Positions 1 to 64,000 of a stretch of 64,000 bases of DNA are shown here, piece by piece. The position numbers and the translations under genes are program-made. Source of the stretch: Pontiellaceae bacterium B1224 (GTDB lineage Bacteria; Verrucomicrobiota; Kiritimatiellia; Kiritimatiellales; Pontiellaceae). Within the stretch, counting starts at the first letter, position 1, and every line of letters begins with the position of its first letter. A model generated the notes under the pieces. That model searched no databases. It was not told the DNA's origin and worked only from the letters and a program-made list of their open reading frames with translations. The stretch is taken from NCBI GenBank assembly GCA_029432815.1, contig JAROBA010000008.1, forward strand, positions 62,001 through 126,000. Direction: 5' to 3'.

Positions 1-92
1 TCGTTCCCGTTGCGGATCCAATCCGTTATGCGTTCAATGAAGAGGTCGGCGCGGTACTTAACGCGACGCTCGTTCGTCTGCTAAAGGGCTGA
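1..92 (+). CDS. C-terminal end of an unidentified protein (partial)
   Basis: An open frame enters from the left edge and ends at TGA 90-92, giving about 29 residues ending in the motif VLNATLVRLLKG. It converges on the pyruvyltransferase gene and overlaps its last 12 bases. Too little is present to name a family; a short edge frame could also be chance, though codon use looks normal. Confidence 0.45.
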   Translation, partial: VPVADPIRYAFNEEVGAVLNATLVRLLKG

Positions 93-1280
93 TATGAAAT
101 CAGTCGCGTTTGTCTGAGTCGTCTTCAGTAAGTCAGACTGAATCGACATAATATCGTTCTGCACCTTTGAGCTGTTGGCCAGCATTTCTTTTGCGGATCC
201 AAGCAAGAGTTTCTTAAAGTCAGGGGCCGCCATTTCAACTCCCCAGTCCGGTCGTTTAATATCGTCGAGGAACCATTGGATTTTGTCGTGCGAGACGAGT
301 GAAAGAATCGGTGTTCCGCAGCCGAAGGGAATCATCTGGGCATGGCCCCGCATGCCGATCACTAAATCGGGACGGGCATAGGCTTTCATCACCTCGCCGG
401 GGTGAATATGAAACAGGTTTTCAAGCTGGTACGGGACTCCGGCCTTCTCGAGATAGGGCAGCATCTGGTGGTCACTGCGGGCATGGGCATAGTAGGCAAT
501 GCGACAGGTATCCGAAAGAGTCCGGGCCACCTGTGCCAGCTCGGAAAGGATTGTATCTGTTCTTTTACCCAGCCGCAGTTCAATGCGGTCAAAAGCGCAG
601 TTCAGGACAACGAGTGGTTTTTCCTGTTCTTCGGCGGAACGGCAGAGTTCCGGATAAAGAATATTGCACAGGGTCGTCGGGCAGGGTTGATAGCGTATCT
701 TGTTGTGCAGCTGTGAGGGCAGGTAGGTTTTCACGGCGCGGATGCTGCCGGAATTCCGCAGGCCAATATAGACGCTTTTTTCGGCCAGAAGTTCAAGGTG
801 TTGGCGGAACACCGGCTTAAAATCGGGCTGGTTGCGGAAGCGGTTGTAACCCACTGCGAACAGGGCAATGGGCACTTCGATCCGGCTGAGTGCGTCCACG
901 CTGCAGCTCCACTGCCAGCCGCTCAAATTATTCGGATTGGTGTCGCGTAAGAAAAGGCCGCCCCCGCCGATCAGCAGTCCATCCAGCCCGTTGATTTGTT
1001 TTAATAAGTTTTTATTCACTGTCCGGTGGGCATGAATTCCCTTCCAGCGGTTGGAAAATTCAATATCTACAGCATCGCGTACCGTTCGGGGAAGCAGTGT
1101 ATCGCCCGCATTTCCATCTGTGTACATCGCCACATGTCCGATACGCTTTTCGGACGAGGGGGTATCATCTCTTCTAATTAATGGCACATCCTGGTTGATG
1201 CGCCCGGGAAAAAGCGAATAGCTGGCTTGTTGTTTCAGCCAATAGGCGCGGTTTAGTGCCTTATCGAATAGATGTTTCAT
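81..1280 (-). CDS. Polysaccharide pyruvyltransferase family protein
   Basis: A 399-residue protein of the PS_pyruv_trans family (WcaK/CsaB-like), which transfers pyruvate ketals from PEP to cell-surface polysaccharide sugars. Seen in the sequence: an N-terminal GHVAMYTDGNAGD segment (GxxNxGD-type nucleotide fold), a glycine-rich GGGGLFLRDT loop near residue 100, and a C-terminal MRGHAQMIPFGCGTPILSL segment near residue 310, typical of the family's H-x-x-I-x-A/G-x-x-x-G-x-P motif. It is the last gene of a minus-strand glycan operon, and its start overlaps the stop of the upstream methyltransferase by 4 bp (ATGA). The acceptor sugar cannot be read from sequence; a nonulosonate-containing glycan is inferred from neighbours. 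Confidence 0.85.
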   Translation of the reverse strand: MKHLFDKALNRAYWLKQQASYSLFPGRINQDVPLIRRDDTPSSEKRIGHVAMYTDGNAGDTLLPRTVRDAVDIEFSNRWKGIHAHRTVNKNLLKQINGLDGLLIGGGGLFLRDTNPNNLSGWQWSCSVDALSRIEVPIALFAVGYNRFRNQPDFKPVFRQHLELLAEKSVYIGLRNSGSIRAVKTYLPSQLHNKIRYQPCPTTLCNILYPELCRSAEEQEKPLVVLNCAFDRIELRLGKRTDTILSELAQVARTLSDTCRIAYYAHARSDHQMLPYLEKAGVPYQLENLFHIHPGEVMKAYARPDLVIGMRGHAQMIPFGCGTPILSLVSHDKIQWFLDDIKRPDWGVEMAAPDFKKLLLGSAKEMLANSSKVQNDIMSIQSDLLKTTQTNATDFISAL

Positions 1281-2275
1281 GGCTGGTCAGGTTTTAGGTG
1301 CCGCAACTTTCCTCTGCACCAAGATGCAATGGGAAGCACCTTACGAATTAGTGATTTCCTCTCGAGTTTCTGAAGGATGTTCATGCAGTCTTCATAGTCG
1401 TTGATTCGCTGATCGGGAGTTGTGCAGTTAGATTTTTTCCAAAGGCTGCGTACAGCCTCATCTCCATGTACCATGCAATATCCGCAGCTTTCGACAAGAT
1501 TTCTAAGTGTGGTTAACGAATAATAGCATACATGTGCATTCTGTAGGCTTTTCAGGAAGTCGCCTAGATAGGGCCGCATAAGATTCTTTGTTCCCGGAAC
1601 CTTGAGATAGAGTAGACCATCGCTTTTAAGCAAACCTTTTATTTTTTCTAGGTGTGCACGTGGTTCAAGAATGTGCTCCATGACATCGGAATAAATCACG
1701 AGGTCGAATTCATGGTTATCGGGCAGGTCAAACAGATCTGTGTTTGAAAGGTCAAGTCCGTAGCGCTCCCTGCCGTATTCCATGTATTCTCTGCTCAGGT
1801 CGATGCCTTTGACATCGGCCCCATTATCAGACAGGTATTTCAGAATTGCCCCGGAACCGCACCCGACTTCCAGAATTCGTTTGCCGGAAATGTTCAGGTG
1901 TTTCGCAAGATAGTCAAATGTGGCTTTCCCGGCCAGATAGCGCCCTTGGAAATACGCTTCATCCGGTTTTTCAACTCCTACGTAAAGCCGCCGGTGACCG
2001 TCATTGTAAAAATGAGTGTATGATTTTTCACTCATTCGAGGATGTGCCTGGATCAGTCCACAGTCCCGGCAGATCGCAATTGGCATAAACAGCCCATATC
2101 GGTCTTTATCAGACAGCGGCTCAAAGCTTGTGCCTCCGCAAACGGTACATGTTTTTTTTTCGAACGTATAGAGTCCGCTTTCGATGTGCTGACGAACTCT
2201 GTTCCGCTGATCGAGTTGTGTCGCATTCAGCTTCAGGCACGCCTTTCCATCGTTTGCATATCGTTTACTTAGCAC
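1277..2275 (-). CDS. Class I SAM-dependent methyltransferase with N-terminal zinc ribbon
   Basis: A 332-residue protein. Residues 40-80 carry paired cysteines (CTVCGG, then CRDCG), a small zinc-binding ribbon seen in sugar C- or O-methyltransferases of the Methyltransf_13/23 type. Motif I is ILEVGCGSGAILKYL near residue 137, and a D-VIYSDVMEHI segment (motif II/III region) lies near 190. It probably methylates a sugar nucleotide or a glycan end. It lies 33 bp after the preceding methyltransferase gene and overlaps the pyruvyltransferase start. The substrate is unknown. Confidence 0.82.
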   Translation of the reverse strand: MLSKRYANDGKACLKLNATQLDQRNRVRQHIESGLYTFEKKTCTVCGGTSFEPLSDKDRYGLFMPIAICRDCGLIQAHPRMSEKSYTHFYNDGHRRLYVGVEKPDEAYFQGRYLAGKATFDYLAKHLNISGKRILEVGCGSGAILKYLSDNGADVKGIDLSREYMEYGRERYGLDLSNTDLFDLPDNHEFDLVIYSDVMEHILEPRAHLEKIKGLLKSDGLLYLKVPGTKNLMRPYLGDFLKSLQNAHVCYYSLTTLRNLVESCGYCMVHGDEAVRSLWKKSNCTTPDQRINDYEDCMNILQKLERKSLIRKVLPIASWCRGKLRHLKPDQP

Positions 2276-2308
2276 TTATTTACCTCTGAAGGTGGATGGG
2301 TCAAAATT

Positions 2309-3043
2309 CTATCTGACTGCTTCAACATATAGAGAACGGTTCTTTTCGTTGGCTTCACTGGGATACGTGCCCTCGAAAGAAAAATCCATGATTCCACTTT
2401 GCTGAAAGTCAGTTTTTTCCACAGTTGAGAATCCGGCTTCGCGTAGATCCTTACGGATTGTTTCAAAATCCCATGCGTTTTGATGTGCCAGTGCGTTTTC
2501 GCCAAGAATTGGCTGTCCGGATCGGGATAGAAAATCCTCTCTCAAACAGTCAAACATAGTGTAGTTATCGACACCCCATTGTTTTTTCGCCCGTTCTGCT
2601 CTGCGTCTAAAAATCTCGAAGTCAGCATTGCCCGCGGCGTATTCTCGGATACTCTTTTCAACATCAGGTAAAATGAGTCGTAGAGTACCTCCCGGTTGCA
2701 GCACCCGGCAGCATTCTTTAAAAAGGGCGGGGGTGATATAGATGCTCATGTGCTCGAAAACATGTGAACCATAGATGCAGGATACGGATTGGCTAGCCAA
2801 TGGAAATGCTGTGAACTGACCGAAATCGACAACAACGTCGCCGCGTTGGGGGTCGATGTCTACGTCAATCCAGTGGGGATCGGTTTTTTTCCAGTTGGGG
2901 CCTGGGCCAAGGTGAATTTTATAGGGGGCTTCAAGCAGTGAGAGATCCAGAGGCTTTGGTTTGTGGTCAATGTTCCATTTTAGGCTCAGTTTCCCAATGC
3001 GGACTGAGCCGCAGGTGAGCTTGTTCACGATTTTATCAAGCAT
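2309..3043 (-). CDS. SAM-dependent methyltransferase (COG4627-like)
   Basis: A 244-residue protein with a compact class I methyltransferase fold. Seen: IHLGPGPNWKKTDPHWIDVDID (motif I/II of the predicted-methyltransferase COG4627 group), YGSHVFEHM and VLQPGGTLRLILPDV (motif post-I to III). These proteins are common in polysaccharide clusters and lack the long SAM-binding N-terminus of other methyltransferases. It starts 6 bp after neuB, so it is almost certainly cotranscribed and acts on the same glycan. Specificity is not known. Confidence 0.8.
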   Translation of the reverse strand: MLDKIVNKLTCGSVRIGKLSLKWNIDHKPKPLDLSLLEAPYKIHLGPGPNWKKTDPHWIDVDIDPQRGDVVVDFGQFTAFPLASQSVSCIYGSHVFEHMSIYITPALFKECCRVLQPGGTLRLILPDVEKSIREYAAGNADFEIFRRRAERAKKQWGVDNYTMFDCLREDFLSRSGQPILGENALAHQNAWDFETIRKDLREAGFSTVEKTDFQQSGIMDFSFEGTYPSEANEKNRSLYVEAVR

Positions 3044-3049
3044 AGGAGA

Positions 3050-3916
3050 TTAGTTTCTATATTTAAGTTTTTCGCGCTGAATCTTTTCCACCTCAAGCAC
3101 CTCGGTTGTTTTATAGGTCAGCGCTTTGTGGACATTGCGGAGGTCGCGGGCAAGTTTACGCATGCCGTCGGGTTCGAGCGAGGCAGAGTGGTCGGTACCT
3201 TTCCATGTTCGGTCGAGCGTAAAGTGGCGTTCGACCCATTCCGCGCCGATCGTCATGGCGGCCACATCGGCGGCAATGCCAAGATGGTGTCCGGAAAATC
3301 CGATGGCTTTCACTTTACCATCGAACTTTTTCTTTAACCGGGTAATCTCTAAAAGACAGATGTCGTCGAACGCGACTGGATAGCCGGAGGTGCAGCTGTA
3401 AATGACCAGGTCAGCAGCGCGTCCTCTGGCTTCGAAGAACCGGTAGATTTCATCCTCTTCCGCATGGGTGGTCATGCCGAAGGAGAGGTGAATTTCTCCA
3501 TGGTAGTTTTCGCTGAGATATCCGAGCATTTCCCAGTGCAGATTGCAGGCAGAAGGGATTTTGATCAGGGCCGGATTCAGTTTGGCAATATCCTTAGCAG
3601 AGGAGGTGTCCCAAACGGAGGTACTGTAGCCAATTCCGAACTCGCGGCACCACTGCTGGAGCTGCTGATGCTGATCCAGATCAAACTCCAGAAACTCACG
3701 ATGAGCACCGTAGGTTTGGCCGTAGGCATGCATCGGGTTAGGGTGGGGAGCACTATACTGCTCCTCTGTCAGCAGCTCTTTCGGGCAACGTTTCTGGAAC
3801 TTCACAACGTCTGTTTTGCAGAACATTGCGGCGGTCAAGATCATCTCGCGCGCAATATCCATATTTCCTTTGTGGTTGCAGCCGATTTCCGCGATTACTT
3901 TGGGTGGTTTTCTCAT
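3050..3916 (-). CDS. neuB: N-acetylneuraminate synthase family protein lacking the SAF domain
   Basis: NeuB condenses PEP with an N-acyl-mannosamine-type sugar (or its phosphate) to give a nine-carbon nonulosonic acid. Seen: the start MRKPPKVIAEIGCNHKGN (the family's AEIGxNHxG), VVKFQKR, a GYSTSVWD strand, IKIPSACN, GFSGHHLGIAADVAAMTIGAEWVERHFTLDR and KGTDHSASLEP, all in the expected order in the TIM barrel. At 288 residues it stops right after the barrel; usual NeuB, LegI and PseI proteins are about 345 residues with a C-terminal antifreeze-like SAF domain that reaches the partner active site. The start overlaps the neuA-HAD stop by 4 bp. Confidence 0.88.
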   Translation of the reverse strand: MRKPPKVIAEIGCNHKGNMDIAREMILTAAMFCKTDVVKFQKRCPKELLTEEQYSAPHPNPMHAYGQTYGAHREFLEFDLDQHQQLQQWCREFGIGYSTSVWDTSSAKDIAKLNPALIKIPSACNLHWEMLGYLSENYHGEIHLSFGMTTHAEEDEIYRFFEARGRAADLVIYSCTSGYPVAFDDICLLEITRLKKKFDGKVKAIGFSGHHLGIAADVAAMTIGAEWVERHFTLDRTWKGTDHSASLEPDGMRKLARDLRNVHKALTYKTTEVLEVEKIQREKLKYRN

Positions 3917-5064
3917 GTGTTTTGAATCCTTTCAAGAATCATGTCGCACAGTTCCCGCACGGCACCATGTCCGCCGGTTGCGGTCAGTTCCATATCGGCA
4001 ACGCGTTTGGCGGAAGCATGCGCATCGGCCGGAACAATACCCGCTCCGGACTCAGTCAGGCACTCAATATCGTTGGCGTCGTTTCCAACATAAACGACCG
4101 CGGCCTTGTTCAGGTTGTGCTCGTTGCACCATTGGTTGAAACGTTCTATTTTACTGTTGCCAAGTTGATGGAAGCATTCCAGCTTAAGTTTGCGGCAGCG
4201 AGCAAGGACAACTGGATTTTCCTCGGTCGACATCACGGCCATCCGAATTCCGGCATCATGAAGCCTGGCAATGCCCCAGCCGTCACTCCGGTTGCAACGC
4301 ACACTTTCTTTTCCATCTTCCGAAATGAATACCGCATTGTCGGTCATCACACCGTCGAAGTCGAACACGACAGCTTCGATGGTTTCGGGAAGTGCATGCC
4401 TTTTTTTCCAAAGTTTGGAAAGTGATTCCGCCACAACAATATCTTCGGGCGTATCGATCTCCCATGTGCGCGAGGCAGGCATTTCTGAAATAACGGTCTT
4501 GCCGAAAAAACGATGACGGGCTCGCATAAATTCTTTGGTTCGCATCACATAAACTGCGCCGTTTTCAGCATATTCCGGCTCAAGATCCTGCCTGCGTTTC
4601 CGTTCTGTTCCGCTGTGGTTTACTCCTGTGGCAGCATCGCAGTTTTTCCAAAGAAAGCGGTGTGATTCGGTGGCGGTGAAGGCACTGTCCGCATTGGAAT
4701 CAATCAGTTTTTGGATGCAATGGTCTATATCATCACTCTGTGTGAGTGGTGAGGTGCATTGCAGAAAAACGGTAAGATCTGGCTGCGCGCCAAGATTTTT
4801 CAAAGTATGGATTAACGCATCTTCCGAAGAGGCAATATCGGTGCTGATGTCATCGGGACGCATGACGACAACTGCACCAGCTGCTACTGAAACCTTCGCA
4901 ATTTCACGGTCGTCTGTTGATACAACAACGGCATCAACCAGCTTCGCCTGCAGGGCAGCTTCGATGTTCCAGCTGATCAAAGGCTTGCCGTTGAAGGGGA
5001 GGAGATTCTTTCGTGGAATACCTTTTGATCCGCCGCGGGCTGGGATGATGGCAACTGTTTTCAA
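3913..5064 (-). CDS. neuA: CMP-nonulosonate cytidylyltransferase fused to KdsC-like HAD phosphatase
   Basis: A 383-residue fusion. Residues 1-215 are an acylneuraminate cytidylyltransferase (IIPARGGSKGIPRKN near the start, VSTDDREI, PLTQSDDIDHCI) that activates the nonulosonic acid with CTP. Residues 230-383 are a KdsC-type HAD phosphatase with AVVFDFDGVMTDN (D235 and D237 as catalytic pair), an MSTEEN strand and GNDANDIECL. The arrangement resembles vertebrate CMAS and suggests a pathway through a 9-phosphate intermediate, with the HAD domain removing the phosphate. The inter-domain linker (SKLWKK, residues 216-221) is encoded by an exact TTCCAA-N3-TTGGAA palindrome. It overlaps neuB and the upstream glycosyltransferase by 4 bp each. 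Confidence 0.88.
   Translation of the reverse strand: MKTVAIIPARGGSKGIPRKNLLPFNGKPLISWNIEAALQAKLVDAVVVSTDDREIAKVSVAAGAVVVMRPDDISTDIASSEDALIHTLKNLGAQPDLTVFLQCTSPLTQSDDIDHCIQKLIDSNADSAFTATESHRFLWKNCDAATGVNHSGTERKRRQDLEPEYAENGAVYVMRTKEFMRARHRFFGKTVISEMPASRTWEIDTPEDIVVAESLSKLWKKRHALPETIEAVVFDFDGVMTDNAVFISEDGKESVRCNRSDGWGIARLHDAGIRMAVMSTEENPVVLARCRKLKLECFHQLGNSKIERFNQWCNEHNLNKAAVVYVGNDANDIECLTESGAGIVPADAHASAKRVADMELTATGGHGAVRELCDMILERIQNT
4406..4420. repeat. Dispersed palindrome, exact copy (centre AGT)
   Basis: TTCCAA-AGT-TTGGAA in the neuA-HAD gene, encoding SKLWK in the linker between the two enzyme domains. Confidence 0.95.
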
Positions 5065-6035
5065 GATGACGCTCCTTCAAGATTGGTCTGTCTAACCAGA
5101 TAAAGTGGGCGCTCTTTAATTTCGTCGAATACTCGGCGGAGGTATTGGCCGAGGATGCCCATGCAGAACATCTGCAGACCGGAAACAAAGAAGATGGCCA
5201 AGGTGAGGTAAGTCGTTCCGGCATGTTGAGGCGGAGCCGCCTGGATGAAGTTCCACGCGATGAATAAATAGATTCCAATCACGACGGACAGGGAGCAGAG
5301 CAGACCGCCCAGATAAAAAATAAAGCGTAGCGGGGTTCCGCTGAATGAGGTAATGGCGTTCAATGCGAGTCCAATGGATTTGATCAAAGGATATTTAGTG
5401 ACCCCTGCGTGTCGGGCATCCCGAACATACTCAACCGTCGTCTGGTTGAATCCAATCCACGAGGCCAGCCCGCGCATATATCGATGCTGTTCGGGCATGG
5501 AGTTGAGGGCGTTGAGTGCTTTCCGGTCCAGTAGCCGGAAGTCGCCGGCATCTACGGTCATTTGCACCTCGGTGATCTTGCTCATGATACGATAGAATAC
5601 ATGGGCCAGAAGCTTTTTCAGGCCGCTTTCCCCTTTGCGCTCAGAGCGGACGGCGTGGACGACATCGTAACCTTCTTTCCATTTGGAGATCATGTCGGCA
5701 ATGGTTTCCGGAGGATCCTGCAGGTCGGCATCAATAATGATCGCAGCATCGCCGGTACAGAGATTCATTCCGGCAGTAATGGCACGCTGATGGCCAAAGT
5801 TGCGGGAGAGCTGGATATATTTTACTGAAGGATCAGTTTCCGCCTTATCCAGTACCCAGTCGAGACTTTTGTCGGTGCTGCCATCATCAATAAAGACCAG
5901 CTCAAAATCCTCTTCCAACGATTGGAAAACTTTTGTGCAGCGATCATAGAGCAGAGGAAGATTTTCCTGCTCGTTGAGAAAGGGCACGATAATGGATACC
6001 CGTTTGTTTTCAGCGTCTTTATTCATGGATCGCAT
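5061..6035 (-). CDS. GT2 glycosyltransferase, GtrB/ArnC/DPM1 type
   Basis: A 324-residue membrane-linked family 2 glycosyltransferase. Residues 10-230 form the GT-A domain: VSIIVPFLNEQENL, FIDDGSTDKS, and DADLQDPPE carrying the DxD metal site. Two C-terminal hydrophobic helices (about 245-268 and 280-305) match the GtrB/polyprenyl-phosphate glycosyltransferase layout, which moves a sugar from an NDP donor to undecaprenyl phosphate. It lies between the second GT2 gene and neuA, consistent with assembly of a surface glycan. A second methionine three codons downstream (MNKDAENK) is an alternative start. Confidence 0.85.
   Translation of the reverse strand: MRSMNKDAENKRVSIIVPFLNEQENLPLLYDRCTKVFQSLEEDFELVFIDDGSTDKSLDWVLDKAETDPSVKYIQLSRNFGHQRAITAGMNLCTGDAAIIIDADLQDPPETIADMISKWKEGYDVVHAVRSERKGESGLKKLLAHVFYRIMSKITEVQMTVDAGDFRLLDRKALNALNSMPEQHRYMRGLASWIGFNQTTVEYVRDARHAGVTKYPLIKSIGLALNAITSFSGTPLRFIFYLGGLLCSLSVVIGIYLFIAWNFIQAAPPQHAGTTYLTLAIFFVSGLQMFCMGILGQYLRRVFDEIKERPLYLVRQTNLEGASS
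5913..5927. repeat. Dispersed palindrome, exact copy (centre CGA)
   Basis: TTCCAA-CGA-TTGGAA in the GtrB-like glycosyltransferase gene, encoding FQSLE. Confidence 0.95.
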
Positions 6036-6070
6036 AATGGAGATTCAGGAGGTTGCATGCAATCTTTGCA

Positions 6071-6901
6071 TTATCTGTTTTTCATTTTCATCCATGCATA
6101 AAATCCGCCGCGGGCAATTTCTAAAAGTTGACTTTTCATTGAGCCCACCCAAACATCCGAAGGACGAATGGCTTCCGGGTAGCTTTTCTCCAAACGTTGG
6201 AAAAATGCTCGCATGGATTTAGATTGGCTGCCAAACAGTTTTACGGAAGCCGAGTCCGGCCAAACTCGGAATGAACTGAGTACTTCGTCAATGTAATAAC
6301 GTTTGCCCTCGGCCAATAGGCGTACCCAGTAATCAATATCGATTGAATACATGTCGGCATTTGAGAAATCCCCTATCCGTTCTTTCGTTGTTCGACGAAA
6401 CATGACCGAGGCCGGTTCGCCAATTGGGTTCGTGCCGGATCGGACAATGCTGCGGAGACTCGAGTTGGAATCTTTCATGCCGGAGGTTTCTTTCAATCTG
6501 CGAACCGCCAGGATGTTTCCTTCCGGATTAATAATTTTCCGAGCATTATGTACTAATTCGACCTCCGGGAATTTATCCAGGATTGCGACCTGTTTTTCCA
6601 GGCAGGTCGGTTCAAGTGTGTCGTCGTGTGGAAGCAGTTTGCAGTAGGTTCCTGTCATGAATTCCAGACAGGCATTCCAATTCCCGAAAAACCCCTGGCG
6701 TTCAATGTTTTTTATTATACGGATTCTCGGATCATCGTATGACTTGGCAATGTAGTAAGAGTGATCGGTTGATTGGTCGTCAATAATAACCAACTCGAAA
6801 TCCTTCAAAGTCTGAGCCAGTACGCAGTCGATCGTCTGGCGGATATGTGACTCGCAGTTGTAGAGTGGTATTGTAATGCTGACTTTAGGAAGGGTTTTCA
6901 T
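6071..6901 (-). CDS. GT2 family glycosyltransferase
   Basis: A 276-residue soluble GT-A enzyme: VSITIPLYNCESHIRQTI at the start, LVIIDDQSTDHS, then LPHDDTLEP as the DxD-type metal site near residue 95. I chose ATG 6899-6901 because it overlaps the recO stop as ATGA and puts the GT2 core at the N-terminus; the open frame extends upstream only as proline/arginine-rich sequence antisense-like to recO coding sequence. Being chained to recO shows that the glycan operon is read through from the mgtE-recO genes. Confidence 0.83.
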   Translation of the reverse strand: MKTLPKVSITIPLYNCESHIRQTIDCVLAQTLKDFELVIIDDQSTDHSYYIAKSYDDPRIRIIKNIERQGFFGNWNACLEFMTGTYCKLLPHDDTLEPTCLEKQVAILDKFPEVELVHNARKIINPEGNILAVRRLKETSGMKDSNSSLRSIVRSGTNPIGEPASVMFRRTTKERIGDFSNADMYSIDIDYWVRLLAEGKRYYIDEVLSSFRVWPDSASVKLFGSQSKSMRAFFQRLEKSYPEAIRPSDVWVGSMKSQLLEIARGGFYAWMKMKNR

Positions 6902-7641
6902 GCCGCTGAAAGGGCCGCGAGGCGGTGGTGGGGTTGAAGGTTGAAGTGGTAGTGCATAAAGGTGCTGAGGATGGCGTTTATTTCGGTTCGTTGCTTTCCG
7001 GTTAGGGTGGTGTTGATGACGGGGGCCGGATGCTCGCTCTGCTGCCAGCTGCGGAGGATGGCGAGCACGTCGGGCGGACTTCCAAGGGTTGGAAGTTTCC
7101 GGGCTTTGGAACATTTGCTGCAGATAACACCTCCTTGGGAAGCGCAGAATTGCAGCTCTTGTTTAGAGGAACATAATACGCAGTTTCCAAGGTTTGGAGC
7201 ATGCCCGTGTGCGTCGGAAAAACGGAGTTCGGTCCAGGGCATAAACTGATGATGCCGGCCGAAGGTTTCGGCCCAATCTAGCAGTTCTTCGTAGAGCGAA
7301 AAAAGTTCCGGATGCGGGGCATCTTCGGGGGTTGTTTTGTTGAGCAGCGTTGCCAGATAAGAAGCGGATTGCATGGCGCGCCAATCAGTGCGGAATACGG
7401 GTCTTCGCTGCAGGAGGGAGCATTCTTTGGCGGTATAGAGGGTACTGTTGGGTTTAACGAAGTAGAGCAGTTCGGTGGTGCTGAAAAGTTCGTACTCGCC
7501 GAGAAAACGGTTTTTCGGACGCATGGCACCCTTGATCAAGGTTGAAATCTTACCATGGTGACGTGTGAGCCAGTGCACAATATGAGAGGTGCTGGAATAG
7601 GGATAAATTGCCAGCGGAATAGCTGTTGCTCGTATAATCAT
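6898..7641 (-). CDS. recO: DNA repair protein RecO
   Basis: RecO (247 residues) loads RecA with RecF/RecR and anneals single strands. Seen: an N-terminal OB fold (IIRATAIPLAIYPYSSTSHIVHWLT then G-K-ISTLIKGAMRPKN), a helical middle and a four-cysteine zinc site, CVLC near residue 155 and CSKC near 177, as in many bacterial RecO proteins. The start is adjacent to the mgtE stop, and its stop overlaps the next glycosyltransferase gene. An exact TTCCAA-GGG-TTGGAA palindrome encodes LPTLG just after the zinc site. Confidence 0.88.
   Translation of the reverse strand: MIIRATAIPLAIYPYSSTSHIVHWLTRHHGKISTLIKGAMRPKNRFLGEYELFSTTELLYFVKPNSTLYTAKECSLLQRRPVFRTDWRAMQSASYLATLLNKTTPEDAPHPELFSLYEELLDWAETFGRHHQFMPWTELRFSDAHGHAPNLGNCVLCSSKQELQFCASQGGVICSKCSKARKLPTLGSPPDVLAILRSWQQSEHPAPVINTTLTGKQRTEINAILSTFMHYHFNLQPHHRLAALSAA
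7080..7094. repeat. Dispersed palindrome, exact copy (centre GGG)
   Basis: TTCCAA-GGG-TTGGAA in recO, encoding LPTLG after the zinc site. Confidence 0.95.
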
Positions 7642-9018
7642 TCAGCTTCCGACCAGATTCATTCGCATGGCAATCAGTGCAAGAGTTATGACGTAGTAAA
7701 TTACCAGTGCCAATATGTCGTTTGAGGCCGTTACAAACGGGCCGGATGCCACGGCGGGATCCACTTTGAAGCGGTTCAGCAAAAGCGGGGCAAATGCACC
7801 GAAAACCGCAGCAAACATCATGGCGGAAAAAAGAGAGACGCCCACCGTGAAGGCCAGATAGATCGGTGGAATGGAGCTTTCAGCCCCGATCATGAATGTT
7901 GCGATGATTCCAATGATCAGACCGCAGACGACTCCCAGCATCGTGCCGGTCAACAGTTCGCGCCCCAGAAGTTTCATCAAACCTTTTTCATCGAACGAGC
8001 CAACAGACAGGCCGCGGATGATAAGTGTGGAGGATTGGATTCCCGTATTGCCTCCCATCGCCATGATGATGGGTACAAAGAAGCTGAGTGCCACCACCTG
8101 GCCTTCAACAAAGCGCTGCAGAATCAGGCTGCTGATGGTGCCGGCAAACAGGGTGACCATCAACCAGGGCAGTCTGGATTTAAAGGCGTGAACCGGTGAA
8201 TTATGTTCTAGTTCTGAATCATCAGAACCGGCCAGTTTAAAGATGTCTTCCGATGCTTCTTCTTCGATGACGTCCATAATATCATCGCTGGTAATACGGC
8301 CGACAAGTTTGTTCTGCCAGTCCAGTACGGGGAGCGCACTGAGGTCATATTTCGAGGCCAGTCGAGCCACTTCTTCCTGGTCGGCATCGGTATGTACGGA
8401 AATGGTTTCTTTGATGGCGAGTTTTTCCAGCGTCAGATCCCGGTTGCTCTTTTTTAGGAGTTCCCAAAGCTGAATCCAGCCGGTAAGCCGCCCCTCTGCG
8501 TCGATGACATAAGCGTAATAGATGGGTTCGTCAATATCGAGTGAGCCGATGTAATCAATGGCTTCTTTGGCGGTGATGGATGCATTCACAGCCACAAAAT
8601 CGGTGGTCATAATACCACCGGCGGTTTCCTCTCCGTATTGCAGAAGTTCGCGAACTTCATCCGAATCCTCATTCTCCATGAGTTCGAGAATTTCTTCGCG
8701 CTGTTGGTCTTCAAGTTCGCCCAGAAGGTCGGCCGCGTCGTCCGGGGCCATTTCCTCAACGAGATCCGAAATCTGTTCGTCGGAAAGTTCTTCCAGAATG
8801 TCAGCTTCGGTTTGGTCGTCTAGTTCAGCCAGAACATCCGGTTTAATATCCTCGTCAATGACTTCGAAGAGTTTATTGAGTGTGCCCGCCGGAGCATGGT
8901 TGATGATTTCCGCAATGTCGGCAGGATGCAGTTCCTCGAAAAACTTAGGGATTTGTTCCCACAGCTCGCCCTTAATACAGAAGTTAATCCGTTCTTTGAT
9001 GCGGTTGATATCCGACAT
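7642..9018 (-). CDS. mgtE: Magnesium transporter MgtE
   Basis: A 458-residue MgtE-family Mg2+ channel. Residues 1-130 are the acidic, superhelical MgtE_N sensor domain (HPADIAEII, LSDEQISDLVEEMAPDDAADLL), residues 135-260 the paired CBS domains, and 285-455 five transmembrane helices with FFVPIIMAMGGNTGIQSSTLIIRGLS, the family pore signature. ATG follows AACGGGGTGATTC. It heads the recO/glycan gene chain. I saw no M-box riboswitch in the 58-bp leader; the only structure is a 7-bp hairpin at 9041-9058. Confidence 0.93.
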   Translation of the reverse strand: MSDINRIKERINFCIKGELWEQIPKFFEELHPADIAEIINHAPAGTLNKLFEVIDEDIKPDVLAELDDQTEADILEELSDEQISDLVEEMAPDDAADLLGELEDQQREEILELMENEDSDEVRELLQYGEETAGGIMTTDFVAVNASITAKEAIDYIGSLDIDEPIYYAYVIDAEGRLTGWIQLWELLKKSNRDLTLEKLAIKETISVHTDADQEEVARLASKYDLSALPVLDWQNKLVGRITSDDIMDVIEEEASEDIFKLAGSDDSELEHNSPVHAFKSRLPWLMVTLFAGTISSLILQRFVEGQVVALSFFVPIIMAMGGNTGIQSSTLIIRGLSVGSFDEKGLMKLLGRELLTGTMLGVVCGLIIGIIATFMIGAESSIPPIYLAFTVGVSLFSAMMFAAVFGAFAPLLLNRFKVDPAVASGPFVTASNDILALVIYYVITLALIAMRMNLVGS

Positions 9019-9040
9019 GAATCACCCCGTTAAAATATCG

Positions 9041-9058
9041 GCAAACCATAGGGTTTGC
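9041..9058 (-). terminator. Weak hairpin between acyltransferase gene and mgtE
   Basis: Seven-base arms GCAAACC and GGTTTGC around a 4-base loop lie between the acyltransferase stop and the mgtE start. On the minus strand the stem is followed only by CGATATTTTAACG, so it is a weak terminator or mgtE leader hairpin at best. Confidence 0.4.
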
Positions 9059-9076
9059 GCCGTAGCAGTCCAAGCT

Positions 9077-10033
9077 TTATTCATAGTCAGGATAGTTGGC
9101 AGGATAGGCCTTCCCTGGTTTGCGTTGCCAATGCTTATAGGACCAGAGCCAGAATTCGGGATACTCTAAAATATATTTAGATATAATGTCCTGAATTCGG
9201 CAGGTCAGATCGAATATAATGGCATTCATATCGGCTTCCTTGTCGTAGGAGGGCGGGATGATATGGTCAGGGATGATAATGCGATATTTTCCGTTTTTTT
9301 GAGGAATACAGAATCCGAACATAATTTCTGTTCCAGTACGATAGGCCAGTGCTGCCGGAGCCGGTGAGACCGGCATGGGAAGTCCTAGAAAGTCCACCAC
9401 AATTCCTCCGTCAGCTTCTGCCGTATTCTGGTCCAGCACAAACGCCGTCTTGCCTTTTTTCCGAAGTCTGGAAATCAGGGACTTCAGGGCCCCCTTTTGG
9501 GGTATGATGGTTTGGCCCGTCTGTTCGCGCTGCTCGATCAAAAGCCGATCAACGGTTTTATTTTTCAATGTCGCAGCAATACTCGCCAGATCTGCACCAC
9601 GGGCCGCAGCGGCCTGACCGATGATTTCCCAGCTGCCAAAGTGAGCGGTAATACAGATGATCGCTTTATCTTCAAAGAAGGATTCCGTGAGCGGCATGTC
9701 TTCGAAATACACATACGTATCCAATCGTTTCTTTGCATCTTTTGTGAACCAGAAGACATCGAGCATGGTTTGGGCAAAGGTGCCGAAAGACGCAGCTAGA
9801 ATATCCCGCTTCTCCCGGTCGGTTTTCGAATCGCCGAAGATGGCGTCCAGATTTTTCAGGCCGACTTTCCGTTCGCGAAACGGAAATTTGACGGCGACTT
9901 TTCCGACAAATCGAGCCAATCCGATGAGGGCAGAGCGCGAGAGATGAGGAATTGTCCATTTCAGCAGGATATAACTGCCCGTCTCAAAAGGGCGTCGAAT
10001 GGCTCGTCTTGTTGTATTCCAGCGTATACCCAT
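9077..10033 (-). CDS. LpxL/HtrB-family lipid A acyltransferase
   Basis: A 318-residue lysophospholipid acyltransferase of the LpxL/LpxM (HtrB) family, which adds secondary acyl chains to lipid A at the inner membrane. Seen: CITAHFGSWEIIGQ (catalytic H-x4-E), the Lys/Arg-rich strands around residue 180, and DQNTAEADGGIVVDFLGLPMPVSPAPAAL, the typical second block. I chose the ATG at 10031-10033 because it gives the usual short N-terminus before the membrane helix and follows GGGGAAACT; the frame stays open to 10069. It is divergent from the cyclophilin gene and implies a lipid A-bearing outer membrane. Confidence 0.85.
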   Translation of the reverse strand: MGIRWNTTRRAIRRPFETGSYILLKWTIPHLSRSALIGLARFVGKVAVKFPFRERKVGLKNLDAIFGDSKTDREKRDILAASFGTFAQTMLDVFWFTKDAKKRLDTYVYFEDMPLTESFFEDKAIICITAHFGSWEIIGQAAAARGADLASIAATLKNKTVDRLLIEQREQTGQTIIPQKGALKSLISRLRKKGKTAFVLDQNTAEADGGIVVDFLGLPMPVSPAPAALAYRTGTEIMFGFCIPQKNGKYRIIIPDHIIPPSYDKEADMNAIIFDLTCRIQDIISKYILEYPEFWLWSYKHWQRKPGKAYPANYPDYE

Positions 10034-10124
10034 AGTTTCCCCAAAAATGAACACAAACATTATCGACAACCTGAGGGAAGACCAATATTTTTCGTAAATA
10101 TGTGAGTTAAAAAGGAGACACTAT

Positions 10125-10922
10125 ATGAAGCGTTTTGCACTGATGGCTGTTCTGGCCGGTTTAATGTTCGGATGTCAGACCGCCACAAAGGTGCCGGTCG
10201 ATGAAAAAGCATCAAAGCCGGAGCAAGTTCAGGCGAGCCCGGCTGAAAAGGCGCCGGCTGAAAAGATACCTGTAGAAAAGACACCGGTAGAAAAGGCACC
10301 TGTCGAAGAAGCCAAAGCAATTGAAACTCCGGCTGTGAAGGAAGCCAAAGTTGTTGAAAATGTAAAACCGGTGGAAGCAGCACTGGTTGTCGCCCCCGTA
10401 GAAAAACCTAAAGCAGTAGAAAGGAATACCGTCATGATTCTAATGAAAACGTCCAAAGGGGACATCAAGCTCGAACTCAATGCCGAAGCCGCACCGAAAA
10501 CCGTTGCCAACTTTCTGGCCTATGCGAACTCCGGTCACTACAACGGAACCATCTTCCATCGCGTCATGGACGGATTCATGGTTCAGGGCGGTGGGTTCGA
10601 TGAAAATATGAACCAGAAAAACGCGCCGAACACCGTTGAAAACGAAGCAAAGAACGGTCTCAAAAATGAGGTCGGAACCATTGCCATGGCCCGTACGCCC
10701 GCGCCGCACAGTGCCAGCGCTCAGTTCTTTATTAACGTCGGCGATAACGCCTTTCTGAACTATCCGGGGCAGGACGGATGGGGCTACTGCGTTTTTGGAA
10801 AAGTGGTTGATGGAATGGATGTGGTTAATGAGATTAAAGCGGTGCCGACTGGCAACGCCGGCGGTCATCAGAATGTGCCGAAAGATCCCGTTACCATCAT
10901 CGAGGTCACTGAAATCGACTAA
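10125..10922 (+). CDS. Lipoprotein-type cyclophilin peptidyl-prolyl isomerase with repeat linker
   Basis: Residues 1-17 are a lipoprotein-like signal (MKRFALMAVLAGLMFGC), residues 20-100 an extended linker with near-tandem EKxPxEK pentads, and 104-265 a complete cyclophilin domain (TSKGDIKLELNAEAAPKTV, FHRVMDGFMVQGGG, ASAQFFINVGDN). It catalyses cis-trans isomerisation of prolyl bonds, here presumably in the periplasm. AAAGGAGACACTAT precedes the ATG. The cyclophilin domain begins exactly at an internal ATG (10434) that has its own AAAGGA about 9 bases upstream, so a second cytoplasmic form is possible. A hairpin terminator follows the gene. Confidence 0.9.
   Translation: MKRFALMAVLAGLMFGCQTATKVPVDEKASKPEQVQASPAEKAPAEKIPVEKTPVEKAPVEEAKAIETPAVKEAKVVENVKPVEAALVVAPVEKPKAVERNTVMILMKTSKGDIKLELNAEAAPKTVANFLAYANSGHYNGTIFHRVMDGFMVQGGGFDENMNQKNAPNTVENEAKNGLKNEVGTIAMARTPAPHSASAQFFINVGDNAFLNYPGQDGWGYCVFGKVVDGMDVVNEIKAVPTGNAGGHQNVPKDPVTIIEVTEID
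10246..10310 (+). repeat. 15-bp coding tandem repeat in the cyclophilin linker
   Basis: About four imperfect 15-base units, each beginning GAAAAG, encode the pentads EK-A/I/T-P-A/V. Their number is likely to vary between strains, changing the reach of the cyclophilin from the membrane. Confidence 0.7.
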
Positions 10923-10926
10923 ACGT

Positions 10927-10941
10927 TTCCAACCATTGGAA
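10927..10941. repeat. Dispersed palindrome, exact copy (centre CCA)
   Basis: TTCCAA-CCA-TTGGAA, intergenic, 5 bases after the cyclophilin stop codon and 18 bases before a second copy. Confidence 0.95.
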
Positions 10942-10950
10942 AACGATCTG

Positions 10951-10989
10951 TGCCGGAACTTCCAATAGTTGGAAGATTCCGGCATTTTT
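10951..10989 (+). terminator. Rho-independent terminator built on the dispersed palindrome
   Basis: TGCCGGAA (10951-10958) pairs with TTCCGGCA (10977-10984). Inside it, CTTCCAA pairs with TTGGAAG around a 3-base TAG loop with a single bulged A, and TTTTT follows at 10985. The inner half is itself an exact copy of the dispersed palindrome. It terminates the cyclophilin transcript 6 bases before the next start codon. Confidence 0.88.
10960..10974. repeat. Dispersed palindrome, exact copy (centre TAG)
   Basis: TTCCAA-TAG-TTGGAA, intergenic, forming the apical stem of the cyclophilin terminator. It is the only exact copy whose central base is not G or C. Confidence 0.95.
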
Positions 10990-10995
10990 ATAGGT

Positions 10996-11469
10996 ATGAA
11001 CGCTGAGCAGAAAAATCTGATTGAGGGAATTCATTCCAGTGGTTGGAAATCCGTCTGGGTGGTTACCGGCGGGGGCATCACAGCTGTTCAACGCATCCTG
11101 TCGCATCCTGGGGCCTCGCGCTTCGTGCTCGATGTTCGAATTCCCTATAGCCGGGAGGCGCTTGCTGAATTCTTAGGAGAAAACCCCGCGTTTGCCTGCT
11201 CAGAAGAAACGGCCCGAAAAATGGCTCAGGCAGCCTTCAATCACGCCTCAAACGTCACGTCTCACGCACTAGGCATTGCCTGCACAGCAGTGCTTCAAAC
11301 GAATAGTGAGCAAAACCAGACGCATCGCGCCTTCATCTGCATCCAATCGCTGAAAAAAACAGTCTGTGAGCGGGTCGATCTTGGGCCGGATGAACGTGGA
11401 AAACAGGATGCCTGCCTCAGCGTAGCCCTGCTTTCTATACTTTCAAAATTCGGGAGTTCTACCGTTTAA
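10996..11469 (+). CDS. Divergent CinA C-terminal-like protein
   Basis: A 157-residue protein that I assign by pattern to the CinA-C (NMN amidohydrolase) fold: VVTGGGITAVQRILSHPGASRFVLDVRIPYSREAL parallels the CinA block AES-TGG...PGSS..F.GGVVAYS, followed by ACSEETARKMAQAAFNHA and ALGIACTAVLQTN. The glutamate-serine of the canonical AESCTGG is absent (VVTGGG), so activity may differ; similar proteins occur fused to nucleotidyltransferases in eukaryotes. ATG 10996 lies only 6 bases after the T-run of the preceding terminator and has no strong ribosome site. It converges on a second CinA-C gene with a 4-bp stop-to-stop overlap. Confidence 0.7.
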   Translation: MNAEQKNLIEGIHSSGWKSVWVVTGGGITAVQRILSHPGASRFVLDVRIPYSREALAEFLGENPAFACSEETARKMAQAAFNHASNVTSHALGIACTAVLQTNSEQNQTHRAFICIQSLKKTVCERVDLGPDERGKQDACLSVALLSILSKFGSSTV

Positions 11470-11930
11470 TTGCTTCGAAGAAGCTCTTTGAATTTGTCCA
11501 GAGCAACCTTTGCCGTCTGTTTCTGTGCAGCAACCCGATCGCCGGAGAGCTCTACCCGTTCGCTATGGCTTATAGTTCCTGCCGCATTCGCAATGGAGAA
11601 AAATGCGTAGGGCTTATTTTCTTCGTTCTCCGCATAACCGCAGGTGGCAATGGCATAGTCGGAATCGAAGAGCTTCAAGGCGCCCCGTGCCATTTGTCGG
11701 GCAATCTCGATATCGATGCAGTCGGTTTGTTCGGCAAGCGTTTCATCCACTCCCAGCAGTTTAACTTTTACCGGGAGTTGGTAGGCCGTGACGCCGCCTT
11801 TGAATACATCGGAAGCTCCTGAGATGGATGCCAGCTCCATTTGAAGATGACCCGCCGTAATGCTTTCCGCCGTTGCGACGGTTTTTCCTGCGGATCTCAG
11901 CAGGTTTAGGATTTCAACGACGGAGTTCAT
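11466..11930 (-). CDS. CinA-family protein (stand-alone nicotinamide-nucleotide amidohydrolase type)
   Basis: A 154-residue stand-alone CinA-C domain, related to PncC, which deamidates NMN in pyridine-nucleotide salvage. Seen: TVATAESITAGHLQMELASISGASDVFKGGVTAYQLPVKVKLLGV (family AESxTGG and GGVxAYS), IARQMARGALKLFDSDYAIATCGYAE and KPYAFFSIANA. The usual TGIAGP is TCGYAE here, so the active-site loop is diverged. I chose ATG 11928-11930; a TTG at 11945 would add five residues. It sits beyond the leuB terminator and converges on the other CinA-like gene. Confidence 0.8.
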   Translation of the reverse strand: MNSVVEILNLLRSAGKTVATAESITAGHLQMELASISGASDVFKGGVTAYQLPVKVKLLGVDETLAEQTDCIDIEIARQMARGALKLFDSDYAIATCGYAENEENKPYAFFSIANAAGTISHSERVELSGDRVAAQKQTAKVALDKFKELLRSN

Positions 11931-11945
11931 GTTCTCTGTATACAA

Positions 11946-11982
11946 AAAAGCACAAAGCCCGGCGAGCGGTCTTTGTGCTTTT
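11946..11982 (-). terminator. Terminator after leuB
   Basis: Twelve-base arms AAAAGCACAAAG and CTTTGTGCTTTT flank a 13-base GC-rich loop. On the minus strand the stem runs into TTTTTT. It lies 17 bases after the leuB stop and overlaps the 5' leader of the CinA-like gene. Confidence 0.85.
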
Positions 11983-11999
11983 GAACTTCAGCCTATCGG

Positions 12000-13085
12000 C
12001 TACATGGCCGCAAGCGTCGCGGCTTTAACAAGGTCGCCGAGCTCGGTGGTGGAGGCGAGGGTGTTGCCTTCACGCCACAGGTCGCCGGAGCGGTAGCCAT
12101 CGTCGAGTACCTTTTTAACGCCGGCGCGGATGGCGTTTGCCGCTGCATCTTCACCAAGGGTGTCGAGCATCATGCCGGCCGAGAGGATCATCGCGAACGG
12201 ATTGGCTTTGCCCTGTCCTGCAATATCCGGTGCGGAGCCATGAACCGGTTCGAAGATTCCTACCGGACCGCCGACAGAAGCGGACGGCAGCAGACCAAGC
12301 GAGCCGCCGAGAGTGGCGGAAGTGTCGGAAAGAATGTCGCCGAAAATGTTTCCGGTTAGAATCACATCGAACTGACGCGGGTTGATGACCATCTGCATGG
12401 CGGCGTTGTCGATGTAAAGATGATCAAGTTCAACATCGCTGTATTCAGCCTGATGCAGTTCAATCACGGTGTCTCTCCAAAGTCTGGAAACTTCGAGTAC
12501 ATTGGCTTTGTCAACGCTCGTCACTTTGTTCCGGCGTTTGCGGGCCCATTCGAAGGCCACACGGGCAACACGTTTGATTTCGCCCACGGAATACACCATC
12601 GTGTTCCACGCTTTTTTGTCGTCGCCTTCGCCATCTTCGCCGACCGGTTGGCCGAAGTAGATGCCGCCGGTCAGTTCGCGCACAGTGAAGAGGTCGAGGC
12701 CGGCTACCGTTTCCGGACGAAGCGGGGAGTTTTCTGCCAGCGATTCGGGAACCGTTACCGGGCGGAGATTGGCGAATGCGCCAAGCTCTTTACGAATTTT
12801 AAGCAGTCCGCTTTCCGGGCGCATCGCACCGGTCAGGGCATCCCATTTCGGGCCGCCAACCGCACCGAGCAGGACGGCATCGGATGCTTTGCAGGTTTCA
12901 ACCACGGAATCGGGCATTGGGTCGTTGTGCGCATCAATCGCGGCGCCGCCGGCATTGCACGTGGTGTATTTCAGTTCGAATCCGGCTTTTTCAGCAACGG
13001 CGTCGAGCACTTTTACAGACTCTGTGATCACTTCCGGGCCGATGCCATCGCCGGGAAGCAGGGTGATATTATACGATTTGGACAT
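12000..13085 (-). CDS. leuB: 3-isopropylmalate dehydrogenase
   Basis: LeuB (361 residues) oxidatively decarboxylates 3-isopropylmalate to 2-ketoisocaproate in leucine synthesis. Seen: ITLLPGDGIGPEV at the start, AVLLGAVGGPKWD, LLKIRKELGAFANLRPV, VRELTGGIYFGQP, the lysine strand VTSVDKANVLEVSRLWRDTV, YIDNAAMQMVINPRQFDVILTGNIFGDILSD, and EPVHGSAPDIAGQGKANP at the cofactor site. ATG follows AAAGGAAACATT. leuA, leuC and leuD are not in the window. The gene sits directly behind a strong terminator, so its expression probably depends on read-through or an unseen promoter. Confidence 0.95.
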   Translation of the reverse strand: MSKSYNITLLPGDGIGPEVITESVKVLDAVAEKAGFELKYTTCNAGGAAIDAHNDPMPDSVVETCKASDAVLLGAVGGPKWDALTGAMRPESGLLKIRKELGAFANLRPVTVPESLAENSPLRPETVAGLDLFTVRELTGGIYFGQPVGEDGEGDDKKAWNTMVYSVGEIKRVARVAFEWARKRRNKVTSVDKANVLEVSRLWRDTVIELHQAEYSDVELDHLYIDNAAMQMVINPRQFDVILTGNIFGDILSDTSATLGGSLGLLPSASVGGPVGIFEPVHGSAPDIAGQGKANPFAMILSAGMMLDTLGEDAAANAIRAGVKKVLDDGYRSGDLWREGNTLASTTELGDLVKAATLAAM

Positions 13086-13101
13086 AATGTTTCCTTTGTT
13101 T

Positions 13102-13163
13102 AAAAAATGAGCGCGGATTTTACTAGGGTGCAGAAATAATGCAAACCCTGAATCCCGCGCTCA
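13102..13163 (-). terminator. Terminator hairpin directly upstream of leuB
   Basis: Arms GAGCGCG and CGCGCTC, extended by GATT/AATC with an inner AGGGT/ACCCT pairing, form a long stem. On the minus strand TTTTTT follows and then the leuB ribosome site AAAGGAAAC only a few bases on. It ends the upstream transcript and could act as an attenuator for leuB. An exact dispersed palindrome abuts it at 13164. Confidence 0.75.
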
Positions 13164-13178
13164 TTCCAAACATTGGAA
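13164..13178. repeat. Dispersed palindrome, exact copy (centre ACA)
   Basis: TTCCAA-ACA-TTGGAA, intergenic, 6 bases after the stop of the RGG-tailed protein gene and abutting the leuB-leader terminator. Confidence 0.95.
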
Positions 13179-13184
13179 AACCGA

Positions 13185-13988
13185 TTAGCGTCCTCCGCCA
13201 CCCCCACGATTGCCACCACCTCGGTTGCCGCCGCCGCGCGGCATCTGGATCGTTGTGGCCTCGATGATATTCTCAACGTGTTCTGCAAAGGCAGCGGAAT
13301 CATCGCCCGTATAGCCGATATCTGAAGCAAGTTGCTTGAACATAACTTCCCGTTCCTGATCCATCAAAGGACGGGCATCATTAATGGTTGTGAACATTTC
13401 ACGCATAGCTTCCCGGTCGGGTGCGGCTTCAGGATCCTGGAAGGCATCCGTCAGTTCCCAGACCCGAGCCATTTTCGATACCAACAGTTCGTGATTGGCT
13501 AATTCTTCCGCAGTCATTTGAGAGGTGTCGAGATCCATGAAGGTAGCGGTTCGTTCCGCCAGATTATAGCGCATCTCATTCTGGCGTTCCTCGCGCTTCT
13601 GAATCATTTCAGCATAGCCCTCCGGATCTTCCTCCTGCATCCGGGCAATTCGGTCTTCCCAGCTTTCGCGGTTATCCCGGTTCCCTCGCTCGCGAGGGGT
13701 ACGGTTTGTGTTGGACTGGAGGTCCTCAAGCATCGCATTCTTTTGTGCCAGCATCGATTTCAATGCGGTGAGCTCGTTTGTTTCTCCGGAGGACGTCAGA
13801 TAGACAATTTCCGGTTCCGCAGATGCATCGGGAATCGAGGCCTCCATTCGGACAATCTGTTCCTGCAACGCCAGAATTTCAGCTTTTGCAGCTTTGTTTT
13901 TGGAAGAAATCGATGTGGCCGAAACCAGACTGACCAGTGCAATCAGTGCGCTTGCCGATACAACAATTAGTGATGTGTTTTTATTCAT
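13185..13988 (-). CDS. Exported coiled-coil protein with RGG tail, function unknown
   Basis: I do not recognise the family. The 267 residues comprise an N-terminal signal or anchor helix (5-26), a coiled coil (about 30-95, LALQEQIVRMEA...LTALKSMLAQKNAMLEDL), a charged helical middle rich in Arg, Glu and Met, and a C-terminal glycine/arginine tail RGGGNRGGGNRGGGGGR. The helical middle faintly resembles Spy/CpxP-type periplasmic chaperones (MTAEELANHELL), but I would not name it so. AAGGAGCCCAAT precedes the ATG. It lies 39 bp after fetB. Confidence 0.75.
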   Translation of the reverse strand: MNKNTSLIVVSASALIALVSLVSATSISSKNKAAKAEILALQEQIVRMEASIPDASAEPEIVYLTSSGETNELTALKSMLAQKNAMLEDLQSNTNRTPRERGNRDNRESWEDRIARMQEEDPEGYAEMIQKREERQNEMRYNLAERTATFMDLDTSQMTAEELANHELLVSKMARVWELTDAFQDPEAAPDREAMREMFTTINDARPLMDQEREVMFKQLASDIGYTGDDSAAFAEHVENIIEATTIQMPRGGGNRGGGNRGGGGGR

Positions 13989-14027
13989 ATTGGGCTCCTT
14001 GGCGATAATAACGATTCGTTGGAATTT

Positions 14028-14825
14028 TTATTGCCGAAATTTTAGATTATTGAAAATATCCGGTTTTATGCGCTGATATTCATCAAAGGCCTTCGGTATG
14101 CTGAGCAGAATATTCACTGTGGCTGCAATGACCATGGCGGTGAAAATGCAGAGCATGATGCCGATCTGATATTTGATGGACTCCATCGGCATGGCTCCAC
14201 CGAGAATCTGACCGGTCATCATGCCGGGCAGGGAAACAATACCCATGGTGGCCATGGTGGCAAGGGAAGGATTGATGCAGGATTTCAGCGCGGTCCGTAG
14301 ATAGGGCCGCACGGCCTCGTTCAGCGTGGCCCCCAACATGAGATAGGTCATGAATTCCCGTTCGTTATTCCGGATGGCACTGTAAAAGCGTTCCAGACTC
14401 AGGACATTGCTGCGCTGGCAGTTGCCGAGAATCATTCCAATGATTGGAACCATGTATCGCGCGTCATAAAACGGTTCCGGACGAATGGCCACCAGAATAA
14501 ACCAGCCACTCACAATCAGCGTGCTGACTGCAATCCCGAACAGGGTACGCCAGAAAAAAAGCTTTCGTTTTAATCCGGATTTCTCCAGCACGCTAAGGTT
14601 GGCCGCCACCATCATAATGATGACCCACGCCAGATTCACGAATCCGTTGTTTAGCTGAAATACATACTTTAAGTAGAGCCCGACCAATACCAGTTGTATG
14701 GACATCCGGATGGCGGAGAGGACCGTTTCTTTGACGAGCCCAAGTTGAAGCCAGATAAAGATGCCGATCGGGATCAGCAGCAAGGCATACATCGAAAATG
14801 TGGAGAGCGTGCTCATTTCAACCAT
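14028..14825 (-). CDS. fetB: FetB-type ABC transporter permease (UPF0014)
   Basis: A 265-residue permease with about seven membrane helices. Seen: IRMSIQLVLVGLYLKYVF near the N-terminus, VPIIGMILGNCQRSNVLSLERFYSAI in the family's signature region, and ATLNEAVRPYLRTALKSCINPSLATMATMGIVSLPGMMTGQILGGA. In E. coli FetAB contributes to iron export under oxidative stress. Its start overlaps the fetA stop by one base (TAATG). An exact dispersed palindrome encodes VPIIG here, one of the few copies in a strongly conserved protein segment. Confidence 0.85.
   Translation of the reverse strand: MVEMSTLSTFSMYALLLIPIGIFIWLQLGLVKETVLSAIRMSIQLVLVGLYLKYVFQLNNGFVNLAWVIIMMVAANLSVLEKSGLKRKLFFWRTLFGIAVSTLIVSGWFILVAIRPEPFYDARYMVPIIGMILGNCQRSNVLSLERFYSAIRNNEREFMTYLMLGATLNEAVRPYLRTALKSCINPSLATMATMGIVSLPGMMTGQILGGAMPMESIKYQIGIMLCIFTAMVIAATVNILLSIPKAFDEYQRIKPDIFNNLKFRQ
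14435..14449. repeat. Dispersed palindrome, exact copy (centre TGA)
   Basis: TTCCAA-TGA-TTGGAA in fetB, encoding VPIIG within a conserved membrane segment. Confidence 0.95.
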
Positions 14826-15466
14826 TAAATGTCCACCTCCACCAAACGGTGTTCTTCAATGTCAATAATGCGTGTGCCGGCCTCGATCCATTCGGGATCG
14901 TGCGATACCGAAAGCAACGTGATTTCGGGGCGGAAGAGGGCGGTCATCACAGCCTGTTTACTTTCCGGGTCGAGCGCGGAGGTAATCTCGTCGGCAATAA
15001 AAACAGTTTTATTAAGCAGCAACGCCCGTGCAATGGCAATGCGCTGTTTTTCACCGCCGGATATTCGCTTGGCCTGTTTTTCTAAAATGGACGGTTCCAA
15101 ATGAAGCTGTTCCATGGTTTGGAAAACAAGCTCTTCGGCAGGCAGCGAACGTTGGTGCGCCTTAAAAGTGAACGGCAGCAGCAACGCCTCCCGCACACGA
15201 TCTGCTCCCAGTACCGGTTCCTGACCAATAAAGGCGAGCCGGCTGCGGATTTTGGCAACGGTCTGTGGAGTTAAAGTGAGATCACCCACTCGGACGGAAC
15301 CTTCTGCCAATGGAAAAGCGCCGACCACGCATTTGAGCAATGAACTTTTGCCGCTGCCGGATGGCCCGCGGATAACCAGCTTATCGCCAGGCTTGACCTG
15401 AAGGCAGACCTGATCCAGCAGGGTCTGCTGATGCACTTTTAATGTGATGTCTTTAAATTTTATCAT
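14825..15466 (-). CDS. fetA: FetA-type ABC transporter ATP-binding protein
   Basis: A 213-residue ABC ATPase partner of FetB. Seen: Walker A GPSGSGKSSLLK (about residues 34-45), Q-loop FIGQEPVL, signature RISGGEKQRIAIARALL, Walker B VFIADEITSALDP and the switch His in LLSVSHDPEW. The length matches YbbL/FetA. It is upstream of fetB in a two-gene unit that probably includes the RGG-tailed protein downstream. Confidence 0.87.
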   Translation of the reverse strand: MIKFKDITLKVHQQTLLDQVCLQVKPGDKLVIRGPSGSGKSSLLKCVVGAFPLAEGSVRVGDLTLTPQTVAKIRSRLAFIGQEPVLGADRVREALLLPFTFKAHQRSLPAEELVFQTMEQLHLEPSILEKQAKRISGGEKQRIAIARALLLNKTVFIADEITSALDPESKQAVMTALFRPEITLLSVSHDPEWIEAGTRIIDIEEHRLVEVDI

Positions 15467-15479
15467 ACGGAAGTCTGTT

Positions 15480-15552
15480 TAACCGCGAAGGAACACAAGG
15501 ATCGCAAAGATAATGATCCTGCATTTTTGCGTTCTGTGCGTTCTTTCGTGGT
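15480..15552. repeat. Imperfect inverted repeat between transporter genes
   Basis: A 31-base arm beginning TAACCGCGAAGGAACAC recurs inverted (TAACCACGAAAGAACGC) about 12 bases later, with roughly 24 of 31 positions matching. The arm is built from 9-10-base units of the kind ACCGCGAAG/GAACACAAG/GATCGCAAAG. It fills most of the 98-bp gap and looks like a small non-coding mobile or REP-like element; it could also end the upstream transcript. Confidence 0.7.
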
Positions 15553-15564
15553 TAGTTTCAATTC

Positions 15565-16497
15565 TTAGAGTCCAAGGGCGATGATGATCGGCAGGGTGAT
15601 GGCGGAGAGCAGGGTGCTTAGGGCAACAATGCGACCGGCCAGTGGGCCGTCGTTGCCCATGACTTCTGCCATGACATACGACATGCCGGCGGCGGGGCAG
15701 GCGAGGTAGAAAATGGCGATCATCGATTCGGTCTGATCGAGCTGGAAGAGCCCGATAATCAAGAAGCCGATGGCCGGGGTGATGACCACTTTGATCAGCG
15801 ATGCAATCAACGTTGGCGATGCCGAACCCCGCAGCTTTTCAAATTCAAGGCCTCCCCCGATGCTCACCAGAATCAGGGCCAATGCGGCACTTCCCAGTGC
15901 TTCGAGCGGACGGTAGATGAATAGGGGAAGTTGAATGCCGGCAACGTTGAGCGCAATGCCGACAACGCAGGACATAATCAATGGATTTTTTATCAGTTGG
16001 ATGAAAAAGGCAGCAATCGAGGTACCTGCGCCGTTATGTTTTCTCCCATAATGGGTGAGCACGATAACCCCGAGAATATTGAAGGTGATTACGACCGGAG
16101 CCAGAATGACGGTGGCGAGCATTTCAGTCCGGGGATCGAGCGCGCCCAGTGTGTAGACAATTACGGGTAGGCCGATAAATGCGCCATTGCCGCGGAAAGA
16201 GCCTTGGATAAATGAGCCGGTCGATGGCGCCGAAAGCTTCAGCATCCGCGCAATAACCCAGGCAACGATCAGGCTCAGTATGGTACCCACCGCAAACATC
16301 AGTACAATCTGCGAGATCGTCGCCATTTCCAGTTCGGCAACACTGATGCGACTGATCAATAACGAAGGCAGGGCAAACCAGAAGACGAACTTATTGAGGC
16401 CCTTGAAAAACATCTCCGGCATAAAATCCGTCACCCTCAGTATTTTACCAAGGGCGATCAGCAGGAAAATCGGAGCTATGCTATTGAGAATAAACAT
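15565..16497 (-). CDS. AEC family transporter
   Basis: A 310-residue auxin-efflux-carrier (AEC) family membrane protein with about ten helices in two halves: IAPIFLLIALGKILRVTDFMP at the start, FRGNGAFIGLPVIVYTLG in the middle (family F-x-N-x-x-x-x-G-x-P), and ACPAAGMSYVMAEVMGND near the C-terminus. Characterised bacterial members transport malonate, malate or similar carboxylates; the substrate here is open. The ATG has a close GAGGC upstream. Confidence 0.82.
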   Translation of the reverse strand: MFILNSIAPIFLLIALGKILRVTDFMPEMFFKGLNKFVFWFALPSLLISRISVAELEMATISQIVLMFAVGTILSLIVAWVIARMLKLSAPSTGSFIQGSFRGNGAFIGLPVIVYTLGALDPRTEMLATVILAPVVITFNILGVIVLTHYGRKHNGAGTSIAAFFIQLIKNPLIMSCVVGIALNVAGIQLPLFIYRPLEALGSAALALILVSIGGGLEFEKLRGSASPTLIASLIKVVITPAIGFLIIGLFQLDQTESMIAIFYLACPAAGMSYVMAEVMGNDGPLAGRIVALSTLLSAITLPIIIALGL

Positions 16498-16570
16498 GCC
16501 TCAAGAGTAGTGATTCAAATTCTACGATGCAAGTAGGCGGTAGCCTGCTTTCCACAAGGAACCCGAAATC

Positions 16571-16601
16571 AATTTTCTTATGTGTTTCTATGTAAGAAAT
16601 T
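16571..16601. promoter_or_regulatory. Inverted repeat upstream of the giant beta-helix gene
   Basis: TTTCTTA (16574-16580) and TAAGAAA (16593-16599) flank a 12-base spacer in the 246-bp gap before the beta-helix gene. The rest of the gap is TG- and AT-rich with a long T/A stretch around 16648-16668. It is a plausible operator; no promoter could be fixed with confidence. Confidence 0.4.
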
Positions 16602-16743
16602 CCGTCCCCATACGTATTTGTTTGTGTATGTGTTTTATGATGTGTAAATTTTTTTTATTATTTTAAGAATAAAAGTGCGCCGAGAGTGATGTCTGTATGG
16701 GGTGCGTTGACTGTGTCACCGCTTTTAAATAGGGGAAAATGAA

Positions 16744-19700
16744 ATGAAGCGAATTGGGTTGTTATTGGGTTTGGTCGGAATGCTGGTGGGACACGCTTGG
16801 TCGGTCACGCATTATGTGGACATAAACAACACGAATCCGACACCTCCCTATGCAACATGGGAAACGGCGGCGTCCAATATCCAGGACGCGGTGGATGTTT
16901 CAGGAAGCAACGACGTGGTTGTCGTGACCAATGGGCACTACATGCTGTCATCCGAGATCGTAGTAACAAACGACATCACCATCCAATCGGTCAATGGGCC
17001 GGATGTCACCATCGTTGATGGTGGTGGCTCGAGCCGCTGTTTTAATCTGGGGAATTCCTTCCCTGTTCTCAGCGGGTTAACAATTACCAACGGGTTTTCA
17101 AGTGCGAATGGTGGGGGCATTTATTGTTCAGGATTAAACCCCACTGTGACGAACTGTGTGGTTGTAGGAAATACGGCCCAGTCTGGTGGCGGCATATGTT
17201 TTGGTAGTGTGAACAATAGTGTAATTAAAGAAAATACGAGTTGGTTCGGAGGGGGCATATATGCAGGGAATGCGAAGGACTGTATAATAGAACGAAATGA
17301 AGCTAATCAGGGTGGCGGAATGGGAGGAGGTTATGCCTTTCAGTGTACCTTTATAAGTAACAAAACTACAAGTGTAGGAGGTGGCGGCGGAGGTTTTAGC
17401 TCAGGTACAGCACGAGAGTGTATCTTTGATGGAAATGTAAGTTCGAGTCAGGGAGGTGGGGGGCTTCTTCTATCGGCAGTGAATTGTATATTCAGTTCAA
17501 ACTCAGCACCAATTGGAGGCGCTTTAGTTATCAGTTCAGCAACCAACTGTATAGTTAGTGGTAATACTGCAAATGTAGGTGGTGGTGCTTATAACAGCAC
17601 AATAATAAACGGGACGATCATTAGTAATTCCGCAACAAGTGGTGCGGGCGGTTTATATGCAGGAAGTGCATACAACTCCATTGTATGGAATAACGAGGCT
17701 CCTGCTGCTACTAATCTAGCAAATACAGTTGTCAGTCATGTGTGCTCTCCAGATGTGGCTCACGGCTATGATAATAGTTTCACTAATGCACCACTCTTTA
17801 TTGATGAGCTAATTGGTGATTTTCGGTTATCTTCTAACTCTCCCTGTATCAATGTCGGATCGAATGGCGTAATAAGCTCTATTTATGACCTGGATGGTAA
17901 TCCCCGTATCGTAGGTGAGGCAGTTGATCTGGGTGCTTACGAATATCAAACTGATGTGCCTACAAAATATATTCTGACCATACCGGGCGGAAATGGTAGT
18001 GGAACGTATACAAATGGTGAAGTTGTTTCAATTGAAGCTGAGGCCGTGCCGGGATATGAGTTTCTTGGGTGGTCCGTTTATCCGACTAATTACATTGGCC
18101 AACTATCTGATCCATCTGCGCTTACCACATCGTTAGTCATGCCCGGAACCATTATTACGCTGACGCCTACGTACGCGTTAATTCAGTCTCCATCGCACTA
18201 TGTAAATGTCAGCAACTCAACCCCAGCTTACCCTTATGCCAGTTGGGATACTGCAGCCACTAATATTCAGGATGCTGTCGCTGCTTCAATTGGCGGGGAT
18301 ACTATTTTTGTCACGAATGGATTCTATCTTCTTTCCTCTGAAATCTCAGTCGCGAAAAACATCAGCATCCAAAGTATTAATGGGCCGGATGTAACGATTG
18401 TCGATGGAGGTGGTATAACTCGCTGTTTCAATCTGGGCACTTCGCCTTGTGCTATCAGTGGCCTAACCATCACGAATGGATACTCGTCCGACAGCGGCGG
18501 AGGTATCTTCTGCAATAACACGTCCCAGATCGTTTCTAATTGTGTGGTAACCGGAAATGAATCCGACCTATATGGCGGAGGAATGTATAATGGGAATGCA
18601 ATTGGTTGCCTGATTGAGGATAACATCGCCGCATATGGCGGGGGCATGATTTGGGGGCGGGCTGAAGGGTGTATCTTCCTGAAAAATGAGGCCATCTCGG
18701 GGGGCGGCGGAATGTATTCTGTCACGGCAAATAATTGCACAATTAGCGGAAATACGGCCAATAGCTCTGGCGGCGGGATGTACTCTGGAACGGCGAACGA
18801 CTGCACGATTAGCGAGAACACGGCCAGTATCTATGGCGGTGGGATGTACTCAGGAACAGCGGACAACTGCAATATTAGCGGAAATACGGCCAGTAGCGAT
18901 GGTGGCGGGATGTACGTTGGAACAGCGAACAACTGCACGATTAGCGGAAATACGTCCGATGGACATGGCGGAGGGGTGTACAACGGTACGGCGGAAAACT
19001 GCACGATTAGCGGAAATGCAGCCAGCAGATGGGGCGGCGGGATGTACTCTGGTGCGGCGGAAAACTGCACGATTAACGGAAATACGGCTAGCGTTGGCGG
19101 CGGGATGCGCAATGGGACGGCGAGCAACTGCACGATTAGTGCAAATACGGCGGTCGGTAGCAATGGCGGAGGGATGAGTTTTGGAACGGCTAATGGGTGC
19201 ACAATTAGCGAAAATACGGCCAACTATGGCGGCGGGATGTACGGAGGTACGGCGGACAACTGCACGATTAGCGGAAATACGGCGGCCAGTTCCTATGGCG
19301 GAGGGATGTACAATGTAGCAGCGAACAACTGTACGGTTAGCGGAAATACGGCCCGCTCTGGCGGAGGCGGGATGCGCTCTGGCACGGCGAACAACTGTGT
19401 GATTAGCGGAAATACAGCTGGCTATGGCGGCGGGATGTACTTTGGAACGGCGAACAACTGCACAATTAGCCAAAATACAGTCAGTGGCTATGGCGGCGGG
19501 GTGCATTCTGGTACGGCGAACCACTGTACGATCGTTGGGAACTCTGCCTCCTACGGGGGGGGGATGAGTTTCGGTGAGGCCTATAATTCGATCATCTGGT
19601 ATAATGATGCAGCTTCCGGGGATGATCTTTATGATGTGATTGCGACCAATTCCTGTTCGCTGGATTTGATCCATGGCGAAGGCGGAAACATTACCAATGC

Positions 19701-22305
19701 ACCGCTGTTAACTTCTGTGTCGCGTATTGCAGCGAATTCGCCGTGTATCGGGGCGGGAAACGTGGCGTATAGCAGTGGAACTGATCTGGATGGGGAATCC
19801 TGGCTGAATCCCCCTTCTATGGGGTGCGATGAGTTCTATGCTTCCGGTTCGTTGACAGGAGAGCTCGCTGTGGCGATTGATGGCTATCCCGTCCAGCTGG
19901 CTGGTTTGCCATCGAAATTGTCTGGTGAAGTGTTCGGGGCGGCAACCATGCACATATGGGATTTCGGGGATGGGTCGGTTGCAACCAACGAATTGTTCCC
20001 GGGGCATGTATGGAATGTTTCCGGGTATTACGATGTCGTGCTGTCCGCATTTAACGACACGTATCCAGCGGGAGTATCGGTTACCCAAGCTGTCCAGGTT
20101 GTTGTCGCGGGGGATAAAGCGGTGTGGGATGGCAACGGGCATTTCTATCAGGTCATCGCCGCTCCGGACGGCATTACCTGGGTTGAGGCGAAAGCCGAGG
20201 CTACTGCTCGCGGAGGCTACCTTGCAACGCCTGTCACAGCAGATGAAAATGCCTTTATCTTTGGCATGACCCAGAGCACAAACTATTGGAATGGTTGGAA
20301 TGGCAGGAGCGGCCCGTGGCTTGGCGGCCTTCAGGTTGCTGGAGGGGGCGAACTCGGTGGCGGTTGGGCCTGGGATACGGGTGAAGCATGGTATGATGAA
20401 AGCTGGTATTGGCAAGAACCCAACAATAGCGGGGGCACCGAAAACCGAATTCAATACTGGGCTTCGACGCCCGGGTGGAATGACGCGGGGGTGGATGTTA
20501 ATGCATATGGTTATGTAGTGGAATTCCAAATCCACGAGTCCGCGACGGGCGATCTTGCGGTCGGCATCGGCGATGCCGGACGCATTGCCGTTGGCTATCC
20601 CTTGATGCTGGCCGCACGGCTCGGAGGCATGGCCACTCGGTTGGAGTGGGACTTTGCCGACGGCGTTACCGCCACAAACACCCACTATCCGGTTCATGCA
20701 TGGGATGTTCCCGGGGAGTATGATGTTGTCCTGACAGCTTTTAACTCCGACCATTCTGGCGGCATATCCGCCACCCAGACCGTCCAGGTACTTTCGCTCG
20801 CGGCTGGAACCATCCATGTTTCGACGGATGGCAATGATGCAAACGATGGTTTGGGGTGGGGTTCTGCAAAAGCAACGATAGGTGGCGGTGTGGATGCTGT
20901 CCCGGCTGGAGGAACCGTTTGGGTCAGTAACGGGACGTATGCCGTAACCGAAACGATTCTGGTTGAGAAGAACATGGAGATACGCAGTGTGAATGGGCCG
21001 GATGAAACGGTGGTCGACGGTATGGGGTCGAACCGATGTTTTCATATTGATTCGGGATCTGCTCTGCTTTCGGGTTTTACAGTTACTAATGGCTATTCTG
21101 CCGGTGACGGTGGCGGCTTGGTACTCGAATATACATCGGCGATGGTTTCGAACTGTGTGGTCGTAGGGAATACCGCCTTGGTGCGCGGAGGCGGCGTGGT
21201 AGGTGGAACATTGCATGATTGCATGCTGGAGCAGAACACCGCCGGCGGAAGCGGCGGCGGTGCCATTAGTTCAATACTATACGACTGCGTGCTGGCTCGC
21301 AATGAGGGCGGAAGCAGCGGCGGCGGTGCACAAGATTCGCGGCTCTATGGCTGCAGTATTTGGGGCAACTCGACATTGCTGGATGGTGGCGGTGTTGCGG
21401 GATCGACGGAAATTGCAGATTGCCGGATTTTTGATAATTATGCTTCGCGCCATGGTGGAGGGGTGAATTTCTCAATCGTGCGCAATAGCTATATTTCAGA
21501 AAATGAGTGCGCTTCCAAGGGCGGGGGAGCGAAAAACTCCGATCTCGTTAATTGTACACTGACAGGTAATGTTGCGGATCAGGGTGGCGGAATCTGGCAA
21601 GACTCGTCTCCCTCCATAGGGGATGCGTTCAACTCTATCGTTTTTGGTAACTCCGCAACGAATGGTGCTGCGGATGTCGGTCAGGCATCCGGCACGGTGA
21701 AGATAATCGCAAATTCCTGTGCGTCCGACATCATGGATGGTGTAAATGGCAACATCACCAATGCTCCGCTGTTTGCCGATGCCGACGGTCATTTGCAATC
21801 CAGCTCGCCCTGCATTAACTGGGGCAACAATGCACATACGAATGCTTCGTTTGATTTAGATGGCCATCCGCGCATCGTTGAGGGCTATGTCGATATGGGG
21901 TGCTACGAATTTCAGGGTATTGTCGGCAAGGCGGACTCCGACGAGGATGGCTTGCTCGACGAGTGGGAGCGGCGCTGGTTCGGTGGTAATGTGCTACCGG
22001 GTAATAACTCGGATGGCGATGGCCAATCGAATGGCGAAGAATATGTTTCGGGGACCGATCCGACCAATGCATTCTCATTCTTTACGACGGCTAATGCGAT
22101 GGCCGAGGTGAATGGTACCAATAGTTTTGTGCTAGAATGGGTTGCTATGCCCGACCGCCTCTACAGTGTGCTCTGGGCAACCAACCTGACTTCCGGTTTC
22201 CAAACATTGGAAACCGGTATTGAGCTGCCGAAAAACAGCTACACGGACACAGTACATTCTGTTGAGGAGAACGGGTATTACAAAGTAGACGTGAGGTTGA
22301 AATGA
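16744..22305 (+). CDS. Giant secreted beta-helix / PKD / C-type lectin protein
   Basis: An 1853-residue exported protein with signal peptide 1-20 (cleavage near HAWS). Modules in order: right-handed beta-helix 1 (20-400); an InlB-type B-repeat (409-479, GYEFLGWSVYP); beta-helix 2 (480-1000) containing about 15 tandem turns of the type NCTISGNTA plus GGGMYSGTA; PKD domain (1040-1115, WDFGDGS); C-type-lectin-like domain (1127-1260, WVEAKAEATARGGYLAT and WYWQEPNN); second PKD (1267-1349); beta-helix 3 (1356-1720); Asp-rich calcium-type repeats (1729-1780, DSDEDGLLDEWE, NSDGDGQSNGEE); and a C-terminal module ending YYKVDVRLK. The three helices share SVNGPDxTxVDGxGSxRCF, so the gene grew by internal duplication. 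Likely surface adhesion or polysaccharide binding. Confidence 0.88.
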   Translation: MKRIGLLLGLVGMLVGHAWSVTHYVDINNTNPTPPYATWETAASNIQDAVDVSGSNDVVVVTNGHYMLSSEIVVTNDITIQSVNGPDVTIVDGGGSSRCFNLGNSFPVLSGLTITNGFSSANGGGIYCSGLNPTVTNCVVVGNTAQSGGGICFGSVNNSVIKENTSWFGGGIYAGNAKDCIIERNEANQGGGMGGGYAFQCTFISNKTTSVGGGGGGFSSGTARECIFDGNVSSSQGGGGLLLSAVNCIFSSNSAPIGGALVISSATNCIVSGNTANVGGGAYNSTIINGTIISNSATSGAGGLYAGSAYNSIVWNNEAPAATNLANTVVSHVCSPDVAHGYDNSFTNAPLFIDELIGDFRLSSNSPCINVGSNGVISSIYDLDGNPRIVGEAVDLGAYEYQTDVPTKYILTIPGGNGSGTYTNGEVVSIEAEAVPGYEFLGWSVYPTNYIGQLSDPSALTTSLVMPGTIITLTPTYALIQSPSHYVNVSNSTPAYPYASWDTAATNIQDAVAASIGGDTIFVTNGFYLLSSEISVAKNISIQSINGPDVTIVDGGGITRCFNLGTSPCAISGLTITNGYSSDSGGGIFCNNTSQIVSNCVVTGNESDLYGGGMYNGNAIGCLIEDNIAAYGGGMIWGRAEGCIFLKNEAISGGGGMYSVTANNCTISGNTANSSGGGMYSGTANDCTISENTASIYGGGMYSGTADNCNISGNTASSDGGGMYVGTANNCTISGNTSDGHGGGVYNGTAENCTISGNAASRWGGGMYSGAAENCTINGNTASVGGGMRNGTASNCTISANTAVGSNGGGMSFGTANGCTISENTANYGGGMYGGTADNCTISGNTAASSYGGGMYNVAANNCTVSGNTARSGGGGMRSGTANNCVISGNTAGYGGGMYFGTANNCTISQNTVSGYGGGVHSGTANHCTIVGNSASYGGGMSFGEAYNSIIWYNDAASGDDLYDVIATNSCSLDLIHGEGGNITNAPLLTSVSRIAANSPCIGAGNVAYSSGTDLDGESWLNPPSMGCDEFYASGSLTGELAVAIDGYPVQLAGLPSKLSGEVFGAATMHIWDFGDGSVATNELFPGHVWNVSGYYDVVLSAFNDTYPAGVSVTQAVQVVVAGDKAVWDGNGHFYQVIAAPDGITWVEAKAEATARGGYLATPVTADENAFIFGMTQSTNYWNGWNGRSGPWLGGLQVAGGGELGGGWAWDTGEAWYDESWYWQEPNNSGGTENRIQYWASTPGWNDAGVDVNAYGYVVEFQIHESATGDLAVGIGDAGRIAVGYPLMLAARLGGMATRLEWDFADGVTATNTHYPVHAWDVPGEYDVVLTAFNSDHSGGISATQTVQVLSLAAGTIHVSTDGNDANDGLGWGSAKATIGGGVDAVPAGGTVWVSNGTYAVTETILVEKNMEIRSVNGPDETVVDGMGSNRCFHIDSGSALLSGFTVTNGYSAGDGGGLVLEYTSAMVSNCVVVGNTALVRGGGVVGGTLHDCMLEQNTAGGSGGGAISSILYDCVLARNEGGSSGGGAQDSRLYGCSIWGNSTLLDGGGVAGSTEIADCRIFDNYASRHGGGVNFSIVRNSYISENECASKGGGAKNSDLVNCTLTGNVADQGGGIWQDSSPSIGDAFNSIVFGNSATNGAADVGQASGTVKIIANSCASDIMDGVNGNITNAPLFADADGHLQSSSPCINWGNNAHTNASFDLDGHPRIVEGYVDMGCYEFQGIVGKADSDEDGLLDEWERRWFGGNVLPGNNSDGDGQSNGEEYVSGTDPTNAFSFFTTANAMAEVNGTNSFVLEWVAMPDRLYSVLWATNLTSGFQTLETGIELPKNSYTDTVHSVEENGYYKVDVRLK
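18607..19587 (+). repeat. About fifteen 60-66-bp coding tandem repeats in beta-helix 2
   Basis: Near-identical units start TGCACGATTAGCGGAAATAC and run through GGCGGCGGGATGTAC; each encodes one beta-helix turn of 20-22 residues. Sequence between turns is so similar that slippage or recombination should change copy number. The repetition also keeps antisense frames open. Confidence 0.88.
22198..22212. repeat. Dispersed palindrome, exact copy extended to 25 bp (centre ACA)
   Basis: TTCCAA-ACA-TTGGAA within the last 110 bases of the giant beta-helix gene, encoding FQTLE. Perfect pairing continues outward to 22193-22217 (arms begin CCGGT), making it the longest perfect copy I found. Confidence 0.95.
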
Positions 22306-23090
22306 GAATGTGCAGATATGGGTTATTGGTGTTGCTGACTATTGAAGTCTTTTGTGGGGCAAAGGCCATTGCGGACGAGTATCGTGAATTGACGGGCGTC
22401 GATGGGAAGACGGTCCGCGCAAAGGTGCTGAGCTATAGTCAGTCGGATGACAAGGTTCAACTGGAGCGAGATAACCGAAAACGTTTCTCGGTTCCGGTTT
22501 CGGTTTTTTGTAAAGCCGATCAATCGATTATTCGAAATTGGGATGTGGCCAGTAGGTTTCTGTCAGAAGATATTTTGTCTATATCGGTCGAACGGGTAAC
22601 GAAAAAGACGGACCAGGAGTTACGTCCCGGAGAAATGGCGTGCTGGTCTGGTTACGATATCAAACTTGAGAATCGTCGAGGTACAGCATTTAAACACATT
22701 CGTGTTGAAACCAGTATGTGCCAGATCCTGAAATTCGTCCGAAAGGAGCCACCGCATCAAGTTGATAGTTATTTTGCCGGCGGATCAACAGTGGAGATCT
22801 TCCAGCTTCCTGAGTTGGAAGGCCGCGGGACAAAAGTCTACTCCACCGAGCGTCTTGAGGAAAATCGTGTGAGTCTTAGAGCTCGGGATAAGGAAACGAA
22901 TGAATCTTGGGAGCGGTGGCAGGAAGTCAGCATGACAGGAATCTGGATCCGGCTCTACATGAAGCTCCCGGACGGGAGCGAATTGATGCGCGAATTCAAG
23001 GAGCCGGAAATAGAATGGGATGGCTTTATCTGGTCTGATGATGGCGTGTATCATCCCGAGCACAGTAAAAAGAAAGACGCTGGGAAATGA
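22302..23090 (+). CDS. Exported SHD1-like protein of unknown function
   Basis: A 262-residue protein with signal peptide (about 1-24, ending KAIADE). Residues 26-80 (YRELTGVDGKTVRAKVLSYSQSDDKVQLER...FSVPVSVFCKADQSII) match the SHD1-like beta module frequent in exported PVC proteins. The rest is beta-rich and unrecognised, with no catalytic motif visible. The start overlaps the stop of the giant beta-helix gene (ATGA), so the two are translationally coupled and probably work together outside the cytoplasm. Confidence 0.75.
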   Translation: MRMCRYGLLVLLTIEVFCGAKAIADEYRELTGVDGKTVRAKVLSYSQSDDKVQLERDNRKRFSVPVSVFCKADQSIIRNWDVASRFLSEDILSISVERVTKKTDQELRPGEMACWSGYDIKLENRRGTAFKHIRVETSMCQILKFVRKEPPHQVDSYFAGGSTVEIFQLPELEGRGTKVYSTERLEENRVSLRARDKETNESWERWQEVSMTGIWIRLYMKLPDGSELMREFKEPEIEWDGFIWSDDGVYHPEHSKKKDAGK

Positions 23091-23095
23091 TTTTT

Positions 23096-23185
23096 GATTC
23101 GTGATGCGTGATTATTCGTTGCTGGTTTCGTTGGTTTTAAAAACGATCAACGCCTCACGCCTCACGCCTCACGCCTCACGCCTCA
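23096..23185. repeat. Heptanucleotide array with inverted arm, locus A
   Basis: Five perfect tandem copies of CGCCTCA occupy 23151-23185, five bases from the stop codon of the DUF1080 gene. An inverted arm of the same heptamer type (GATTCGT GATGCGT GATTATT, 23096-23116) begins six bases after the stop of the SHD1-like gene. The pair spans the whole gap between two convergent genes. Confidence 0.85.
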
Positions 23186-23189
23186 ATGG

Positions 23190-24713
23190 TCACTCATCAA
23201 GTTCCGTTACCCAGACGTTGCGGTAGATGACGGGGTTGGCGTGATCCTGGAAAAAGACGGGGCCCGTGGCGAGCTGAGGACGTTCTGCGCCTGCGCCGGT
23301 TCCGGTCGGCAGTTCGACATCGTCATGAATCAGCACGCCGTTATGAAAGACCGTGAGGCGCGCATTTTTTATTTTCGTGTCGCCGTCAAACTCGGGGGCG
23401 GTGAAGTCGATGTCGTAGGTCTGCCAGCGCAGGGGCGGGTAGGCCATGTGAACGTCTGGTGTTTTCATTTTATAGAGCGAACCGCACCATTGAGAGTTCA
23501 ACGATTCCGGATTGATGGCATTGTTTTCAGAATCGAGATCCAGTCCAAAACTGTCGATCACCTGAACTTCATAGTTGTTGAAAATGTAGATTCCGCTGTT
23601 TCCCCGGTCCTGATTGGAAGGATTTCTGGCGGGTTTAAAGGGCATCAGGTATTCCAGATGCATGTGAAAAGATTCGAGGTCTTTTGCGGTTTTACCGCCG
23701 GCCATGAGGATGCCGTCTTCGACATTGGTAAAACCGTCGGGCAGCGTCAGCACCGCATCTGCAGGGGCTGGTTTTCCAAGGGTTGTGCTTACGCGTTCAA
23801 TTTTTTGATACGATGAAAGCAACTGTTTCAGTTCAGCGGCCGTCAGTTTTTTCGATTCGATTGCGGATTGATCCCAGCCATCGCCGGGCAGACCGTTCTG
23901 ATAGATCGCCACTAAAAATGTGCCGTCCTTCAGCAGATTGGCCTGTAGAGCGGTTTTTTCATCGGCGGAAACATATTCTCCAACCATTGGAAACTCCGTC
24001 ACTTCCTGAACGGCTGTTTGCGCATCGGTCCATACAGGAACGGGCGTGAGTTTTTTATCCGCATTACTTGAAGAGGCGGGAAGTTCCTGGATTCGCAGGT
24101 TCCGGAATTTATAAACCTGCCCTTTTTCTCCGTGATGCTGGATGCCGATGTGGCCTTGTGCATCCATGTCGTCGGTGTAATCCGTGCAGAGCATACCGTT
24201 CACCCAGATGCGCAGCCGGTTGCCCTCGGCCTGAATTTTAAAGTGGTTCCAGTCATGGCGCTTTAATGCACCCTTGGTTTTCTCGCGGAAGGCATCGGCT
24301 GAGGGGGAATCATCGGGCTTGAGCGGGTTCAGCCATTGTCGCCGCGCTTCATCGTAGAGGCCTCCCGACCAGGCGCGGTCGGTAGGATCAACTTCGGCCT
24401 GATAGCCATACACTTTGTTGGGTTCGACATGACAACGGAACATGAATCCGGAATTGGCCGGGCCCTCAGGCAATTTTATTTCGCCCTCGAAGATAAAGTT
24501 GGTATAGGTGTTCTCCGTGCACAGAAAAAACTTTTTGTCGGCAACGAGATGGATTTCACCATCCACAACCGTTGATTCGCCATGGTCGTAGGGGTTGGCC
24601 CAGCCTTTTAGTGTTTTTCCGTCAAAAAGCGGGGTCCAGCTTACGTCCTTTGCTTGGAGTGTTGAGCAACTGGCCAAGGTTATTGCCAGGAATGCATAGA
24701 TGTGAGTTCTCAT
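23190..24713 (-). CDS. Exported protein with two DUF1080 (3-keto-disaccharide hydrolase) domains
   Basis: A 507-residue protein with signal peptide 1-21 and two PF06439 jelly-roll domains: residues 25-210 (WTPLFDGKTLKGWANP, GEIKLPEGPANSGFMFRC, YGYQAEVD, RIWVNGMLCTDY) and about 345-507 (FHMHLEYLMPF, NSGIYIFNNYEVQVIDSFG, ARLTVFHNGVLIHDD). Domains of this family hydrolyse 3-keto-glycosides made by oxidoreductases, which fits the divergent neighbour, a Tat-exported Gfo/Idh enzyme. GGAGGTAGGCACT precedes the ATG. The 130-residue link between domains is unassigned. Confidence 0.85.
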   Translation of the reverse strand: MRTHIYAFLAITLASCSTLQAKDVSWTPLFDGKTLKGWANPYDHGESTVVDGEIHLVADKKFFLCTENTYTNFIFEGEIKLPEGPANSGFMFRCHVEPNKVYGYQAEVDPTDRAWSGGLYDEARRQWLNPLKPDDSPSADAFREKTKGALKRHDWNHFKIQAEGNRLRIWVNGMLCTDYTDDMDAQGHIGIQHHGEKGQVYKFRNLRIQELPASSSNADKKLTPVPVWTDAQTAVQEVTEFPMVGEYVSADEKTALQANLLKDGTFLVAIYQNGLPGDGWDQSAIESKKLTAAELKQLLSSYQKIERVSTTLGKPAPADAVLTLPDGFTNVEDGILMAGGKTAKDLESFHMHLEYLMPFKPARNPSNQDRGNSGIYIFNNYEVQVIDSFGLDLDSENNAINPESLNSQWCGSLYKMKTPDVHMAYPPLRWQTYDIDFTAPEFDGDTKIKNARLTVFHNGVLIHDDVELPTGTGAGAERPQLATGPVFFQDHANPVIYRNVWVTELDE

Positions 24714-24747
24714 AGTGCCTACCTCCGGGATTCCGGTGAAAAGTTAT

Positions 24748-24766
24748 TTGTAATTGAAAGTTACAA
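24748..24766. promoter_or_regulatory. Candidate operator between divergent DUF1080 and Gfo/Idh genes
   Basis: A perfect inverted repeat TTGTAA-N7-TTACAA lies in the shared 141-bp intergenic region, and TGTAATTG is repeated directly at 24749 and 24769, a 20-base period. It could bind a regulator controlling both genes. Confidence 0.5.
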
Positions 24767-24854
24767 AATGTAATTGCATTGGCAAGTATCAAACGGTAAA
24801 ACATTTAACAACCATTTTAACAACGTGGCCGAAGGGCCTGAAAGGGACAGCCAA

Positions 24855-26258
24855 ATGAATATTTCTCGAAGATACACCCTCGGAGCCGCCGGCGCACTGG
24901 CGGGTTGGTCGCTCATTCCCGGTAAAGTTCTCGGAGCCAATAAAAAGGTTAACCTTGCCGCGATCGGCATCGGTCCACAGGGCGGTAATATCCTGAAAAT
25001 CTTTGCGCAGGATCCGAACGTGAACATCGTAGCACTTTGCGATGTGGATATTGACAGTGATTCGCCGATCGCGAAACTGCCTGATTACCGGGATCAAGGT
25101 TGGGGGAATGCTGATGCCACGCCGGCAGCGCACGCGGCCCTGTTTCCGGGCGTTCCCCAATTCCATGATTTTCGGGAAATGTTCGATCAAATGAGCAACC
25201 AGATCGATGCCGTTTGTATCGGAGTTCCCGACCATTCTCATTTCCCGATTGCCATGGCTTCCATGATGCTTGGAAAACACGTTTATGTTGAAAAACCGCT
25301 GGCCCGCACCTTTCAGGAATGTGAACTGCTGATGAAGGCGGAAAAGAAATACGGCGTAGTTACCCAAATGGGAAATCAGGGGCATTCGGGAAATAATTAC
25401 TTTCAGTTTAAAGCCTGGAAAGATGCAGGAATCATTAAAGACGTCACGCACGTGGATGCGCAGATGAATAATCCTCGTCGATGGCACACCTGGGGCGAAG
25501 TAACCGGTTTCCCGACCGGAGGCGTTATTCCCGATGGGATGAACTGGAATGTATGGGAAGGCACCACGCCGATATCGGTGGAGTTCAGCAAAAAGCTGCA
25601 TTATGGAAACTGGCGCGGCTGGCATCAATTTGGAACCGGCTGCTTTGGCGACTGGGGGGCCCATATTCTGGATACGATTCATGAGTTTTTAGAGCTCGGA
25701 TTGCCGTCAACATTCTCAGCGGAAATGATGACGGGGCGAAATGATTTTATTTTCCCGATGACTTCCACCATCAATTTTAAATTTCCGGCGCGTAAGGGCA
25801 TGCCGGCCATGGATATTAATTGGTACGATGGGCAGGGTAATGCGGCTCCGGTTCCAAAAGGTGCAGAGGGTGAAAAGTTGAAGGGACCTGGTAAATATAT
25901 CTACTCAAAGGACTATACGTTCATGGGAGGAAGCCACTCAGATACCCTTCAGATTGTACCCTACGAAAAAATGCGGGAATTGTTGAAAGAAGGAAAATTG
26001 CCGAAAGTTTCCGCTAAAGGGAAATCCACCCACCATGAAAACTTTATCCGGGCTTGCATGGGGGAAGAAAAAACACGTTCTCCCTTCTCCGTTTCCGGGA
26101 CGCTTTCTCAGATGTTTACATTAGGCTGTATGGCGCAACGCTTGGGAGGATCGTTTGAGTTTGATCGCGAGACCAAGCAGATTACCAATAACAAACTGGC
26201 GAACAGTCTGCTGAAAGATGATGTCCGCAATGGCTGGGAGCAGTATTACAAGGTGTAA
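24855..26258 (+). CDS. Tat-exported Gfo/Idh/MocA family oxidoreductase
   Basis: A 467-residue protein with a twin-arginine signal (SRRYTLGAAGALAG), an N-terminal Rossmann fold (VNLAAIGIGPQGGNILKIFAQ), the DHSHFPIAMASMMLGKHVYVEKPLARTFQE block with the catalytic EKP lysine, and the C-terminal Bac_GFO_IDH domain. Start chosen at ATG 24855 because it places the Tat motif at the N-terminus. Tat export with bound NAD(H) is known for such enzymes, some of which oxidise sugar C3 hydroxyls. Divergent from a DUF1080 protein, it may supply the 3-keto substrate. Confidence 0.87.
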   Translation: MNISRRYTLGAAGALAGWSLIPGKVLGANKKVNLAAIGIGPQGGNILKIFAQDPNVNIVALCDVDIDSDSPIAKLPDYRDQGWGNADATPAAHAALFPGVPQFHDFREMFDQMSNQIDAVCIGVPDHSHFPIAMASMMLGKHVYVEKPLARTFQECELLMKAEKKYGVVTQMGNQGHSGNNYFQFKAWKDAGIIKDVTHVDAQMNNPRRWHTWGEVTGFPTGGVIPDGMNWNVWEGTTPISVEFSKKLHYGNWRGWHQFGTGCFGDWGAHILDTIHEFLELGLPSTFSAEMMTGRNDFIFPMTSTINFKFPARKGMPAMDINWYDGQGNAAPVPKGAEGEKLKGPGKYIYSKDYTFMGGSHSDTLQIVPYEKMRELLKEGKLPKVSAKGKSTHHENFIRACMGEEKTRSPFSVSGTLSQMFTLGCMAQRLGGSFEFDRETKQITNNKLANSLLKDDVRNGWEQYYKV

Positions 26259-26277
26259 ATAGTTGCGATTTTAGAAT

Positions 26278-26372
26278 GCCGATTGTCGATTTGAGGAACT
26301 CAGTCGGCGTTGGCCTTTCTTATGTAATGCTGTCGCAGACCCGCAAATCGGAAATCAAAAATCAGCAATCAA
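26278..26372. repeat. Heptanucleotide array with inverted arm, locus B
   Basis: Four units of the type AAATCGG/AAATCAA/AAATCAG/CAATCAA run tandemly at 26345-26372 and stop two bases before the neighbouring gene's stop codon. An inverted arm of the same type (CCGATTG TCGATTT) starts 20 bases after the other gene's stop. The layout copies locus A: two convergent gene ends, inverted heptamer arms, a 50-60 base middle. Confidence 0.8.
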
Positions 26373-26374
26373 AA

Positions 26375-27454
26375 TTAGATGCCATCCGCCATCGCCTGCG
26401 CCCGCATCGACAGCTCGGCGGCTTTAAACGTGCGCTCCTGCGTCATCGCATTTTCAGTGCGGTTGATGCTGTCTAGAATTAAGTCGCCGAAGAAGGGAAA
26501 GCCGGTGTTATCCAGACATTGGATTTCCAGTTCCTCCGTTCCATTTACCAGAAAAATCTTACTGGCCGGAGCCGCTCGGGCGACATCCATATATTTTCGT
26601 GCTTCCAGTGTGCCTTCGGTGCCCATCACAAATGTGCGGCCATCGCCCCAGCTGGCCGATCCATCCGGCGTAAACCAGTCGATGCGGCAGTAGAACGAAG
26701 CACCGTTATCGGCCGTCAGGGATACTTCTCCAAAATCTTCCAATCCCGGCTTGTCGGGATTATTGAAGTTTTCAACGCGGGCAAAATTGATCGTAGCATC
26801 TTTCGCGCCCGTGTAGGAAAGGAACTGCTCAAACTGATGCGAACCGATATCGGTCAGGATGCCGCCGTATTTTTCCTTATCAAAAAACCAATCGGGGCGC
26901 GTTTCTTTTGCCAGACGGTGCGGTGCAAGATTGACGACCTGTAACACGCGGCCAACCGCACCATCGGCAATCAGCTTCCCGGCACGCATGCCGGCTTCGT
27001 TATGCAGCCGCTCACTGAAGTAGACCATGTATTTCTTCCCCGTCTCTGCCACGACGTTTCGCGCTTGCTCAAGCTGATCGAGGGTGGTGAACGGGGACTT
27101 GTCGGTGAAATAGTCTTTGCCGGCTTCCAATGCCTGGAAACCGATGCCCGCGCGTTCGGAAGGAATGGCCGCCGATGCGACCATTTTGATTTCGGGATCA
27201 TTCAGAATTTGCTCATACGATTCCGCGGCCTGTGCTTCCGGGTTTTTCTTGATAAATGCGGCCAGCCGTTTTGGATCGGGATCGTAAGCCCATTTCAGGG
27301 TTGCGCCGGCATCTTTCAGCCCATTGGTCTGACCATAGATATGGCCGTGGTCCAGAAACGCGGAGGCGAACATAAATTCTCGGGGCTCAACGACCTTTTC
27401 CGTTTCAGCAGTCGGCGCATAGTCCGCTCCGCTGGCAATCTGATGTTTGTTCAT
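26375..27454 (-). CDS. Gfo/Idh/MocA family oxidoreductase
   Basis: A 359-residue cytosolic enzyme without a signal sequence. The Rossmann glycine motif is replaced by the shorter ASAFLDHGHIYGQTNGLKDAG, as in a subgroup of the family. The EAGKDYFTDKSPF block (usual EKP) carries DKS instead of EKP, so the catalytic lysine is kept but its neighbours are changed. GGILTDIGSHQFEQFL is the second conserved segment. It is the last gene of a three-gene minus-strand unit with a second Gfo/Idh gene (9-bp gap) and an Nramp-fold transporter. Likely role: NAD(P)-dependent sugar or polyol oxidation; substrate unknown. Confidence 0.85.
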   Translation of the reverse strand: MNKHQIASGADYAPTAETEKVVEPREFMFASAFLDHGHIYGQTNGLKDAGATLKWAYDPDPKRLAAFIKKNPEAQAAESYEQILNDPEIKMVASAAIPSERAGIGFQALEAGKDYFTDKSPFTTLDQLEQARNVVAETGKKYMVYFSERLHNEAGMRAGKLIADGAVGRVLQVVNLAPHRLAKETRPDWFFDKEKYGGILTDIGSHQFEQFLSYTGAKDATINFARVENFNNPDKPGLEDFGEVSLTADNGASFYCRIDWFTPDGSASWGDGRTFVMGTEGTLEARKYMDVARAAPASKIFLVNGTEELEIQCLDNTGFPFFGDLILDSINRTENAMTQERTFKAAELSMRAQAMADGI

Positions 27455-27463
27455 AAAAATTTC

Positions 27464-28609
27464 CTATCGGTACGATTTCGACATATCGACCTTAGCTGCA
27501 GTCTTGAGCACTTTGCGTGGTTTGGACTGTGCAATTTTTTCCTGAATAGCTTTTTCATACGCAGCGCCATTCAGTGGCAGGCAGACTATGTCATCGATCC
27601 ATGTCGAATAAATCATGGCGCCGGCGAGCTCGAGGGAGTTCAATCCATCGGTCGCCGGAGCAATCAGTTCCGCTTTACCAGTTGCGGCCTGAACGACGTT
27701 ATTCAGAATGGCCACGTGCTGGTTAACGGTTTCCAAGGGTTGGAAAATCTCTTCGGATATATCCGGGGTTCCAAACATTTCATCGGTGGCTTTGCTGAAC
27801 GCGGATACGGATTCGCTGGTGCGGATCAGCTTCACTTCATTCCCATCGGTGATGATTGTGCCGAGATCGCCGACGATTTCGAGACGGTTGGAGCCGGGGC
27901 ATTCGCCGGTACTGGCGGCAAACTGTCCGGTTGCACCATTGGCGAATTCAAAATAGGCGTTCACTTCGTCTTCCACTTCAATATCGTGGTATTTACCGAA
28001 GGAGCATTGGGCGCGTACCTTGGTCGGCATACCAACGAGCCATTGCAGGACATCGATATTGTGTGGACATTGATTCATCAGCATACCGCCGCCTTCACCT
28101 TTCCAGGTGGCACGCCACGGGCTGGATGCATAATAGATTTCCGGGCGGAACCAGTTCGTCATGGTCCAGGATACGCGTTGCAATTCCCCCAGCGCACCTT
28201 CATCGATCCACTGCTTGATCTTAACGTAGCAGGGATGCGTGCGCTGATTCATCATCAGCGCCACAATCTGATCATCGCGCTGTTTCGCTGCCAGAATCCG
28301 TTCGCCTTCCGCCTTATGGCAGGCGAGGGGTTTTTCCATAATCAGGTGCAGCCCGGCTTCCAATGCCTGGATACCGACCGGGGCGTGCAGATAGGTGGGA
28401 AGCGCCACAATCACGGCGTCGCACAAGCCGGATTCAATCAGCTCCGAAGCATCGCCGAAGCAGGTAATTTTCTGTTCTTTAAAATCGTCTATGGACTCGA
28501 TCGGCTGGTTGGCCACGGCCACCAGTTCGGCGCCCTCAATGAGTCCGTCCTGTATGTTCTTTGCATGCACGCGGCCAATATTTCCGAGCCCGATAATTCC
28601 GAATTTCAT
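27464..28609 (-). CDS. Gfo/Idh/MocA family oxidoreductase
   Basis: A 381-residue enzyme with canonical N-terminus MKFGIIGLGNIGRVHAKNI (GxGxxG), LPTYLHAPVGIQALEAGLHLIMEKPLACH with the EKP catalytic block (about residues 90-110), and GGGMLMNQCPHNIDVLQWLVG with the active-site His. Its C-terminal domain resembles myo-inositol dehydrogenase/1,5-anhydrofructose reductase types. It lies between the Nramp-fold transporter and the second Gfo/Idh gene. A 549-codon antisense open frame overlaps it and is not considered real. Confidence 0.88.
   Translation of the reverse strand: MKFGIIGLGNIGRVHAKNIQDGLIEGAELVAVANQPIESIDDFKEQKITCFGDASELIESGLCDAVIVALPTYLHAPVGIQALEAGLHLIMEKPLACHKAEGERILAAKQRDDQIVALMMNQRTHPCYVKIKQWIDEGALGELQRVSWTMTNWFRPEIYYASSPWRATWKGEGGGMLMNQCPHNIDVLQWLVGMPTKVRAQCSFGKYHDIEVEDEVNAYFEFANGATGQFAASTGECPGSNRLEIVGDLGTIITDGNEVKLIRTSESVSAFSKATDEMFGTPDISEEIFQPLETVNQHVAILNNVVQAATGKAELIAPATDGLNSLELAGAMIYSTWIDDIVCLPLNGAAYEKAIQEKIAQSKPRKVLKTAAKVDMSKSYR
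27731..27745. repeat. Dispersed palindrome, exact copy (centre GGG)
   Basis: TTCCAA-GGG-TTGGAA inside the Gfo/Idh gene, encoding FQPLE. Confidence 0.95.
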
Positions 28610-28686
28610 TATAAATTTCTCAGTTCTATTGATCTAAACTTTGGACGTTGAATCTCTGTGACCATATTTATTCCTGTTTGAAGTCG

Positions 28687-30396
28687 TCATAGATTAGGCT
28701 TTTTTTTGCGTACGAAATGAACAATCACCGCGAGGGCAATGAAGCCGACAAGTATCCAGATTCCTGTCCATTGAAGTTTCGACCACAAGCTGTAGAAGCT
28801 GCCGAACGAAGCGAGGCCGGCCGCAACCAGCATGGCCGTATTCCAGGCAATGCGTTTGCCTCCGGTCGGCATATTTTCTTTGAGCAGGCTCTTCGAGTTC
28901 ATAAGCAGGAAAAATGAAAAATAGGCGATGGGAAGCAACACCATGCCGAAGACGGAGGTGGGTACGGCAAGCCAGAATCGCGCCTTGGCCTGGCCCCAGA
29001 CAAAGGGTCCGATGACGCCAATCAGCGGCATCATTGCTCCTAGTTTATAGGTGAGCCCGTGCATTGGTTTATTGGCGATTTCGCAGATCACAAAGCCGTT
29101 GATTAACATCAGGACGATGATCGTGGAAACGGCCATGCCTGTTACGCCAAAACCGAAAATGGCATTGGCCACCGTACTTCCGGTGAGCGGTGCGAGGCTT
29201 TGAGCGAGTTGGCCGGCATCGCGTTTGACGAGCATCGCGGCCATGCGGCGGTCGGATACGGGGAGGTCGGCGATCTTTTTATCGAGCTGTTCCGGTGAAA
29301 GGGCAACAACGGCATCCGGACCAAGTTCCACTGTAAGACGTTGTGTCGCCAGCCCTTTGTATTGGGCAAGCAATCCACCGGCCGGTTTGATGAGCTGCCC
29401 ATTCGCATCTTTCTCGCCCAGCAGACCCGGCGCGGGTTGGGCATGAAATTGGCTCGAGGCCACAATCACAATGCAGCTGGTAACCAAAAGGAAGGGAATG
29501 AAAAGACCGGTGCTGAGATCGAAGATGGCCATACCGCGGAAATCCTTGTCCCATCCGCGCTTCAGCATGGAGTAGGGAAGGAGAAGTGTCATGTTGATCC
29601 CGACGGCGGTGGCCGCTGCCCCGATCATCACATCACGTTGCTGGGCAACAATCAGGCCGGTCCAGAAATCACGCATATTATCAGCCACAGCAGCAAGTGC
29701 TGGATCAAAGCTTGCAGCAGGCTTTGAGAGCAAAGACAGGTTCGGGACATAGCCTGACCAGATTTCTCGCCATGGCAGTGCATCACTGCTGTTGGCCAAT
29801 TTAACCACAACGCCGAAGAATGAAATAACAACCATTCCCACAACGGCTTTCAGCATCCAGTCGAAAACTTTGACTCCTTTTTTACCGCTGTCGTAGGACC
29901 AGACAAACGTGACGGCGATGGCCGCGATTACCAGGCAGATGATGGTTTGAGCCGTACCGGCCGACATAGCGCCTTCGCCGAAAACGCCCGGCATCAGATT
30001 TTGGCGGGTGGCGGCGGTGGCCAGATTAAACTGCGGCAAAGACCATACACAATTGGCTAGCAGGGTGGCGATAATCCAGCCCCAACCAAGCACCGGATTG
30101 ACATGCCTGTTGATGGCCCTGAAGGGTTTTTCGCCGGTAGAAAGGGTGACGTAGCCAATTGCGCTGAGCATGATGACTCCCATAATCATGGCAATGGGTT
30201 GCAACCAAAGGAAAGCAAAGCCGCCGAGTACGCCCAGATATAAGGCCGTCGCCAGCGATCCACCCCCGAGGGTAATCGCGCTTTGCAACCATCCGGGCCC
30301 AGATAACTTCACAAAGGCCTTCAGCGTGGCGCCTTTTCCTTGCTTGCGAGCGTTGTTAATAAGCTCCCGATTGCTTTCTACGGATGACGGCTCCAT
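28687..30396 (-). CDS. Nramp-fold transporter lacking the metal-binding motifs
   Basis: A 569-residue protein with 11-12 membrane helices and the Nramp opening GPGWLQSAITL. In canonical Nramp the next residues are DPGN, whose Asp and Asn bind the metal; here they are GGGS (44-47). The helix-6 MPHN motif is replaced by LPYS (about 274-277). A roughly 90-residue soluble insertion (about 315-405) between later helices is also unusual. The substrate is therefore probably not Mn2+ or Fe2+. It heads the unit with two Gfo/Idh oxidoreductases, suggesting uptake of an organic compound. AAGGAAATGCC precedes the ATG. Confidence 0.82.
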   Translation of the reverse strand: MEPSSVESNRELINNARKQGKGATLKAFVKLSGPGWLQSAITLGGGSLATALYLGVLGGFAFLWLQPIAMIMGVIMLSAIGYVTLSTGEKPFRAINRHVNPVLGWGWIIATLLANCVWSLPQFNLATAATRQNLMPGVFGEGAMSAGTAQTIICLVIAAIAVTFVWSYDSGKKGVKVFDWMLKAVVGMVVISFFGVVVKLANSSDALPWREIWSGYVPNLSLLSKPAASFDPALAAVADNMRDFWTGLIVAQQRDVMIGAAATAVGINMTLLLPYSMLKRGWDKDFRGMAIFDLSTGLFIPFLLVTSCIVIVASSQFHAQPAPGLLGEKDANGQLIKPAGGLLAQYKGLATQRLTVELGPDAVVALSPEQLDKKIADLPVSDRRMAAMLVKRDAGQLAQSLAPLTGSTVANAIFGFGVTGMAVSTIIVLMLINGFVICEIANKPMHGLTYKLGAMMPLIGVIGPFVWGQAKARFWLAVPTSVFGMVLLPIAYFSFFLLMNSKSLLKENMPTGGKRIAWNTAMLVAAGLASFGSFYSLWSKLQWTGIWILVGFIALAVIVHFVRKKKPNL

Positions 30397-30422
30397 GGCA
30401 TTTCCTTAATTAGTTAATAAAG

Positions 30423-30437
30423 ATGACATAATGTCAT
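30423..30437. promoter_or_regulatory. Candidate operator upstream of the Nramp-fold/Gfo-Idh unit
   Basis: ATGACAT-A-ATGTCAT, 7-base perfect arms around a single base, centred 34 bases before the transporter start. Size and symmetry suit a GntR- or similar dimeric repressor; no regulator gene is adjacent. Confidence 0.5.
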
Positions 30438-30483
30438 GAGCAAGGTTACGCGTCAAGACTGATCTAACCGGGAGAGGCTCCTT

Positions 30484-31167
30484 CTAAGAATCTATAGAAA
30501 GCAAAGAATCCAAAAGATTGGCGAGACTTTTATTCACGGTTCCAATGTTTGGAAGGCCGGCTTTCATTTCATCGTCTGATTGAATGAAAGGAGCATCCAC
30601 GAGTTCGTGACCGCAATTTTCGATGAGCGCTTCCATACTTTCCTCTGTGGTTTCCATATGGAACTGGAGCCCAACCACTCTGTCCTTGAATACAAAGCCC
30701 TGGTTAATTCCCGGTTCGCTGGTGGCCAGTGCAACGGCATCATCCGGTATTTCGAACGTATCTCCATGCCAATGGAATACGGTTAACTTCTCAGGAATAA
30801 GATCCGGTGCACCTGCGCAGCGCTGGATCGGGAACCAGCCGATTTCTTTTGCAGGGCCGGGATAGACCTTCGCTCCGAGCACGTCCGCCATCAACTGGGC
30901 TCCGAGGCAAATGCCGAGCACTGTCTTTTCTTCGTCAATCGCGAGCTCAATGAACTCTTTTTCATCGGTCAGCCATGGGTGATCATTGTAATCGAAGATT
31001 CCCATGGGGCCGCCCATAATGATGAGCCAGTCGAAATCATCCACATCGGGCAGCTCTTCGTCTTCATACAGCCGGGTACAAGTAATATCGAAGTCGTGTT
31101 GCTCCGCCCAGTCTTCAATTGTTCCCAAGCTTTCAAACGGTACATGCTGCAACCAATGTAGTTTCAT
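30484..31167 (-). CDS. Class I glutamine amidotransferase-like protein
   Basis: A 227-residue stand-alone GATase1 of the GuaA-like type (COG0518). Seen: LIIMGGPMGIFD, the nucleophile elbow GICLGAQL with C87, and the catalytic pair H170 and E172 in LQFHMETT. Such proteins hydrolyse gamma-glutamyl amides or serve unknown amidotransfer partners; a synthetase domain is absent. I chose ATG 31165-31167 (5 bases after the SOUL gene stop, with GGAAG upstream) because the upstream extension is not family-like. Likely cotranscribed with the SOUL protein gene. Confidence 0.85.
   Translation of the reverse strand: MKLHWLQHVPFESLGTIEDWAEQHDFDITCTRLYEDEELPDVDDFDWLIIMGGPMGIFDYNDHPWLTDEKEFIELAIDEEKTVLGICLGAQLMADVLGAKVYPGPAKEIGWFPIQRCAGAPDLIPEKLTVFHWHGDTFEIPDDAVALATSEPGINQGFVFKDRVVGLQFHMETTEESMEALIENCGHELVDAPFIQSDDEMKAGLPNIGTVNKSLANLLDSLLSIDS
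30540..30554. repeat. Dispersed palindrome, exact copy (centre TGT)
   Basis: TTCCAA-TGT-TTGGAA near the 3' end of the amidotransferase gene, encoding LPNIG. Confidence 0.95.
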
Positions 31168-31172
31168 TTGTT

Positions 31173-31730
31173 CTATTCTTCCTTTGTTTGCTCGGCCGGA
31201 ACAACCGGAACGTGAACTTCGAATTTTTTCATGAAGGCGGGAACATACGGTCCGTTCCAGAAAATTGCGTAAGCCTCGCCACTCTGCTTCCAATCTTTGG
31301 AAGCTTGCAGTTGATCAAACAGGTTTTTGCGGGCCTGCTCAAAATTTTTCTCAGAATATCCGCCGCGAACACCGAGGCTCATAACCATTCGTGCCGGTTC
31401 AACAACGACTTCCACCGATTCACTGTTCCTCAGATCCTTCGTTAGATCTTGTGTGCCGACGTAGAAATACATCTTTCCCGGGTTGATATCCGCCTTCACA
31501 GGAACCGTCATGGAAACATCATTCGCTTTGATGTAACGAAAAAGCTGGCCGAACATTGCGTTGTTCTCATCGAAATAGCTCTCACCTCGACGCGCCACAA
31601 TCAGCGTCCGTTCCGGGATCTCTTTGATTTCGATGGTTCCCGGTTTTGTTTCCTCAAAGGCCTTTTCATAGGCCAATCCCGCCGCCGGAACGATCAGAAC
31701 CACTGCACATGTCACTAATAATGTGTTCAT
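31173..31730 (-). CDS. SOUL heme-binding family protein
   Basis: A 185-residue exported protein with signal peptide 1-20 (ends GLAYE). The SOUL/HEBP fold is seen as IEIKEIPERTLIVARRGES, a FGQLFRYIKANDVSMTVPVKADI core (family I-x-M-T-x-P-V), and SLGVRGGYSEKNFEQARKNL. Related proteins bind heme or tetrapyrroles; binding here is inferred, and the His ligand of HEBP is not conserved across the family. It sits immediately before the amidotransferase gene. Confidence 0.85.
   Translation of the reverse strand: MNTLLVTCAVVLIVPAAGLAYEKAFEETKPGTIEIKEIPERTLIVARRGESYFDENNAMFGQLFRYIKANDVSMTVPVKADINPGKMYFYVGTQDLTKDLRNSESVEVVVEPARMVMSLGVRGGYSEKNFEQARKNLFDQLQASKDWKQSGEAYAIFWNGPYVPAFMKKFEVHVPVVPAEQTKEE
31288..31302. 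repeat. Dispersed palindrome, exact copy (centre TCT)
   Basis: TTCCAA-TCT-TTGGAA in the SOUL gene, encoding SKDWK. Confidence 0.95.
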
Positions 31731-31835
31731 ACGTAATCTCCTTAATGGAGAGCGTTCGTATGCAAATTGGAAACCTTACGGACTAAGCCGGATAAATAGT
31801 TGGATAGTCAGTGTGAGAGGCCCCTCGTGCATCAG

Positions 31836-32426
31836 CTATTGCTCTTTTTTGCCGGCCAGAATGTTTTCCAGATACAGATCGAAATAGTTCCAGTCTTCAT
31901 CCGCTGGATTTGGGATGAGTGGTTTTTCGTTGTGCAGTGGGTCATTTTCGATCCAGAGGTTGTCTAGGTTGAAAATATAGCCCGGTTGAGCAAAAAAATT
32001 ATAATCAGGGGATAAATTGAGCCCCCTCCATTTTTGGGAACGGGAGGTTAGCGGGAACTCGTCTTTAATTTTAAAATCGGCTTTAGAAATTTTCAGCACC
32101 TTGCGCAGGCCTATGCCCGGATAGTGCATGATATAATGGGACTCACCTTTGCTCCCCATATATTTGTATAAGTCTGCGATGGAGCACTGCTGGTAGTTTG
32201 GAACAGGGATTGCCTGTATCTCTTTGGCATACAGGGTGTCGGGCAGATTTAAAGCAATGGATGTATTCTGATAGGACGCTTTACCGGCATAGGCTGTTCC
32301 ATACCCGCTGACCAACACGGGTAATGCAGTAGTAGCCGATGCTGACAGCGCAACATCTTTTGCATCGTGAGTCGTGCACCCTGCAATACATGACAGGGCG
32401 AATAACCAGATAAAACGTTTATTCAT
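31836..32426 (-). CDS. Putative lipoprotein of unknown function
   Basis: A 196-residue protein with a lipoprotein signal (residues 1-16, IAGC lipobox with C16), followed by 180 residues I cannot place in a family. It contains several short aromatic strands (PDYNFFAQPGYIFNLDNLW) and no catalytic motif. The start overlaps the stop of the 1256-residue transglutaminase gene by 4 bp, so it is probably produced with it and may anchor or assist it at the outer membrane. Confidence 0.7.
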   Translation of the reverse strand: MNKRFIWLFALSCIAGCTTHDAKDVALSASATTALPVLVSGYGTAYAGKASYQNTSIALNLPDTLYAKEIQAIPVPNYQQCSIADLYKYMGSKGESHYIMHYPGIGLRKVLKISKADFKIKDEFPLTSRSQKWRGLNLSPDYNFFAQPGYIFNLDNLWIENDPLHNEKPLIPNPADEDWNYFDLYLENILAGKKEQ

Positions 32427-35400
32427 CGACTACTTTTCTTTTTAAGCAGAATGGTGTGCATGTCGGGGTGGGAGAGCTTTTTTGAGGCGGCGATGATCTT
32501 CGGGAAATCTTCGGAGGGAATCAGGGCCGGTTTCAGATCGGTCATCTGTACCATGCGGATGGCGTTGGCGCGCGGGGAATATTCCACTGCAATTTCAACC
32601 ATGCCGGCCCCGTTGGGGGCCTGCCAGGAAAAGGAGTTCGGCATAATGACCGGTTCGTAGCCGTCGGGCAGGATAATATTATATTCCGTAATGCTGTCGA
32701 CATAGTTGCCCCAGGCGAGCGGGAGCGTGCGTTCGTTGGAACGGTATTTCAGCAGGCCGCCCAGTCCGCCGGGAACTGCGAAATAGAGGTAGTCCCCGTC
32801 CTGTACCGCATAGCGATCCGCCACGATGGAAAATTCAATTTTGCCGGGATAGGTGTCGTGCAGGGTGATTAGTTCCGATGCGGCAGTGGCCGACTGCGAG
32901 ACCCCTGATACAATTTCCAGATAGTGCCGGCGTAGCTTTTCAGGCGTGATTTCGGAATACCGCTGATTGAAACCTTCGAAGGCCGTTCCCTGCACCACAC
33001 CGCTTTGCGTCATACCAGCCTGTCCATCGGCCGCAATGCTGATTTCATAAACGGTGTGCGAACGGTTTTCTTTGTCCGGATCGACTTTGAGCTGGCTGGT
33101 GGTGCCCTTGCTGAGGTTCAGCTGAACGCGGCGGTCGTAGGGAGAGGTTCCGAGTTCTGCATACTGGGACGAGCCGTTCATATAGACGGTTTCGCCAGCC
33201 ACTTTAACTTTCACCAGGACCGAACTGAATGCACTGCGGGAAGGGATCGAAAGCAACGGTTCGGCCGCTTCCGGAATCAGGGAAACCGCACCGGACAGGA
33301 TGAATTCAGGATTAAATCCAGCGGACTTCAGCAAGGTGTAGAGCAGGATCATCCGGTCGGGGTTGTTTCCGTATCGATCCTTCAGCGTCACGTCGGCATC
33401 CGAAATCGCGGAGAGCGGAAGGCTGGTGAGTCCGGGGCCGGCCTCGCGAATATTTTTTGCAATCCAATCGCGAATGGCGACGGCTTTGGAAGTTTCATCC
33501 GCAGCACCCTCGGTGATCTGTTCGGCCAGCTGTTCCGCTTCCGGTTGATCTACGGTGGCGGCCAGCAACGCATTGCGTACGGTGTTGCCATAGGTTTTCC
33601 AATCACTGGAAGAAATAAAGACGGTGGGGTTGAAGGTATACCAGGGGGGCAGTGCCTCTTCTGTTTCAACGGGCGGCTGGTTTTCAGCTTTCCAGACATA
33701 GGAAATCGTCCCGTCGCTTTCCGTGCGGGTTTCTGCAATGCCCGTATTGCGGATCTTCAGATCCATCGTCGACGGGGCAGAGAGGGTCACGGTTTTAAGG
33801 TCGACCGGTTCATGTCCATTGAACGACTGCGCGGTGGAGAAGAAGGGCTTGCCATCTACGGTGGAAGTAAATTCATATTCCAGCACACTGCCGATTTCAA
33901 CACCCGGGAGATTGGCCACGAGCAGTTTTTCAGCGGGATAACGCGGTGCTGAAGAGACCCAGCCGGCATCCATAATGTTGAGTTCGTCTTCGCCCAGTTT
34001 TTTTACCGACCCATCGGGATGGGTTACCTGCGCTTTGGTCAGCTCGATGTTCTGCCACGCGGGGTTATAGGCCAGCTTGATTTCGGAATTTGCCTTCTTA
34101 CCGCCATAGGTCAGAATTTCAACACGGGAGTTTTGGGTCTCTTTCCAAACACTGGAACTTTCCAGTTCGATCCGTGTGTCGCGCGAAAGAATACGGACGT
34201 CGGGCTTAATGGAACTTCCAGGGATTGGAAGATCGAGGATCAGCTTCTTTCGCAGGTTGTATTCAATTCCCTTCAGGCTGTCTTTCAAAACCAGATATTG
34301 CTCCGGAGTAAACTCAACCGCGTTCAGCAGGAAGGTGTTCGTCGCGGTCAGCATTCCTTCGTTTTGGGCCACCTGAACATTCCAGCTCAGCTCGTCGCCA
34401 TCAATGGCGGTATACTCCGGAATATTGAGGGTTCCGATATCGTCCGGAATGTTGAGTTCCAGCGTTTCGCGAATCCCGGCCGTCATGCGGGTGTAGAGCG
34501 GATACTTGCGCTTCTCGAGTCCGGTCTGGCCGATCAGGAAATTGGCATAGCCGAGCGAACTTCCAAGCTTTGGAAGAACCAGCATCTTATTCTGTTCGCC
34601 TTCAATCAGCAGATTGTCCGCCGAATAGGAAAGGTTCACCGTCAGCGGCTGCGTCGTATCGCGCAGCTCCTTCGGCAGAATTTCCAACGATTGGAGCTCG
34701 GCGGTCGGCATGGAACGTTTGAGGTGCGATTCAAAAAACTGGCGGCGCTCTTCGGGTTTAATCTTGGAAAAATAGCCGCGGTAGACAGTGTCGTTAATGC
34801 CTTCAAAAATCATCGAGCTTTGTGCTTCCAGATTGCCGGCTTTATCGAGCGAGCCCGATGAGGTGATCTTCAGCAGGTTGTCTTCCGCCGGAATGATGGG
34901 GGAGGTGAGCAGCGTTTCGCCTTCGGGGCGCGCCACGATATAACTCATATTCTGCAGATAGGTCGGGAAAATATCTTTGGTATTTTCGTCGGTCGAATCC
35001 ATCAGAATATATTCACCGTCATCGCCCAGCGCCGCCGTAACCGCGTGGTTGAAAAACGGCTGGGGGACTTCTTCATCTTTCTTCGGTCCGGCCATGATGA
35101 TGACCGGAAAGGCTTCTACATCCACAATCCGCAACATGGCGGCGAGCAGCGCGGCTTTATCGCGACAGACGCCATAGCGGTTGGAGAAGGTCATGCTGAC
35201 ATCGTGCGGTTCATATCCCGGCGCCTCGTCTTCGGTGGTAATGCCCATGTAGCGGATATCCTGCGAAACAAAATTAAACACTGCGTTGATTTTTTCCATG
35301 GTGTTGGTGGCACCCTCCACCAACTCATGCGCCTTGGCTTCCATTTCCGGGGTGGTGGATTCCAGACGCGGCAGGCAGAGGTCCCAATACCATTTGGAAA

Positions 35401-36193
35401 GGTCCTCCCAGTTTTCCATCGTGCTGATCAGCAGGCGTTGCACCACAGTGTAGGGTGCCGGCATGTCCGGCTCTTCAAACATGCGCGGAACATCATTCAC
35501 TTCCCACGTATAAACAATTTGGTCGCTCTGCTCGGTCTTCATTTCGTTGAAGGTTACAGTGCCTTCAATTTCGCTCTTCAATGCCGTTTTAACCAGCGGC
35601 TTTTCCTTCGGAGCAATCACCTGGAAGGTCATGCGCTCATAAGGCGTGCTCGATTCAAAGGTCTGGTATTCGCTGAACGTTCCGGGAACAATAGCTTTAT
35701 GGCGCAGACGCCGGATGACATAACGTAGCGTGTCGCCCACTTCCATTCCCGGAATCGACAGCGTCAACCGCTTCGAGTTTGGATTGTAAATGTTGGCGCT
35801 CATCTGGCTCGAGTCCACCATCACTTTGCTGTTGGCTTCCGGATCGATCTCAACCACAGAACCGTCCGGCTTGATCAGTTGAACCCGCTCGAAATAGTTG
35901 GTTCCATAAGCCACATCAAAACCAAGCGTCATGGTGCGCTGGCTGCGCTTTCCTTTTTCCGTCAGAATCTTCACCGCCGTGTCGTCCCACGAATCGGACG
36001 AGCCGTCGGTCTGATATTCCACCTGAATAAAATCATCCAGCAGAACCTCATCCGAATCAGGATATTTTTCGATGGTCGCGGCGGCCGCCTGAACCTTGAT
36101 GGTTTCCAGGTCCAGGAACTCCTTGGCGGAAAGCGGGGAGAGGGTCAGAAAAACGGATAAAACAATCAGGCCGGCGCGCATCAAAGGTGTCAT
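32423..36193 (-). CDS. Exported double DUF3857/transglutaminase-like protein
   Basis: A 1256-residue protein with signal peptide 1-23. First half: DUF3857 beta domain (about 50-260) and a transglutaminase-like core with C343 (RYGVCRDKA), H383 (FFNHAV) and D399 (LMDSTDEN). Second half repeats the plan: DUF3857-like (about 680-880) and a transglutaminase-like core (about 890-1010) in which the equivalent of C343 is N944 (RYGNNPDRM) and the His strand reads FSSVLVKV, so it is a non-catalytic copy. Family members act as periplasmic proteases or crosslinking-type enzymes. ATG 36193 follows GGAGATTTGT; the ATG at 36205 contains that ribosome site. Confidence 0.87.
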   Translation of the reverse strand: MTPLMRAGLIVLSVFLTLSPLSAKEFLDLETIKVQAAAATIEKYPDSDEVLLDDFIQVEYQTDGSSDSWDDTAVKILTEKGKRSQRTMTLGFDVAYGTNYFERVQLIKPDGSVVEIDPEANSKVMVDSSQMSANIYNPNSKRLTLSIPGMEVGDTLRYVIRRLRHKAIVPGTFSEYQTFESSTPYERMTFQVIAPKEKPLVKTALKSEIEGTVTFNEMKTEQSDQIVYTWEVNDVPRMFEEPDMPAPYTVVQRLLISTMENWEDLSKWYWDLCLPRLESTTPEMEAKAHELVEGATNTMEKINAVFNFVSQDIRYMGITTEDEAPGYEPHDVSMTFSNRYGVCRDKAALLAAMLRIVDVEAFPVIIMAGPKKDEEVPQPFFNHAVTAALGDDGEYILMDSTDENTKDIFPTYLQNMSYIVARPEGETLLTSPIIPAEDNLLKITSSGSLDKAGNLEAQSSMIFEGINDTVYRGYFSKIKPEERRQFFESHLKRSMPTAELQSLEILPKELRDTTQPLTVNLSYSADNLLIEGEQNKMLVLPKLGSSLGYANFLIGQTGLEKRKYPLYTRMTAGIRETLELNIPDDIGTLNIPEYTAIDGDELSWNVQVAQNEGMLTATNTFLLNAVEFTPEQYLVLKDSLKGIEYNLRKKLILDLPIPGSSIKPDVRILSRDTRIELESSSVWKETQNSRVEILTYGGKKANSEIKLAYNPAWQNIELTKAQVTHPDGSVKKLGEDELNIMDAGWVSSAPRYPAEKLLVANLPGVEIGSVLEYEFTSTVDGKPFFSTAQSFNGHEPVDLKTVTLSAPSTMDLKIRNTGIAETRTESDGTISYVWKAENQPPVETEEALPPWYTFNPTVFISSSDWKTYGNTVRNALLAATVDQPEAEQLAEQITEGAADETSKAVAIRDWIAKNIREAGPGLTSLPLSAISDADVTLKDRYGNNPDRMILLYTLLKSAGFNPEFILSGAVSLIPEAAEPLLSIPSRSAFSSVLVKVKVAGETVYMNGSSQYAELGTSPYDRRVQLNLSKGTTSQLKVDPDKENRSHTVYEISIAADGQAGMTQSGVVQGTAFEGFNQRYSEITPEKLRRHYLEIVSGVSQSATAASELITLHDTYPGKIEFSIVADRYAVQDGDYLYFAVPGGLGGLLKYRSNERTLPLAWGNYVDSITEYNIILPDGYEPVIMPNSFSWQAPNGAGMVEIAVEYSPRANAIRMVQMTDLKPALIPSEDFPKIIAASKKLSHPDMHTILLKKKSSR
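34561..34575. repeat. Dispersed palindrome, exact copy (centre GCT)
   Basis: TTCCAA-GCT-TTGGAA in the transglutaminase gene, encoding LPKLG. Near copies lie within 420 bases on both sides (34143, 34216, 34682). Confidence 0.95.
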
Positions 36194-36295
36194 ACAAATC
36201 TCCATAATAAAAAACTCCGGAAAATCTACCCTTCGGTAACCTTTCCCGCAAACTCTTTCTATGGACCAGCGCTGGCGTCAGGCGTTGAAAACGAT

Positions 36296-36330
36296 GAGAA
36301 AAAATGTGGAGCAGGCTTTCCAGCCTGCTC
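36296..36330 (-). terminator. Terminator after the debranching-enzyme gene
   Basis: Perfect 9-base arms GAGCAGGCT and AGCCTGCTC around a 4-base loop, followed on the minus strand by CACATTTTTT. A second, inverted partial copy of the CTTTCCAG core lies next to it (36337-36350), so the hairpin may belong to a short repeat family. Confidence 0.8.
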
Positions 36331-36368
36331 AGCGCAGACTGGAAAGTCCACACCACAATTATGGCGTT

Positions 36369-39300
36369 CTACCCGTTCAGCTGTTTCACCACGCGATACA
36401 GTTCCGTGACGCCCCAGGCCTGGGCACCGCATCCGCGCTGGATGTGCGGCGTGTTGCCGTCGATCACTTCCGGGCTTTGGCGCAGACATCCGTGGTTCAG
36501 CACATCGGAGGCGCTTCCGAGAATGGCCAGTGCGGTTTCACGAGCGGCGTCGCCATAGATCATCACCAGCGCTTCGGCATACGACGGGAAGGGCCACGTC
36601 CAGGCCGTACCGTTATGATAGGCCGGTTTGCGGCGGGTATCTTCATCGCCGGTGTAGTGACCCCAATAGGGATTCTGCGGATCGTTCAGCAGATGCCCGT
36701 CGTTGTAAACAGGGCAGGGGTGCTGAACGGGACGATCCGCCAGACTGCGGATCGCGCCGGGGATCAGGAGCTGTTCACAGGCGGCGAGTATATTTTTGCA
36801 TAGGTTGGAATCCGTAACCGCCCCGAGCGTCACCGCCAGCAGCTGGTTCGAGCGAAGCGCATCGTCAACCTCGGCGTCGCGGGCACCGGTGCCCGGCGCG
36901 CAGGCCAGACAGTCGGCCAGATACGTAAAGTCGGCGGCCTCCACCAGGAAGAGTTCGCTGATGGATTGTTCCACCTGGCCCGCCAGCGTTTTCCAATCGT
37001 TGGATTTATCGAGTTTCGTCAGCATGTTCAGCGCATATTTCCACATCGACTGAATTTCAATCGGATAGCCCATACGCGGCGTGCCGGCCGGATAGTTGGT
37101 ATCCATCCAGGTGTAGTGCGACGGGCTGAAAATCAGGCCGGAGTCGGGATCGAATGTAATGCCATTTTCGGTGCCCTTCATCAGTCCCTTGGCGAGTGCA
37201 ATAAGCACTTGCTTCACGGTGCGCCCATCACCGCAGTTGGCCTGGAGCAGTTTTTTATTGCCCTGCGCCTGCATCAGTTCGTCACAGGCGACATAGAGCC
37301 AGAGCGGCGCATCGGATGTCTCGCGGTTGTTATCGTCATTACCGCGGATCATATTCGGAATGGTTCCGCCTTTTTCATACTTCGCAAACTGCAGCAGAAT
37401 GTTCTGCGCCTCTTCAAGGAAGCCGGCCGCAATGATACCGCGCAGGCAGATCAGGGTGTCGCGGCCCCAGTCGAGGAACCACGGGTAGCCGGCGATGACG
37501 GTCTGGAAATCGTCGCGCTTCACGATGAACTGCTTCATGGCGAGCTTCATCGCGTCTTCAATCGAAACGGTATCCTCTTTAACAGCCAGCGTCGGTTTTC
37601 CAAAGGTTGGAACTTTGCCGATGGAGGCCACCAGTTCGGCCATCTGTTTTCCTTTAAGCTCGACTTTGAAATAGCCCGGGCTGAACAGATCCGACTCGCC
37701 GTCGATGCCGCGCGCCTGGTCGACCGGATGGCCGATCATATAATACCACTCCGGCTCGGAATGAAATTCGCCGCCCTTGAGCGATACGTTCAGTTTCCGA
37801 TCATTGGAAGGCGCAAAGACATAGCCATCTTCCTTTGGTTGGATGGCGTGCGGCCAATGTCCCTGCGGGCCGTTCATGGCTTTGGTGACTTCGTGGTTGT
37901 TGCGGTCTTCAATGTCGGTCCGCAGAATCAGCGAGACTGGCAGTTTGTTCGCAAGGTGTTCCGGATCGTTGCCGGCATCGCCGCGCACAAAGCTCATTTT
38001 AATGGCGTTGGTGTCGGGGTGCAGCTGCAGGGTAACCTTCAGTGGAATCAGCTGGCCTTCGCCGACCGGCACTGCAAAATCCCAGATCACGGTACCGTCG
38101 TCGGCCACCGAAAAACGTTTTTGGCAATGCAGCGAAAGTTCATTGGAATAGTCGCGGCAAACCACCCAGGCGCGGCATCGCGTCAGCATGGTGTGACGAT
38201 CCACCGGAACCTCATTGTGCAGGTTAGCAATCAGCAGCCCGTCGTATTTGCTGCACAGCTCCGCCCAGCCGATGCGTACCTGCGAAAGGGCCCCGTGTTC
38301 GTTGGTGCAGACGGCATAGCGATCGCGATCGTGTACTTCGCCGGCAAGGCAGGTGGTGATGACCGTCGCGTTCTTTTCTTCGCACAGCTGCATGATCGGC
38401 GATTCCGCATGCCGGATTCCGTCCGCTTCAAATACGGTCAGCTTCAGCGTAAGCGTCTGGTGAGTCTCCGGCGTTTCCAATGGTTGGAAAAGTGCGAAGA
38501 TTTCGCCGCTGTTCTGCTGCATTGATTTTTCGTGAGCCAGCGTTTCGCCCGCCTCGTTTTTCAGCTCGGCAATAAATCCGCACGGCGCTTTCACTAGCAG
38601 GAAATGCTGCGGGGGCAGCAACACAGTACGCCGTGTATCCTGCGGCCACTTCCAGTTGCTCACCACCGGTGCGCCCGCGGCAAGCTCTTCGCAGAGTTCT
38701 TTGGGGTCGTTAAGAAAACGGTTCGCGTTGAACTGTTCCAATGCCTGGAAATGCTCGAACACATCCATGGCTTTGGCTTTGAGGAGCTGTGCTTTGCTGG
38801 CTTCGGCTCCAGAGAAGGGGGTTTCCAATGCTTGGAACGTACGGTTCACCCATTCCAGATCGTCGGTCAGGCAGACCACTTCGCCGGGCTGAAGGTGATA
38901 GGAGCTGTGTCGATGCTCCACGGGGCTTCCTGTCAGGAGATCCGTTTTAAACGCGCCGAAGTCGCCGCGCCATTCGATACTGCAGTCGGTTTCGTGGTTC
39001 AGGTTGGTGAGTACCAGCAGGCGGTTTTTACCGGTGGCATCCGTGCGGAGTACCGCCACGGAGTTGTGATAGTTTTCGGTGATAAGCTCAACCCGCCCGC
39101 CGGCATGGAACGACGGGTGGACTTCCATGATGGCGTGGATACGGCGGATCCAGTCGATCAGATTCGGCTCAGCGCCCCAGTTGAGCGAATGCGCATTGTG
39201 GACGTTGATCTGTGTATCGGCATACCATTCCACCCCGTTGGCAAACCCGAAGGCGCCGTTGTGGGTGGTGAGCGCGCAGAAGGCCACGCGCATGCGGGCA

Positions 39301-40574
39301 AAGGCAGGCGAGGTGGCCGCGAGCCGCGCGTTGTCGTGCGTTTCTGCAAAGTGAATCAGGTTGCCGATGGTTTCGGAAACCCGGCTTGATTCCGGCAGAT
39401 TGCCATCGACCTGACCCTGATCAAACTGCTGGAAAATTTCTGAATAGGCCCAGTTCATTCCCGAGTCGGCCAGCAGGCGTTCGGTCACGTGTTTATGTCC
39501 GCCGAGCCCTTCCAGCATAAAGATGGCATCGGGATATTCCATGCGGACTTTGGCAATGATATATTCCCACGCTTCGAACGGAACCATGTAGCCCGCATCG
39601 CAGCGGAAACCGTCGACGCCTTTGCGGCACCAGAAAAGAAAAACGTCGGCCATATAGTGCCAAAGGCCGCGATGGTTGTGGTCCAGTTCAACGAGGTCGG
39701 ACCACTCAACGCCCCAGGCGCCCGGCGACTTAAATTTTCCGTCCTCCTTGCGTTCGAACCAATCGGGATGATTGATCTGCAGGCTGGCGGCCCAGCCGGT
39801 GTGGTTGATCGGCATGTCGAGATAGACCCGGGCATCGCGGCGGTGCACTTCGTCGACCAGCTCCTGAAACTGTTCGAGCGGCGTGGTCAGTTTGTCGAAT
39901 TCCGCGTGGGCGGGATCGACGTCGAAAAGGTCGAGCACGCAAAAGGCCCCGCCGAATCGGCCCATTCGCCCGAAGGTGGTCGGGGTGGGGTGGATCGGTA
40001 GCAACTGAACAATTTTACAGCGCAGATGGGTGACGATAAAATCGAGCTCCTTAATGACATCGCGGAATTTTCCAGCCTTTGGAATGACGGTATACCCCGC
40101 GCAATCCAGCTGCTTGATGGCCTGCTCGTCGTGCGAATCGATGGCGCCTTTATATTTGGCTTCGCCGAACTGGCGGACAAAGGCGGTATACATCGTGTTG
40201 CCCGCACAGGTTTCGGCCGGTTCCACTTTCAGCACCGAGTTGCCGCCATCGGGCCATTGAATCAGGTCCGAACCGGTCGCAATGAAATAGGCCTTCGCTT
40301 CAAACCGCCCCACACCGAGCAGGGGGAGGGTGATGGAAAAAGAGGAGCCGTTTCCAACCATTGGAAAATCGTGCCAGTCGCGCGACAGCGGCGGCAGGCC
40401 CTGTTCCGCGTGCTGGATAATTTCGGTGTGCCGCACATGTGCGTGGCCGATGTTGGCCCGCAGCCAGGCCTTGCCTTTTTGGCCGGTATGATTTTCCAGC
40501 GTGAAGGTGATTGTGTCGCCGCGGAAATGGATCGTGTGCTCGCCCGGTGCCGGGTGCTGAATCAGGTTGGCCAT
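36369..40574 (-). CDS. Bifunctional glycogen-debranching-type enzyme (GH13 + GH133)
   Basis: A 1401-residue protein. Residues 1-120 form a beta-rich N-terminal domain; 130-620 a GH13 alpha-amylase-type barrel with nucleophile D326 (GFRCDAGY), acid E355 (FMLEGLGG) and HD414N; 990-1395 a GDE_C (GH133) alpha/alpha barrel with GYPWFLDWGRDTLICLRG. This pairing parallels eukaryotic debranching enzyme (4-alpha-glucanotransferase plus amylo-1,6-glucosidase), cleaving alpha-1,6 branches of glycogen. Start chosen at ATG 40572-40574 after AAGGGGTTTTTC. No signal peptide. It carries four exact and several near palindromes, the densest gene in the window. Confidence 0.88.
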   Translation of the reverse strand: MANLIQHPAPGEHTIHFRGDTITFTLENHTGQKGKAWLRANIGHAHVRHTEIIQHAEQGLPPLSRDWHDFPMVGNGSSFSITLPLLGVGRFEAKAYFIATGSDLIQWPDGGNSVLKVEPAETCAGNTMYTAFVRQFGEAKYKGAIDSHDEQAIKQLDCAGYTVIPKAGKFRDVIKELDFIVTHLRCKIVQLLPIHPTPTTFGRMGRFGGAFCVLDLFDVDPAHAEFDKLTTPLEQFQELVDEVHRRDARVYLDMPINHTGWAASLQINHPDWFERKEDGKFKSPGAWGVEWSDLVELDHNHRGLWHYMADVFLFWCRKGVDGFRCDAGYMVPFEAWEYIIAKVRMEYPDAIFMLEGLGGHKHVTERLLADSGMNWAYSEIFQQFDQGQVDGNLPESSRVSETIGNLIHFAETHDNARLAATSPAFARMRVAFCALTTHNGAFGFANGVEWYADTQINVHNAHSLNWGAEPNLIDWIRRIHAIMEVHPSFHAGGRVELITENYHNSVAVLRTDATGKNRLLVLTNLNHETDCSIEWRGDFGAFKTDLLTGSPVEHRHSSYHLQPGEVVCLTDDLEWVNRTFQALETPFSGAEASKAQLLKAKAMDVFEHFQALEQFNANRFLNDPKELCEELAAGAPVVSNWKWPQDTRRTVLLPPQHFLLVKAPCGFIAELKNEAGETLAHEKSMQQNSGEIFALFQPLETPETHQTLTLKLTVFEADGIRHAESPIMQLCEEKNATVITTCLAGEVHDRDRYAVCTNEHGALSQVRIGWAELCSKYDGLLIANLHNEVPVDRHTMLTRCRAWVVCRDYSNELSLHCQKRFSVADDGTVIWDFAVPVGEGQLIPLKVTLQLHPDTNAIKMSFVRGDAGNDPEHLANKLPVSLILRTDIEDRNNHEVTKAMNGPQGHWPHAIQPKEDGYVFAPSNDRKLNVSLKGGEFHSEPEWYYMIGHPVDQARGIDGESDLFSPGYFKVELKGKQMAELVASIGKVPTFGKPTLAVKEDTVSIEDAMKLAMKQFIVKRDDFQTVIAGYPWFLDWGRDTLICLRGIIAAGFLEEAQNILLQFAKYEKGGTIPNMIRGNDDNNRETSDAPLWLYVACDELMQAQGNKKLLQANCGDGRTVKQVLIALAKGLMKGTENGITFDPDSGLIFSPSHYTWMDTNYPAGTPRMGYPIEIQSMWKYALNMLTKLDKSNDWKTLAGQVEQSISELFLVEAADFTYLADCLACAPGTGARDAEVDDALRSNQLLAVTLGAVTDSNLCKNILAACEQLLIPGAIRSLADRPVQHPCPVYNDGHLLNDPQNPYWGHYTGDEDTRRKPAYHNGTAWTWPFPSYAEALVMIYGDAARETALAILGSASDVLNHGCLRQSPEVIDGNTPHIQRGCGAQAWGVTELYRVVKQLNG
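37598..37612. repeat. Dispersed palindrome, exact copy (centre AGG)
   Basis: TTCCAA-AGG-TTGGAA in the debranching-enzyme gene, encoding VPTFG, just before the GH133 domain. Confidence 0.95.
38475..38489. repeat. Dispersed palindrome, exact copy (centre TGG)
   Basis: TTCCAA-TGG-TTGGAA in the debranching-enzyme gene, encoding FQPLE in the inter-domain region. Confidence 0.95.
38823..38837. repeat. Dispersed palindrome, exact copy (centre TGC)
   Basis: TTCCAA-TGC-TTGGAA in the debranching-enzyme gene, encoding FQALE at the end of the GH13 part. A near copy (FQALE again) lies 87 bases away at 38736. Confidence 0.95.
40352..40366. repeat. Dispersed palindrome, exact copy (centre CCA)
   Basis: TTCCAA-CCA-TTGGAA in the debranching-enzyme gene, encoding FPMVG in the N-terminal domain. 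Confidence 0.95.
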
Positions 40575-41076
40575 GAAAAACCCCTTTTTTTTAAAATTCC
40601 AATGATGGTGGAAAACTTCGGGTTTTATAGGGGCAAACCGTTCCAATGTCTGGAAAAAAGGGTGGAGACTTTAAGGTTTTGGTTTTGCGTGTACTTTTAG
40701 AGCTGCACCGAACTGAAGCAATTTTGAACCTGTAGGTGCATTCCACAATCTTTGGGAAATGGACACCATTTGTGAAAAGTCCGCTTGTTAAACTGCAAGG
40801 TATTTTTTTAATTCTCTCGCAGGAAAGCAATTCGTGCATATAACTGTTATGTATTTGTCAGGGGCATGAATCTGGCGAACGCCTAATAGCATCGGAAACC
40901 TCAGAAACCGAAGTTCAATACATTAACTTTTATCATCGACGGATTTAAATATGCTCTTGATAAAATACCGGATATCATTATCATATTCATCATGAAAGCG
41001 CAACCCGGACGATTGATCGGGGCGTGTGCCCCCATCGCCTGAAAGCGACTTCCTGTTCAGTCAACATGGAGGCATT
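40575..41076. other. Non-coding gap between divergent genes
   Basis: About 500 bases, AT-richer than the genes, between the debranching enzyme and the Ycf48-like protein. It holds a near copy of the dispersed palindrome (40641-40655), a possible promoter TTGATA-16-TATCAT around 40960-40990, and a short GGGGCGTGTGCCCC hairpin near 41019. I see no gene or recognisable riboswitch. Confidence 0.6.
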
Positions 41077-43191
41077 ATGAAACTTTCAACGAAACCAGCA
41101 TGTCTGGTTGCTTTGACCCTTTTTCTTGGGCAAATGGCAACATCCGTTCTCGGTGCGGACTCGGAATGGTCCTGGCTTAACCCCTCCCCGCAGGGCAACG
41201 ACCTCAACGACCTTCACGCGATTGATGACAACACGATCGTGGCTGTTGGAACGGTGGGAACAATCATTCGTTCTGACGATGGTGGTCAGACATGGACAGT
41301 TCAGGATAGTGGCAGCATTTGGGAACTGAACGCCGTGTGGTTCACGGATGCACAAAACGGCTGGGTGGGTAGTCAGCGCGGCATGCTGCGCACAACGGAT
41401 GGTGGAATTACGTGGTCACAACAAACGGGAATTTCGGTGAACGACGTGATTTATACGCTGCATTTTGTGAGCAATCAGAAAGGTTGGGCTGCGGGCGGTT
41501 CAGGAAAGGTTTACAGTACTGTCGATGGTGGCAACTCATGGACGCCACAGGCTACGGGCCTGCCGCTCACTGTTTGGCTAGACGACGTGTTCTTTGTGGA
41601 TGACCTGCATGGTTGGGCGGTGGGTTCCGGGGGGACTATTATTCGTACAACGGATGGGGGCGCGAGTTGGTCCCCGGCAACCAGCGGTCTGGTGGGCACG
41701 ATTGAATACGTTTATTTTCTGGATCAGAACAACGGGTGGACTCTGGGCGGCGGCTTGCCGATGAAGACCACGGATGGGGGGCAGAACTGGACGCTCTGGT
41801 CGCTGCCATCGTTTGGGACGAGTGAAACCCCCTCGGGTGTGCATTTTTACAATCTTCAGGAAGGTTGGTTGACGACCACTATCCAGATTTGGAAGACGGT
41901 GGATGGAGGCGACACCTGGGAGAGCAAGTCAACTCTTGGACTGCCGGACGGACGAGCCAAGGGGTTGATGGATTTCCGCGATCCGGACAACCTCTGGGTG
42001 GCCGGAGAGACGGGCGTTGCTTACAAATCCGTGGATGGTGGCGAGATCTGGACTCACCAGACACCCGGCGTGCGCCTGAGCTGGAATGACTCGTCGTTTG
42101 TCGATGCCACGCTGGGTTGGGTAGTGGGCGAGTGGGGGGCGATTTACAGGACGACGGATGGCGGGCAATCCTGGGGTCATCAACCACTGCCGGACAATTT
42201 TACCAGCGGACTTCTGTCTGTTGATTTTGTCGATGGGCAAACCGGATGGTGTGTGGGTGCCGTCGGTCGGATTTATGCAACCACAAACGGCGGTGCAACG
42301 TGGGTGCAACAGACCAGCGGTTCCGGTCGCACGCTCCGGTCGGTTTTCTTCCTGGACGCTCAGAACGGCTGGGTGGTGGGCGACAACGGGACCATTCTAC
42401 GTACAACAAACGGCGGTCAAATCTGGTCTCCACAAATGTCCGGTGTCGCTGCGGGTTTGCGGGCCGTTGAGTTCATTGATGAAAATACCGGATGGGTCGT
42501 GGGGCGTACAGGCACTGTTCTTCATACGACGGACGGAGGCGAGGAATGGAAGCAGGTGCTGAATGCACCTACCGGTAACCTGAATGACGTTTATTTTCAA
42601 GACGTTCAAACGGGATGGATCGTGGGTCTTGGAGTTATTTATCGTACGATCAATGGCGGGGCTGACTGGACTTTTACCGTCTTTCCGCTCAATCAATTTC
42701 AAAATCTGAACACCAGCTTGAACTCAATTCATTTCGCCGATACCAACCATGGCTGGGCCGTGGGTCAGTCCGGGGTGATGGTGAGCACCTCAGACGGAGG
42801 AGATAACTGGGAGTTAATTTTCAACCCGATACAGAACCCGTTTGATCCTCCCACGCCCTTACTCACGGATCTGTGGTTGAACTCCGTTCACGTTTTCGGT
42901 GCTGAATCCGTTATGGTGGTGGGTGCCGGTGGGTTGGTGCTTCGCCTTAGTATGCCGATTATTGTCGGGCCGACGTTATCGTCGTCGCTGACCGATGCGG
43001 GGCAGTTTCGGATCAGTTGGCCTCAGGATGGCAATACATGGGTGTTGAGAGGAGCAAACCAAGTTAATACCCAAGTTTGGGACACCGTGCTGATGGACCC
43101 GGTGGATGACGCCATGGGTAACTGGTTTCTTGACCTACCTGTGGTATCGACCTCCAGATTCTTTTTTCTGGAGCGCGAAGAAGAACCTTGA
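41077..43191 (+). CDS. Exported Ycf48-like beta-propeller protein
   Basis: A 704-residue protein with signal peptide 1-24 and 13-14 Ycf48/BNR-type repeats of about 45 residues, each with the core GWxVGxxGxIxRTTDGGxxW. Two propellers are likely. Ycf48 assists photosystem II assembly in phototrophs, but similar repeats in heterotrophs are found in secreted proteins of unknown role. Residues 630-704 form a C-terminal module ending RFFFLEREEEP. ATG 41077 is preceded by GGAGGCATT; an upstream in-frame ATG at 41026 has no such site. It precedes a PL6 lyase, so polysaccharide binding or degradation is plausible. Confidence 0.83.
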   Translation: MKLSTKPACLVALTLFLGQMATSVLGADSEWSWLNPSPQGNDLNDLHAIDDNTIVAVGTVGTIIRSDDGGQTWTVQDSGSIWELNAVWFTDAQNGWVGSQRGMLRTTDGGITWSQQTGISVNDVIYTLHFVSNQKGWAAGGSGKVYSTVDGGNSWTPQATGLPLTVWLDDVFFVDDLHGWAVGSGGTIIRTTDGGASWSPATSGLVGTIEYVYFLDQNNGWTLGGGLPMKTTDGGQNWTLWSLPSFGTSETPSGVHFYNLQEGWLTTTIQIWKTVDGGDTWESKSTLGLPDGRAKGLMDFRDPDNLWVAGETGVAYKSVDGGEIWTHQTPGVRLSWNDSSFVDATLGWVVGEWGAIYRTTDGGQSWGHQPLPDNFTSGLLSVDFVDGQTGWCVGAVGRIYATTNGGATWVQQTSGSGRTLRSVFFLDAQNGWVVGDNGTILRTTNGGQIWSPQMSGVAAGLRAVEFIDENTGWVVGRTGTVLHTTDGGEEWKQVLNAPTGNLNDVYFQDVQTGWIVGLGVIYRTINGGADWTFTVFPLNQFQNLNTSLNSIHFADTNHGWAVGQSGVMVSTSDGGDNWELIFNPIQNPFDPPTPLLTDLWLNSVHVFGAESVMVVGAGGLVLRLSMPIIVGPTLSSSLTDAGQFRISWPQDGNTWVLRGANQVNTQVWDTVLMDPVDDAMGNWFLDLPVVSTSRFFFLEREEEP

Positions 43192-43237
43192 GGGTATCGA
43201 TAAAAACGGGTCAGTAAAAAAGAGCCTGTGAAATGAA

Positions 43238-43257
43238 GTTCTTAGTCTTCTGAGAAC
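43238..43257. other. Short hairpin between the Ycf48-like and PL6 genes
   Basis: GTTCTTAG and CTGAGAAC pair (one G-T) around a TCTT loop. No T-run follows, so it is more likely an mRNA processing or stability element than a terminator. Confidence 0.4.
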
Positions 43258-43344
43258 TCAGTTTGATCCGTTGGATGCAGGGACTCTTAGCTTATATTAT
43301 TAACCATTCCCTCCAAGCCGCTCGCGTGGTAGCTTTTCCTTCTG

Positions 43345-44898
43345 ATGAAACGGGATTATTTCAGATACATTGTGTTGCTGGTGTCCGTGCTCTTCACTGC
43401 GGTGACGCGGTCGGATACGCTGGTTGGCAACATGACGGAGCTAAACACCGCGATCGACGCGGCGCAGCCGGGCGATACGATTCTGATGCAAAACGGGGTG
43501 TGGAACAGTGTTGTTATTGATTTCGATGCCGACGGATTGCTCGGACAACCCATCACGCTCCGAGCGGAAGTCGATGGGCAGGTTTCGTTGGAAGGGGCAT
43601 CCAAGCTGCAGATTGCGGGCGATTACCTCGTGGTGCGAGGATTGGTTTTCACGAACGGGGCAGCTTCCAGCGGCAGTGTGATTGAATTTCGTGGAGGCAG
43701 CTCGGACCTGTCCAACAACTCCCGGTTGACCGAGTGCGTCATGATCGGTTTTAATCCGGTCGATCCGACGGTGAACTATAAATGGGTCTCGATCTATGGT
43801 GTCAGTAATCGGGTGGACCATTGCCATTTTTCGGGCATGAATCATATTGGCGTAACGTTGACCGTTTGGCCTACATCAGGTGGCCCACCGGGCTATGCAC
43901 GGATTGACGGGAACTATTTCGGCGACCGGGCACCGGGAACGGGCAACGGGTTTGAAACCATCCGGATCGGTACGAGCGGGGTATCGGATCAGGAAGCGGG
44001 TGCCGTGGTGGAAAGTAACTGTTTTTACCGGTGCAATGGGGAGATCGAAATTATTTCCAACAAGACCATCGGCAACGAATACCGTCGCAACTCATTCGTC
44101 GAGTGCGCGGGTCAGCTTACGCTGCGGCATGGCGGAAGCTGCCGGGTTGAAGGAAACTTTTTCTTCGGTAACAACGTTTCGGGAAGCAGTGGCGTGCGGG
44201 TCATCGGACCCAATCATGTGATTGTGAATAACTATTTTGCTGATCTGGAAGGGACCGGCACGCGGGCTGCGATTGCTATCATGAACGGCGTACCCGATTC
44301 TCCGTTGAACCGCTATCTCCAGGCGACCAATGACGTGATTGCCTTCAATACCTTCGTGAATTGCGAGGAGACGTTTGCCATTGGAACCGAATCCTCCGGG
44401 GGCGACACCACGCTACCGCCTGCGGATTGTGTGATTGCAAACAACGTTGTGCTCAGCAACAGGGGGCCGCTGATTGACGAGATTAACGAGCCGGTCAATA
44501 TGCTGTATGAAGGCAATATCATGTTTGGGGCCGCGACAGGTCTGCCGCCCACACCGGGGATTATTGTGGTCGATCCTTTGCTCTCGCTGGCTTCGGATGG
44601 ATTATGGCGACCTGGAACGAACAGTCCGGTGCTTAACGCCGCCTTGGGAAGTTATCCGGACGTGTTGATTGATATGGATAGGCAGTCACGAGAAACGGGA
44701 AGCAAGGATGTCGGTGCCGATGAGATTGATGAGTCCGCTCCGCTGTTTTCGCCTTTGGGCCCCGAAGACGTCGGCCCGCGCTGGATGCGTTCGAGCACGC
44801 TGCTGATTAATGGATTCGACGTGGGGAATGATGGCGCGACCGTCACCGACCGCGTTGTCAGCACCAGCTCCACTTTCCACCGCGTCGTCTGCCCATAA
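43345..44898 (+). CDS. Polysaccharide lyase family 6 (chondroitinase B/alginate lyase type)
   Basis: A 517-residue secreted protein with signal peptide 1-23 and a parallel beta-helix. The catalytic pair is visible as K240 (IISNKT) and R261 (TLRHGG), 21 residues apart, the same spacing as K250 and R271 of chondroitinase B. NRVDHCHFSGMNHIGVTLTVWP and NYFGDRAPGTGNGFETIRIG are family blocks. PL6 enzymes cleave alginate or dermatan sulfate by beta-elimination. The last 35 residues (after GPRWM) fit no module and may be a frayed tail. No clear ribosome site precedes the ATG. A terminator follows at 45068. Confidence 0.87.
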   Translation: MKRDYFRYIVLLVSVLFTAVTRSDTLVGNMTELNTAIDAAQPGDTILMQNGVWNSVVIDFDADGLLGQPITLRAEVDGQVSLEGASKLQIAGDYLVVRGLVFTNGAASSGSVIEFRGGSSDLSNNSRLTECVMIGFNPVDPTVNYKWVSIYGVSNRVDHCHFSGMNHIGVTLTVWPTSGGPPGYARIDGNYFGDRAPGTGNGFETIRIGTSGVSDQEAGAVVESNCFYRCNGEIEIISNKTIGNEYRRNSFVECAGQLTLRHGGSCRVEGNFFFGNNVSGSSGVRVIGPNHVIVNNYFADLEGTGTRAAIAIMNGVPDSPLNRYLQATNDVIAFNTFVNCEETFAIGTESSGGDTTLPPADCVIANNVVLSNRGPLIDEINEPVNMLYEGNIMFGAATGLPPTPGIIVVDPLLSLASDGLWRPGTNSPVLNAALGSYPDVLIDMDRQSRETGSKDVGADEIDESAPLFSPLGPEDVGPRWMRSSTLLINGFDVGNDGATVTDRVVSTSSTFHRVVCP

Positions 44899-45067
44899 AC
44901 AGAATCGCGATGCTTCGGTTTGGCGGATACTTCTTCCGATGGATATCACCAACCCGACAGGAAACCGCTGCCGAGACGGGAAATTCCTATATGACCGATG
45001 CTGAATCCGTCAAGGTGGTTGAAATCATGAAGGGCAGTTTCGAAGAGATTCGATACAGGATATGGGG

Positions 45068-45107
45068 CGGGATTGCAGTGCGATAGCGCCGTAATCCCGT
45101 TTTTTTG
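45068..45107 (+). terminator. Terminator after the PL6 gene region
   Basis: CGGGATT (45068-45074) pairs with AATCCCG (45093-45099), with an inner GC-rich loop, followed by TTTTTTTT. It separates the lyase transcript from trkA. The 170 bases between the lyase stop and this hairpin hold no convincing gene. Confidence 0.82.
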
Positions 45108-45197
45108 TAAAACCTTTGCGAGATTGTTATTCCGATTTAGAGTTGATAAATTCCCGTACTTTGAGCATACACGACGACTTTTCCAGTGGGGATCTCT

Positions 45198-46541
45198 ATG
45201 AGAATCGTAATTATCGGAGCAGGAAATGCGGGGCGGCAGTTGGCGATGCGCCTGTGCGAAGAACGGCACGCTGTGGTGATGGTGGATCAAAGTCCGCAGG
45301 CTTTGGCGCAGGCTGAAGCCGGCCTGGATATTCTAACCGTTTGCGGGCAGGGTTCGAACCCTTGTGTGCTTACGGAAGCCCGGGTGGAAAAAGCCGATCT
45401 GCTCATTGCTGTAACTGATTGCGATGAGGTGAATATTCTCTCCTGCCTGTTGGCAAATGCTGCGGGAGTGAAGGGCAAAATTGCCCGGGTCACCAATCCG
45501 GACTTTCTTGGTGATGCCGGTACGTTTGATCTGAAAAAGATGGGCATTGATCTGGTGATTAACCAGAAGCATGAGTGCGCTCGCGAAGTGTTTAATATGC
45601 TGCAGATGCCCGGTGCCCTTGAAGCGTTCGATCTGTTTGCCGGCAAGGTGATGGTGGCCGGTTTTTCCGTGAATGCGATGAGTCCGCTGCTGGACCGGAC
45701 ACCCGCGGAGTGCGATCGGCTGGATCTGATTCAAAGTGTGCGGGTGATTGCGATTCGTCGCGATAATCAACTGGTGGTGCCGCACGGGAATACCGTATTC
45801 AAGCAGAACGACCTCGTTTATCTGGTGGGCAAGCGGGATGATATTACAATTTTCTTCAACTGGGTTCACCCGGACATTGAACCGTTTGATAAAGTGATTA
45901 TTGCCGGCGGCGGTGATCTGGGGCTGATGCTCGCTCAGTTTATTGAGAACGAAGTGGATACCGTCTTGCTGGAGCAGGATGAGGAACGTGCTCGTTTCTG
46001 CTCATCGGAACTCAATAAAGCCCTCATTCTTCGCGCGGATGCGCTCACCGAGAGTGCGCTGGAGGAATCCGGCCTGCATGAAAAAACAGCTTTTGTGGCG
46101 CTGACCGGGGATGATGAAGGCAATATTATGAACTGCCTGATGGCGCAGAAAAAGGGTGCGGCATTCACGGCCACGCAAATAACCCGCACCGACTTTATTC
46201 CGGTGGTGGAATCGCTTTATCTCGTTAACAGGGTGGTGAGCCCGTATATCTCGACCACCAATGCCATTCTCCATTGGCTGCGATCGAAAAAAGTTCGTGC
46301 TGCCTCGCTGCTGCATAACCTTCCCGGCGAGTTATTGGATGTTGTCATTACCCCGAACCACAAAATCGAAGGGAAGCGAATTAAAGACATTAAAATCCCA
46401 TCGACGGCCATTATTGCCGTGGTCATGCGTGAGGGCGAAGTGGTTACGGCAACCGGCGATCTTCAGTTGCTGGCCGAAGACCAGGTGCTGGTTTTCTGTC
46501 ATCCGGATGCGGTTAAAAAGATTCAGTCCATCTTCCTTTAA
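45198..46541 (+). CDS. trkA: Trk system potassium transporter regulatory subunit TrkA
   Basis: A 447-residue TrkA with two RCK halves. Each has a Rossmann domain: MRIVIIGAGNAGRQLAMRL with acidic VVMVDQSPQ (residues 1-130), and KVIIAGGGDLGLMLAQFI with VLLEQDEERA (about 230-360). Each is followed by a TrkA_C domain (GFSVNAMSPLLDRT..., VVITPNHKIEGKRIKDIKIP). NAD(H)/ATP binding gates the TrkH channel. ATG 45198 follows GGGGATCTCT. It is paired with trkH 91 bp downstream. Confidence 0.92.
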   Translation: MRIVIIGAGNAGRQLAMRLCEERHAVVMVDQSPQALAQAEAGLDILTVCGQGSNPCVLTEARVEKADLLIAVTDCDEVNILSCLLANAAGVKGKIARVTNPDFLGDAGTFDLKKMGIDLVINQKHECAREVFNMLQMPGALEAFDLFAGKVMVAGFSVNAMSPLLDRTPAECDRLDLIQSVRVIAIRRDNQLVVPHGNTVFKQNDLVYLVGKRDDITIFFNWVHPDIEPFDKVIIAGGGDLGLMLAQFIENEVDTVLLEQDEERARFCSSELNKALILRADALTESALEESGLHEKTAFVALTGDDEGNIMNCLMAQKKGAAFTATQITRTDFIPVVESLYLVNRVVSPYISTTNAILHWLRSKKVRAASLLHNLPGELLDVVITPNHKIEGKRIKDIKIPSTAIIAVVMREGEVVTATGDLQLLAEDQVLVFCHPDAVKKIQSIFL

Positions 46542-46600
46542 TTGGTTAGCCACGCATACAGGTTTAGAGGGATTTATTTATGATGCAGAATGAACATCGG

Positions 46601-46635
46601 AATCACGAATCACGAATCACGGGTCACGCCTCATG
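46601..46635. repeat. Heptanucleotide array running into the trkH start codon, locus C
   Basis: Three perfect AATCACG units (46601-46621) are followed by GGTCACG and CCTCATG; the ATG of the last unit is the trkH start. No Shine-Dalgarno sequence is visible, so the array occupies the ribosome-binding region. Confidence 0.85.
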
Positions 46636-48084
46636 AACAAACGCGCGGTATTTCATCTGGTTTCTTACATGACGCTGGTGATCGGTGTTGCGATGATTTT
46701 CTGTGCCGGGATCTCCTTCCTATACCATGAGCCGCTTTCGGATCAGTTGAGTCTGATCTATTCCGGGGTCATTGCCATCAGTTTTGCTGCTGTGGTGGGG
46801 CTTAGCACGCGTGGTGATATTAATCTGTCGCGACGGGATGGGTTTGGCATCGTTACCTTCGGCTGGATTTTTGCGACGCTCTTCGGTTCATTACCCTATC
46901 TGTTTTCCGGGGTGATTGATCATCCGGTTTCCGCGATGTTTGAAACGATGTCGGGATTCACCACCACCGGGGCTTCGGTGTTGAGTAATCTGGAAGAGAT
47001 TCCGCGCGGTATTCACTTCTGGCGTGCGTTAACCCACTGGTTCGGCGGCATGGGGGTACTTGTGCTGTGCGTGGCGATTCTGCCTTTTCTCGGGGTGGGC
47101 GGCATGCAGATTTACCGTGCGGAAATGCCCGGTCCTTCGAAGGATCGGCTCACACCCCGCATTGCCACCACCGCCAAACTTTTGTGGGGAGTCTATGCGC
47201 TGTTGACGCTGGTGGAAGCCGTTCTTCTTAAATTTGCCGGCGGCATGGATTGGTTCGATGCGTTCTGCCACGCCTTCGGAACCATGGCGACCGGGGGGTT
47301 CTCGACGCGTTCAGCGAGTGTCGGGGCTTATGACAGTGCGATGATTGACGGCATTATCACCCTTTTTATGTTCCTCGCCGGCGTGAATTTTTCGCTGCAC
47401 TATTACGCACTGACCGGTAAGCCGCAGCGCTATTTCAAGGATCCGGAATTTCGGTTCTATGCCATCTTTCTGCTCTGCACCACGCTTTTCTTTACCTTCG
47501 ATATCTGGATCAACGACTGGGGAACCTTCACGCGTTGTTTTCGCGATTCAGCCTTTACAGCTACGTCGATCATGACCACCACCGGTTTCGGAACGGCCAA
47601 CTTCAACGAATGGCCGAATGCATCGCGATTGCTGTTGGTGATGATGATGTTTATCGGTGGTTGTGCCGGTTCAACCGCCGGTGGCATGAAAGTGGTGCGC
47701 GTTTTCATCATGTTTAAAAAAATGCTGCGGGAATTAAAACAATTCATGCGCCCGTCCGCTGTCATTCAGATGAAGCTCGGCGGCAAGCCGGTGGAACAGG
47801 AAATTGTTTCCCATATATCGGCGTTCTTTGCCATTTTCGTCTTCATCTTTGCCATCGGCTCTTTTGTGATGACGTTTTTTACACCGGATCTCGTGACGGC
47901 TTCCACCAGTGTGATTGCCACTCTGGGCAATATTGGTCCCGGTCTGAATGCGGTTGGAATCACCCAGAACTTCGCCGGAATTCCTCCGCTGGGGCAGGCC
48001 TTTCTTACCTTCTTAATGTTGCTCGGTCGACTTGAGCTCTACACGGTGCTTATTCTCTTCCTACCCAGCTTCTGGAAAAAGTAA
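46633..48084 (+). CDS. trkH: Trk system potassium uptake protein TrkH
   Basis: A 483-residue K+ channel subunit with four M1-P-M2 repeats. The four selectivity-filter segments are visible: TTTGAS (about residue 117), TMATGGFST (about 219), TTTGFGT (about 317) and TLGNIGPG (about 435). Seen also: the TrkH loop GGCAGSTAGGMKVVR. It forms the uptake system with TrkA just upstream. The start codon lies inside a heptamer repeat array without a visible ribosome site; translation may be coupled to trkA or depend on the array. Confidence 0.93.
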   Translation: MNKRAVFHLVSYMTLVIGVAMIFCAGISFLYHEPLSDQLSLIYSGVIAISFAAVVGLSTRGDINLSRRDGFGIVTFGWIFATLFGSLPYLFSGVIDHPVSAMFETMSGFTTTGASVLSNLEEIPRGIHFWRALTHWFGGMGVLVLCVAILPFLGVGGMQIYRAEMPGPSKDRLTPRIATTAKLLWGVYALLTLVEAVLLKFAGGMDWFDAFCHAFGTMATGGFSTRSASVGAYDSAMIDGIITLFMFLAGVNFSLHYYALTGKPQRYFKDPEFRFYAIFLLCTTLFFTFDIWINDWGTFTRCFRDSAFTATSIMTTTGFGTANFNEWPNASRLLLVMMMFIGGCAGSTAGGMKVVRVFIMFKKMLRELKQFMRPSAVIQMKLGGKPVEQEIVSHISAFFAIFVFIFAIGSFVMTFFTPDLVTASTSVIATLGNIGPGLNAVGITQNFAGIPPLGQAFLTFLMLLGRLELYTVLILFLPSFWKK

Positions 48085-48093
48085 CACTGGATT

Positions 48094-48108
48094 TTCCAAG
48101 GATTGGAA
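48094..48108. repeat. Dispersed palindrome, exact copy (centre GGA)
   Basis: TTCCAA-GGA-TTGGAA, intergenic, 10 bases after the trkH stop, between convergent genes. Confidence 0.95.
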
Positions 48109-48190
48109 ACACGTTCCCAACAGCATTTTAGGGTGAATGGAACCGATCAGGAGAATTTTGCAGAGGGGCTTGCGGAAACCACACGTCGCA

Positions 48191-48505
48191 TTATCGAGGT
48201 TTCACGAATTCACGGCCCAGTCCGCAGGTCGCAAAGTGGGTGCAGCGTCGGGCGCAGTATTCTTTTCGCCATTTCGGCGCGCACCCGTAGTAGCCGTTAT
48301 GCAGAAAATCGTCTTCTGCTTCTTCCCATTCGACGTTTCGACCGAGGCGTTCGCTCATATACCACTTGTTCTCATCGACCGCCATTCGATATTGGTCGAC
48401 CTGCCAGTTGGTCAATTTGTTGAACGCTTTACAGCCTGATTGATTCGAATCCGGTGGATCCTCTTCCGGAGCTAGGCAAATTGTTTCGCTGGTCTTATTT
48501 TTCAT
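48191..48505 (-). CDS. Small cysteine-rich protein of unknown function
   Basis: A 104-residue protein that I do not recognise. The C-terminal half has the pattern GYYGCAPKWRKEYCARRC followed by THFATCGLGREF, four cysteines suited to bind zinc or an Fe-S cluster, preceded by an acidic helix EWEEAEDDFLHNG. The start has TTAGGA 4 bases upstream, and amino-acid composition is protein-like, which is why I count it as real. It converges on trkH. Confidence 0.65.
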   Translation of the reverse strand: MKNKTSETICLAPEEDPPDSNQSGCKAFNKLTNWQVDQYRMAVDENKWYMSERLGRNVEWEEAEDDFLHNGYYGCAPKWRKEYCARRCTHFATCGLGREFVKPR

Positions 48506-48970
48506 CGTCCTAACGACTCCCTAATGCTGTGTTGAACCTAGAGTGACTTAACCGGAATCGCAATACCAAATTGTGAATATGATTAATAAATATGAATTTC
48601 GGGAATCTCCTGATAAATTAGAGAAACCTGATTGTCAGGGCGGGGTTGGCCAATCTGATGCAAATCAGCGTTATACCTTCACGATTTCCCGACGCATGTT
48701 TCAGAGCGCAAACAGGAGATTCATCCTGCCTGAACGGGATGGAAGCCAAATACCATCTCTCTTCATGCTGCTCAATCTGGTAAATCAAATAGAAATTTCT
48801 TTGTTGCATGTAATATAATCAGAGATCAAACGAACCTTGGGTTCACCATTAGCTGATTTATGCCGTGGAATATGCTTACTTTGGCCTTTTGCCTTTACTA
48901 TTGGTGTGTGAATCGGTCGAATCGCTCTGCCAATGGAAGGATCTTCCAAAGAGAGGAAAGGGAAATAGAG
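48506..48970. other. Non-coding gap upstream of ovoA
   Basis: About 465 bases with stops in all frames except short 60-80-codon frames lacking ribosome sites. It contains a 13-base palindrome GAACC-TTG-GGTTC at 48832-48844 and AT-rich sequence around 48800-48825 that could be the ovoA promoter region. I see no RNA gene. Confidence 0.5.
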
Positions 48971-51073
48971 ATGTATTACAGCACAAAGAACATCGATCTT
49001 CGTATCGGTTCTGCTCAGGAGAAAAGGCGGGAAATAAAAACGTACTTTACTGCCACATGGGAAATCTATGAGCGTTTGTTTGAGACCCTGGCTTCGGATG
49101 AGGTTTTTTATCAGCGGCCTCAGCCGTTGCGGCACCCGCTTATATTTTACTTTGGTCACACCGCCACCTTTTACATCAATAAGCTGATACTCTCGAAGCA
49201 GCTCTCGGAGCGCGTCAATGCCCGTTTTGAATCGCTCTTCGCTATTGGCGTGGATGAAATGAGCTGGGACGATTTGAATGATGCGCATTATGACTGGCCG
49301 GCGGTTGAGGCGGTGCGTGAATATCGGAATCAGGTTCGTGCGGTCATAAATCAGTTAATTGATGAAATTGAATTTACCCTCCCGATACCGTGGGAAAGTC
49401 CGATGTGGCCCATCATGATGGGTATCGAACATGAGCGGATTCATCTGGAAACCAGCTCAGTGCTCATTCGTCAGTTGGAATTGAGTCAGGTCCGGAGCAG
49501 TTCGCTTTTTCCAGCCTGTACGCAATACGGATCCGCACCGGCCAATGAGCTGTTGCCTGTGCAGGGCGGAACGGTGAAACTGGGGAAACCTGTAGATCAT
49601 CCGCTCTATGGTTGGGATAATGAATACGGAGCCGCTGCGTTTGAAGTGCCAAGCTTTACGGCCTCGCGTTATCTGGTTTCCAACGGTGAATTTCTGAAAT
49701 TTATCGAAGACGGCGGCTATCGGGATGATGGTTGGTGGGACGATGAAGGGCTCGCCTGGAGGAACTACCACAAGGCTGATAAACCTGAATTCTGGCGCGG
49801 TGAACCCAACGGGTATCGTTTGCGCCTGATGACCGAAGAAATTCCGCTACCAATGAATTGGCCGGCAGAGGTTTGCTATCTTGAGGCCAAAGCATTCTGC
49901 AACTGGAAGAGCGAAAAAACAGGGCAGCAGGTGCGGATGCCGGACGAGGCGGAATACCGCCGCATGCTGGAGGTTGCCGGGCTGGACCGCGAACACTGCG
50001 ATAAACCGATTGCTGCCAACTGGAATCTGGAACAGGGAGCCTCCTCGGTTCCGGTGGATACCTTCGCGCACGGCGATTTTTATGATTTGGTCGGTAACAT
50101 CTGGCAGTGGAACGAAACGCCGATCTATGGCTTTGATGGATTCAACGTCCATCCGCTCTATGATGATTTCTCCGTACCCACCTTTGATAATCGCCATAAC
50201 CTGATCAAGGGCGGGTCGTGGATTTCAACGGGCAATGAAATCCAGCTGCACAGCCGCTATGCCTTCCGCCGCCATTTCTATCAGCATGCCGGATTCCGGT
50301 ATGTGGTCTCCGATAAACCCGTTAAAAAGGAGTTCGACGTGTACGAAACCGATGACTTGGTCTCCCAGTATTGTGAATTCCACTATGGTGATGAAAACTT
50401 CAATACGCCGAATTTTCCTAAAGCGATTGCACGGCTAGCTCTTCGGGCGGTTGGTGAAGGTGAAAAGGGGAAAGCGCTCGATATCGGCTGTTCGGTGGGG
50501 CGTTCGGCCTTCGAAATTGCCGCAGTTTTCGAGCAGGTGGATGCGCTCGATTTTTCCGCCCGCTTTGTGCAGGTTGGGGTGCAGTTGCAGGAAAAAGGCC
50601 GCATTTTATATGAGCGACCGGAAGAAGGGGACCTGGTCACCTTTCAGGAACGGACGCTCGAGGACCTCGGGCTGACCGGCGACTATTCCAACATTCGTTT
50701 TATGCAGCAGGATGCCATGAACATGAAACCGGAATACACCGGCTATGATCTGGTGATTGCCGCCAATCTGATTGATCGGCTCAGCAACCCGGCGCGCTTT
50801 TTGAGGGATATTCCCTCCCGGATAAATTCCGGTGGAATCCTGCTGATCGCCTCACCCTATACCTGGCTGGAAGAATTCACGCCGAAGGAAAACTGGCTGG
50901 GCGGGTTTAAGCGCGATGGCGAACCGGTCACCACGCTCGATGGTTTGCATGCTCAGCTCGATTCCGCCTTCGAGCTGCAGGGCGAGTCGGTTCAAGTTCC
51001 TTTTGTAATTCGCGAGACCAAACACAAACATCAACACACTCTTTCGGAAGTGACGGTATGGAAGAAAAAATAG
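48971..51073 (+). CDS. ovoA: Bifunctional 5-histidylcysteine sulfoxide synthase / 4-mercaptohistidine N1-methyltransferase OvoA
   Basis: A 700-residue protein with the full OvoA plan. DinB-like domain (1-170) carries the three iron-ligand histidines expected for the family: H63 (YFGHTATFY) and H154/H158 (GIEHERIHLETSS). FGE/sulfatase-modifying domain (about 195-450) has NIWQWNETP and GGSWIST. The SAM methyltransferase (about 480-700) has LDIGCSVGRS as motif I. OvoA oxidatively joins histidine and cysteine using O2 and Fe(II), and its C-terminus N-methylates 5-thiohistidine to ovothiol. The ATG at 48971 precedes the DinB domain directly. The gene overlaps ovoB by 16 bp. Confidence 0.92.
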   Translation: MYYSTKNIDLRIGSAQEKRREIKTYFTATWEIYERLFETLASDEVFYQRPQPLRHPLIFYFGHTATFYINKLILSKQLSERVNARFESLFAIGVDEMSWDDLNDAHYDWPAVEAVREYRNQVRAVINQLIDEIEFTLPIPWESPMWPIMMGIEHERIHLETSSVLIRQLELSQVRSSSLFPACTQYGSAPANELLPVQGGTVKLGKPVDHPLYGWDNEYGAAAFEVPSFTASRYLVSNGEFLKFIEDGGYRDDGWWDDEGLAWRNYHKADKPEFWRGEPNGYRLRLMTEEIPLPMNWPAEVCYLEAKAFCNWKSEKTGQQVRMPDEAEYRRMLEVAGLDREHCDKPIAANWNLEQGASSVPVDTFAHGDFYDLVGNIWQWNETPIYGFDGFNVHPLYDDFSVPTFDNRHNLIKGGSWISTGNEIQLHSRYAFRRHFYQHAGFRYVVSDKPVKKEFDVYETDDLVSQYCEFHYGDENFNTPNFPKAIARLALRAVGEGEKGKALDIGCSVGRSAFEIAAVFEQVDALDFSARFVQVGVQLQEKGRILYERPEEGDLVTFQERTLEDLGLTGDYSNIRFMQQDAMNMKPEYTGYDLVIAANLIDRLSNPARFLRDIPSRINSGGILLIASPYTWLEEFTPKENWLGGFKRDGEPVTTLDGLHAQLDSAFELQGESVQVPFVIRETKHKHQHTLSEVTVWKKK

Positions 51074-52248
51074 TTTACGATTTCGACACACCGGTCTCGC
51101 GGGCCGGAACCTATGCGGAGAAGTATGAAGCGCGGCAGCGGTTTTTCGGCAAAGCCGATGTGGAGCCGTTCTGGGTGGCGGATATGGATTTGCCGACGCC
51201 GGAATTTCTTGTGCGCAAAATGCAGGAACGCCTGAGTCATCCAATGTTTGGATACACCGAACAATATGATGCAATTTATGAATCGATCAAGTGGTGGATG
51301 TCGCATGAACATGGAGCCGATGTTGAATCGGCATGGATTGCGCTGTCCCCCTCGGTGGTCACCAGTATTTCTCTGGCCATCCAGGCCTTCACCGAGCCCG
51401 GAGAATCGGTGGCGTTGCTTTCCCCGGTGTATGGCCCGTTTTTCGGATGCACCAAACAGAACCGCCGAAAGGTGGCCGACTGTCCGCTAAAGGTGACGGA
51501 TGAAAAATTTGAGATCGATTTCCTGGCGTTGGAACAGCAATTGGCCCGCCCCGAAGTGAAGCTGATGCTGATGTGTAACCCGCAGAATCCCGGCGGGCGG
51601 GCATGGAGTTTCCAATGTCTGGAACTTGTGGTGAAAATGTGTGCTGAACACGGGGTGATATTATTCAGCGATGAAATTCACAGCGACATCGTGTATGCAC
51701 CGAATAAACACCAGTCGGTTCTGAATATTCCAGAGGCGGATGGGATTGCGCTTGTTGCACATTCGATTGGAAAAACTTTCAATACCAGTGGGCTTCAGGC
51801 CTCTTTCGCCATCATTAAAAATCCGCGCCTGCGCTCGCAGTTTACGATTGCCCAGGAGCATGTGCATGCAATGGATATTAATCTGCTCGGAAAAGTGGCA
51901 TTAACGAATGCACTATCACCTGAAGGTGCTGAATACAAAAGGCAGTTGGTGGCTTATCTCCACGAAAACACCCAACTTGTTTGCGAACGGCTCAGACAGA
52001 TTGACGGACTCCGGGTGATGCAGCCCGAGGCCACCTTTCTAGTCTGGAGCGATTTCCGGGTGTTCGGCGATTGGCAGACCGTTTTCAAGAAACTGATTCA
52101 CGATGCCAACGTGGCTCTGTCCGGCGGTACCTTTTTCGGCCCGGCCGGCGAGGGTTGGTTTCGGATCAACTGCGCGCACCCGCGTTCGCTGCTGCTTTCG
52201 GCGGTGGATCGAATCGTTGCCGAATTCAGGGTTGAGCGGGGGGCTTAA
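51058..52248 (+). CDS. ovoB: PLP-dependent 5-histidylcysteine sulfoxide lyase (OvoB-type C-S lyase)
   Basis: A 396-residue PatB/MalY-type fold I aminotransferase-like C-S lyase. Seen: FWVADMDLPTPEFL, N174 in CNPQNPGG, D205 in LFSDEIHSD, PLP lysine K239 in SIGKTFNTSGLQ, and the C-terminal GWFRINCAHPR arginine. Physical overlap with ovoA points to cleavage of the histidylcysteine sulfoxide to 5-thiohistidine, the OvoB step. By sequence alone it could be cystathionine beta-lyase; the operon decides. It converges with a 23-bp overlap on the YiiX-like gene. Confidence 0.85.
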   Translation: MEEKIVYDFDTPVSRAGTYAEKYEARQRFFGKADVEPFWVADMDLPTPEFLVRKMQERLSHPMFGYTEQYDAIYESIKWWMSHEHGADVESAWIALSPSVVTSISLAIQAFTEPGESVALLSPVYGPFFGCTKQNRRKVADCPLKVTDEKFEIDFLALEQQLARPEVKLMLMCNPQNPGGRAWSFQCLELVVKMCAEHGVILFSDEIHSDIVYAPNKHQSVLNIPEADGIALVAHSIGKTFNTSGLQASFAIIKNPRLRSQFTIAQEHVHAMDINLLGKVALTNALSPEGAEYKRQLVAYLHENTQLVCERLRQIDGLRVMQPEATFLVWSDFRVFGDWQTVFKKLIHDANVALSGGTFFGPAGEGWFRINCAHPRSLLLSAVDRIVAEFRVERGA

Positions 52249-53857
52249 CGTCCATCAGTTCGCAGAGAGCCTCCAATCCTTTCGGACCGGTATGGATGAC
52301 CGCATTGAAGTCCTTCGGATTTGAGGACTGATCGGCCAGAAAGACAAAGTCAAAACCGCCGGGATTCTGCGTGAGGTAGTAGCGCAGAATATCGTCAGCC
52401 GCGAGAATCCACAGGCCTTTCATCTCCACGAGCGAATAGTTGATGGTGCCTTTCTGATCGGTGATGCGATAGACCACTTCGGTGCAGCACTGATAGGCAT
52501 CGTTTTGGAAATCGAACTTAAAGTCGTAGGGGGCGCCGACATATTGCATTAATAAGATCAACTGGTTCAGGCGCTCCTCTGCACTGATTTTCGGGCGGAT
52601 GGCCACCAACCGGTTGATGTGGGTTTCGAGCAGTTTATCCAGAGAGTGGAGCACCACACCTTCAGCAACCGCCTCCACAATATTGATTTCATACCCGTCC
52701 TCTGTGGTAGTGGCAGTAACATGTTCAATCAACGCGTCGCCCTGTTGTTCGGATACCGCCTCTTTTTTCAGAACGGCATCAGTCAGTCCGGCCTTGCGGC
52801 GCTGTTCAACCGTTCCGATATAGGTGATGCCGTGCTTAAAGTTTCCGGGAAGAAATACATCCGACATGTAACCGGCTGTATAGGTCAGCAGAATGTCCCC
52901 CGGTTGAAGCATGGATTTAATCTCGTTCGTTTGCTGGTCGGAGAACGTGAGAATGTGCGCCGTTGGACTTTTCATTCGAGCAACATTTTTGAAGATGAAT
53001 CCGCGGGATGCGGTTGCGCTTTTGTCGTAGTCCGAGCCGATATCATTGCCAATCCTGGCAATCCGGCTGTGAGCGATTCGGTCTTTCAGTTCTGGATAGT
53101 GGCTATAGCGGGCATATAGCAGGTATTCCATCTGGATGTGCGCCGTGGCATGAAGTTCATCCATTTCGTCTATCAGCTTTCCATAAACCGGATCGGATGC
53201 CTTTACGCTGGAGAGGGTACTCGCCGGATTTGCGAGTTCTTTGGAAAACAGTGCCCAGGAAATGTCGAACTGCTCCAGGTTATCAATCGTGGTAACATTG
53301 TAGGCGACGGAATCATAAAAGCCGGCCGGAATTTCGTAGCTTGGATGGGCGCTGTTGAAGATTTTGATAAGCTCTTTCTTATCGTGATACAGGCTCACAA
53401 ATCGTGAGCTGTAGTAGGTGTGTTTCAGTGCTGCGTTCATGCCGACGATGGCGCCGCGGGTGTGCACCTCGATGTCGGGAGAGGTGTTTTGGCGATAGTA
53501 GTCGGCAATGTTCACCAGGCTGTCGAGGGCGTTCTGGAAGCGGAAAATCAGCAACTCAATTCTTTTATTTTCCACATCGCTGATATAGGGCGATTCCTGA
53601 AAGAGCAGGGTTTGTCGGAGGGCGGTGGTTTCGTCGGCAATTTGATCCAGTTCGAGGGTTAATGCCATTAGGCGCTGATAATCGTTCTGCACCTGAGTAA
53701 GGGAATATTTTTCGGAGGCAACGGGGCTTCCCGCTGGTGTAAATATCTCGATCCAGTTTTCGTCGGCTTCTTTATGTTTTGTGGTTGAGCAACTGGAAAA
53801 TAGTAAAATGGACGAGCCTGCGAAAATGATGAGCAATGCACGGAATAAATTTTTCAT
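52226..53857 (-). CDS. YiiX/YebB-like NlpC/P60-fold lipoprotein
   Basis: A 543-residue lipoprotein (signal 1-22, FSSC lipobox). Residues 25-310 are a helical, unassigned region. Residues 325-500 form a permuted papain-like NlpC/P60 (YiiX) domain: MLQPGDILLTYTAGYMSDVFLPGNFKHGITYIG supplies the histidine and AYQCCTEVVYR the cysteine. Such domains cleave peptidoglycan peptides or act on lipids or amides. It ends convergently inside ovoB's 3' end. The natural substrate is unknown. Confidence 0.82.
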   Translation of the reverse strand: MKNLFRALLIIFAGSSILLFSSCSTTKHKEADENWIEIFTPAGSPVASEKYSLTQVQNDYQRLMALTLELDQIADETTALRQTLLFQESPYISDVENKRIELLIFRFQNALDSLVNIADYYRQNTSPDIEVHTRGAIVGMNAALKHTYYSSRFVSLYHDKKELIKIFNSAHPSYEIPAGFYDSVAYNVTTIDNLEQFDISWALFSKELANPASTLSSVKASDPVYGKLIDEMDELHATAHIQMEYLLYARYSHYPELKDRIAHSRIARIGNDIGSDYDKSATASRGFIFKNVARMKSPTAHILTFSDQQTNEIKSMLQPGDILLTYTAGYMSDVFLPGNFKHGITYIGTVEQRRKAGLTDAVLKKEAVSEQQGDALIEHVTATTTEDGYEINIVEAVAEGVVLHSLDKLLETHINRLVAIRPKISAEERLNQLILLMQYVGAPYDFKFDFQNDAYQCCTEVVYRITDQKGTINYSLVEMKGLWILAADDILRYYLTQNPGGFDFVFLADQSSNPKDFNAVIHTGPKGLEALCELMDVKPPAQP

Positions 53858-53930
53858 AATGACCTCAAAATTAGTAATGGGGACAAGTGATACACAGCTT
53901 TGCCGGTTTTTAAAAGATGAGATGTCTGCT

Positions 53931-54764
53931 TTATCGCTTTTTCACGATGCTCAGACCGACTCCGCCGAGAATCAGAGCGCTGGCGATGATAAGACGTTGA
54001 CTAAGGTGTTCGCCCAGAAAAAGAATCCCGCCTATGGCGGCCAAAACCGGAATTAAGAGCTGCGCAATGGAGGCAGTCGTTGTGGACAGATTTCGCAGAG
54101 CCCGATACCAGATGACATAACCGAGGCCGGAGGTGAAGCCGCCGGACAGTAGCGCAATCCACACCCCGCGGTGCGAAATTTCCAATGATTGGAAACCGAC
54201 TGCAACGACGATCAAAACCAATAGCGATGCGTACGTGAAATTGGTGGCCGTCATCGAGATCGGTGATTTTGCCCCGCGTCCACGGATGGAGTAGATTCCC
54301 CATGCGGTTCCGGAAACGAGCATTAACGCCGCTCCGGCCGGGTCGGGGGCGGCCATGCCGGGCGATAGCAGATAGACGAGTCCGGCCAACGCAATCAGCA
54401 TGCCCATCCATTTAAACAAATTGATCTGCTCGCCGCGGAAGAGTGCCCAGCCCAGCATGCTGACCTGAACGGCCCCGACCAGAATCAGCGTTCCGGTTCC
54501 GGCCGAAATTGTCACATATCCAAACGAAAATGCCAGGGCATAGCCGAAAAGAGCCAGACCGGAAATCCAAACCCGTTTTTGCTTCGCCTGCGGTTTTTCA
54601 TGAAAGAGAATGCGGGAGATCGGGACTAAAACGAGCATGCCGCCGAACAGCCGGAAGGCCGTGAACGAAAGTGGATCGATGGTTCCTTCCGCCAAGGCAA
54701 GCCGGGCCAGCAGGGAATTGGCTGCGAAGGCGATCAGAGAAAGGATAGTAAGAAAAATCGTCAT
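53931..54764 (-). CDS. EamA/DMT family transporter
   Basis: A 277-residue drug/metabolite transporter with ten membrane helices and two EamA repeats (FAANSLLARLALAEG...FTAFRLFGGMLVL; VSGTAWGIYSIRGRG...FTSGLGYVIWYRAL). I chose ATG 54762-54764, which puts helix 1 at the N-terminus; the longer frame begins inside the divergent photolyase leader. Substrate not predictable. Confidence 0.85.
   Translation of the reverse strand: MTIFLTILSLIAFAANSLLARLALAEGTIDPLSFTAFRLFGGMLVLVPISRILFHEKPQAKQKRVWISGLALFGYALAFSFGYVTISAGTGTLILVGAVQVSMLGWALFRGEQINLFKWMGMLIALAGLVYLLSPGMAAPDPAGAALMLVSGTAWGIYSIRGRGAKSPISMTATNFTYASLLVLIVVAVGFQSLEISHRGVWIALLSGGFTSGLGYVIWYRALRNLSTTTASIAQLLIPVLAAIGGILFLGEHLSQRLIIASALILGGVGLSIVKKR
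54180..54194. repeat. Dispersed palindrome, exact copy (centre TGA)
   Basis: TTCCAA-TGA-TTGGAA in the EamA transporter gene, encoding FQSLE in a loop. Confidence 0.95.
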
Positions 54765-54885
54765 AGGCTTTACTGCAAAAAAGCCTAGCATGCCTTCCAG
54801 AGTCTGGAAGAATAAAGCGGATAAAACAGAGCGTAAGGAATGGGCCTGCAAAACGAACATCCCCTACAAAAATAGCGAGGCGATT

Positions 54886-56313
54886 TTGAAAATAAGCATA
54901 CATTGGTTCAGGAATGACTTGAGGCTGACGGATAATCCGGCCCTGATTCAGGCTGCCGAAGCTGGTATTGTTCTGCCCGTTTTTATTTGGGATGCCGAAT
55001 GTGCCGCAGAGCTGGGGCCCGGAGGCGCTTCCCGATGGTGGCTCCATCATTCGCTGGTTCAGCTGAATGATTCGCTGGGCGGAGCACTGAATATCTATTG
55101 CGGAAATCCGCAGGATGTTCTGGCAACGTTGGCTAAGGAGCATGCGGTCGATCAGGTCTGTTGGAATCACAGTTACGAACCTCAGAGCCCTCAGAGAGAC
55201 GAGGCGGTTGCTGAGGAAATGCGCTCGAGCGGCCGGGATGTGCAGACGTTTAACGGCTCTTTGTTATGGGATCCTGAAGAAGTTCTGAAGGCCGATGGCA
55301 CGCCCTACAAAGTGTTCACTCCGTTTTATAAACGCGGCTGCCTGAATGCGATGCCGCCGCGGAAACCACAGAAGGCCCAGCGAGTGCGTTATCAGAAGGC
55401 GTCAGATTCTTTGTCGGTTGATGATCTGGGATTGCTTCCGAAAATTGCGTGGGATGCCGAATTTTCCAACCATTGGAAACCCGGGGAGGCCGGAGCTCTA
55501 CAGGCGCTTCGACATTTTTTGGCAGAGGGCATCGGCGATTATAAAGACGGACGCAATTTTCCTGCGAAAAAAAAGACATCGCGTTTATCGCCGCATTTAC
55601 ACTGGGGCGAAATTTCGGTGAATCAGGTTTGGTATGCGGCGCGGGAATTTCTGCCATCGGAGCAGGTGGATGTTTTCTGCAGCGAGCTGGGGTGGCGGGA
55701 GTTTTCTGCCTGCCTGCTGTTTCATTTTCCGAATTTACCTTCGGAAAATCTGAACCGTCAATTTGATGCCTTTCCCTGGGAGCATAACGAAGCGTGGCTG
55801 CTTGCCTGGCAAAAAGGGCAGACCGGTATTCCACTGGTGGATGCGGGCATGCGTGAGTTGTGGCGGACGGGTTTTATGCATAATCGCGTCCGTATGGTTG
55901 CGGCGTCGTTCCTGGTGAAAAATCTGCTGATTCACTGGCATCACGGCGCAGACTGGTTTCGGGACACGCTGGTGGATGCGGATCTTGCGAATAACAGCGC
56001 GAGCTGGCAGTGGGTGGCGGGCTGCGGAGCCGATGCCGCGCCGTATTTCCGAATCTTCAATCCCGTAACGCAGGGAAAGAAATTTGATCCGGCGGGCGAG
56101 TATATTCGAACCAATGTTCCAGAGCTTGGAAACCTGCCGAATAAATATCTCTTCAGTCCATGGGAAGCGCCGGAGGCAGTGCTTGGTGAAGCGGGCGTGG
56201 AGCTGGGGAAAACCTATCCGAAGCCGATCGTTGATTTGAAAGAGTCTCGCCAGCATGCGTTGGCGGCGTATGCCATGCTTAAAGCCCGCGATACATCCAG
56301 CGAACCATGCTGA
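54886..56313 (+). CDS. phr: Deoxyribodipyrimidine photolyase (class I/cryptochrome family)
   Basis: A 475-residue FAD photolyase repairing cyclobutane pyrimidine dimers with light. N-terminal antenna domain (ISIHWFRNDLRLTDNPAL, GGASRWWLHHSL), FAD domain with SRLSPHLHWGEIS, LGWREF, TGIPLVDAGMRELW, TGFMHNRVRMVAASFL, and ADLANNSASWQWVAGCGADAAPYFRIFNP. The start is a TTG (54886) six bases after GAGG; no ATG lies between it and the conserved KISIHWFRNDLRL. It overlaps the HEAT gene by 35 bp at its end. A near palindrome (54795) separates it from the divergent transporter. Confidence 0.93.
   Translation: MKISIHWFRNDLRLTDNPALIQAAEAGIVLPVFIWDAECAAELGPGGASRWWLHHSLVQLNDSLGGALNIYCGNPQDVLATLAKEHAVDQVCWNHSYEPQSPQRDEAVAEEMRSSGRDVQTFNGSLLWDPEEVLKADGTPYKVFTPFYKRGCLNAMPPRKPQKAQRVRYQKASDSLSVDDLGLLPKIAWDAEFSNHWKPGEAGALQALRHFLAEGIGDYKDGRNFPAKKKTSRLSPHLHWGEISVNQVWYAAREFLPSEQVDVFCSELGWREFSACLLFHFPNLPSENLNRQFDAFPWEHNEAWLLAWQKGQTGIPLVDAGMRELWRTGFMHNRVRMVAASFLVKNLLIHWHHGADWFRDTLVDADLANNSASWQWVAGCGADAAPYFRIFNPVTQGKKFDPAGEYIRTNVPELGNLPNKYLFSPWEAPEAVLGEAGVELGKTYPKPIVDLKESRQHALAAYAMLKARDTSSEPC
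55464..55478. repeat. Dispersed palindrome, exact copy (centre CCA)
   Basis: TTCCAA-CCA-TTGGAA in the photolyase gene, encoding SNHWK in the variable inter-domain segment. Confidence 0.95.
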
Positions 56314-56668
56314 ATCCGTTGATCTGTTTAATAGCTTTTTCAACGCTGTACTGAACAATGTAGGCGGTGGAATCGTAGGGCGGTTCCTGCACTTCGTTCG
56401 TATTCAGCTTCGTCAGGATGGGAAGGGCGCGATCGCTGCCGAGCTGGCCCAGCGCCCAGATGGCGCTGTTACGTTTTTCAAAGGGAGCATTTTCATCTTC
56501 CACCAATGCAATCAGGGCTCCGACCGCATCGCCGCCATAGCTGGCCTGTGCTTCAGAGCTGTATTGTTTCACCCCGTTATAAATCAGACGTGCTCCGACA
56601 CCATAAAGCACAATCACCGTGATGATGGTAATGATGATGGCCGTTTCAAGTTTAGGCTTTTTGATCAT
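56279..56668 (-). CDS. Membrane-anchored HEAT-repeat protein
   Basis: A 129-residue protein with one N-terminal membrane helix (about 8-30) and a short HEAT/PBS-type repeat pair (AVGALIALVEDENAPFEKRNSAIWALGQLGSDRALPILTKL, then a second helical pair near 100). Such repeats mediate protein-protein contacts. The gene follows the PDZ-protein gene on the same strand, 56 bp apart, with an exact palindrome between them. Confidence 0.75.
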   Translation of the reverse strand: MIKKPKLETAIIITIITVIVLYGVGARLIYNGVKQYSSEAQASYGGDAVGALIALVEDENAPFEKRNSAIWALGQLGSDRALPILTKLNTNEVQEPPYDSTAYIVQYSVEKAIKQINGFSMVRWMYRGL

Positions 56669-56690
56669 AATTCATGCAACCTAGCATGTT

Positions 56691-56705
56691 TTCCAATGCT
56701 TGGAA
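56691..56705. repeat. Dispersed palindrome, exact copy (centre TGC)
   Basis: TTCCAA-TGC-TTGGAA, intergenic, 19 bases 3' of the PDZ gene stop. Pairing extends two bases each side (TTTTCCAA/TTGGAAAA), so it can also form a hairpin. Confidence 0.95.
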
Positions 56706-56723
56706 AAGGTGGAGCAGCATAAA

Positions 56724-57554
56724 TCAGAATTGCGGTTCCATCACAATTAAAGAGCGCTGCACCGGAACGTCGAAGGAATACCAGACCCCGTCCGGGGTAA
56801 CCCGTTCTATCATCAGCTGTACTTCAGTGCCCGGTTCGCCGCGCAGCACCTGCGCCACTTTCTGGAGCGGCCAGTCTTTGAAATAAACCTGCGAACCATC
56901 TGGGTTAACCATGCCGGAAATATAATCGCCAGCTTCCACCATGCCGGTCGATTCCACGGCACTGAGGATGGTGGTTTTTCGAATATAAGGAAGGCCGGTT
57001 TCATCGGTGTCGATGCGGGCACCGATTCCGGTCAGCGCATTCTGGTTGATGGCATTCAGAGCGGCGCGTTGTTCATCAGGATCGGTCAGCGTGGCGGCCC
57101 ATTCCAGTGTGGCCACCGTGTCCACCCGAACGTAGCGGGCAATTGACTGGATCAGGTCAAGCCGCCGATCCGGATTCTGTTCACGGTCAAGTTGGTTCAA
57201 CTTTCGGTCAAAATTACGGGCCATCTTATCCCAATAGCGGTCCATTGCCTGCTGCCGCCGCTCTTCCTTCGTAAGCTGTGGTTTTGGGGCGACCGGTTCT
57301 GGTTGGGGCACTGTGGGAGCCATGACAACGGGTTCAGGCTCTGGCTCCGGTTCCTTTTTTACAACAACCGAAGCGGGCGTAGTTTTAATGACTATTTCGG
57401 GTTCAGGAAGGGGTGTTTCATCAGGCGGTAGATTTACAGCCGGTTCCGTAGGGAGGCTCGCGCTTTCTACAGGTGGCGTGCGCTGTGTATACACCACGGC
57501 ACCGATTCCAAGAACCGCAACCAGACCAAGCGTGCTGATGGTGTGTTTTTTCAT
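56724..57554 (-). CDS. Membrane-anchored proline-rich protein with PDZ-like domain
   Basis: A 276-residue protein: N-terminal membrane helix (about 6-22), a Pro/Glu-rich spacer (about 30-90, PEPEPEPVV), a charged helical segment (95-150) and a C-terminal PDZ-like fold (about 200-276, GDYISGMVNPDGSQVYFKDW...VLRGEPGTEVQLMIERV). No protease domain is present, so it may recruit peptide partners at the inner membrane. An alternative GTG start at 57569 would add five residues; neither start has a good ribosome site. Confidence 0.75.
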   Translation of the reverse strand: MKKHTISTLGLVAVLGIGAVVYTQRTPPVESASLPTEPAVNLPPDETPLPEPEIVIKTTPASVVVKKEPEPEPEPVVMAPTVPQPEPVAPKPQLTKEERRQQAMDRYWDKMARNFDRKLNQLDREQNPDRRLDLIQSIARYVRVDTVATLEWAATLTDPDEQRAALNAINQNALTGIGARIDTDETGLPYIRKTTILSAVESTGMVEAGDYISGMVNPDGSQVYFKDWPLQKVAQVLRGEPGTEVQLMIERVTPDGVWYSFDVPVQRSLIVMEPQF

Positions 57555-57804
57555 CGTCAAGGTGTGCACTGTCTCTTGTTCATGCCTATGTGCAACGGAA
57601 GGAACCTACCAATAAAACGGTCTGATTTGAAGCTCGAACTTTTTTACATTATGGTCTGAATTTTCATTTGGGTGCGCTGATAGCCATCATATTGTTGAAT
57701 AGAACGTGCTTATTATCCTGCGGAAAACATATTTCAACCGGATTTCAAGGTGCTCACAAGGAACTTCGTGTTTATACTGTTCACGTTCTCTGAGGATCGG
57801 AATT

Positions 57805-58353
57805 ATGAAAATTAAAACCATGGAAGATGCCCGCCGTTTTGTTCAAACTGTAAAGGTCTGTACCATCTTCCCTTCGGAAAAGACGGAGCTGACCTCGTTG
57901 TATGAACAGGTCGACCTGCCTGAAAAGCAGCCCGGTGAATCGGGGTGGGGGCAACGGATGGAAGCGGTCTGGCCCTGGAAAAATCAGTTGCCGGCCGCGT
58001 ATCCGAACGAAATCTACTATGGAAAAATAAAGGGCGGCTTCGCGGTCCTGATGGATATGGCGTATCTGGAGAAAACGCATTTTAAATCGGCATACCGGCC
58101 GGTTGCTTCTTTGAATTCGCTGGCACAGCAGACCTTCGAGCGAATCCGCGTGGAACCATGGACCACCACCGAATTACGACAGGAGATGGTTCAGCTAACG
58201 GGTTGTTCAAAAAGTCAGTTCGATACCGCACTTAAGAATCTCCAGATTTCTCTGAACATTGTTCGCGATTGCGAGGCCGAGCAGGATACCTGGCTTCCCT
58301 TTTGGGAGGTCTATTCCGAAGTTTGGAATAAATATGTTAAAGAAGAGTCATAA
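57805..58353 (+). CDS. AlkZ-related winged-helix protein
   Basis: A 182-residue protein resembling the short AlkZ-related proteins: MEDARRFVQTVKVCTIFP, a VWPWKNQLPAAYPNEIYYGKIKGGFAVLMDMAYLEK block and a helical C-terminus with a helix-turn-helix look (TTTELRQEMVQLTGCSKSQFDTALKNLQ). AlkZ itself is a DNA glycosylase; the catalytic QxQ-type motif is not visible here, so a DNA-binding role without glycosylase activity is possible. ATG 57805 follows GAGGATCGGAATT. A near palindrome overlaps its 3' end (58314). Confidence 0.65.
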   Translation: MKIKTMEDARRFVQTVKVCTIFPSEKTELTSLYEQVDLPEKQPGESGWGQRMEAVWPWKNQLPAAYPNEIYYGKIKGGFAVLMDMAYLEKTHFKSAYRPVASLNSLAQQTFERIRVEPWTTTELRQEMVQLTGCSKSQFDTALKNLQISLNIVRDCEAEQDTWLPFWEVYSEVWNKYVKEES

Positions 58354-58370
58354 CCCCGGGAATGCCGGGA

Positions 58371-59210
58371 CTAAAATCCGCGGGCGTTGTTGGCGCTGCG
58401 ACGCGCCCGCTGCTGCTTGGGTTGCGGCGGCTTTTCCAGATAGAGACCGTACCATTCCTCTCCGAGGCCCGCGTTGGAGAAACTTTTTGGTTTGTCGTTC
58501 GAGAGGCGTTCCCAGTTGTGCGTAAAGGTAGGGTTGCTCGTGGCATCTTTTGCTTTGGTTAAAAGTTCGCGTGCTTTATCGAACTCGCCTTCTTTAACCA
58601 GAATCCAGGTCATGACGCCATAGAGCAGGGTACCGCGATCGCTTCGGAACCATTTAATGTGACGTTTGAACGTTTTTTCTACCCCGGGGATATCCTTGTT
58701 TTTATACTGCCGCGCCATTTTCATGGCCACCGGCATCGGCTCCATCAGCATCGGTCCCGTGAAAATTCCGCCTTTAGCCAGAATGGCATCCACCTGATCA
58801 AACTCTTTGAGCTGATAAAGAAACTGCAGCCGCATGGTGGCAATCTGACGGCCCATCAGCATCGACCATTTTTTAAAGGGTTCGAGTCGTTTAGTGAATT
58901 CCAGACCTTCTTTGTAGATAACCTGCTGATCCGCCTCAAGCTGGCGCTGGATCAGTTTAATATTACCCCCGGGTTTACTCTGGAATTGCTGAATTTTGCG
59001 GTTCATCCGTTGCTGCCCGGCCAGCATTTTATCCTGAAGTTCTTTCTGAACCTTCGCCACTTTCTTGCGGACCAGAAAACCGACGAGATAAAAGGCGGCA
59101 ATGAAGCCGACAATTCCGAAAAAGATCGATGTCGGTTTGTTAACACCTGCCGCCGGTAAGCCGACAAACAGTGAGACTGAAACTATTATTGAAATGATTA
59201 GTGAAAGCAT
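58371..59210 (-). CDS. Inner-membrane protein with TPR-like cytosolic part, function unknown
   Basis: A 279-residue protein with two N-terminal membrane helices (2-20 and 28-47), a basic coiled coil (48-95, KVAKVQKELQDKMLAGQQRMNRKIQQF) and helical pairs resembling TPRs (about 130-240, FLYQLKEFDQVDAILAKG; EGEFDKARELLTKAKDA). The tail is Lys/Arg-rich. I chose ATG 59208-59210 after AGAGGAT; it places the hydrophobic helix at the very start. Confidence 0.7.
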   Translation of the reverse strand: MLSLIISIIVSVSLFVGLPAAGVNKPTSIFFGIVGFIAAFYLVGFLVRKKVAKVQKELQDKMLAGQQRMNRKIQQFQSKPGGNIKLIQRQLEADQQVIYKEGLEFTKRLEPFKKWSMLMGRQIATMRLQFLYQLKEFDQVDAILAKGGIFTGPMLMEPMPVAMKMARQYKNKDIPGVEKTFKRHIKWFRSDRGTLLYGVMTWILVKEGEFDKARELLTKAKDATSNPTFTHNWERLSNDKPKSFSNAGLGEEWYGLYLEKPPQPKQQRARRSANNARGF

Positions 59211-59379
59211 ATCCTCTGACCCTGTTTGATTAAAAATAAATCTGTTACGTACGAAAAATGTCATCTAACGCGTAAAGCGGATGAACATAGCAGGATTCCC
59301 ATGAATATGTCACGACTGAGAATTCCTTAGTTTTTAGGCGAGTTGCTGCACGTAAACCGGCCCGCAGGGTCTTTTTGGT

Positions 59380-60408
59380 TTACGGTTCCAGCGGAGGCCA
59401 TTTTCCCGTGCTGGAAATGTAGGACTCAATGGCCTGGCTTTTATAATTCATGCCGTTGTAGCGATCCCGCACGCTGGAATGAACGGTGGTCGGCATTACA
59501 TTCGGAGAGTCTATATAGCGCTTGAAATCGCCCAAAAGTTTAAACATGCCTTTGTATTCGTTATGCTGTTTCGCACACGGATTCAGCTGAATGGATTTCA
59601 TATAGGGCTCAAACGTAAGGTCATGCTTTTCGGCTTCCCTGAGCATCCACATAAACGGAATATCAGCCAGCAACGTGCCATCGGAATCCGGGCGGTAGCC
59701 CCCGCCGACATCGGCATGCACCCCCGCAAACCAGACCTGTTTCAGATCCACGCCTACTTTGGGGTCCCACATGGTTGGTTTAAAATCATCCCTCAGCTCA
59801 TCCAGCGCCAGCGCATGGCGCACCACGGTCATATTGCTACCGAGTTTACGATCATAAAACAGATGCTTGTTTTTAATTAATCCGAAAATGGTAATCGGCA
59901 GTCCCAGCGCACCCACCGTATCCCAGGCACCGACAAATTTAATTTTCACCTCCTGCTGAACCGCATAGTTTTTCCGCCATTCATGGGAGTATGCGCAGCT
60001 CGGCGAATATTTTTTGGTTTTATAGAGATCGAATGCGTCTTCAACCATGCCTCCCAGCTCACCGCGCAGAATGCTGCAGTTATTCAGCATCCCGCAAAGG
60101 CTGCGGATGGTGTAGGCACCCCGGCTGAAACCGAACAGGTAGATTTCATCGTTCGGTTCATAGTTGTGCACCAGAAAACGGTAGCCATCCATCACGTTTT
60201 TTTCGAGGCCTTCCCCTAAGCTTCCGCCGCTGACCTTGTCGTGATACGACCCGATGCCCCAGTCATAAAAGACCACCTGCTTAACCCCGTCAGCATCATG
60301 CGGGGCAATACCGCGCGCAAACCGAAGCACATTGGTGACGCAATCATTTTTGCCAATTCGTTCGGGCCGATTCCAGGTTCCATCTGCACAGATCACGATG
60401 CGTTTCAT
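59380..60408 (-). CDS. DUF2235 alpha/beta-hydrolase (Tle1-like)
   Basis: A 342-residue DUF2235 protein. It begins KRIVICADGTWNRP (family CDGTWN), has the nucleophile elbow GFSRGAYT near residue 98, the aspartate strand KFVGAWDTVGALG and the histidine block WFAGVHADVGGGY. Characterised relatives are phospholipases delivered by type VI secretion (Tle1), but no secretion genes are nearby, so a cytosolic lipase/esterase role is equally possible. GGAGGTATAAG precedes the ATG. Confidence 0.86.
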   Translation of the reverse strand: MKRIVICADGTWNRPERIGKNDCVTNVLRFARGIAPHDADGVKQVVFYDWGIGSYHDKVSGGSLGEGLEKNVMDGYRFLVHNYEPNDEIYLFGFSRGAYTIRSLCGMLNNCSILRGELGGMVEDAFDLYKTKKYSPSCAYSHEWRKNYAVQQEVKIKFVGAWDTVGALGLPITIFGLIKNKHLFYDRKLGSNMTVVRHALALDELRDDFKPTMWDPKVGVDLKQVWFAGVHADVGGGYRPDSDGTLLADIPFMWMLREAEKHDLTFEPYMKSIQLNPCAKQHNEYKGMFKLLGDFKRYIDSPNVMPTTVHSSVRDRYNGMNYKSQAIESYISSTGKWPPLEP

Positions 60409-60465
60409 CTTATACCTCCGGGGTTAATGCGTTCGCTGTTATGACTAGGTGTAGATAAGAAAACT

Positions 60466-62085
60466 TTATTTTCCCTTCAGAATATCGGCGAAGAAGTCGT
60501 TTCCTTTGTCGTCGACAATGATGACGGCGGGGAAATCGACCACTTCAATTTTGCGGACGGCTTCCATGCCGAGCTCTTCCATATCGACGACTTCGACCAG
60601 CTTGATGTTTTTCTCGGCGAGCAGGGCGGCCGGACCACCGACGGAGCCGAGGTAGAAGCCGCCGTGTTTGGCGCAGGAATCGGTGACGTTTTGGCCGCGG
60701 TTGCCTTTGGCGAGCATGATCATGGAGCCGCGCTTTGCCTGGAAGGGTTCAACATAGGGGTCCATGCGCTGGGCGGTGGTCGGGCCGAACGAACCGGAGG
60801 GTTTGCCTTCGGGGCATTTAGCCGGGCCGGCATAGTAGATGGGGTGGTTTTTAAAGTAATCGGGCATGGGCTCGCCGCGATCGAGCATTTCCTGAATTTT
60901 GGCGTGAGCAATATCGCGGGCAACAATGAGGGTTCCGTTGAGGCGCAGGCGTGTGCAGACGGGATATTGGGAAAGGTCGGCCAGCACTTCATCCATCGGG
61001 CGGTTGAGATCGATGACCGGCGCTTCGTCTTTAAGTTTCCCAAGGTTGGAAGGCGCATATTTTGCGGGATCGTGTTCGAGCTGTTCAAGGAAGACGCCGT
61101 CTTTGGTAATCTTGGCTTTAATATTCCGGTCGGCCGAGCAGGAGACGCCAAGGCCGACGGGGCAGGAGGCGGCATGGCGCGGCATGCGGATGACGCGGAC
61201 ATCGTGGCAGAAATATTTTCCACCGAACTGCGCGCCGATTTTAGAGTCTTGGCTCATTTTTAGAATTTTCGCTTCCCACTCCAGGTCGCGGAAGGCGCGG
61301 CCGGTTGCATCTCCAGAGGTTGGAAGATCGTCGAGCTCGCCGATGGAGGCGAGTTTGACATATTTCATGGTGGCTTCCGCAGAGGTGCCGCCGATGACGA
61401 CTGCAAAGTGATAGGGCGGGCAGGCGGCTGTGCCGATATTGAAGAGTTCAGCCTTCAGGAATTCGGTCAGGTTTTCTTCGGTGAGCAACGATTTTGTTTT
61501 CTGGAATAAATACGATTTATTGGCGGATCCGCCGCCTTTGGCAACAAAGGTCAGATGCATTTCAGCGCCTTTGCCGGAATAGAGGTCAATTTGCGCCGGC
61601 AGGTTGTTGGCGGTATTTTTCTCGGAAAACATATCGAGCGGGGCAATCTGGGAATAGCGCAGGTTAAAGTCCTGGAAGGCGCGGTAGATACCTTTCGAAA
61701 AGGCTTCTTTTTCATCGAAGTCGATCCAGACCTGAGCACCTTTGGTGCCCGTGACAATGGCGGTGCCGGTGTCCTGACAGGTCGGAAGTTCACCGTAGGC
61801 GGCAATGATGGAGTTTTCCAGAAAAGCGCGGGCAACGAAGATATCGTTCTCGCTTGCTTCGGGATCGTCGAGGATTTTTGCGACCTGCTTCATGTGGGCG
61901 GGGCGCAGGAAAAAGGAGACGTCGTGAAAGGCTGCATAGGCCAGTTGCTCAAGGGCTTCGGGGTCCACAACAAGAACTTCTTTGCCGTTGAAGGTTTCGG
62001 TGCTTACACCGTCTGTGCTTAAGAGTCGGTAGGTGGTTTGATCATCATTATGCTGGACGGTGGGCGTGTAGGAATAGTCTGCCAT
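60466..62085 (-). CDS. fum: Class I fumarate hydratase (FumA/FumB type)
   Basis: A 539-residue oxygen-sensitive fumarase that interconverts fumarate and malate with a [4Fe-4S] cluster. The three cluster cysteines are visible: C103 (LPTCQDTGT), C222 ([10 protein letters not shown]) and C316 (GVSCSADRN), close to 105, 224 and 318 in E. coli FumA. The C-terminal domain has [18 protein letters not shown] and [14 protein letters not shown]. The single-chain form suggests an anaerobic or facultative lifestyle, in contrast to the O2-using OvoA nearby. Confidence 0.94.
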
Positions 62086-62311
62086 GGTGTCTCTCCGGTT
62101 GCTTTCTTGAGTGTGTGTAAATTATTTATCACAGGGCGGGGGAGATATCATAGATGAATTTAGTCCGATTTGTTTCCAAGGGTTGGAGTTTTTTTTCAGC
62201 ACCTGCAGTTTTACTAAGGTTTTTTGATATTTATCGACTTTGTTAATGCTTGCTACCCATAGACCTTTATTTATAATCCTGCGCTTTAATCATCATTAAG
62301 GAGAGAAATAG

Positions 62312-63043
62312 ATGAAGTTAGTAAAGGGAATAGTGTTGGGAGCACTTTTGGCAATGCCGGTTGCGGGCCTTGCAGATGAAGTGACGAATGTGACGTATAA
62401 GAGCAGTGTTTCACTGGGTGCGACCTTTAAATCCGGTAACACGGATCAATCGCTATATACGATGGACCTAAATTGGAATCGATATGCACCGAAAAATGAT
62501 TGGATAAACAGTTTGTACGGTGAATATGGCGAAACCGAGAACGCCCAAACGGAAGGTAAAATCCGTGCACAATCGGATTATCGCTATAAAGTCGGCGGAT
62601 CGAAATTTTTCGTCGGTGCATTCGGCGAAGCACTTTCGGATGCGATCAGAAAAATTCGTTTCCGGGGAACCATCGGTCCGGATGCCGGTTATTATTTCAT
62701 CAACAAAGAAAAGCATAAGTTCGATGTGTCACTCGGTCTCAACTATGTTTACGAACGAACCGCAACGGAAGAACGGGATTACGGTGCCTGGCGTTTGGCC
62801 GGAAATTACCTCATCGATTTCACGGAAATCTCAACGTTTTATCTGAATGTTTCCTACAGCGGTAATATTGAAGATGTAGAAGACAGCACGGGGCTTCTGG
62901 TTACCGGCCTGAAGAGCAAAGTGAAGGACAACCTGTCGCTCTTCATTGAGTTCCGCGATGATTATGACAACGAAAAGGATGCGGGTATCGAAGAAAATAA
63001 CGATATCACCGTTTTGGCCGGTCTGACTTACGATATCATGTAA
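62312..63043 (+). CDS. DUF481 outer-membrane beta-barrel protein
   Basis: A 243-residue protein with signal peptide 1-21 and about ten amphipathic beta strands in the DUF481 (YdiY) pattern: SVSLGATFKSGNTDQSLYTMDLNWNRY, SDYRYKVGGSKFFVGAFGEALSDAI, YYFINKEKHKFDVSLGLNYVYER and a C-terminal strand VLAGLTYDIM. YdiY-type proteins are induced by acid in E. coli; no function is proven here. AAGGAGAGAAATAG precedes the ATG. A terminator and a near palindrome follow. Confidence 0.85.
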   Translation: MKLVKGIVLGALLAMPVAGLADEVTNVTYKSSVSLGATFKSGNTDQSLYTMDLNWNRYAPKNDWINSLYGEYGETENAQTEGKIRAQSDYRYKVGGSKFFVGAFGEALSDAIRKIRFRGTIGPDAGYYFINKEKHKFDVSLGLNYVYERTATEERDYGAWRLAGNYLIDFTEISTFYLNVSYSGNIEDVEDSTGLLVTGLKSKVKDNLSLFIEFRDDYDNEKDAGIEENNDITVLAGLTYDIM

Positions 63044-63063
63044 GTTCCAGTGCTTGGAAATTC

Positions 63064-63090
63064 AAGCCGTCCTTCGGGGCGGCTTTTTTT
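63064..63090 (+). terminator. Terminator after the DUF481 gene
   Basis: AAGCCGTCC and GGGCGGCTT pair around a stable TTCG tetraloop (one G-T pair), then TTTTTTT. A near copy of the dispersed palindrome (63045-63059) lies between the stop codon and this hairpin. Confidence 0.9.
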
Positions 63091-63158
63091 GTGGGTTGAT
63101 CGTTTCGCGGAATCTTTATCCGTGTAAAGCGGGGCCGATCTATGCTTCAATCCGGCGC

Positions 63159-63779
63159 ATGAGTGAAAACGAACAGAAAAAAACATCGGCTTATGTCTGG
63201 TTCGATGCCGAATTTACCTCGCTGGAGTTGGAGACTGCCCGTCTGCTGCAGGTGGCTGTTATCATCACCGATACCGAGCTGAATCGACTTCATCCGGAAA
63301 CGGCCGATCTGAATCTCTGCATTAAGCTCGAAGAGGGCGAGCAGGTCAGCGCATGGGTTGAGGAGCACCTGTCCGGGCTTGTGTCGCAATGTCGCTCTGC
63401 AGATGCGGTTACTCTTGAAGAAGCCGATCGCCAAATCGCCGCAATGTTGGATCAGTATGCCGGAACCCCGTTTGAATCGATCGGGGACCGTCCGGTGCTG
63501 GCTGGAAACAGTGTGCATAACGACTGGTATCTGATGCGTCGTTTTCTTCCAATGTTTGGAAGTCGCCTTCATTACCGTCTGCTCGATGTCTCCACCCTTA
63601 AAACTCAGTGGCAGGACTGGGAGGCCAAAGAAGCATTTGATAAAGAGAGTGTCGATCAGTTGAATCAGTATTTTCCCGGCGGAGGAATTGATGCCGCCAA
63701 CGCCCACGACGCGCTTTTCGATATCAAAGCATCCATTGCCGAGCTGGCGTTTTACCGGGCAAATCTATTCACGCGTTGA
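63159..63779 (+). CDS. orn: Oligoribonuclease (DEDDh exonuclease)
   Basis: A 206-residue Orn-type 3'-5' exoribonuclease that degrades 2-5-nt RNAs. DEDDh motifs: D16 and E18 in WFDAEFTSLE, the Asp in GNSVHNDWYLMRRFLP, and His plus Asp in AHDALFDIKASI. ATG 63159 is chosen because the upstream in-frame sequence covers the terminator. It has no good ribosome site. It overlaps the convergent pspC by 11 bp. An exact palindrome encodes LPMFG at the third motif region. Confidence 0.88.
   Translation: MSENEQKKTSAYVWFDAEFTSLELETARLLQVAVIITDTELNRLHPETADLNLCIKLEEGEQVSAWVEEHLSGLVSQCRSADAVTLEEADRQIAAMLDQYAGTPFESIGDRPVLAGNSVHNDWYLMRRFLPMFGSRLHYRLLDVSTLKTQWQDWEAKEAFDKESVDQLNQYFPGGGIDAANAHDALFDIKASIAELAFYRANLFTR
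63547..63561. repeat. Dispersed palindrome, exact copy (centre TGT)
   Basis: TTCCAA-TGT-TTGGAA in the oligoribonuclease gene, encoding LPMFG. Confidence 0.95.
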
Positions 63780-64000
63780 AGCGGCGTTCCCAGTCGTAGC
63801 CCCGGGCGGTTACGGTGTCTTCCATGCGCTGAATCCGCCGGTCGAGATTTATGAATTTTTCGTGAATCTGATGGATGGTGTATTTGGGCGAGCGCACGTA
63901 GGCATCGTAAAAATTCTCCTCTTCTGAGCTTCGCAACGGTTGCACCGGTTTCGGTTTCATAATCATGGCGGCGACGAAGTAGAGGATGAGCGTCGGCCAG
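63769..64000 (-). CDS. pspC: PspC-family envelope stress protein (partial, C-terminal part)
   Basis: The frame runs off the right edge. The 76 visible residues read as the end of a PspC protein: a membrane helix WPTLILYFVAAMIM, a basic PKPVQ loop, then SSEEENFYDAYVRSP and INLDRRIQRMEDTVTARGYDWERRF, matching the family's R-L-x-R-R-L-x-R-M-E tail. PspC works in the phage-shock envelope stress response. The N-terminal part lies beyond the window. Confidence 0.72.
   Translation of the reverse strand, partial: WPTLILYFVAAMIMKPKPVQPLRSSEEENFYDAYVRSPKYTIHQIHEKFINLDRRIQRMEDTVTARGYDWERRFNA

Follow-up and report, generated by a model that had tools for sequence, protein, structure and literature searches.

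Nramps are the textbook carriers of metal ions, and members of PF01566 tend towards annotation as divalent metal transporters. A gene in the window, by which we mean the whole 64,000-nucleotide stretch of DNA from Pontiellaceae bacterium B1224 that was analyzed, raises the question of what such a protein carries when its metal-coordinating signatures are replaced and its neighbours encode sugar-type oxidoreductases. The original prediction, made from the DNA letters and their reading frames, was a transporter that might belong to an uncharacterised branch carrying organic solutes. The predicted reading frame is real and lies on the minus strand (Table 1). Its 569-aa product is the sole PF01566 member found in the genome and is 89% and 88% identical to its nearest named relatives, in Pontiellaceae bacteria B12219 and B12227. 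No relatives were found in the viral contigs or in the plasmids that were searched.

Table 1 Features of the Nramp-fold transporter gene and its surroundings (positions in the window).
Feature	Position	Strand	Basis
Nramp-fold transporter gene, GGGS clade, 569 aa	28687..30396	minus (30396..28687)	ORF, PF01566, AlphaFold model
GGGS, residues 44-47, DPGN slot of TM1	30256..30267	minus	gap-free alignment; break of TM1 at 43-44 in the model
LPYS, residues 273-276, probable MPHN slot of TM6	29569..29580	minus	follows the helix break at 270-271 in the model
Insertion in the TM7-TM8 loop, about residues 317-406, forming helices in the model	29179..29448	minus	model and clade comparison
gfo1, Gfo/Idh oxidoreductase, next gene downstream, 77 bp gap	27464..28609	minus	Pfam
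gfo2, second Gfo/Idh oxidoreductase, same operon, 9 bp gap	26375..27454	minus	Pfam
gfo3, third Gfo/Idh protein (C2-type), faces the operon	24855..26258	plus	Pfam
Double 3-keto-disaccharide hydrolase (DUF1080) protein	23190..24713	minus	PF06439, E 7.5e-69, two stretches
Palindrome ATGACATAATGTCAT, candidate operator	30423..30437		perfect palindrome ATGACAT-A-ATGTCAT

The Pfam Nramp model PF01566 recognised the protein with 53.9 bits at a curated cut-off of 29.8, which places it within the superfamily, and the scores for the NCBIfam Nramp models were below the cut-offs (31 bits versus 50 for NF037982 and 17.6 versus 272.5 for TIGR01197). Since phmmer and profile searches of the PDB sequences with the protein returned almost no matches, the fold was established via a predicted structure. 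The AlphaFold model (pLDDT 82.6, pTM 0.82) was compared with known structures using VIA-align, giving Z 40.1 to outward-open DraNramp (6D91), Z 34 to EleNRMT and Z 33 to the YcsG model 9a52. All of the 24 best matches were structures or models from the Nramp family (Nramp, NRMT, NRAT, YcsG), and the best match outside the family was AdiC with Z 28.8. The model shows the Nramp version of the LeuT fold, in agreement with the Pfam score and with what had been proposed from the reading frame.

For TM1 the alignment to canonical Nramps brings GGGS into a gap-free register with DPGN (GPGWLQSAITLGGGS compared with GPGYLVAVGYMDPGN). The helix reads GPGWLQSAITLGGGSL here and GPGYLVAVGYMDPGNW in canonical Nramps of the same phylum, again ungapped, and GGGS can therefore be placed at DPGN, as had been suggested. 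The motif is nearly invariant: across the 43 rows from the GGGS clade that cover it, G44, G45 and S47 never change and G46 is changed once (G to N, giving GGNS). The clade thus lacks the DPGN that defines canonical SLC11 proteins in TM1, the changes in this part of the pocket being D to G and N to S. In TM3 the canonical Glu of the proton path, another mark of the canonical proteins, is aligned with Gln122 in 43 of 43 rows of the clade. Neither the GGGS clade nor its sister group shows any change at Q38, T42, S47, Q122 or N268, and no conserved Arg or Lys is located inside TM1 or TM6 of the GGGS-clade protein.

The register of TM6 rests on the helix break in the model, because hhalign against canonical Nramps placed TM1 and TM7 correctly but misplaced TM6, and MAFFT alone aligned the canonical MPHN with GINM (residues 266-269). 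In the model TM6 is broken at 270-271, directly before LPYS, and in DraNramp the MPH motif closes the unwound region of TM6 (PMC6398981); together these two observations favour the LPYS register. The predicted LPYS is thus the likelier counterpart of MPHN as judged from the model, although sequence alignment alone does not fix the register. Where canonical proteins have Met and His, the window protein has L273 and Y275 in the LPYS register and G266 and N268 in the GINM register, so that the MPH of canonical SLC11 proteins is replaced by LPY or GIN, respectively, and the claim that both metal signatures are gone holds for either register. In the preferred register the site is devoid of Met and His. 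Asp, Glu, His and Cys do not occur at the TM1/TM6 site at all, and Met is absent from its canonical position. Judged from the alignments, the residues of the metal site and the proton path have been lost.

The model places TM7 at residues 284-316 and TM8 at 407-440, separated by a loop of about 90 residues with helices at 340-358, 360-364, 368-376, 380-388 and 394-405. In the Nramp topology this loop is extracellular. An insertion of this size had been foreseen and is indeed present, but it is not peculiar to the window protein, since the loop measures 58-113 residues throughout the GGGS clade, whereas canonical Nramps have 23-24 and the sister group 26-36.

The tree collects the 43 GGGS proteins in one clade (98), which is joined with the small sister group at 100, and the canonical Nramps in another (100), with the remaining PF01566 proteins outside. 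Only these three branches are used here, the deep branches being long and of unsure order. The GGGS proteins form a monophyletic group distinct from the canonical Nramps; the tree thus bears out the branch proposed by the original prediction, while the organic solutes assigned to it are deduced from genomic context. The sister group carries GAGS, GASS or GGGS in TM1, and its transporters are about 30-40% identical to the GGGS transporters over the aligned parts. Other PF01566 groups of the phylum show further TM1 variants (GGSH, GTGS, GAGD and DPSG), in agreement with the diversity at the motifs already published for Nramp-related proteins (PMC12873925, PMC9606685). The contig search yielded 29 loci, all only fairly close relatives because a single protein and not a profile was used as query. 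Some loci deserve mention on their own. At L040:6204-9728 of Planctomycetales ZRK34, a GGGS gene has a sister-group gene (GAGS) as its direct neighbour, the two being divergently transcribed; L151:11097-11279 (G127) contains a remnant of a GGGS-type gene with 72% identity over about 60 residues and an in-frame TGA; and the PF01566 proteins of L116-L118, about 790-815 aa in length, read GTGS in TM1 and end in a long C-terminal extension.

The genes next to the transporter were surveyed in 19 loci from the window genome and 17 other searched genomes, covering 8 families, with neighbours assigned by tblastn using reference proteins. This survey, suggested together with the prediction itself, gave a clear result. 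In 11 of the 19 loci the transporter gene is followed directly, on its own strand and at a distance of no more than about 110 bp, by the start of a Gfo/Idh gene; given how many Gfo/Idh genes each genome contains, 0.05 such loci would be expected. Such a locus was present in 6 of the 8 families (p about 1.5e-12 by family, to be read as an order of magnitude only, like the other linkage p values, since the chance model assumes random gene placement at about 0.85 genes per kb). The linkage to Gfo/Idh genes is conserved and far above chance. Outside the Pontiellaceae the partner belongs to one group, 55-87% identical to the copy in L104 and often followed by a TIM-barrel gene. The nearest solved structures of this partner are 3q2k and 3q2i (E 2e-49 and 4e-50), which we take to be WlbA proteins that oxidise C3 of UDP-N-acetylglucosaminuronate, a UDP-linked uronic acid. 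The partner in the lineage of the window is from a different group, about 30% identical to the former.

Within the window the two sugar-type oxidoreductases noticed at the outset, gfo1 and gfo2, are Gfo/Idh proteins according to Pfam, and a third, gfo3, lies close by. The best solved relative of gfo1 is the glucuronide-3-dehydrogenase 8TDI (E 3.8e-62). The nearest solved relatives of gfo2, 2p2s and 3u3x, are labelled merely as oxidoreductases, and gfo2 is retained in the family. The GGGS gene precedes gfo1 and gfo2 in the window genome and its two nearest relatives, with the order conserved in loci L033 and L034, and gfo3 recurs close to the operon in Pontiellaceae. Seven other Pontiellaceae genomes instead have gfo1, a sister-group Nramp-like gene and gfo2 on one strand, preceded immediately in L146 by UxaC and a ROK regulator. 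That two divergent carriers of the same fold occupy one operon suggests that the carrier belongs to the pathway. The protein families of the 3-keto pathway (Gfo/Idh, DUF1080, xylose-isomerase-like TIM barrel and ThuA) are found beside the gene in L036, L038, L057 and L103-L107, and the DUF1080 protein of the window recurs near GGGS-clade genes in other loci. In Planctomycetota most loci are without such a context, L036 being the exception.

The candidate operator of the original prediction is a perfect palindrome, ATGACATAATGTCAT, which by eye overlaps the -10 element of a promoter-like TTGACG-N17-CATTAT. It is conserved in L033 except for the centre base and half-kept in L034. Co-regulation of the operon and the UxaC cluster of the genome through this palindrome was tested and rejected, since a search of the whole genome that allowed up to one mismatch returned this single site. 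The sister-type operons (L142-L149) show a loose palindrome, TTGTNA-N7-TNACAA, upstream of gfo1 when inspected by eye, and often lie beside a ROK regulator gene. Elsewhere in the window, positions 16744-22305 (plus strand) encode a protein of 1853 aa in which repeats of the type GGGMYSGTANNCTISGNTA (beta-helix-like) are numerous and other stretches resemble PKD or lectin domains, again judged by eye; 32423-36205 (minus strand) encode a 1260-aa protein with DUF3857 and transglutaminase-like domains, two matches each; and 36369-40646 (minus strand) encode a 1425-aa protein with an alpha-amylase-type domain and a glycogen-debranching domain (GDE_N, GDE_C).

A second linkage concerns the catabolism of uronates. 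UxaC, the glucuronate isomerase, is encoded within 7 kb of the gene in 6 of the 19 loci compared to 0.08 expected, in 4 of the 8 families (p about 5e-7, as an order of magnitude), and also adjoins it in the planctomycete locus L036. Mere co-occurrence in a genome adds little, since UxaC is present in 210 of 288 sampled genomes of the phylum (73%), the GGGS clade being accompanied by UxaC in 24 of 24 genomes (p 3e-4). Uronate genes, UxaC together with SDR, LarA-like, 6PGD or kinase genes, flank the transporter gene in L094, L097, L098, L099 and L102. In L094 they are all on one strand in the order UxaC, LarA-like, SDR, 6PGD, PFK and Nramp-like gene, and L098 and L099 contain genes for DUF7133, TIM-barrel, Gfo/Idh, sulfatase, Nramp-like and DUF1080 proteins, an AraC-type regulator, a LarA-like protein, a kinase, an SDR and UxaC.

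The genome of the window itself has a cluster (L141:3281-10091, C193) with PfkB, 6PGD, LarA-like, a second 6PGD and UxaC genes one after the other and with UxuA on the opposite strand. It is a uronate route that may proceed through a nickel-dependent epimerase. On the shared contig about 60 kb separate its UxaC gene from the Nramp-like gene, a distance that counts against the uronate reading, and no solute transporter is found within the cluster. Among the relatives of LarA are D-gluconate 2-epimerases that form D-gluconate from D-mannonate, and one group of these relatives is tied to uronic acid genes (PMC7583248); on this basis the clusters plausibly run from glucuronate over fructuronate, mannonate and gluconate to 6-phosphogluconate. 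Pontiella strains utilise glucuronate, but a transporter dedicated to it was not identified (PMC7356697).

How could these pieces fit together? The protein would be a secondary carrier of the Nramp/LeuT fold in which a glycine-rich, uncharged site stands where the metal site was, and it would take up an acidic sugar, either D-glucuronate or a glucuronide. The partner Gfo/Idh enzyme would oxidise the imported sugar at C3, the DUF1080 and TIM-barrel proteins would then cleave or rearrange the product, and UxaC, a reductase, a LarA-type epimerase, a kinase and 6-phosphogluconate dehydrogenase would deliver it to central metabolism. In LeuT and APC carriers the glycines of the unwound TM1 bind carboxylate through backbone amides, and by analogy we infer that the GGGS turn may hold the carboxylate in the same way, as we infer the substrate and the direction of transport from context. 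Import of some organic solute of the 3-keto pathway is what we regard as very probable; D-glucuronate or a glucuronide as that solute is a choice towards which the genomic context inclines us slightly. The organic solute first proposed thus remains the best reading and has been narrowed to uronates and glucuronides, with genomic context as its basis.

The same pathway could be served by a carrier of a neutral glycoside, a disaccharide or a 3-keto product, because the substrates of Gfo/Idh and DUF1080 enzymes include many glycosides. The generic 3-keto partners in L036, L038, L057 and L103-L107, several of which are without UxaC nearby, agree with a neutral substrate, and so does the absence of a conserved Arg or Lys from the two helices of the site. 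The linkage to UxaC far above chance and the glucuronide-3-dehydrogenase as the best solved relative of gfo1 speak for an acidic one, and we find a neutral substrate unlikely. A further point against the main reading comes from Caulobacter, where a DUF1080 protein carries a putative signal peptide, so that its keto-sugar may be cleaved outside the cytoplasm (PMC9007349). Export of a by-product such as an aglycone or a keto-sugar, or a role as substrate sensor, we consider very improbable: the sequence does not reveal a direction, but the position in the operon and the uronate cluster devoid of a transporter favour import, and Pfam detects no signalling domain in the protein.

A divalent-metal importer (Mn2+, Mg2+ or other) with an altered site, feeding the TIM-barrel isomerases and other enzymes of the operon, would be in line with the fold itself and with the NRMTs, which carry Mg2+ via an altered site (PMC8806188). 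YcsG from B. subtilis is a warning here: it was annotated as a 5-oxoproline importer from its 5-oxoprolinase operon and later reported to import Mn2+, raising the cellular level (PMC10448178), showing that operon context can mislead on the substrate. However, even the NRMTs keep the Asp of TM1 (DxxG, PMC8806188), which is Gly here, and the TM1/TM6 site lacks Asp, Glu, His and Cys, with no Met at the canonical position. FeoB is present in the window genome, and the gene that travels with the transporter in Verrucomicrobiota families encodes a Gfo/Idh dehydrogenase. Enzymes of this type are NAD(P)-dependent and need no metal. Metal import therefore appears quite improbable to us, less so than export or sensing.

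Returning to the import of D-glucuronate or a glucuronide, we consider it an evenly balanced matter whether this extends to a full evolutionary account, in which an Nramp branch of Verrucomicrobiota, Kiritimatiellota and Planctomycetota has converted the metal site to one for carboxylates or sugars and supplies the missing glucuronate or glucuronide importer of a 3-keto uronide pathway, with two divergent lineages interchanging in one operon. If true, the Nramp fold would be shown to change substrate class from metal to sugar acids, annotations in genomes of Verrucomicrobiota and Planctomycetota would be corrected, and the stated gap in Pontiella, glucuronate use with no identified transporter, would be filled.

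Comparison with known systems puts the protein in perspective. The enzyme families of 3-keto-glycoside clusters (Gfo/Idh, DUF1080, TIM barrel and ThuA) are found beside the carrier here; to our knowledge no such cluster has been described with an Nramp-fold carrier, and none was found in the literature searched. With canonical Nramp/MntH proteins (SLC11) the window protein shares the fold, the GPG at the start of TM1 and a conserved Asp at the start of TM7, but it differs by the absence of DPGN and MPH, the Glu to Gln change in TM3, the long TM7-TM8 insertion and its separate clade. EleNRMT has in common with it the fold, an altered metal site and, if the structural register is right, a Thr in TM6. 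The NRMT signature of DxxG in TM1 and TxxA/T in TM6 (PMC8806188) corresponds to GxxS and, at best, TxxL in the window protein, and the NRMT-like proteins L114 and L115 (DPSG) are located elsewhere in the tree than the GGGS clade. The orphan or outgroup PF01566 proteins of Cellier are likewise without the metal and proton residues (PMC9606685, PMC10606218), a likeness by description only, and four invariant Gly in TM3 are a trait of that clade. Divergent Nramp-related proteins are thus already known, and organic cargo has a precedent in PxpT of Corynebacterium glutamicum, placed in the Nramp family and required for growth on 5-oxoproline (PMC13274462). The partner genes of PxpT/YcsG differ from those found here, the substrate of YcsG is disputed, and its model is structurally no closer to the window protein than canonical Nramps, but PxpT/YcsG is, like the window gene, an Nramp-family carrier encoded in an operon for the catabolism of an organic acid.
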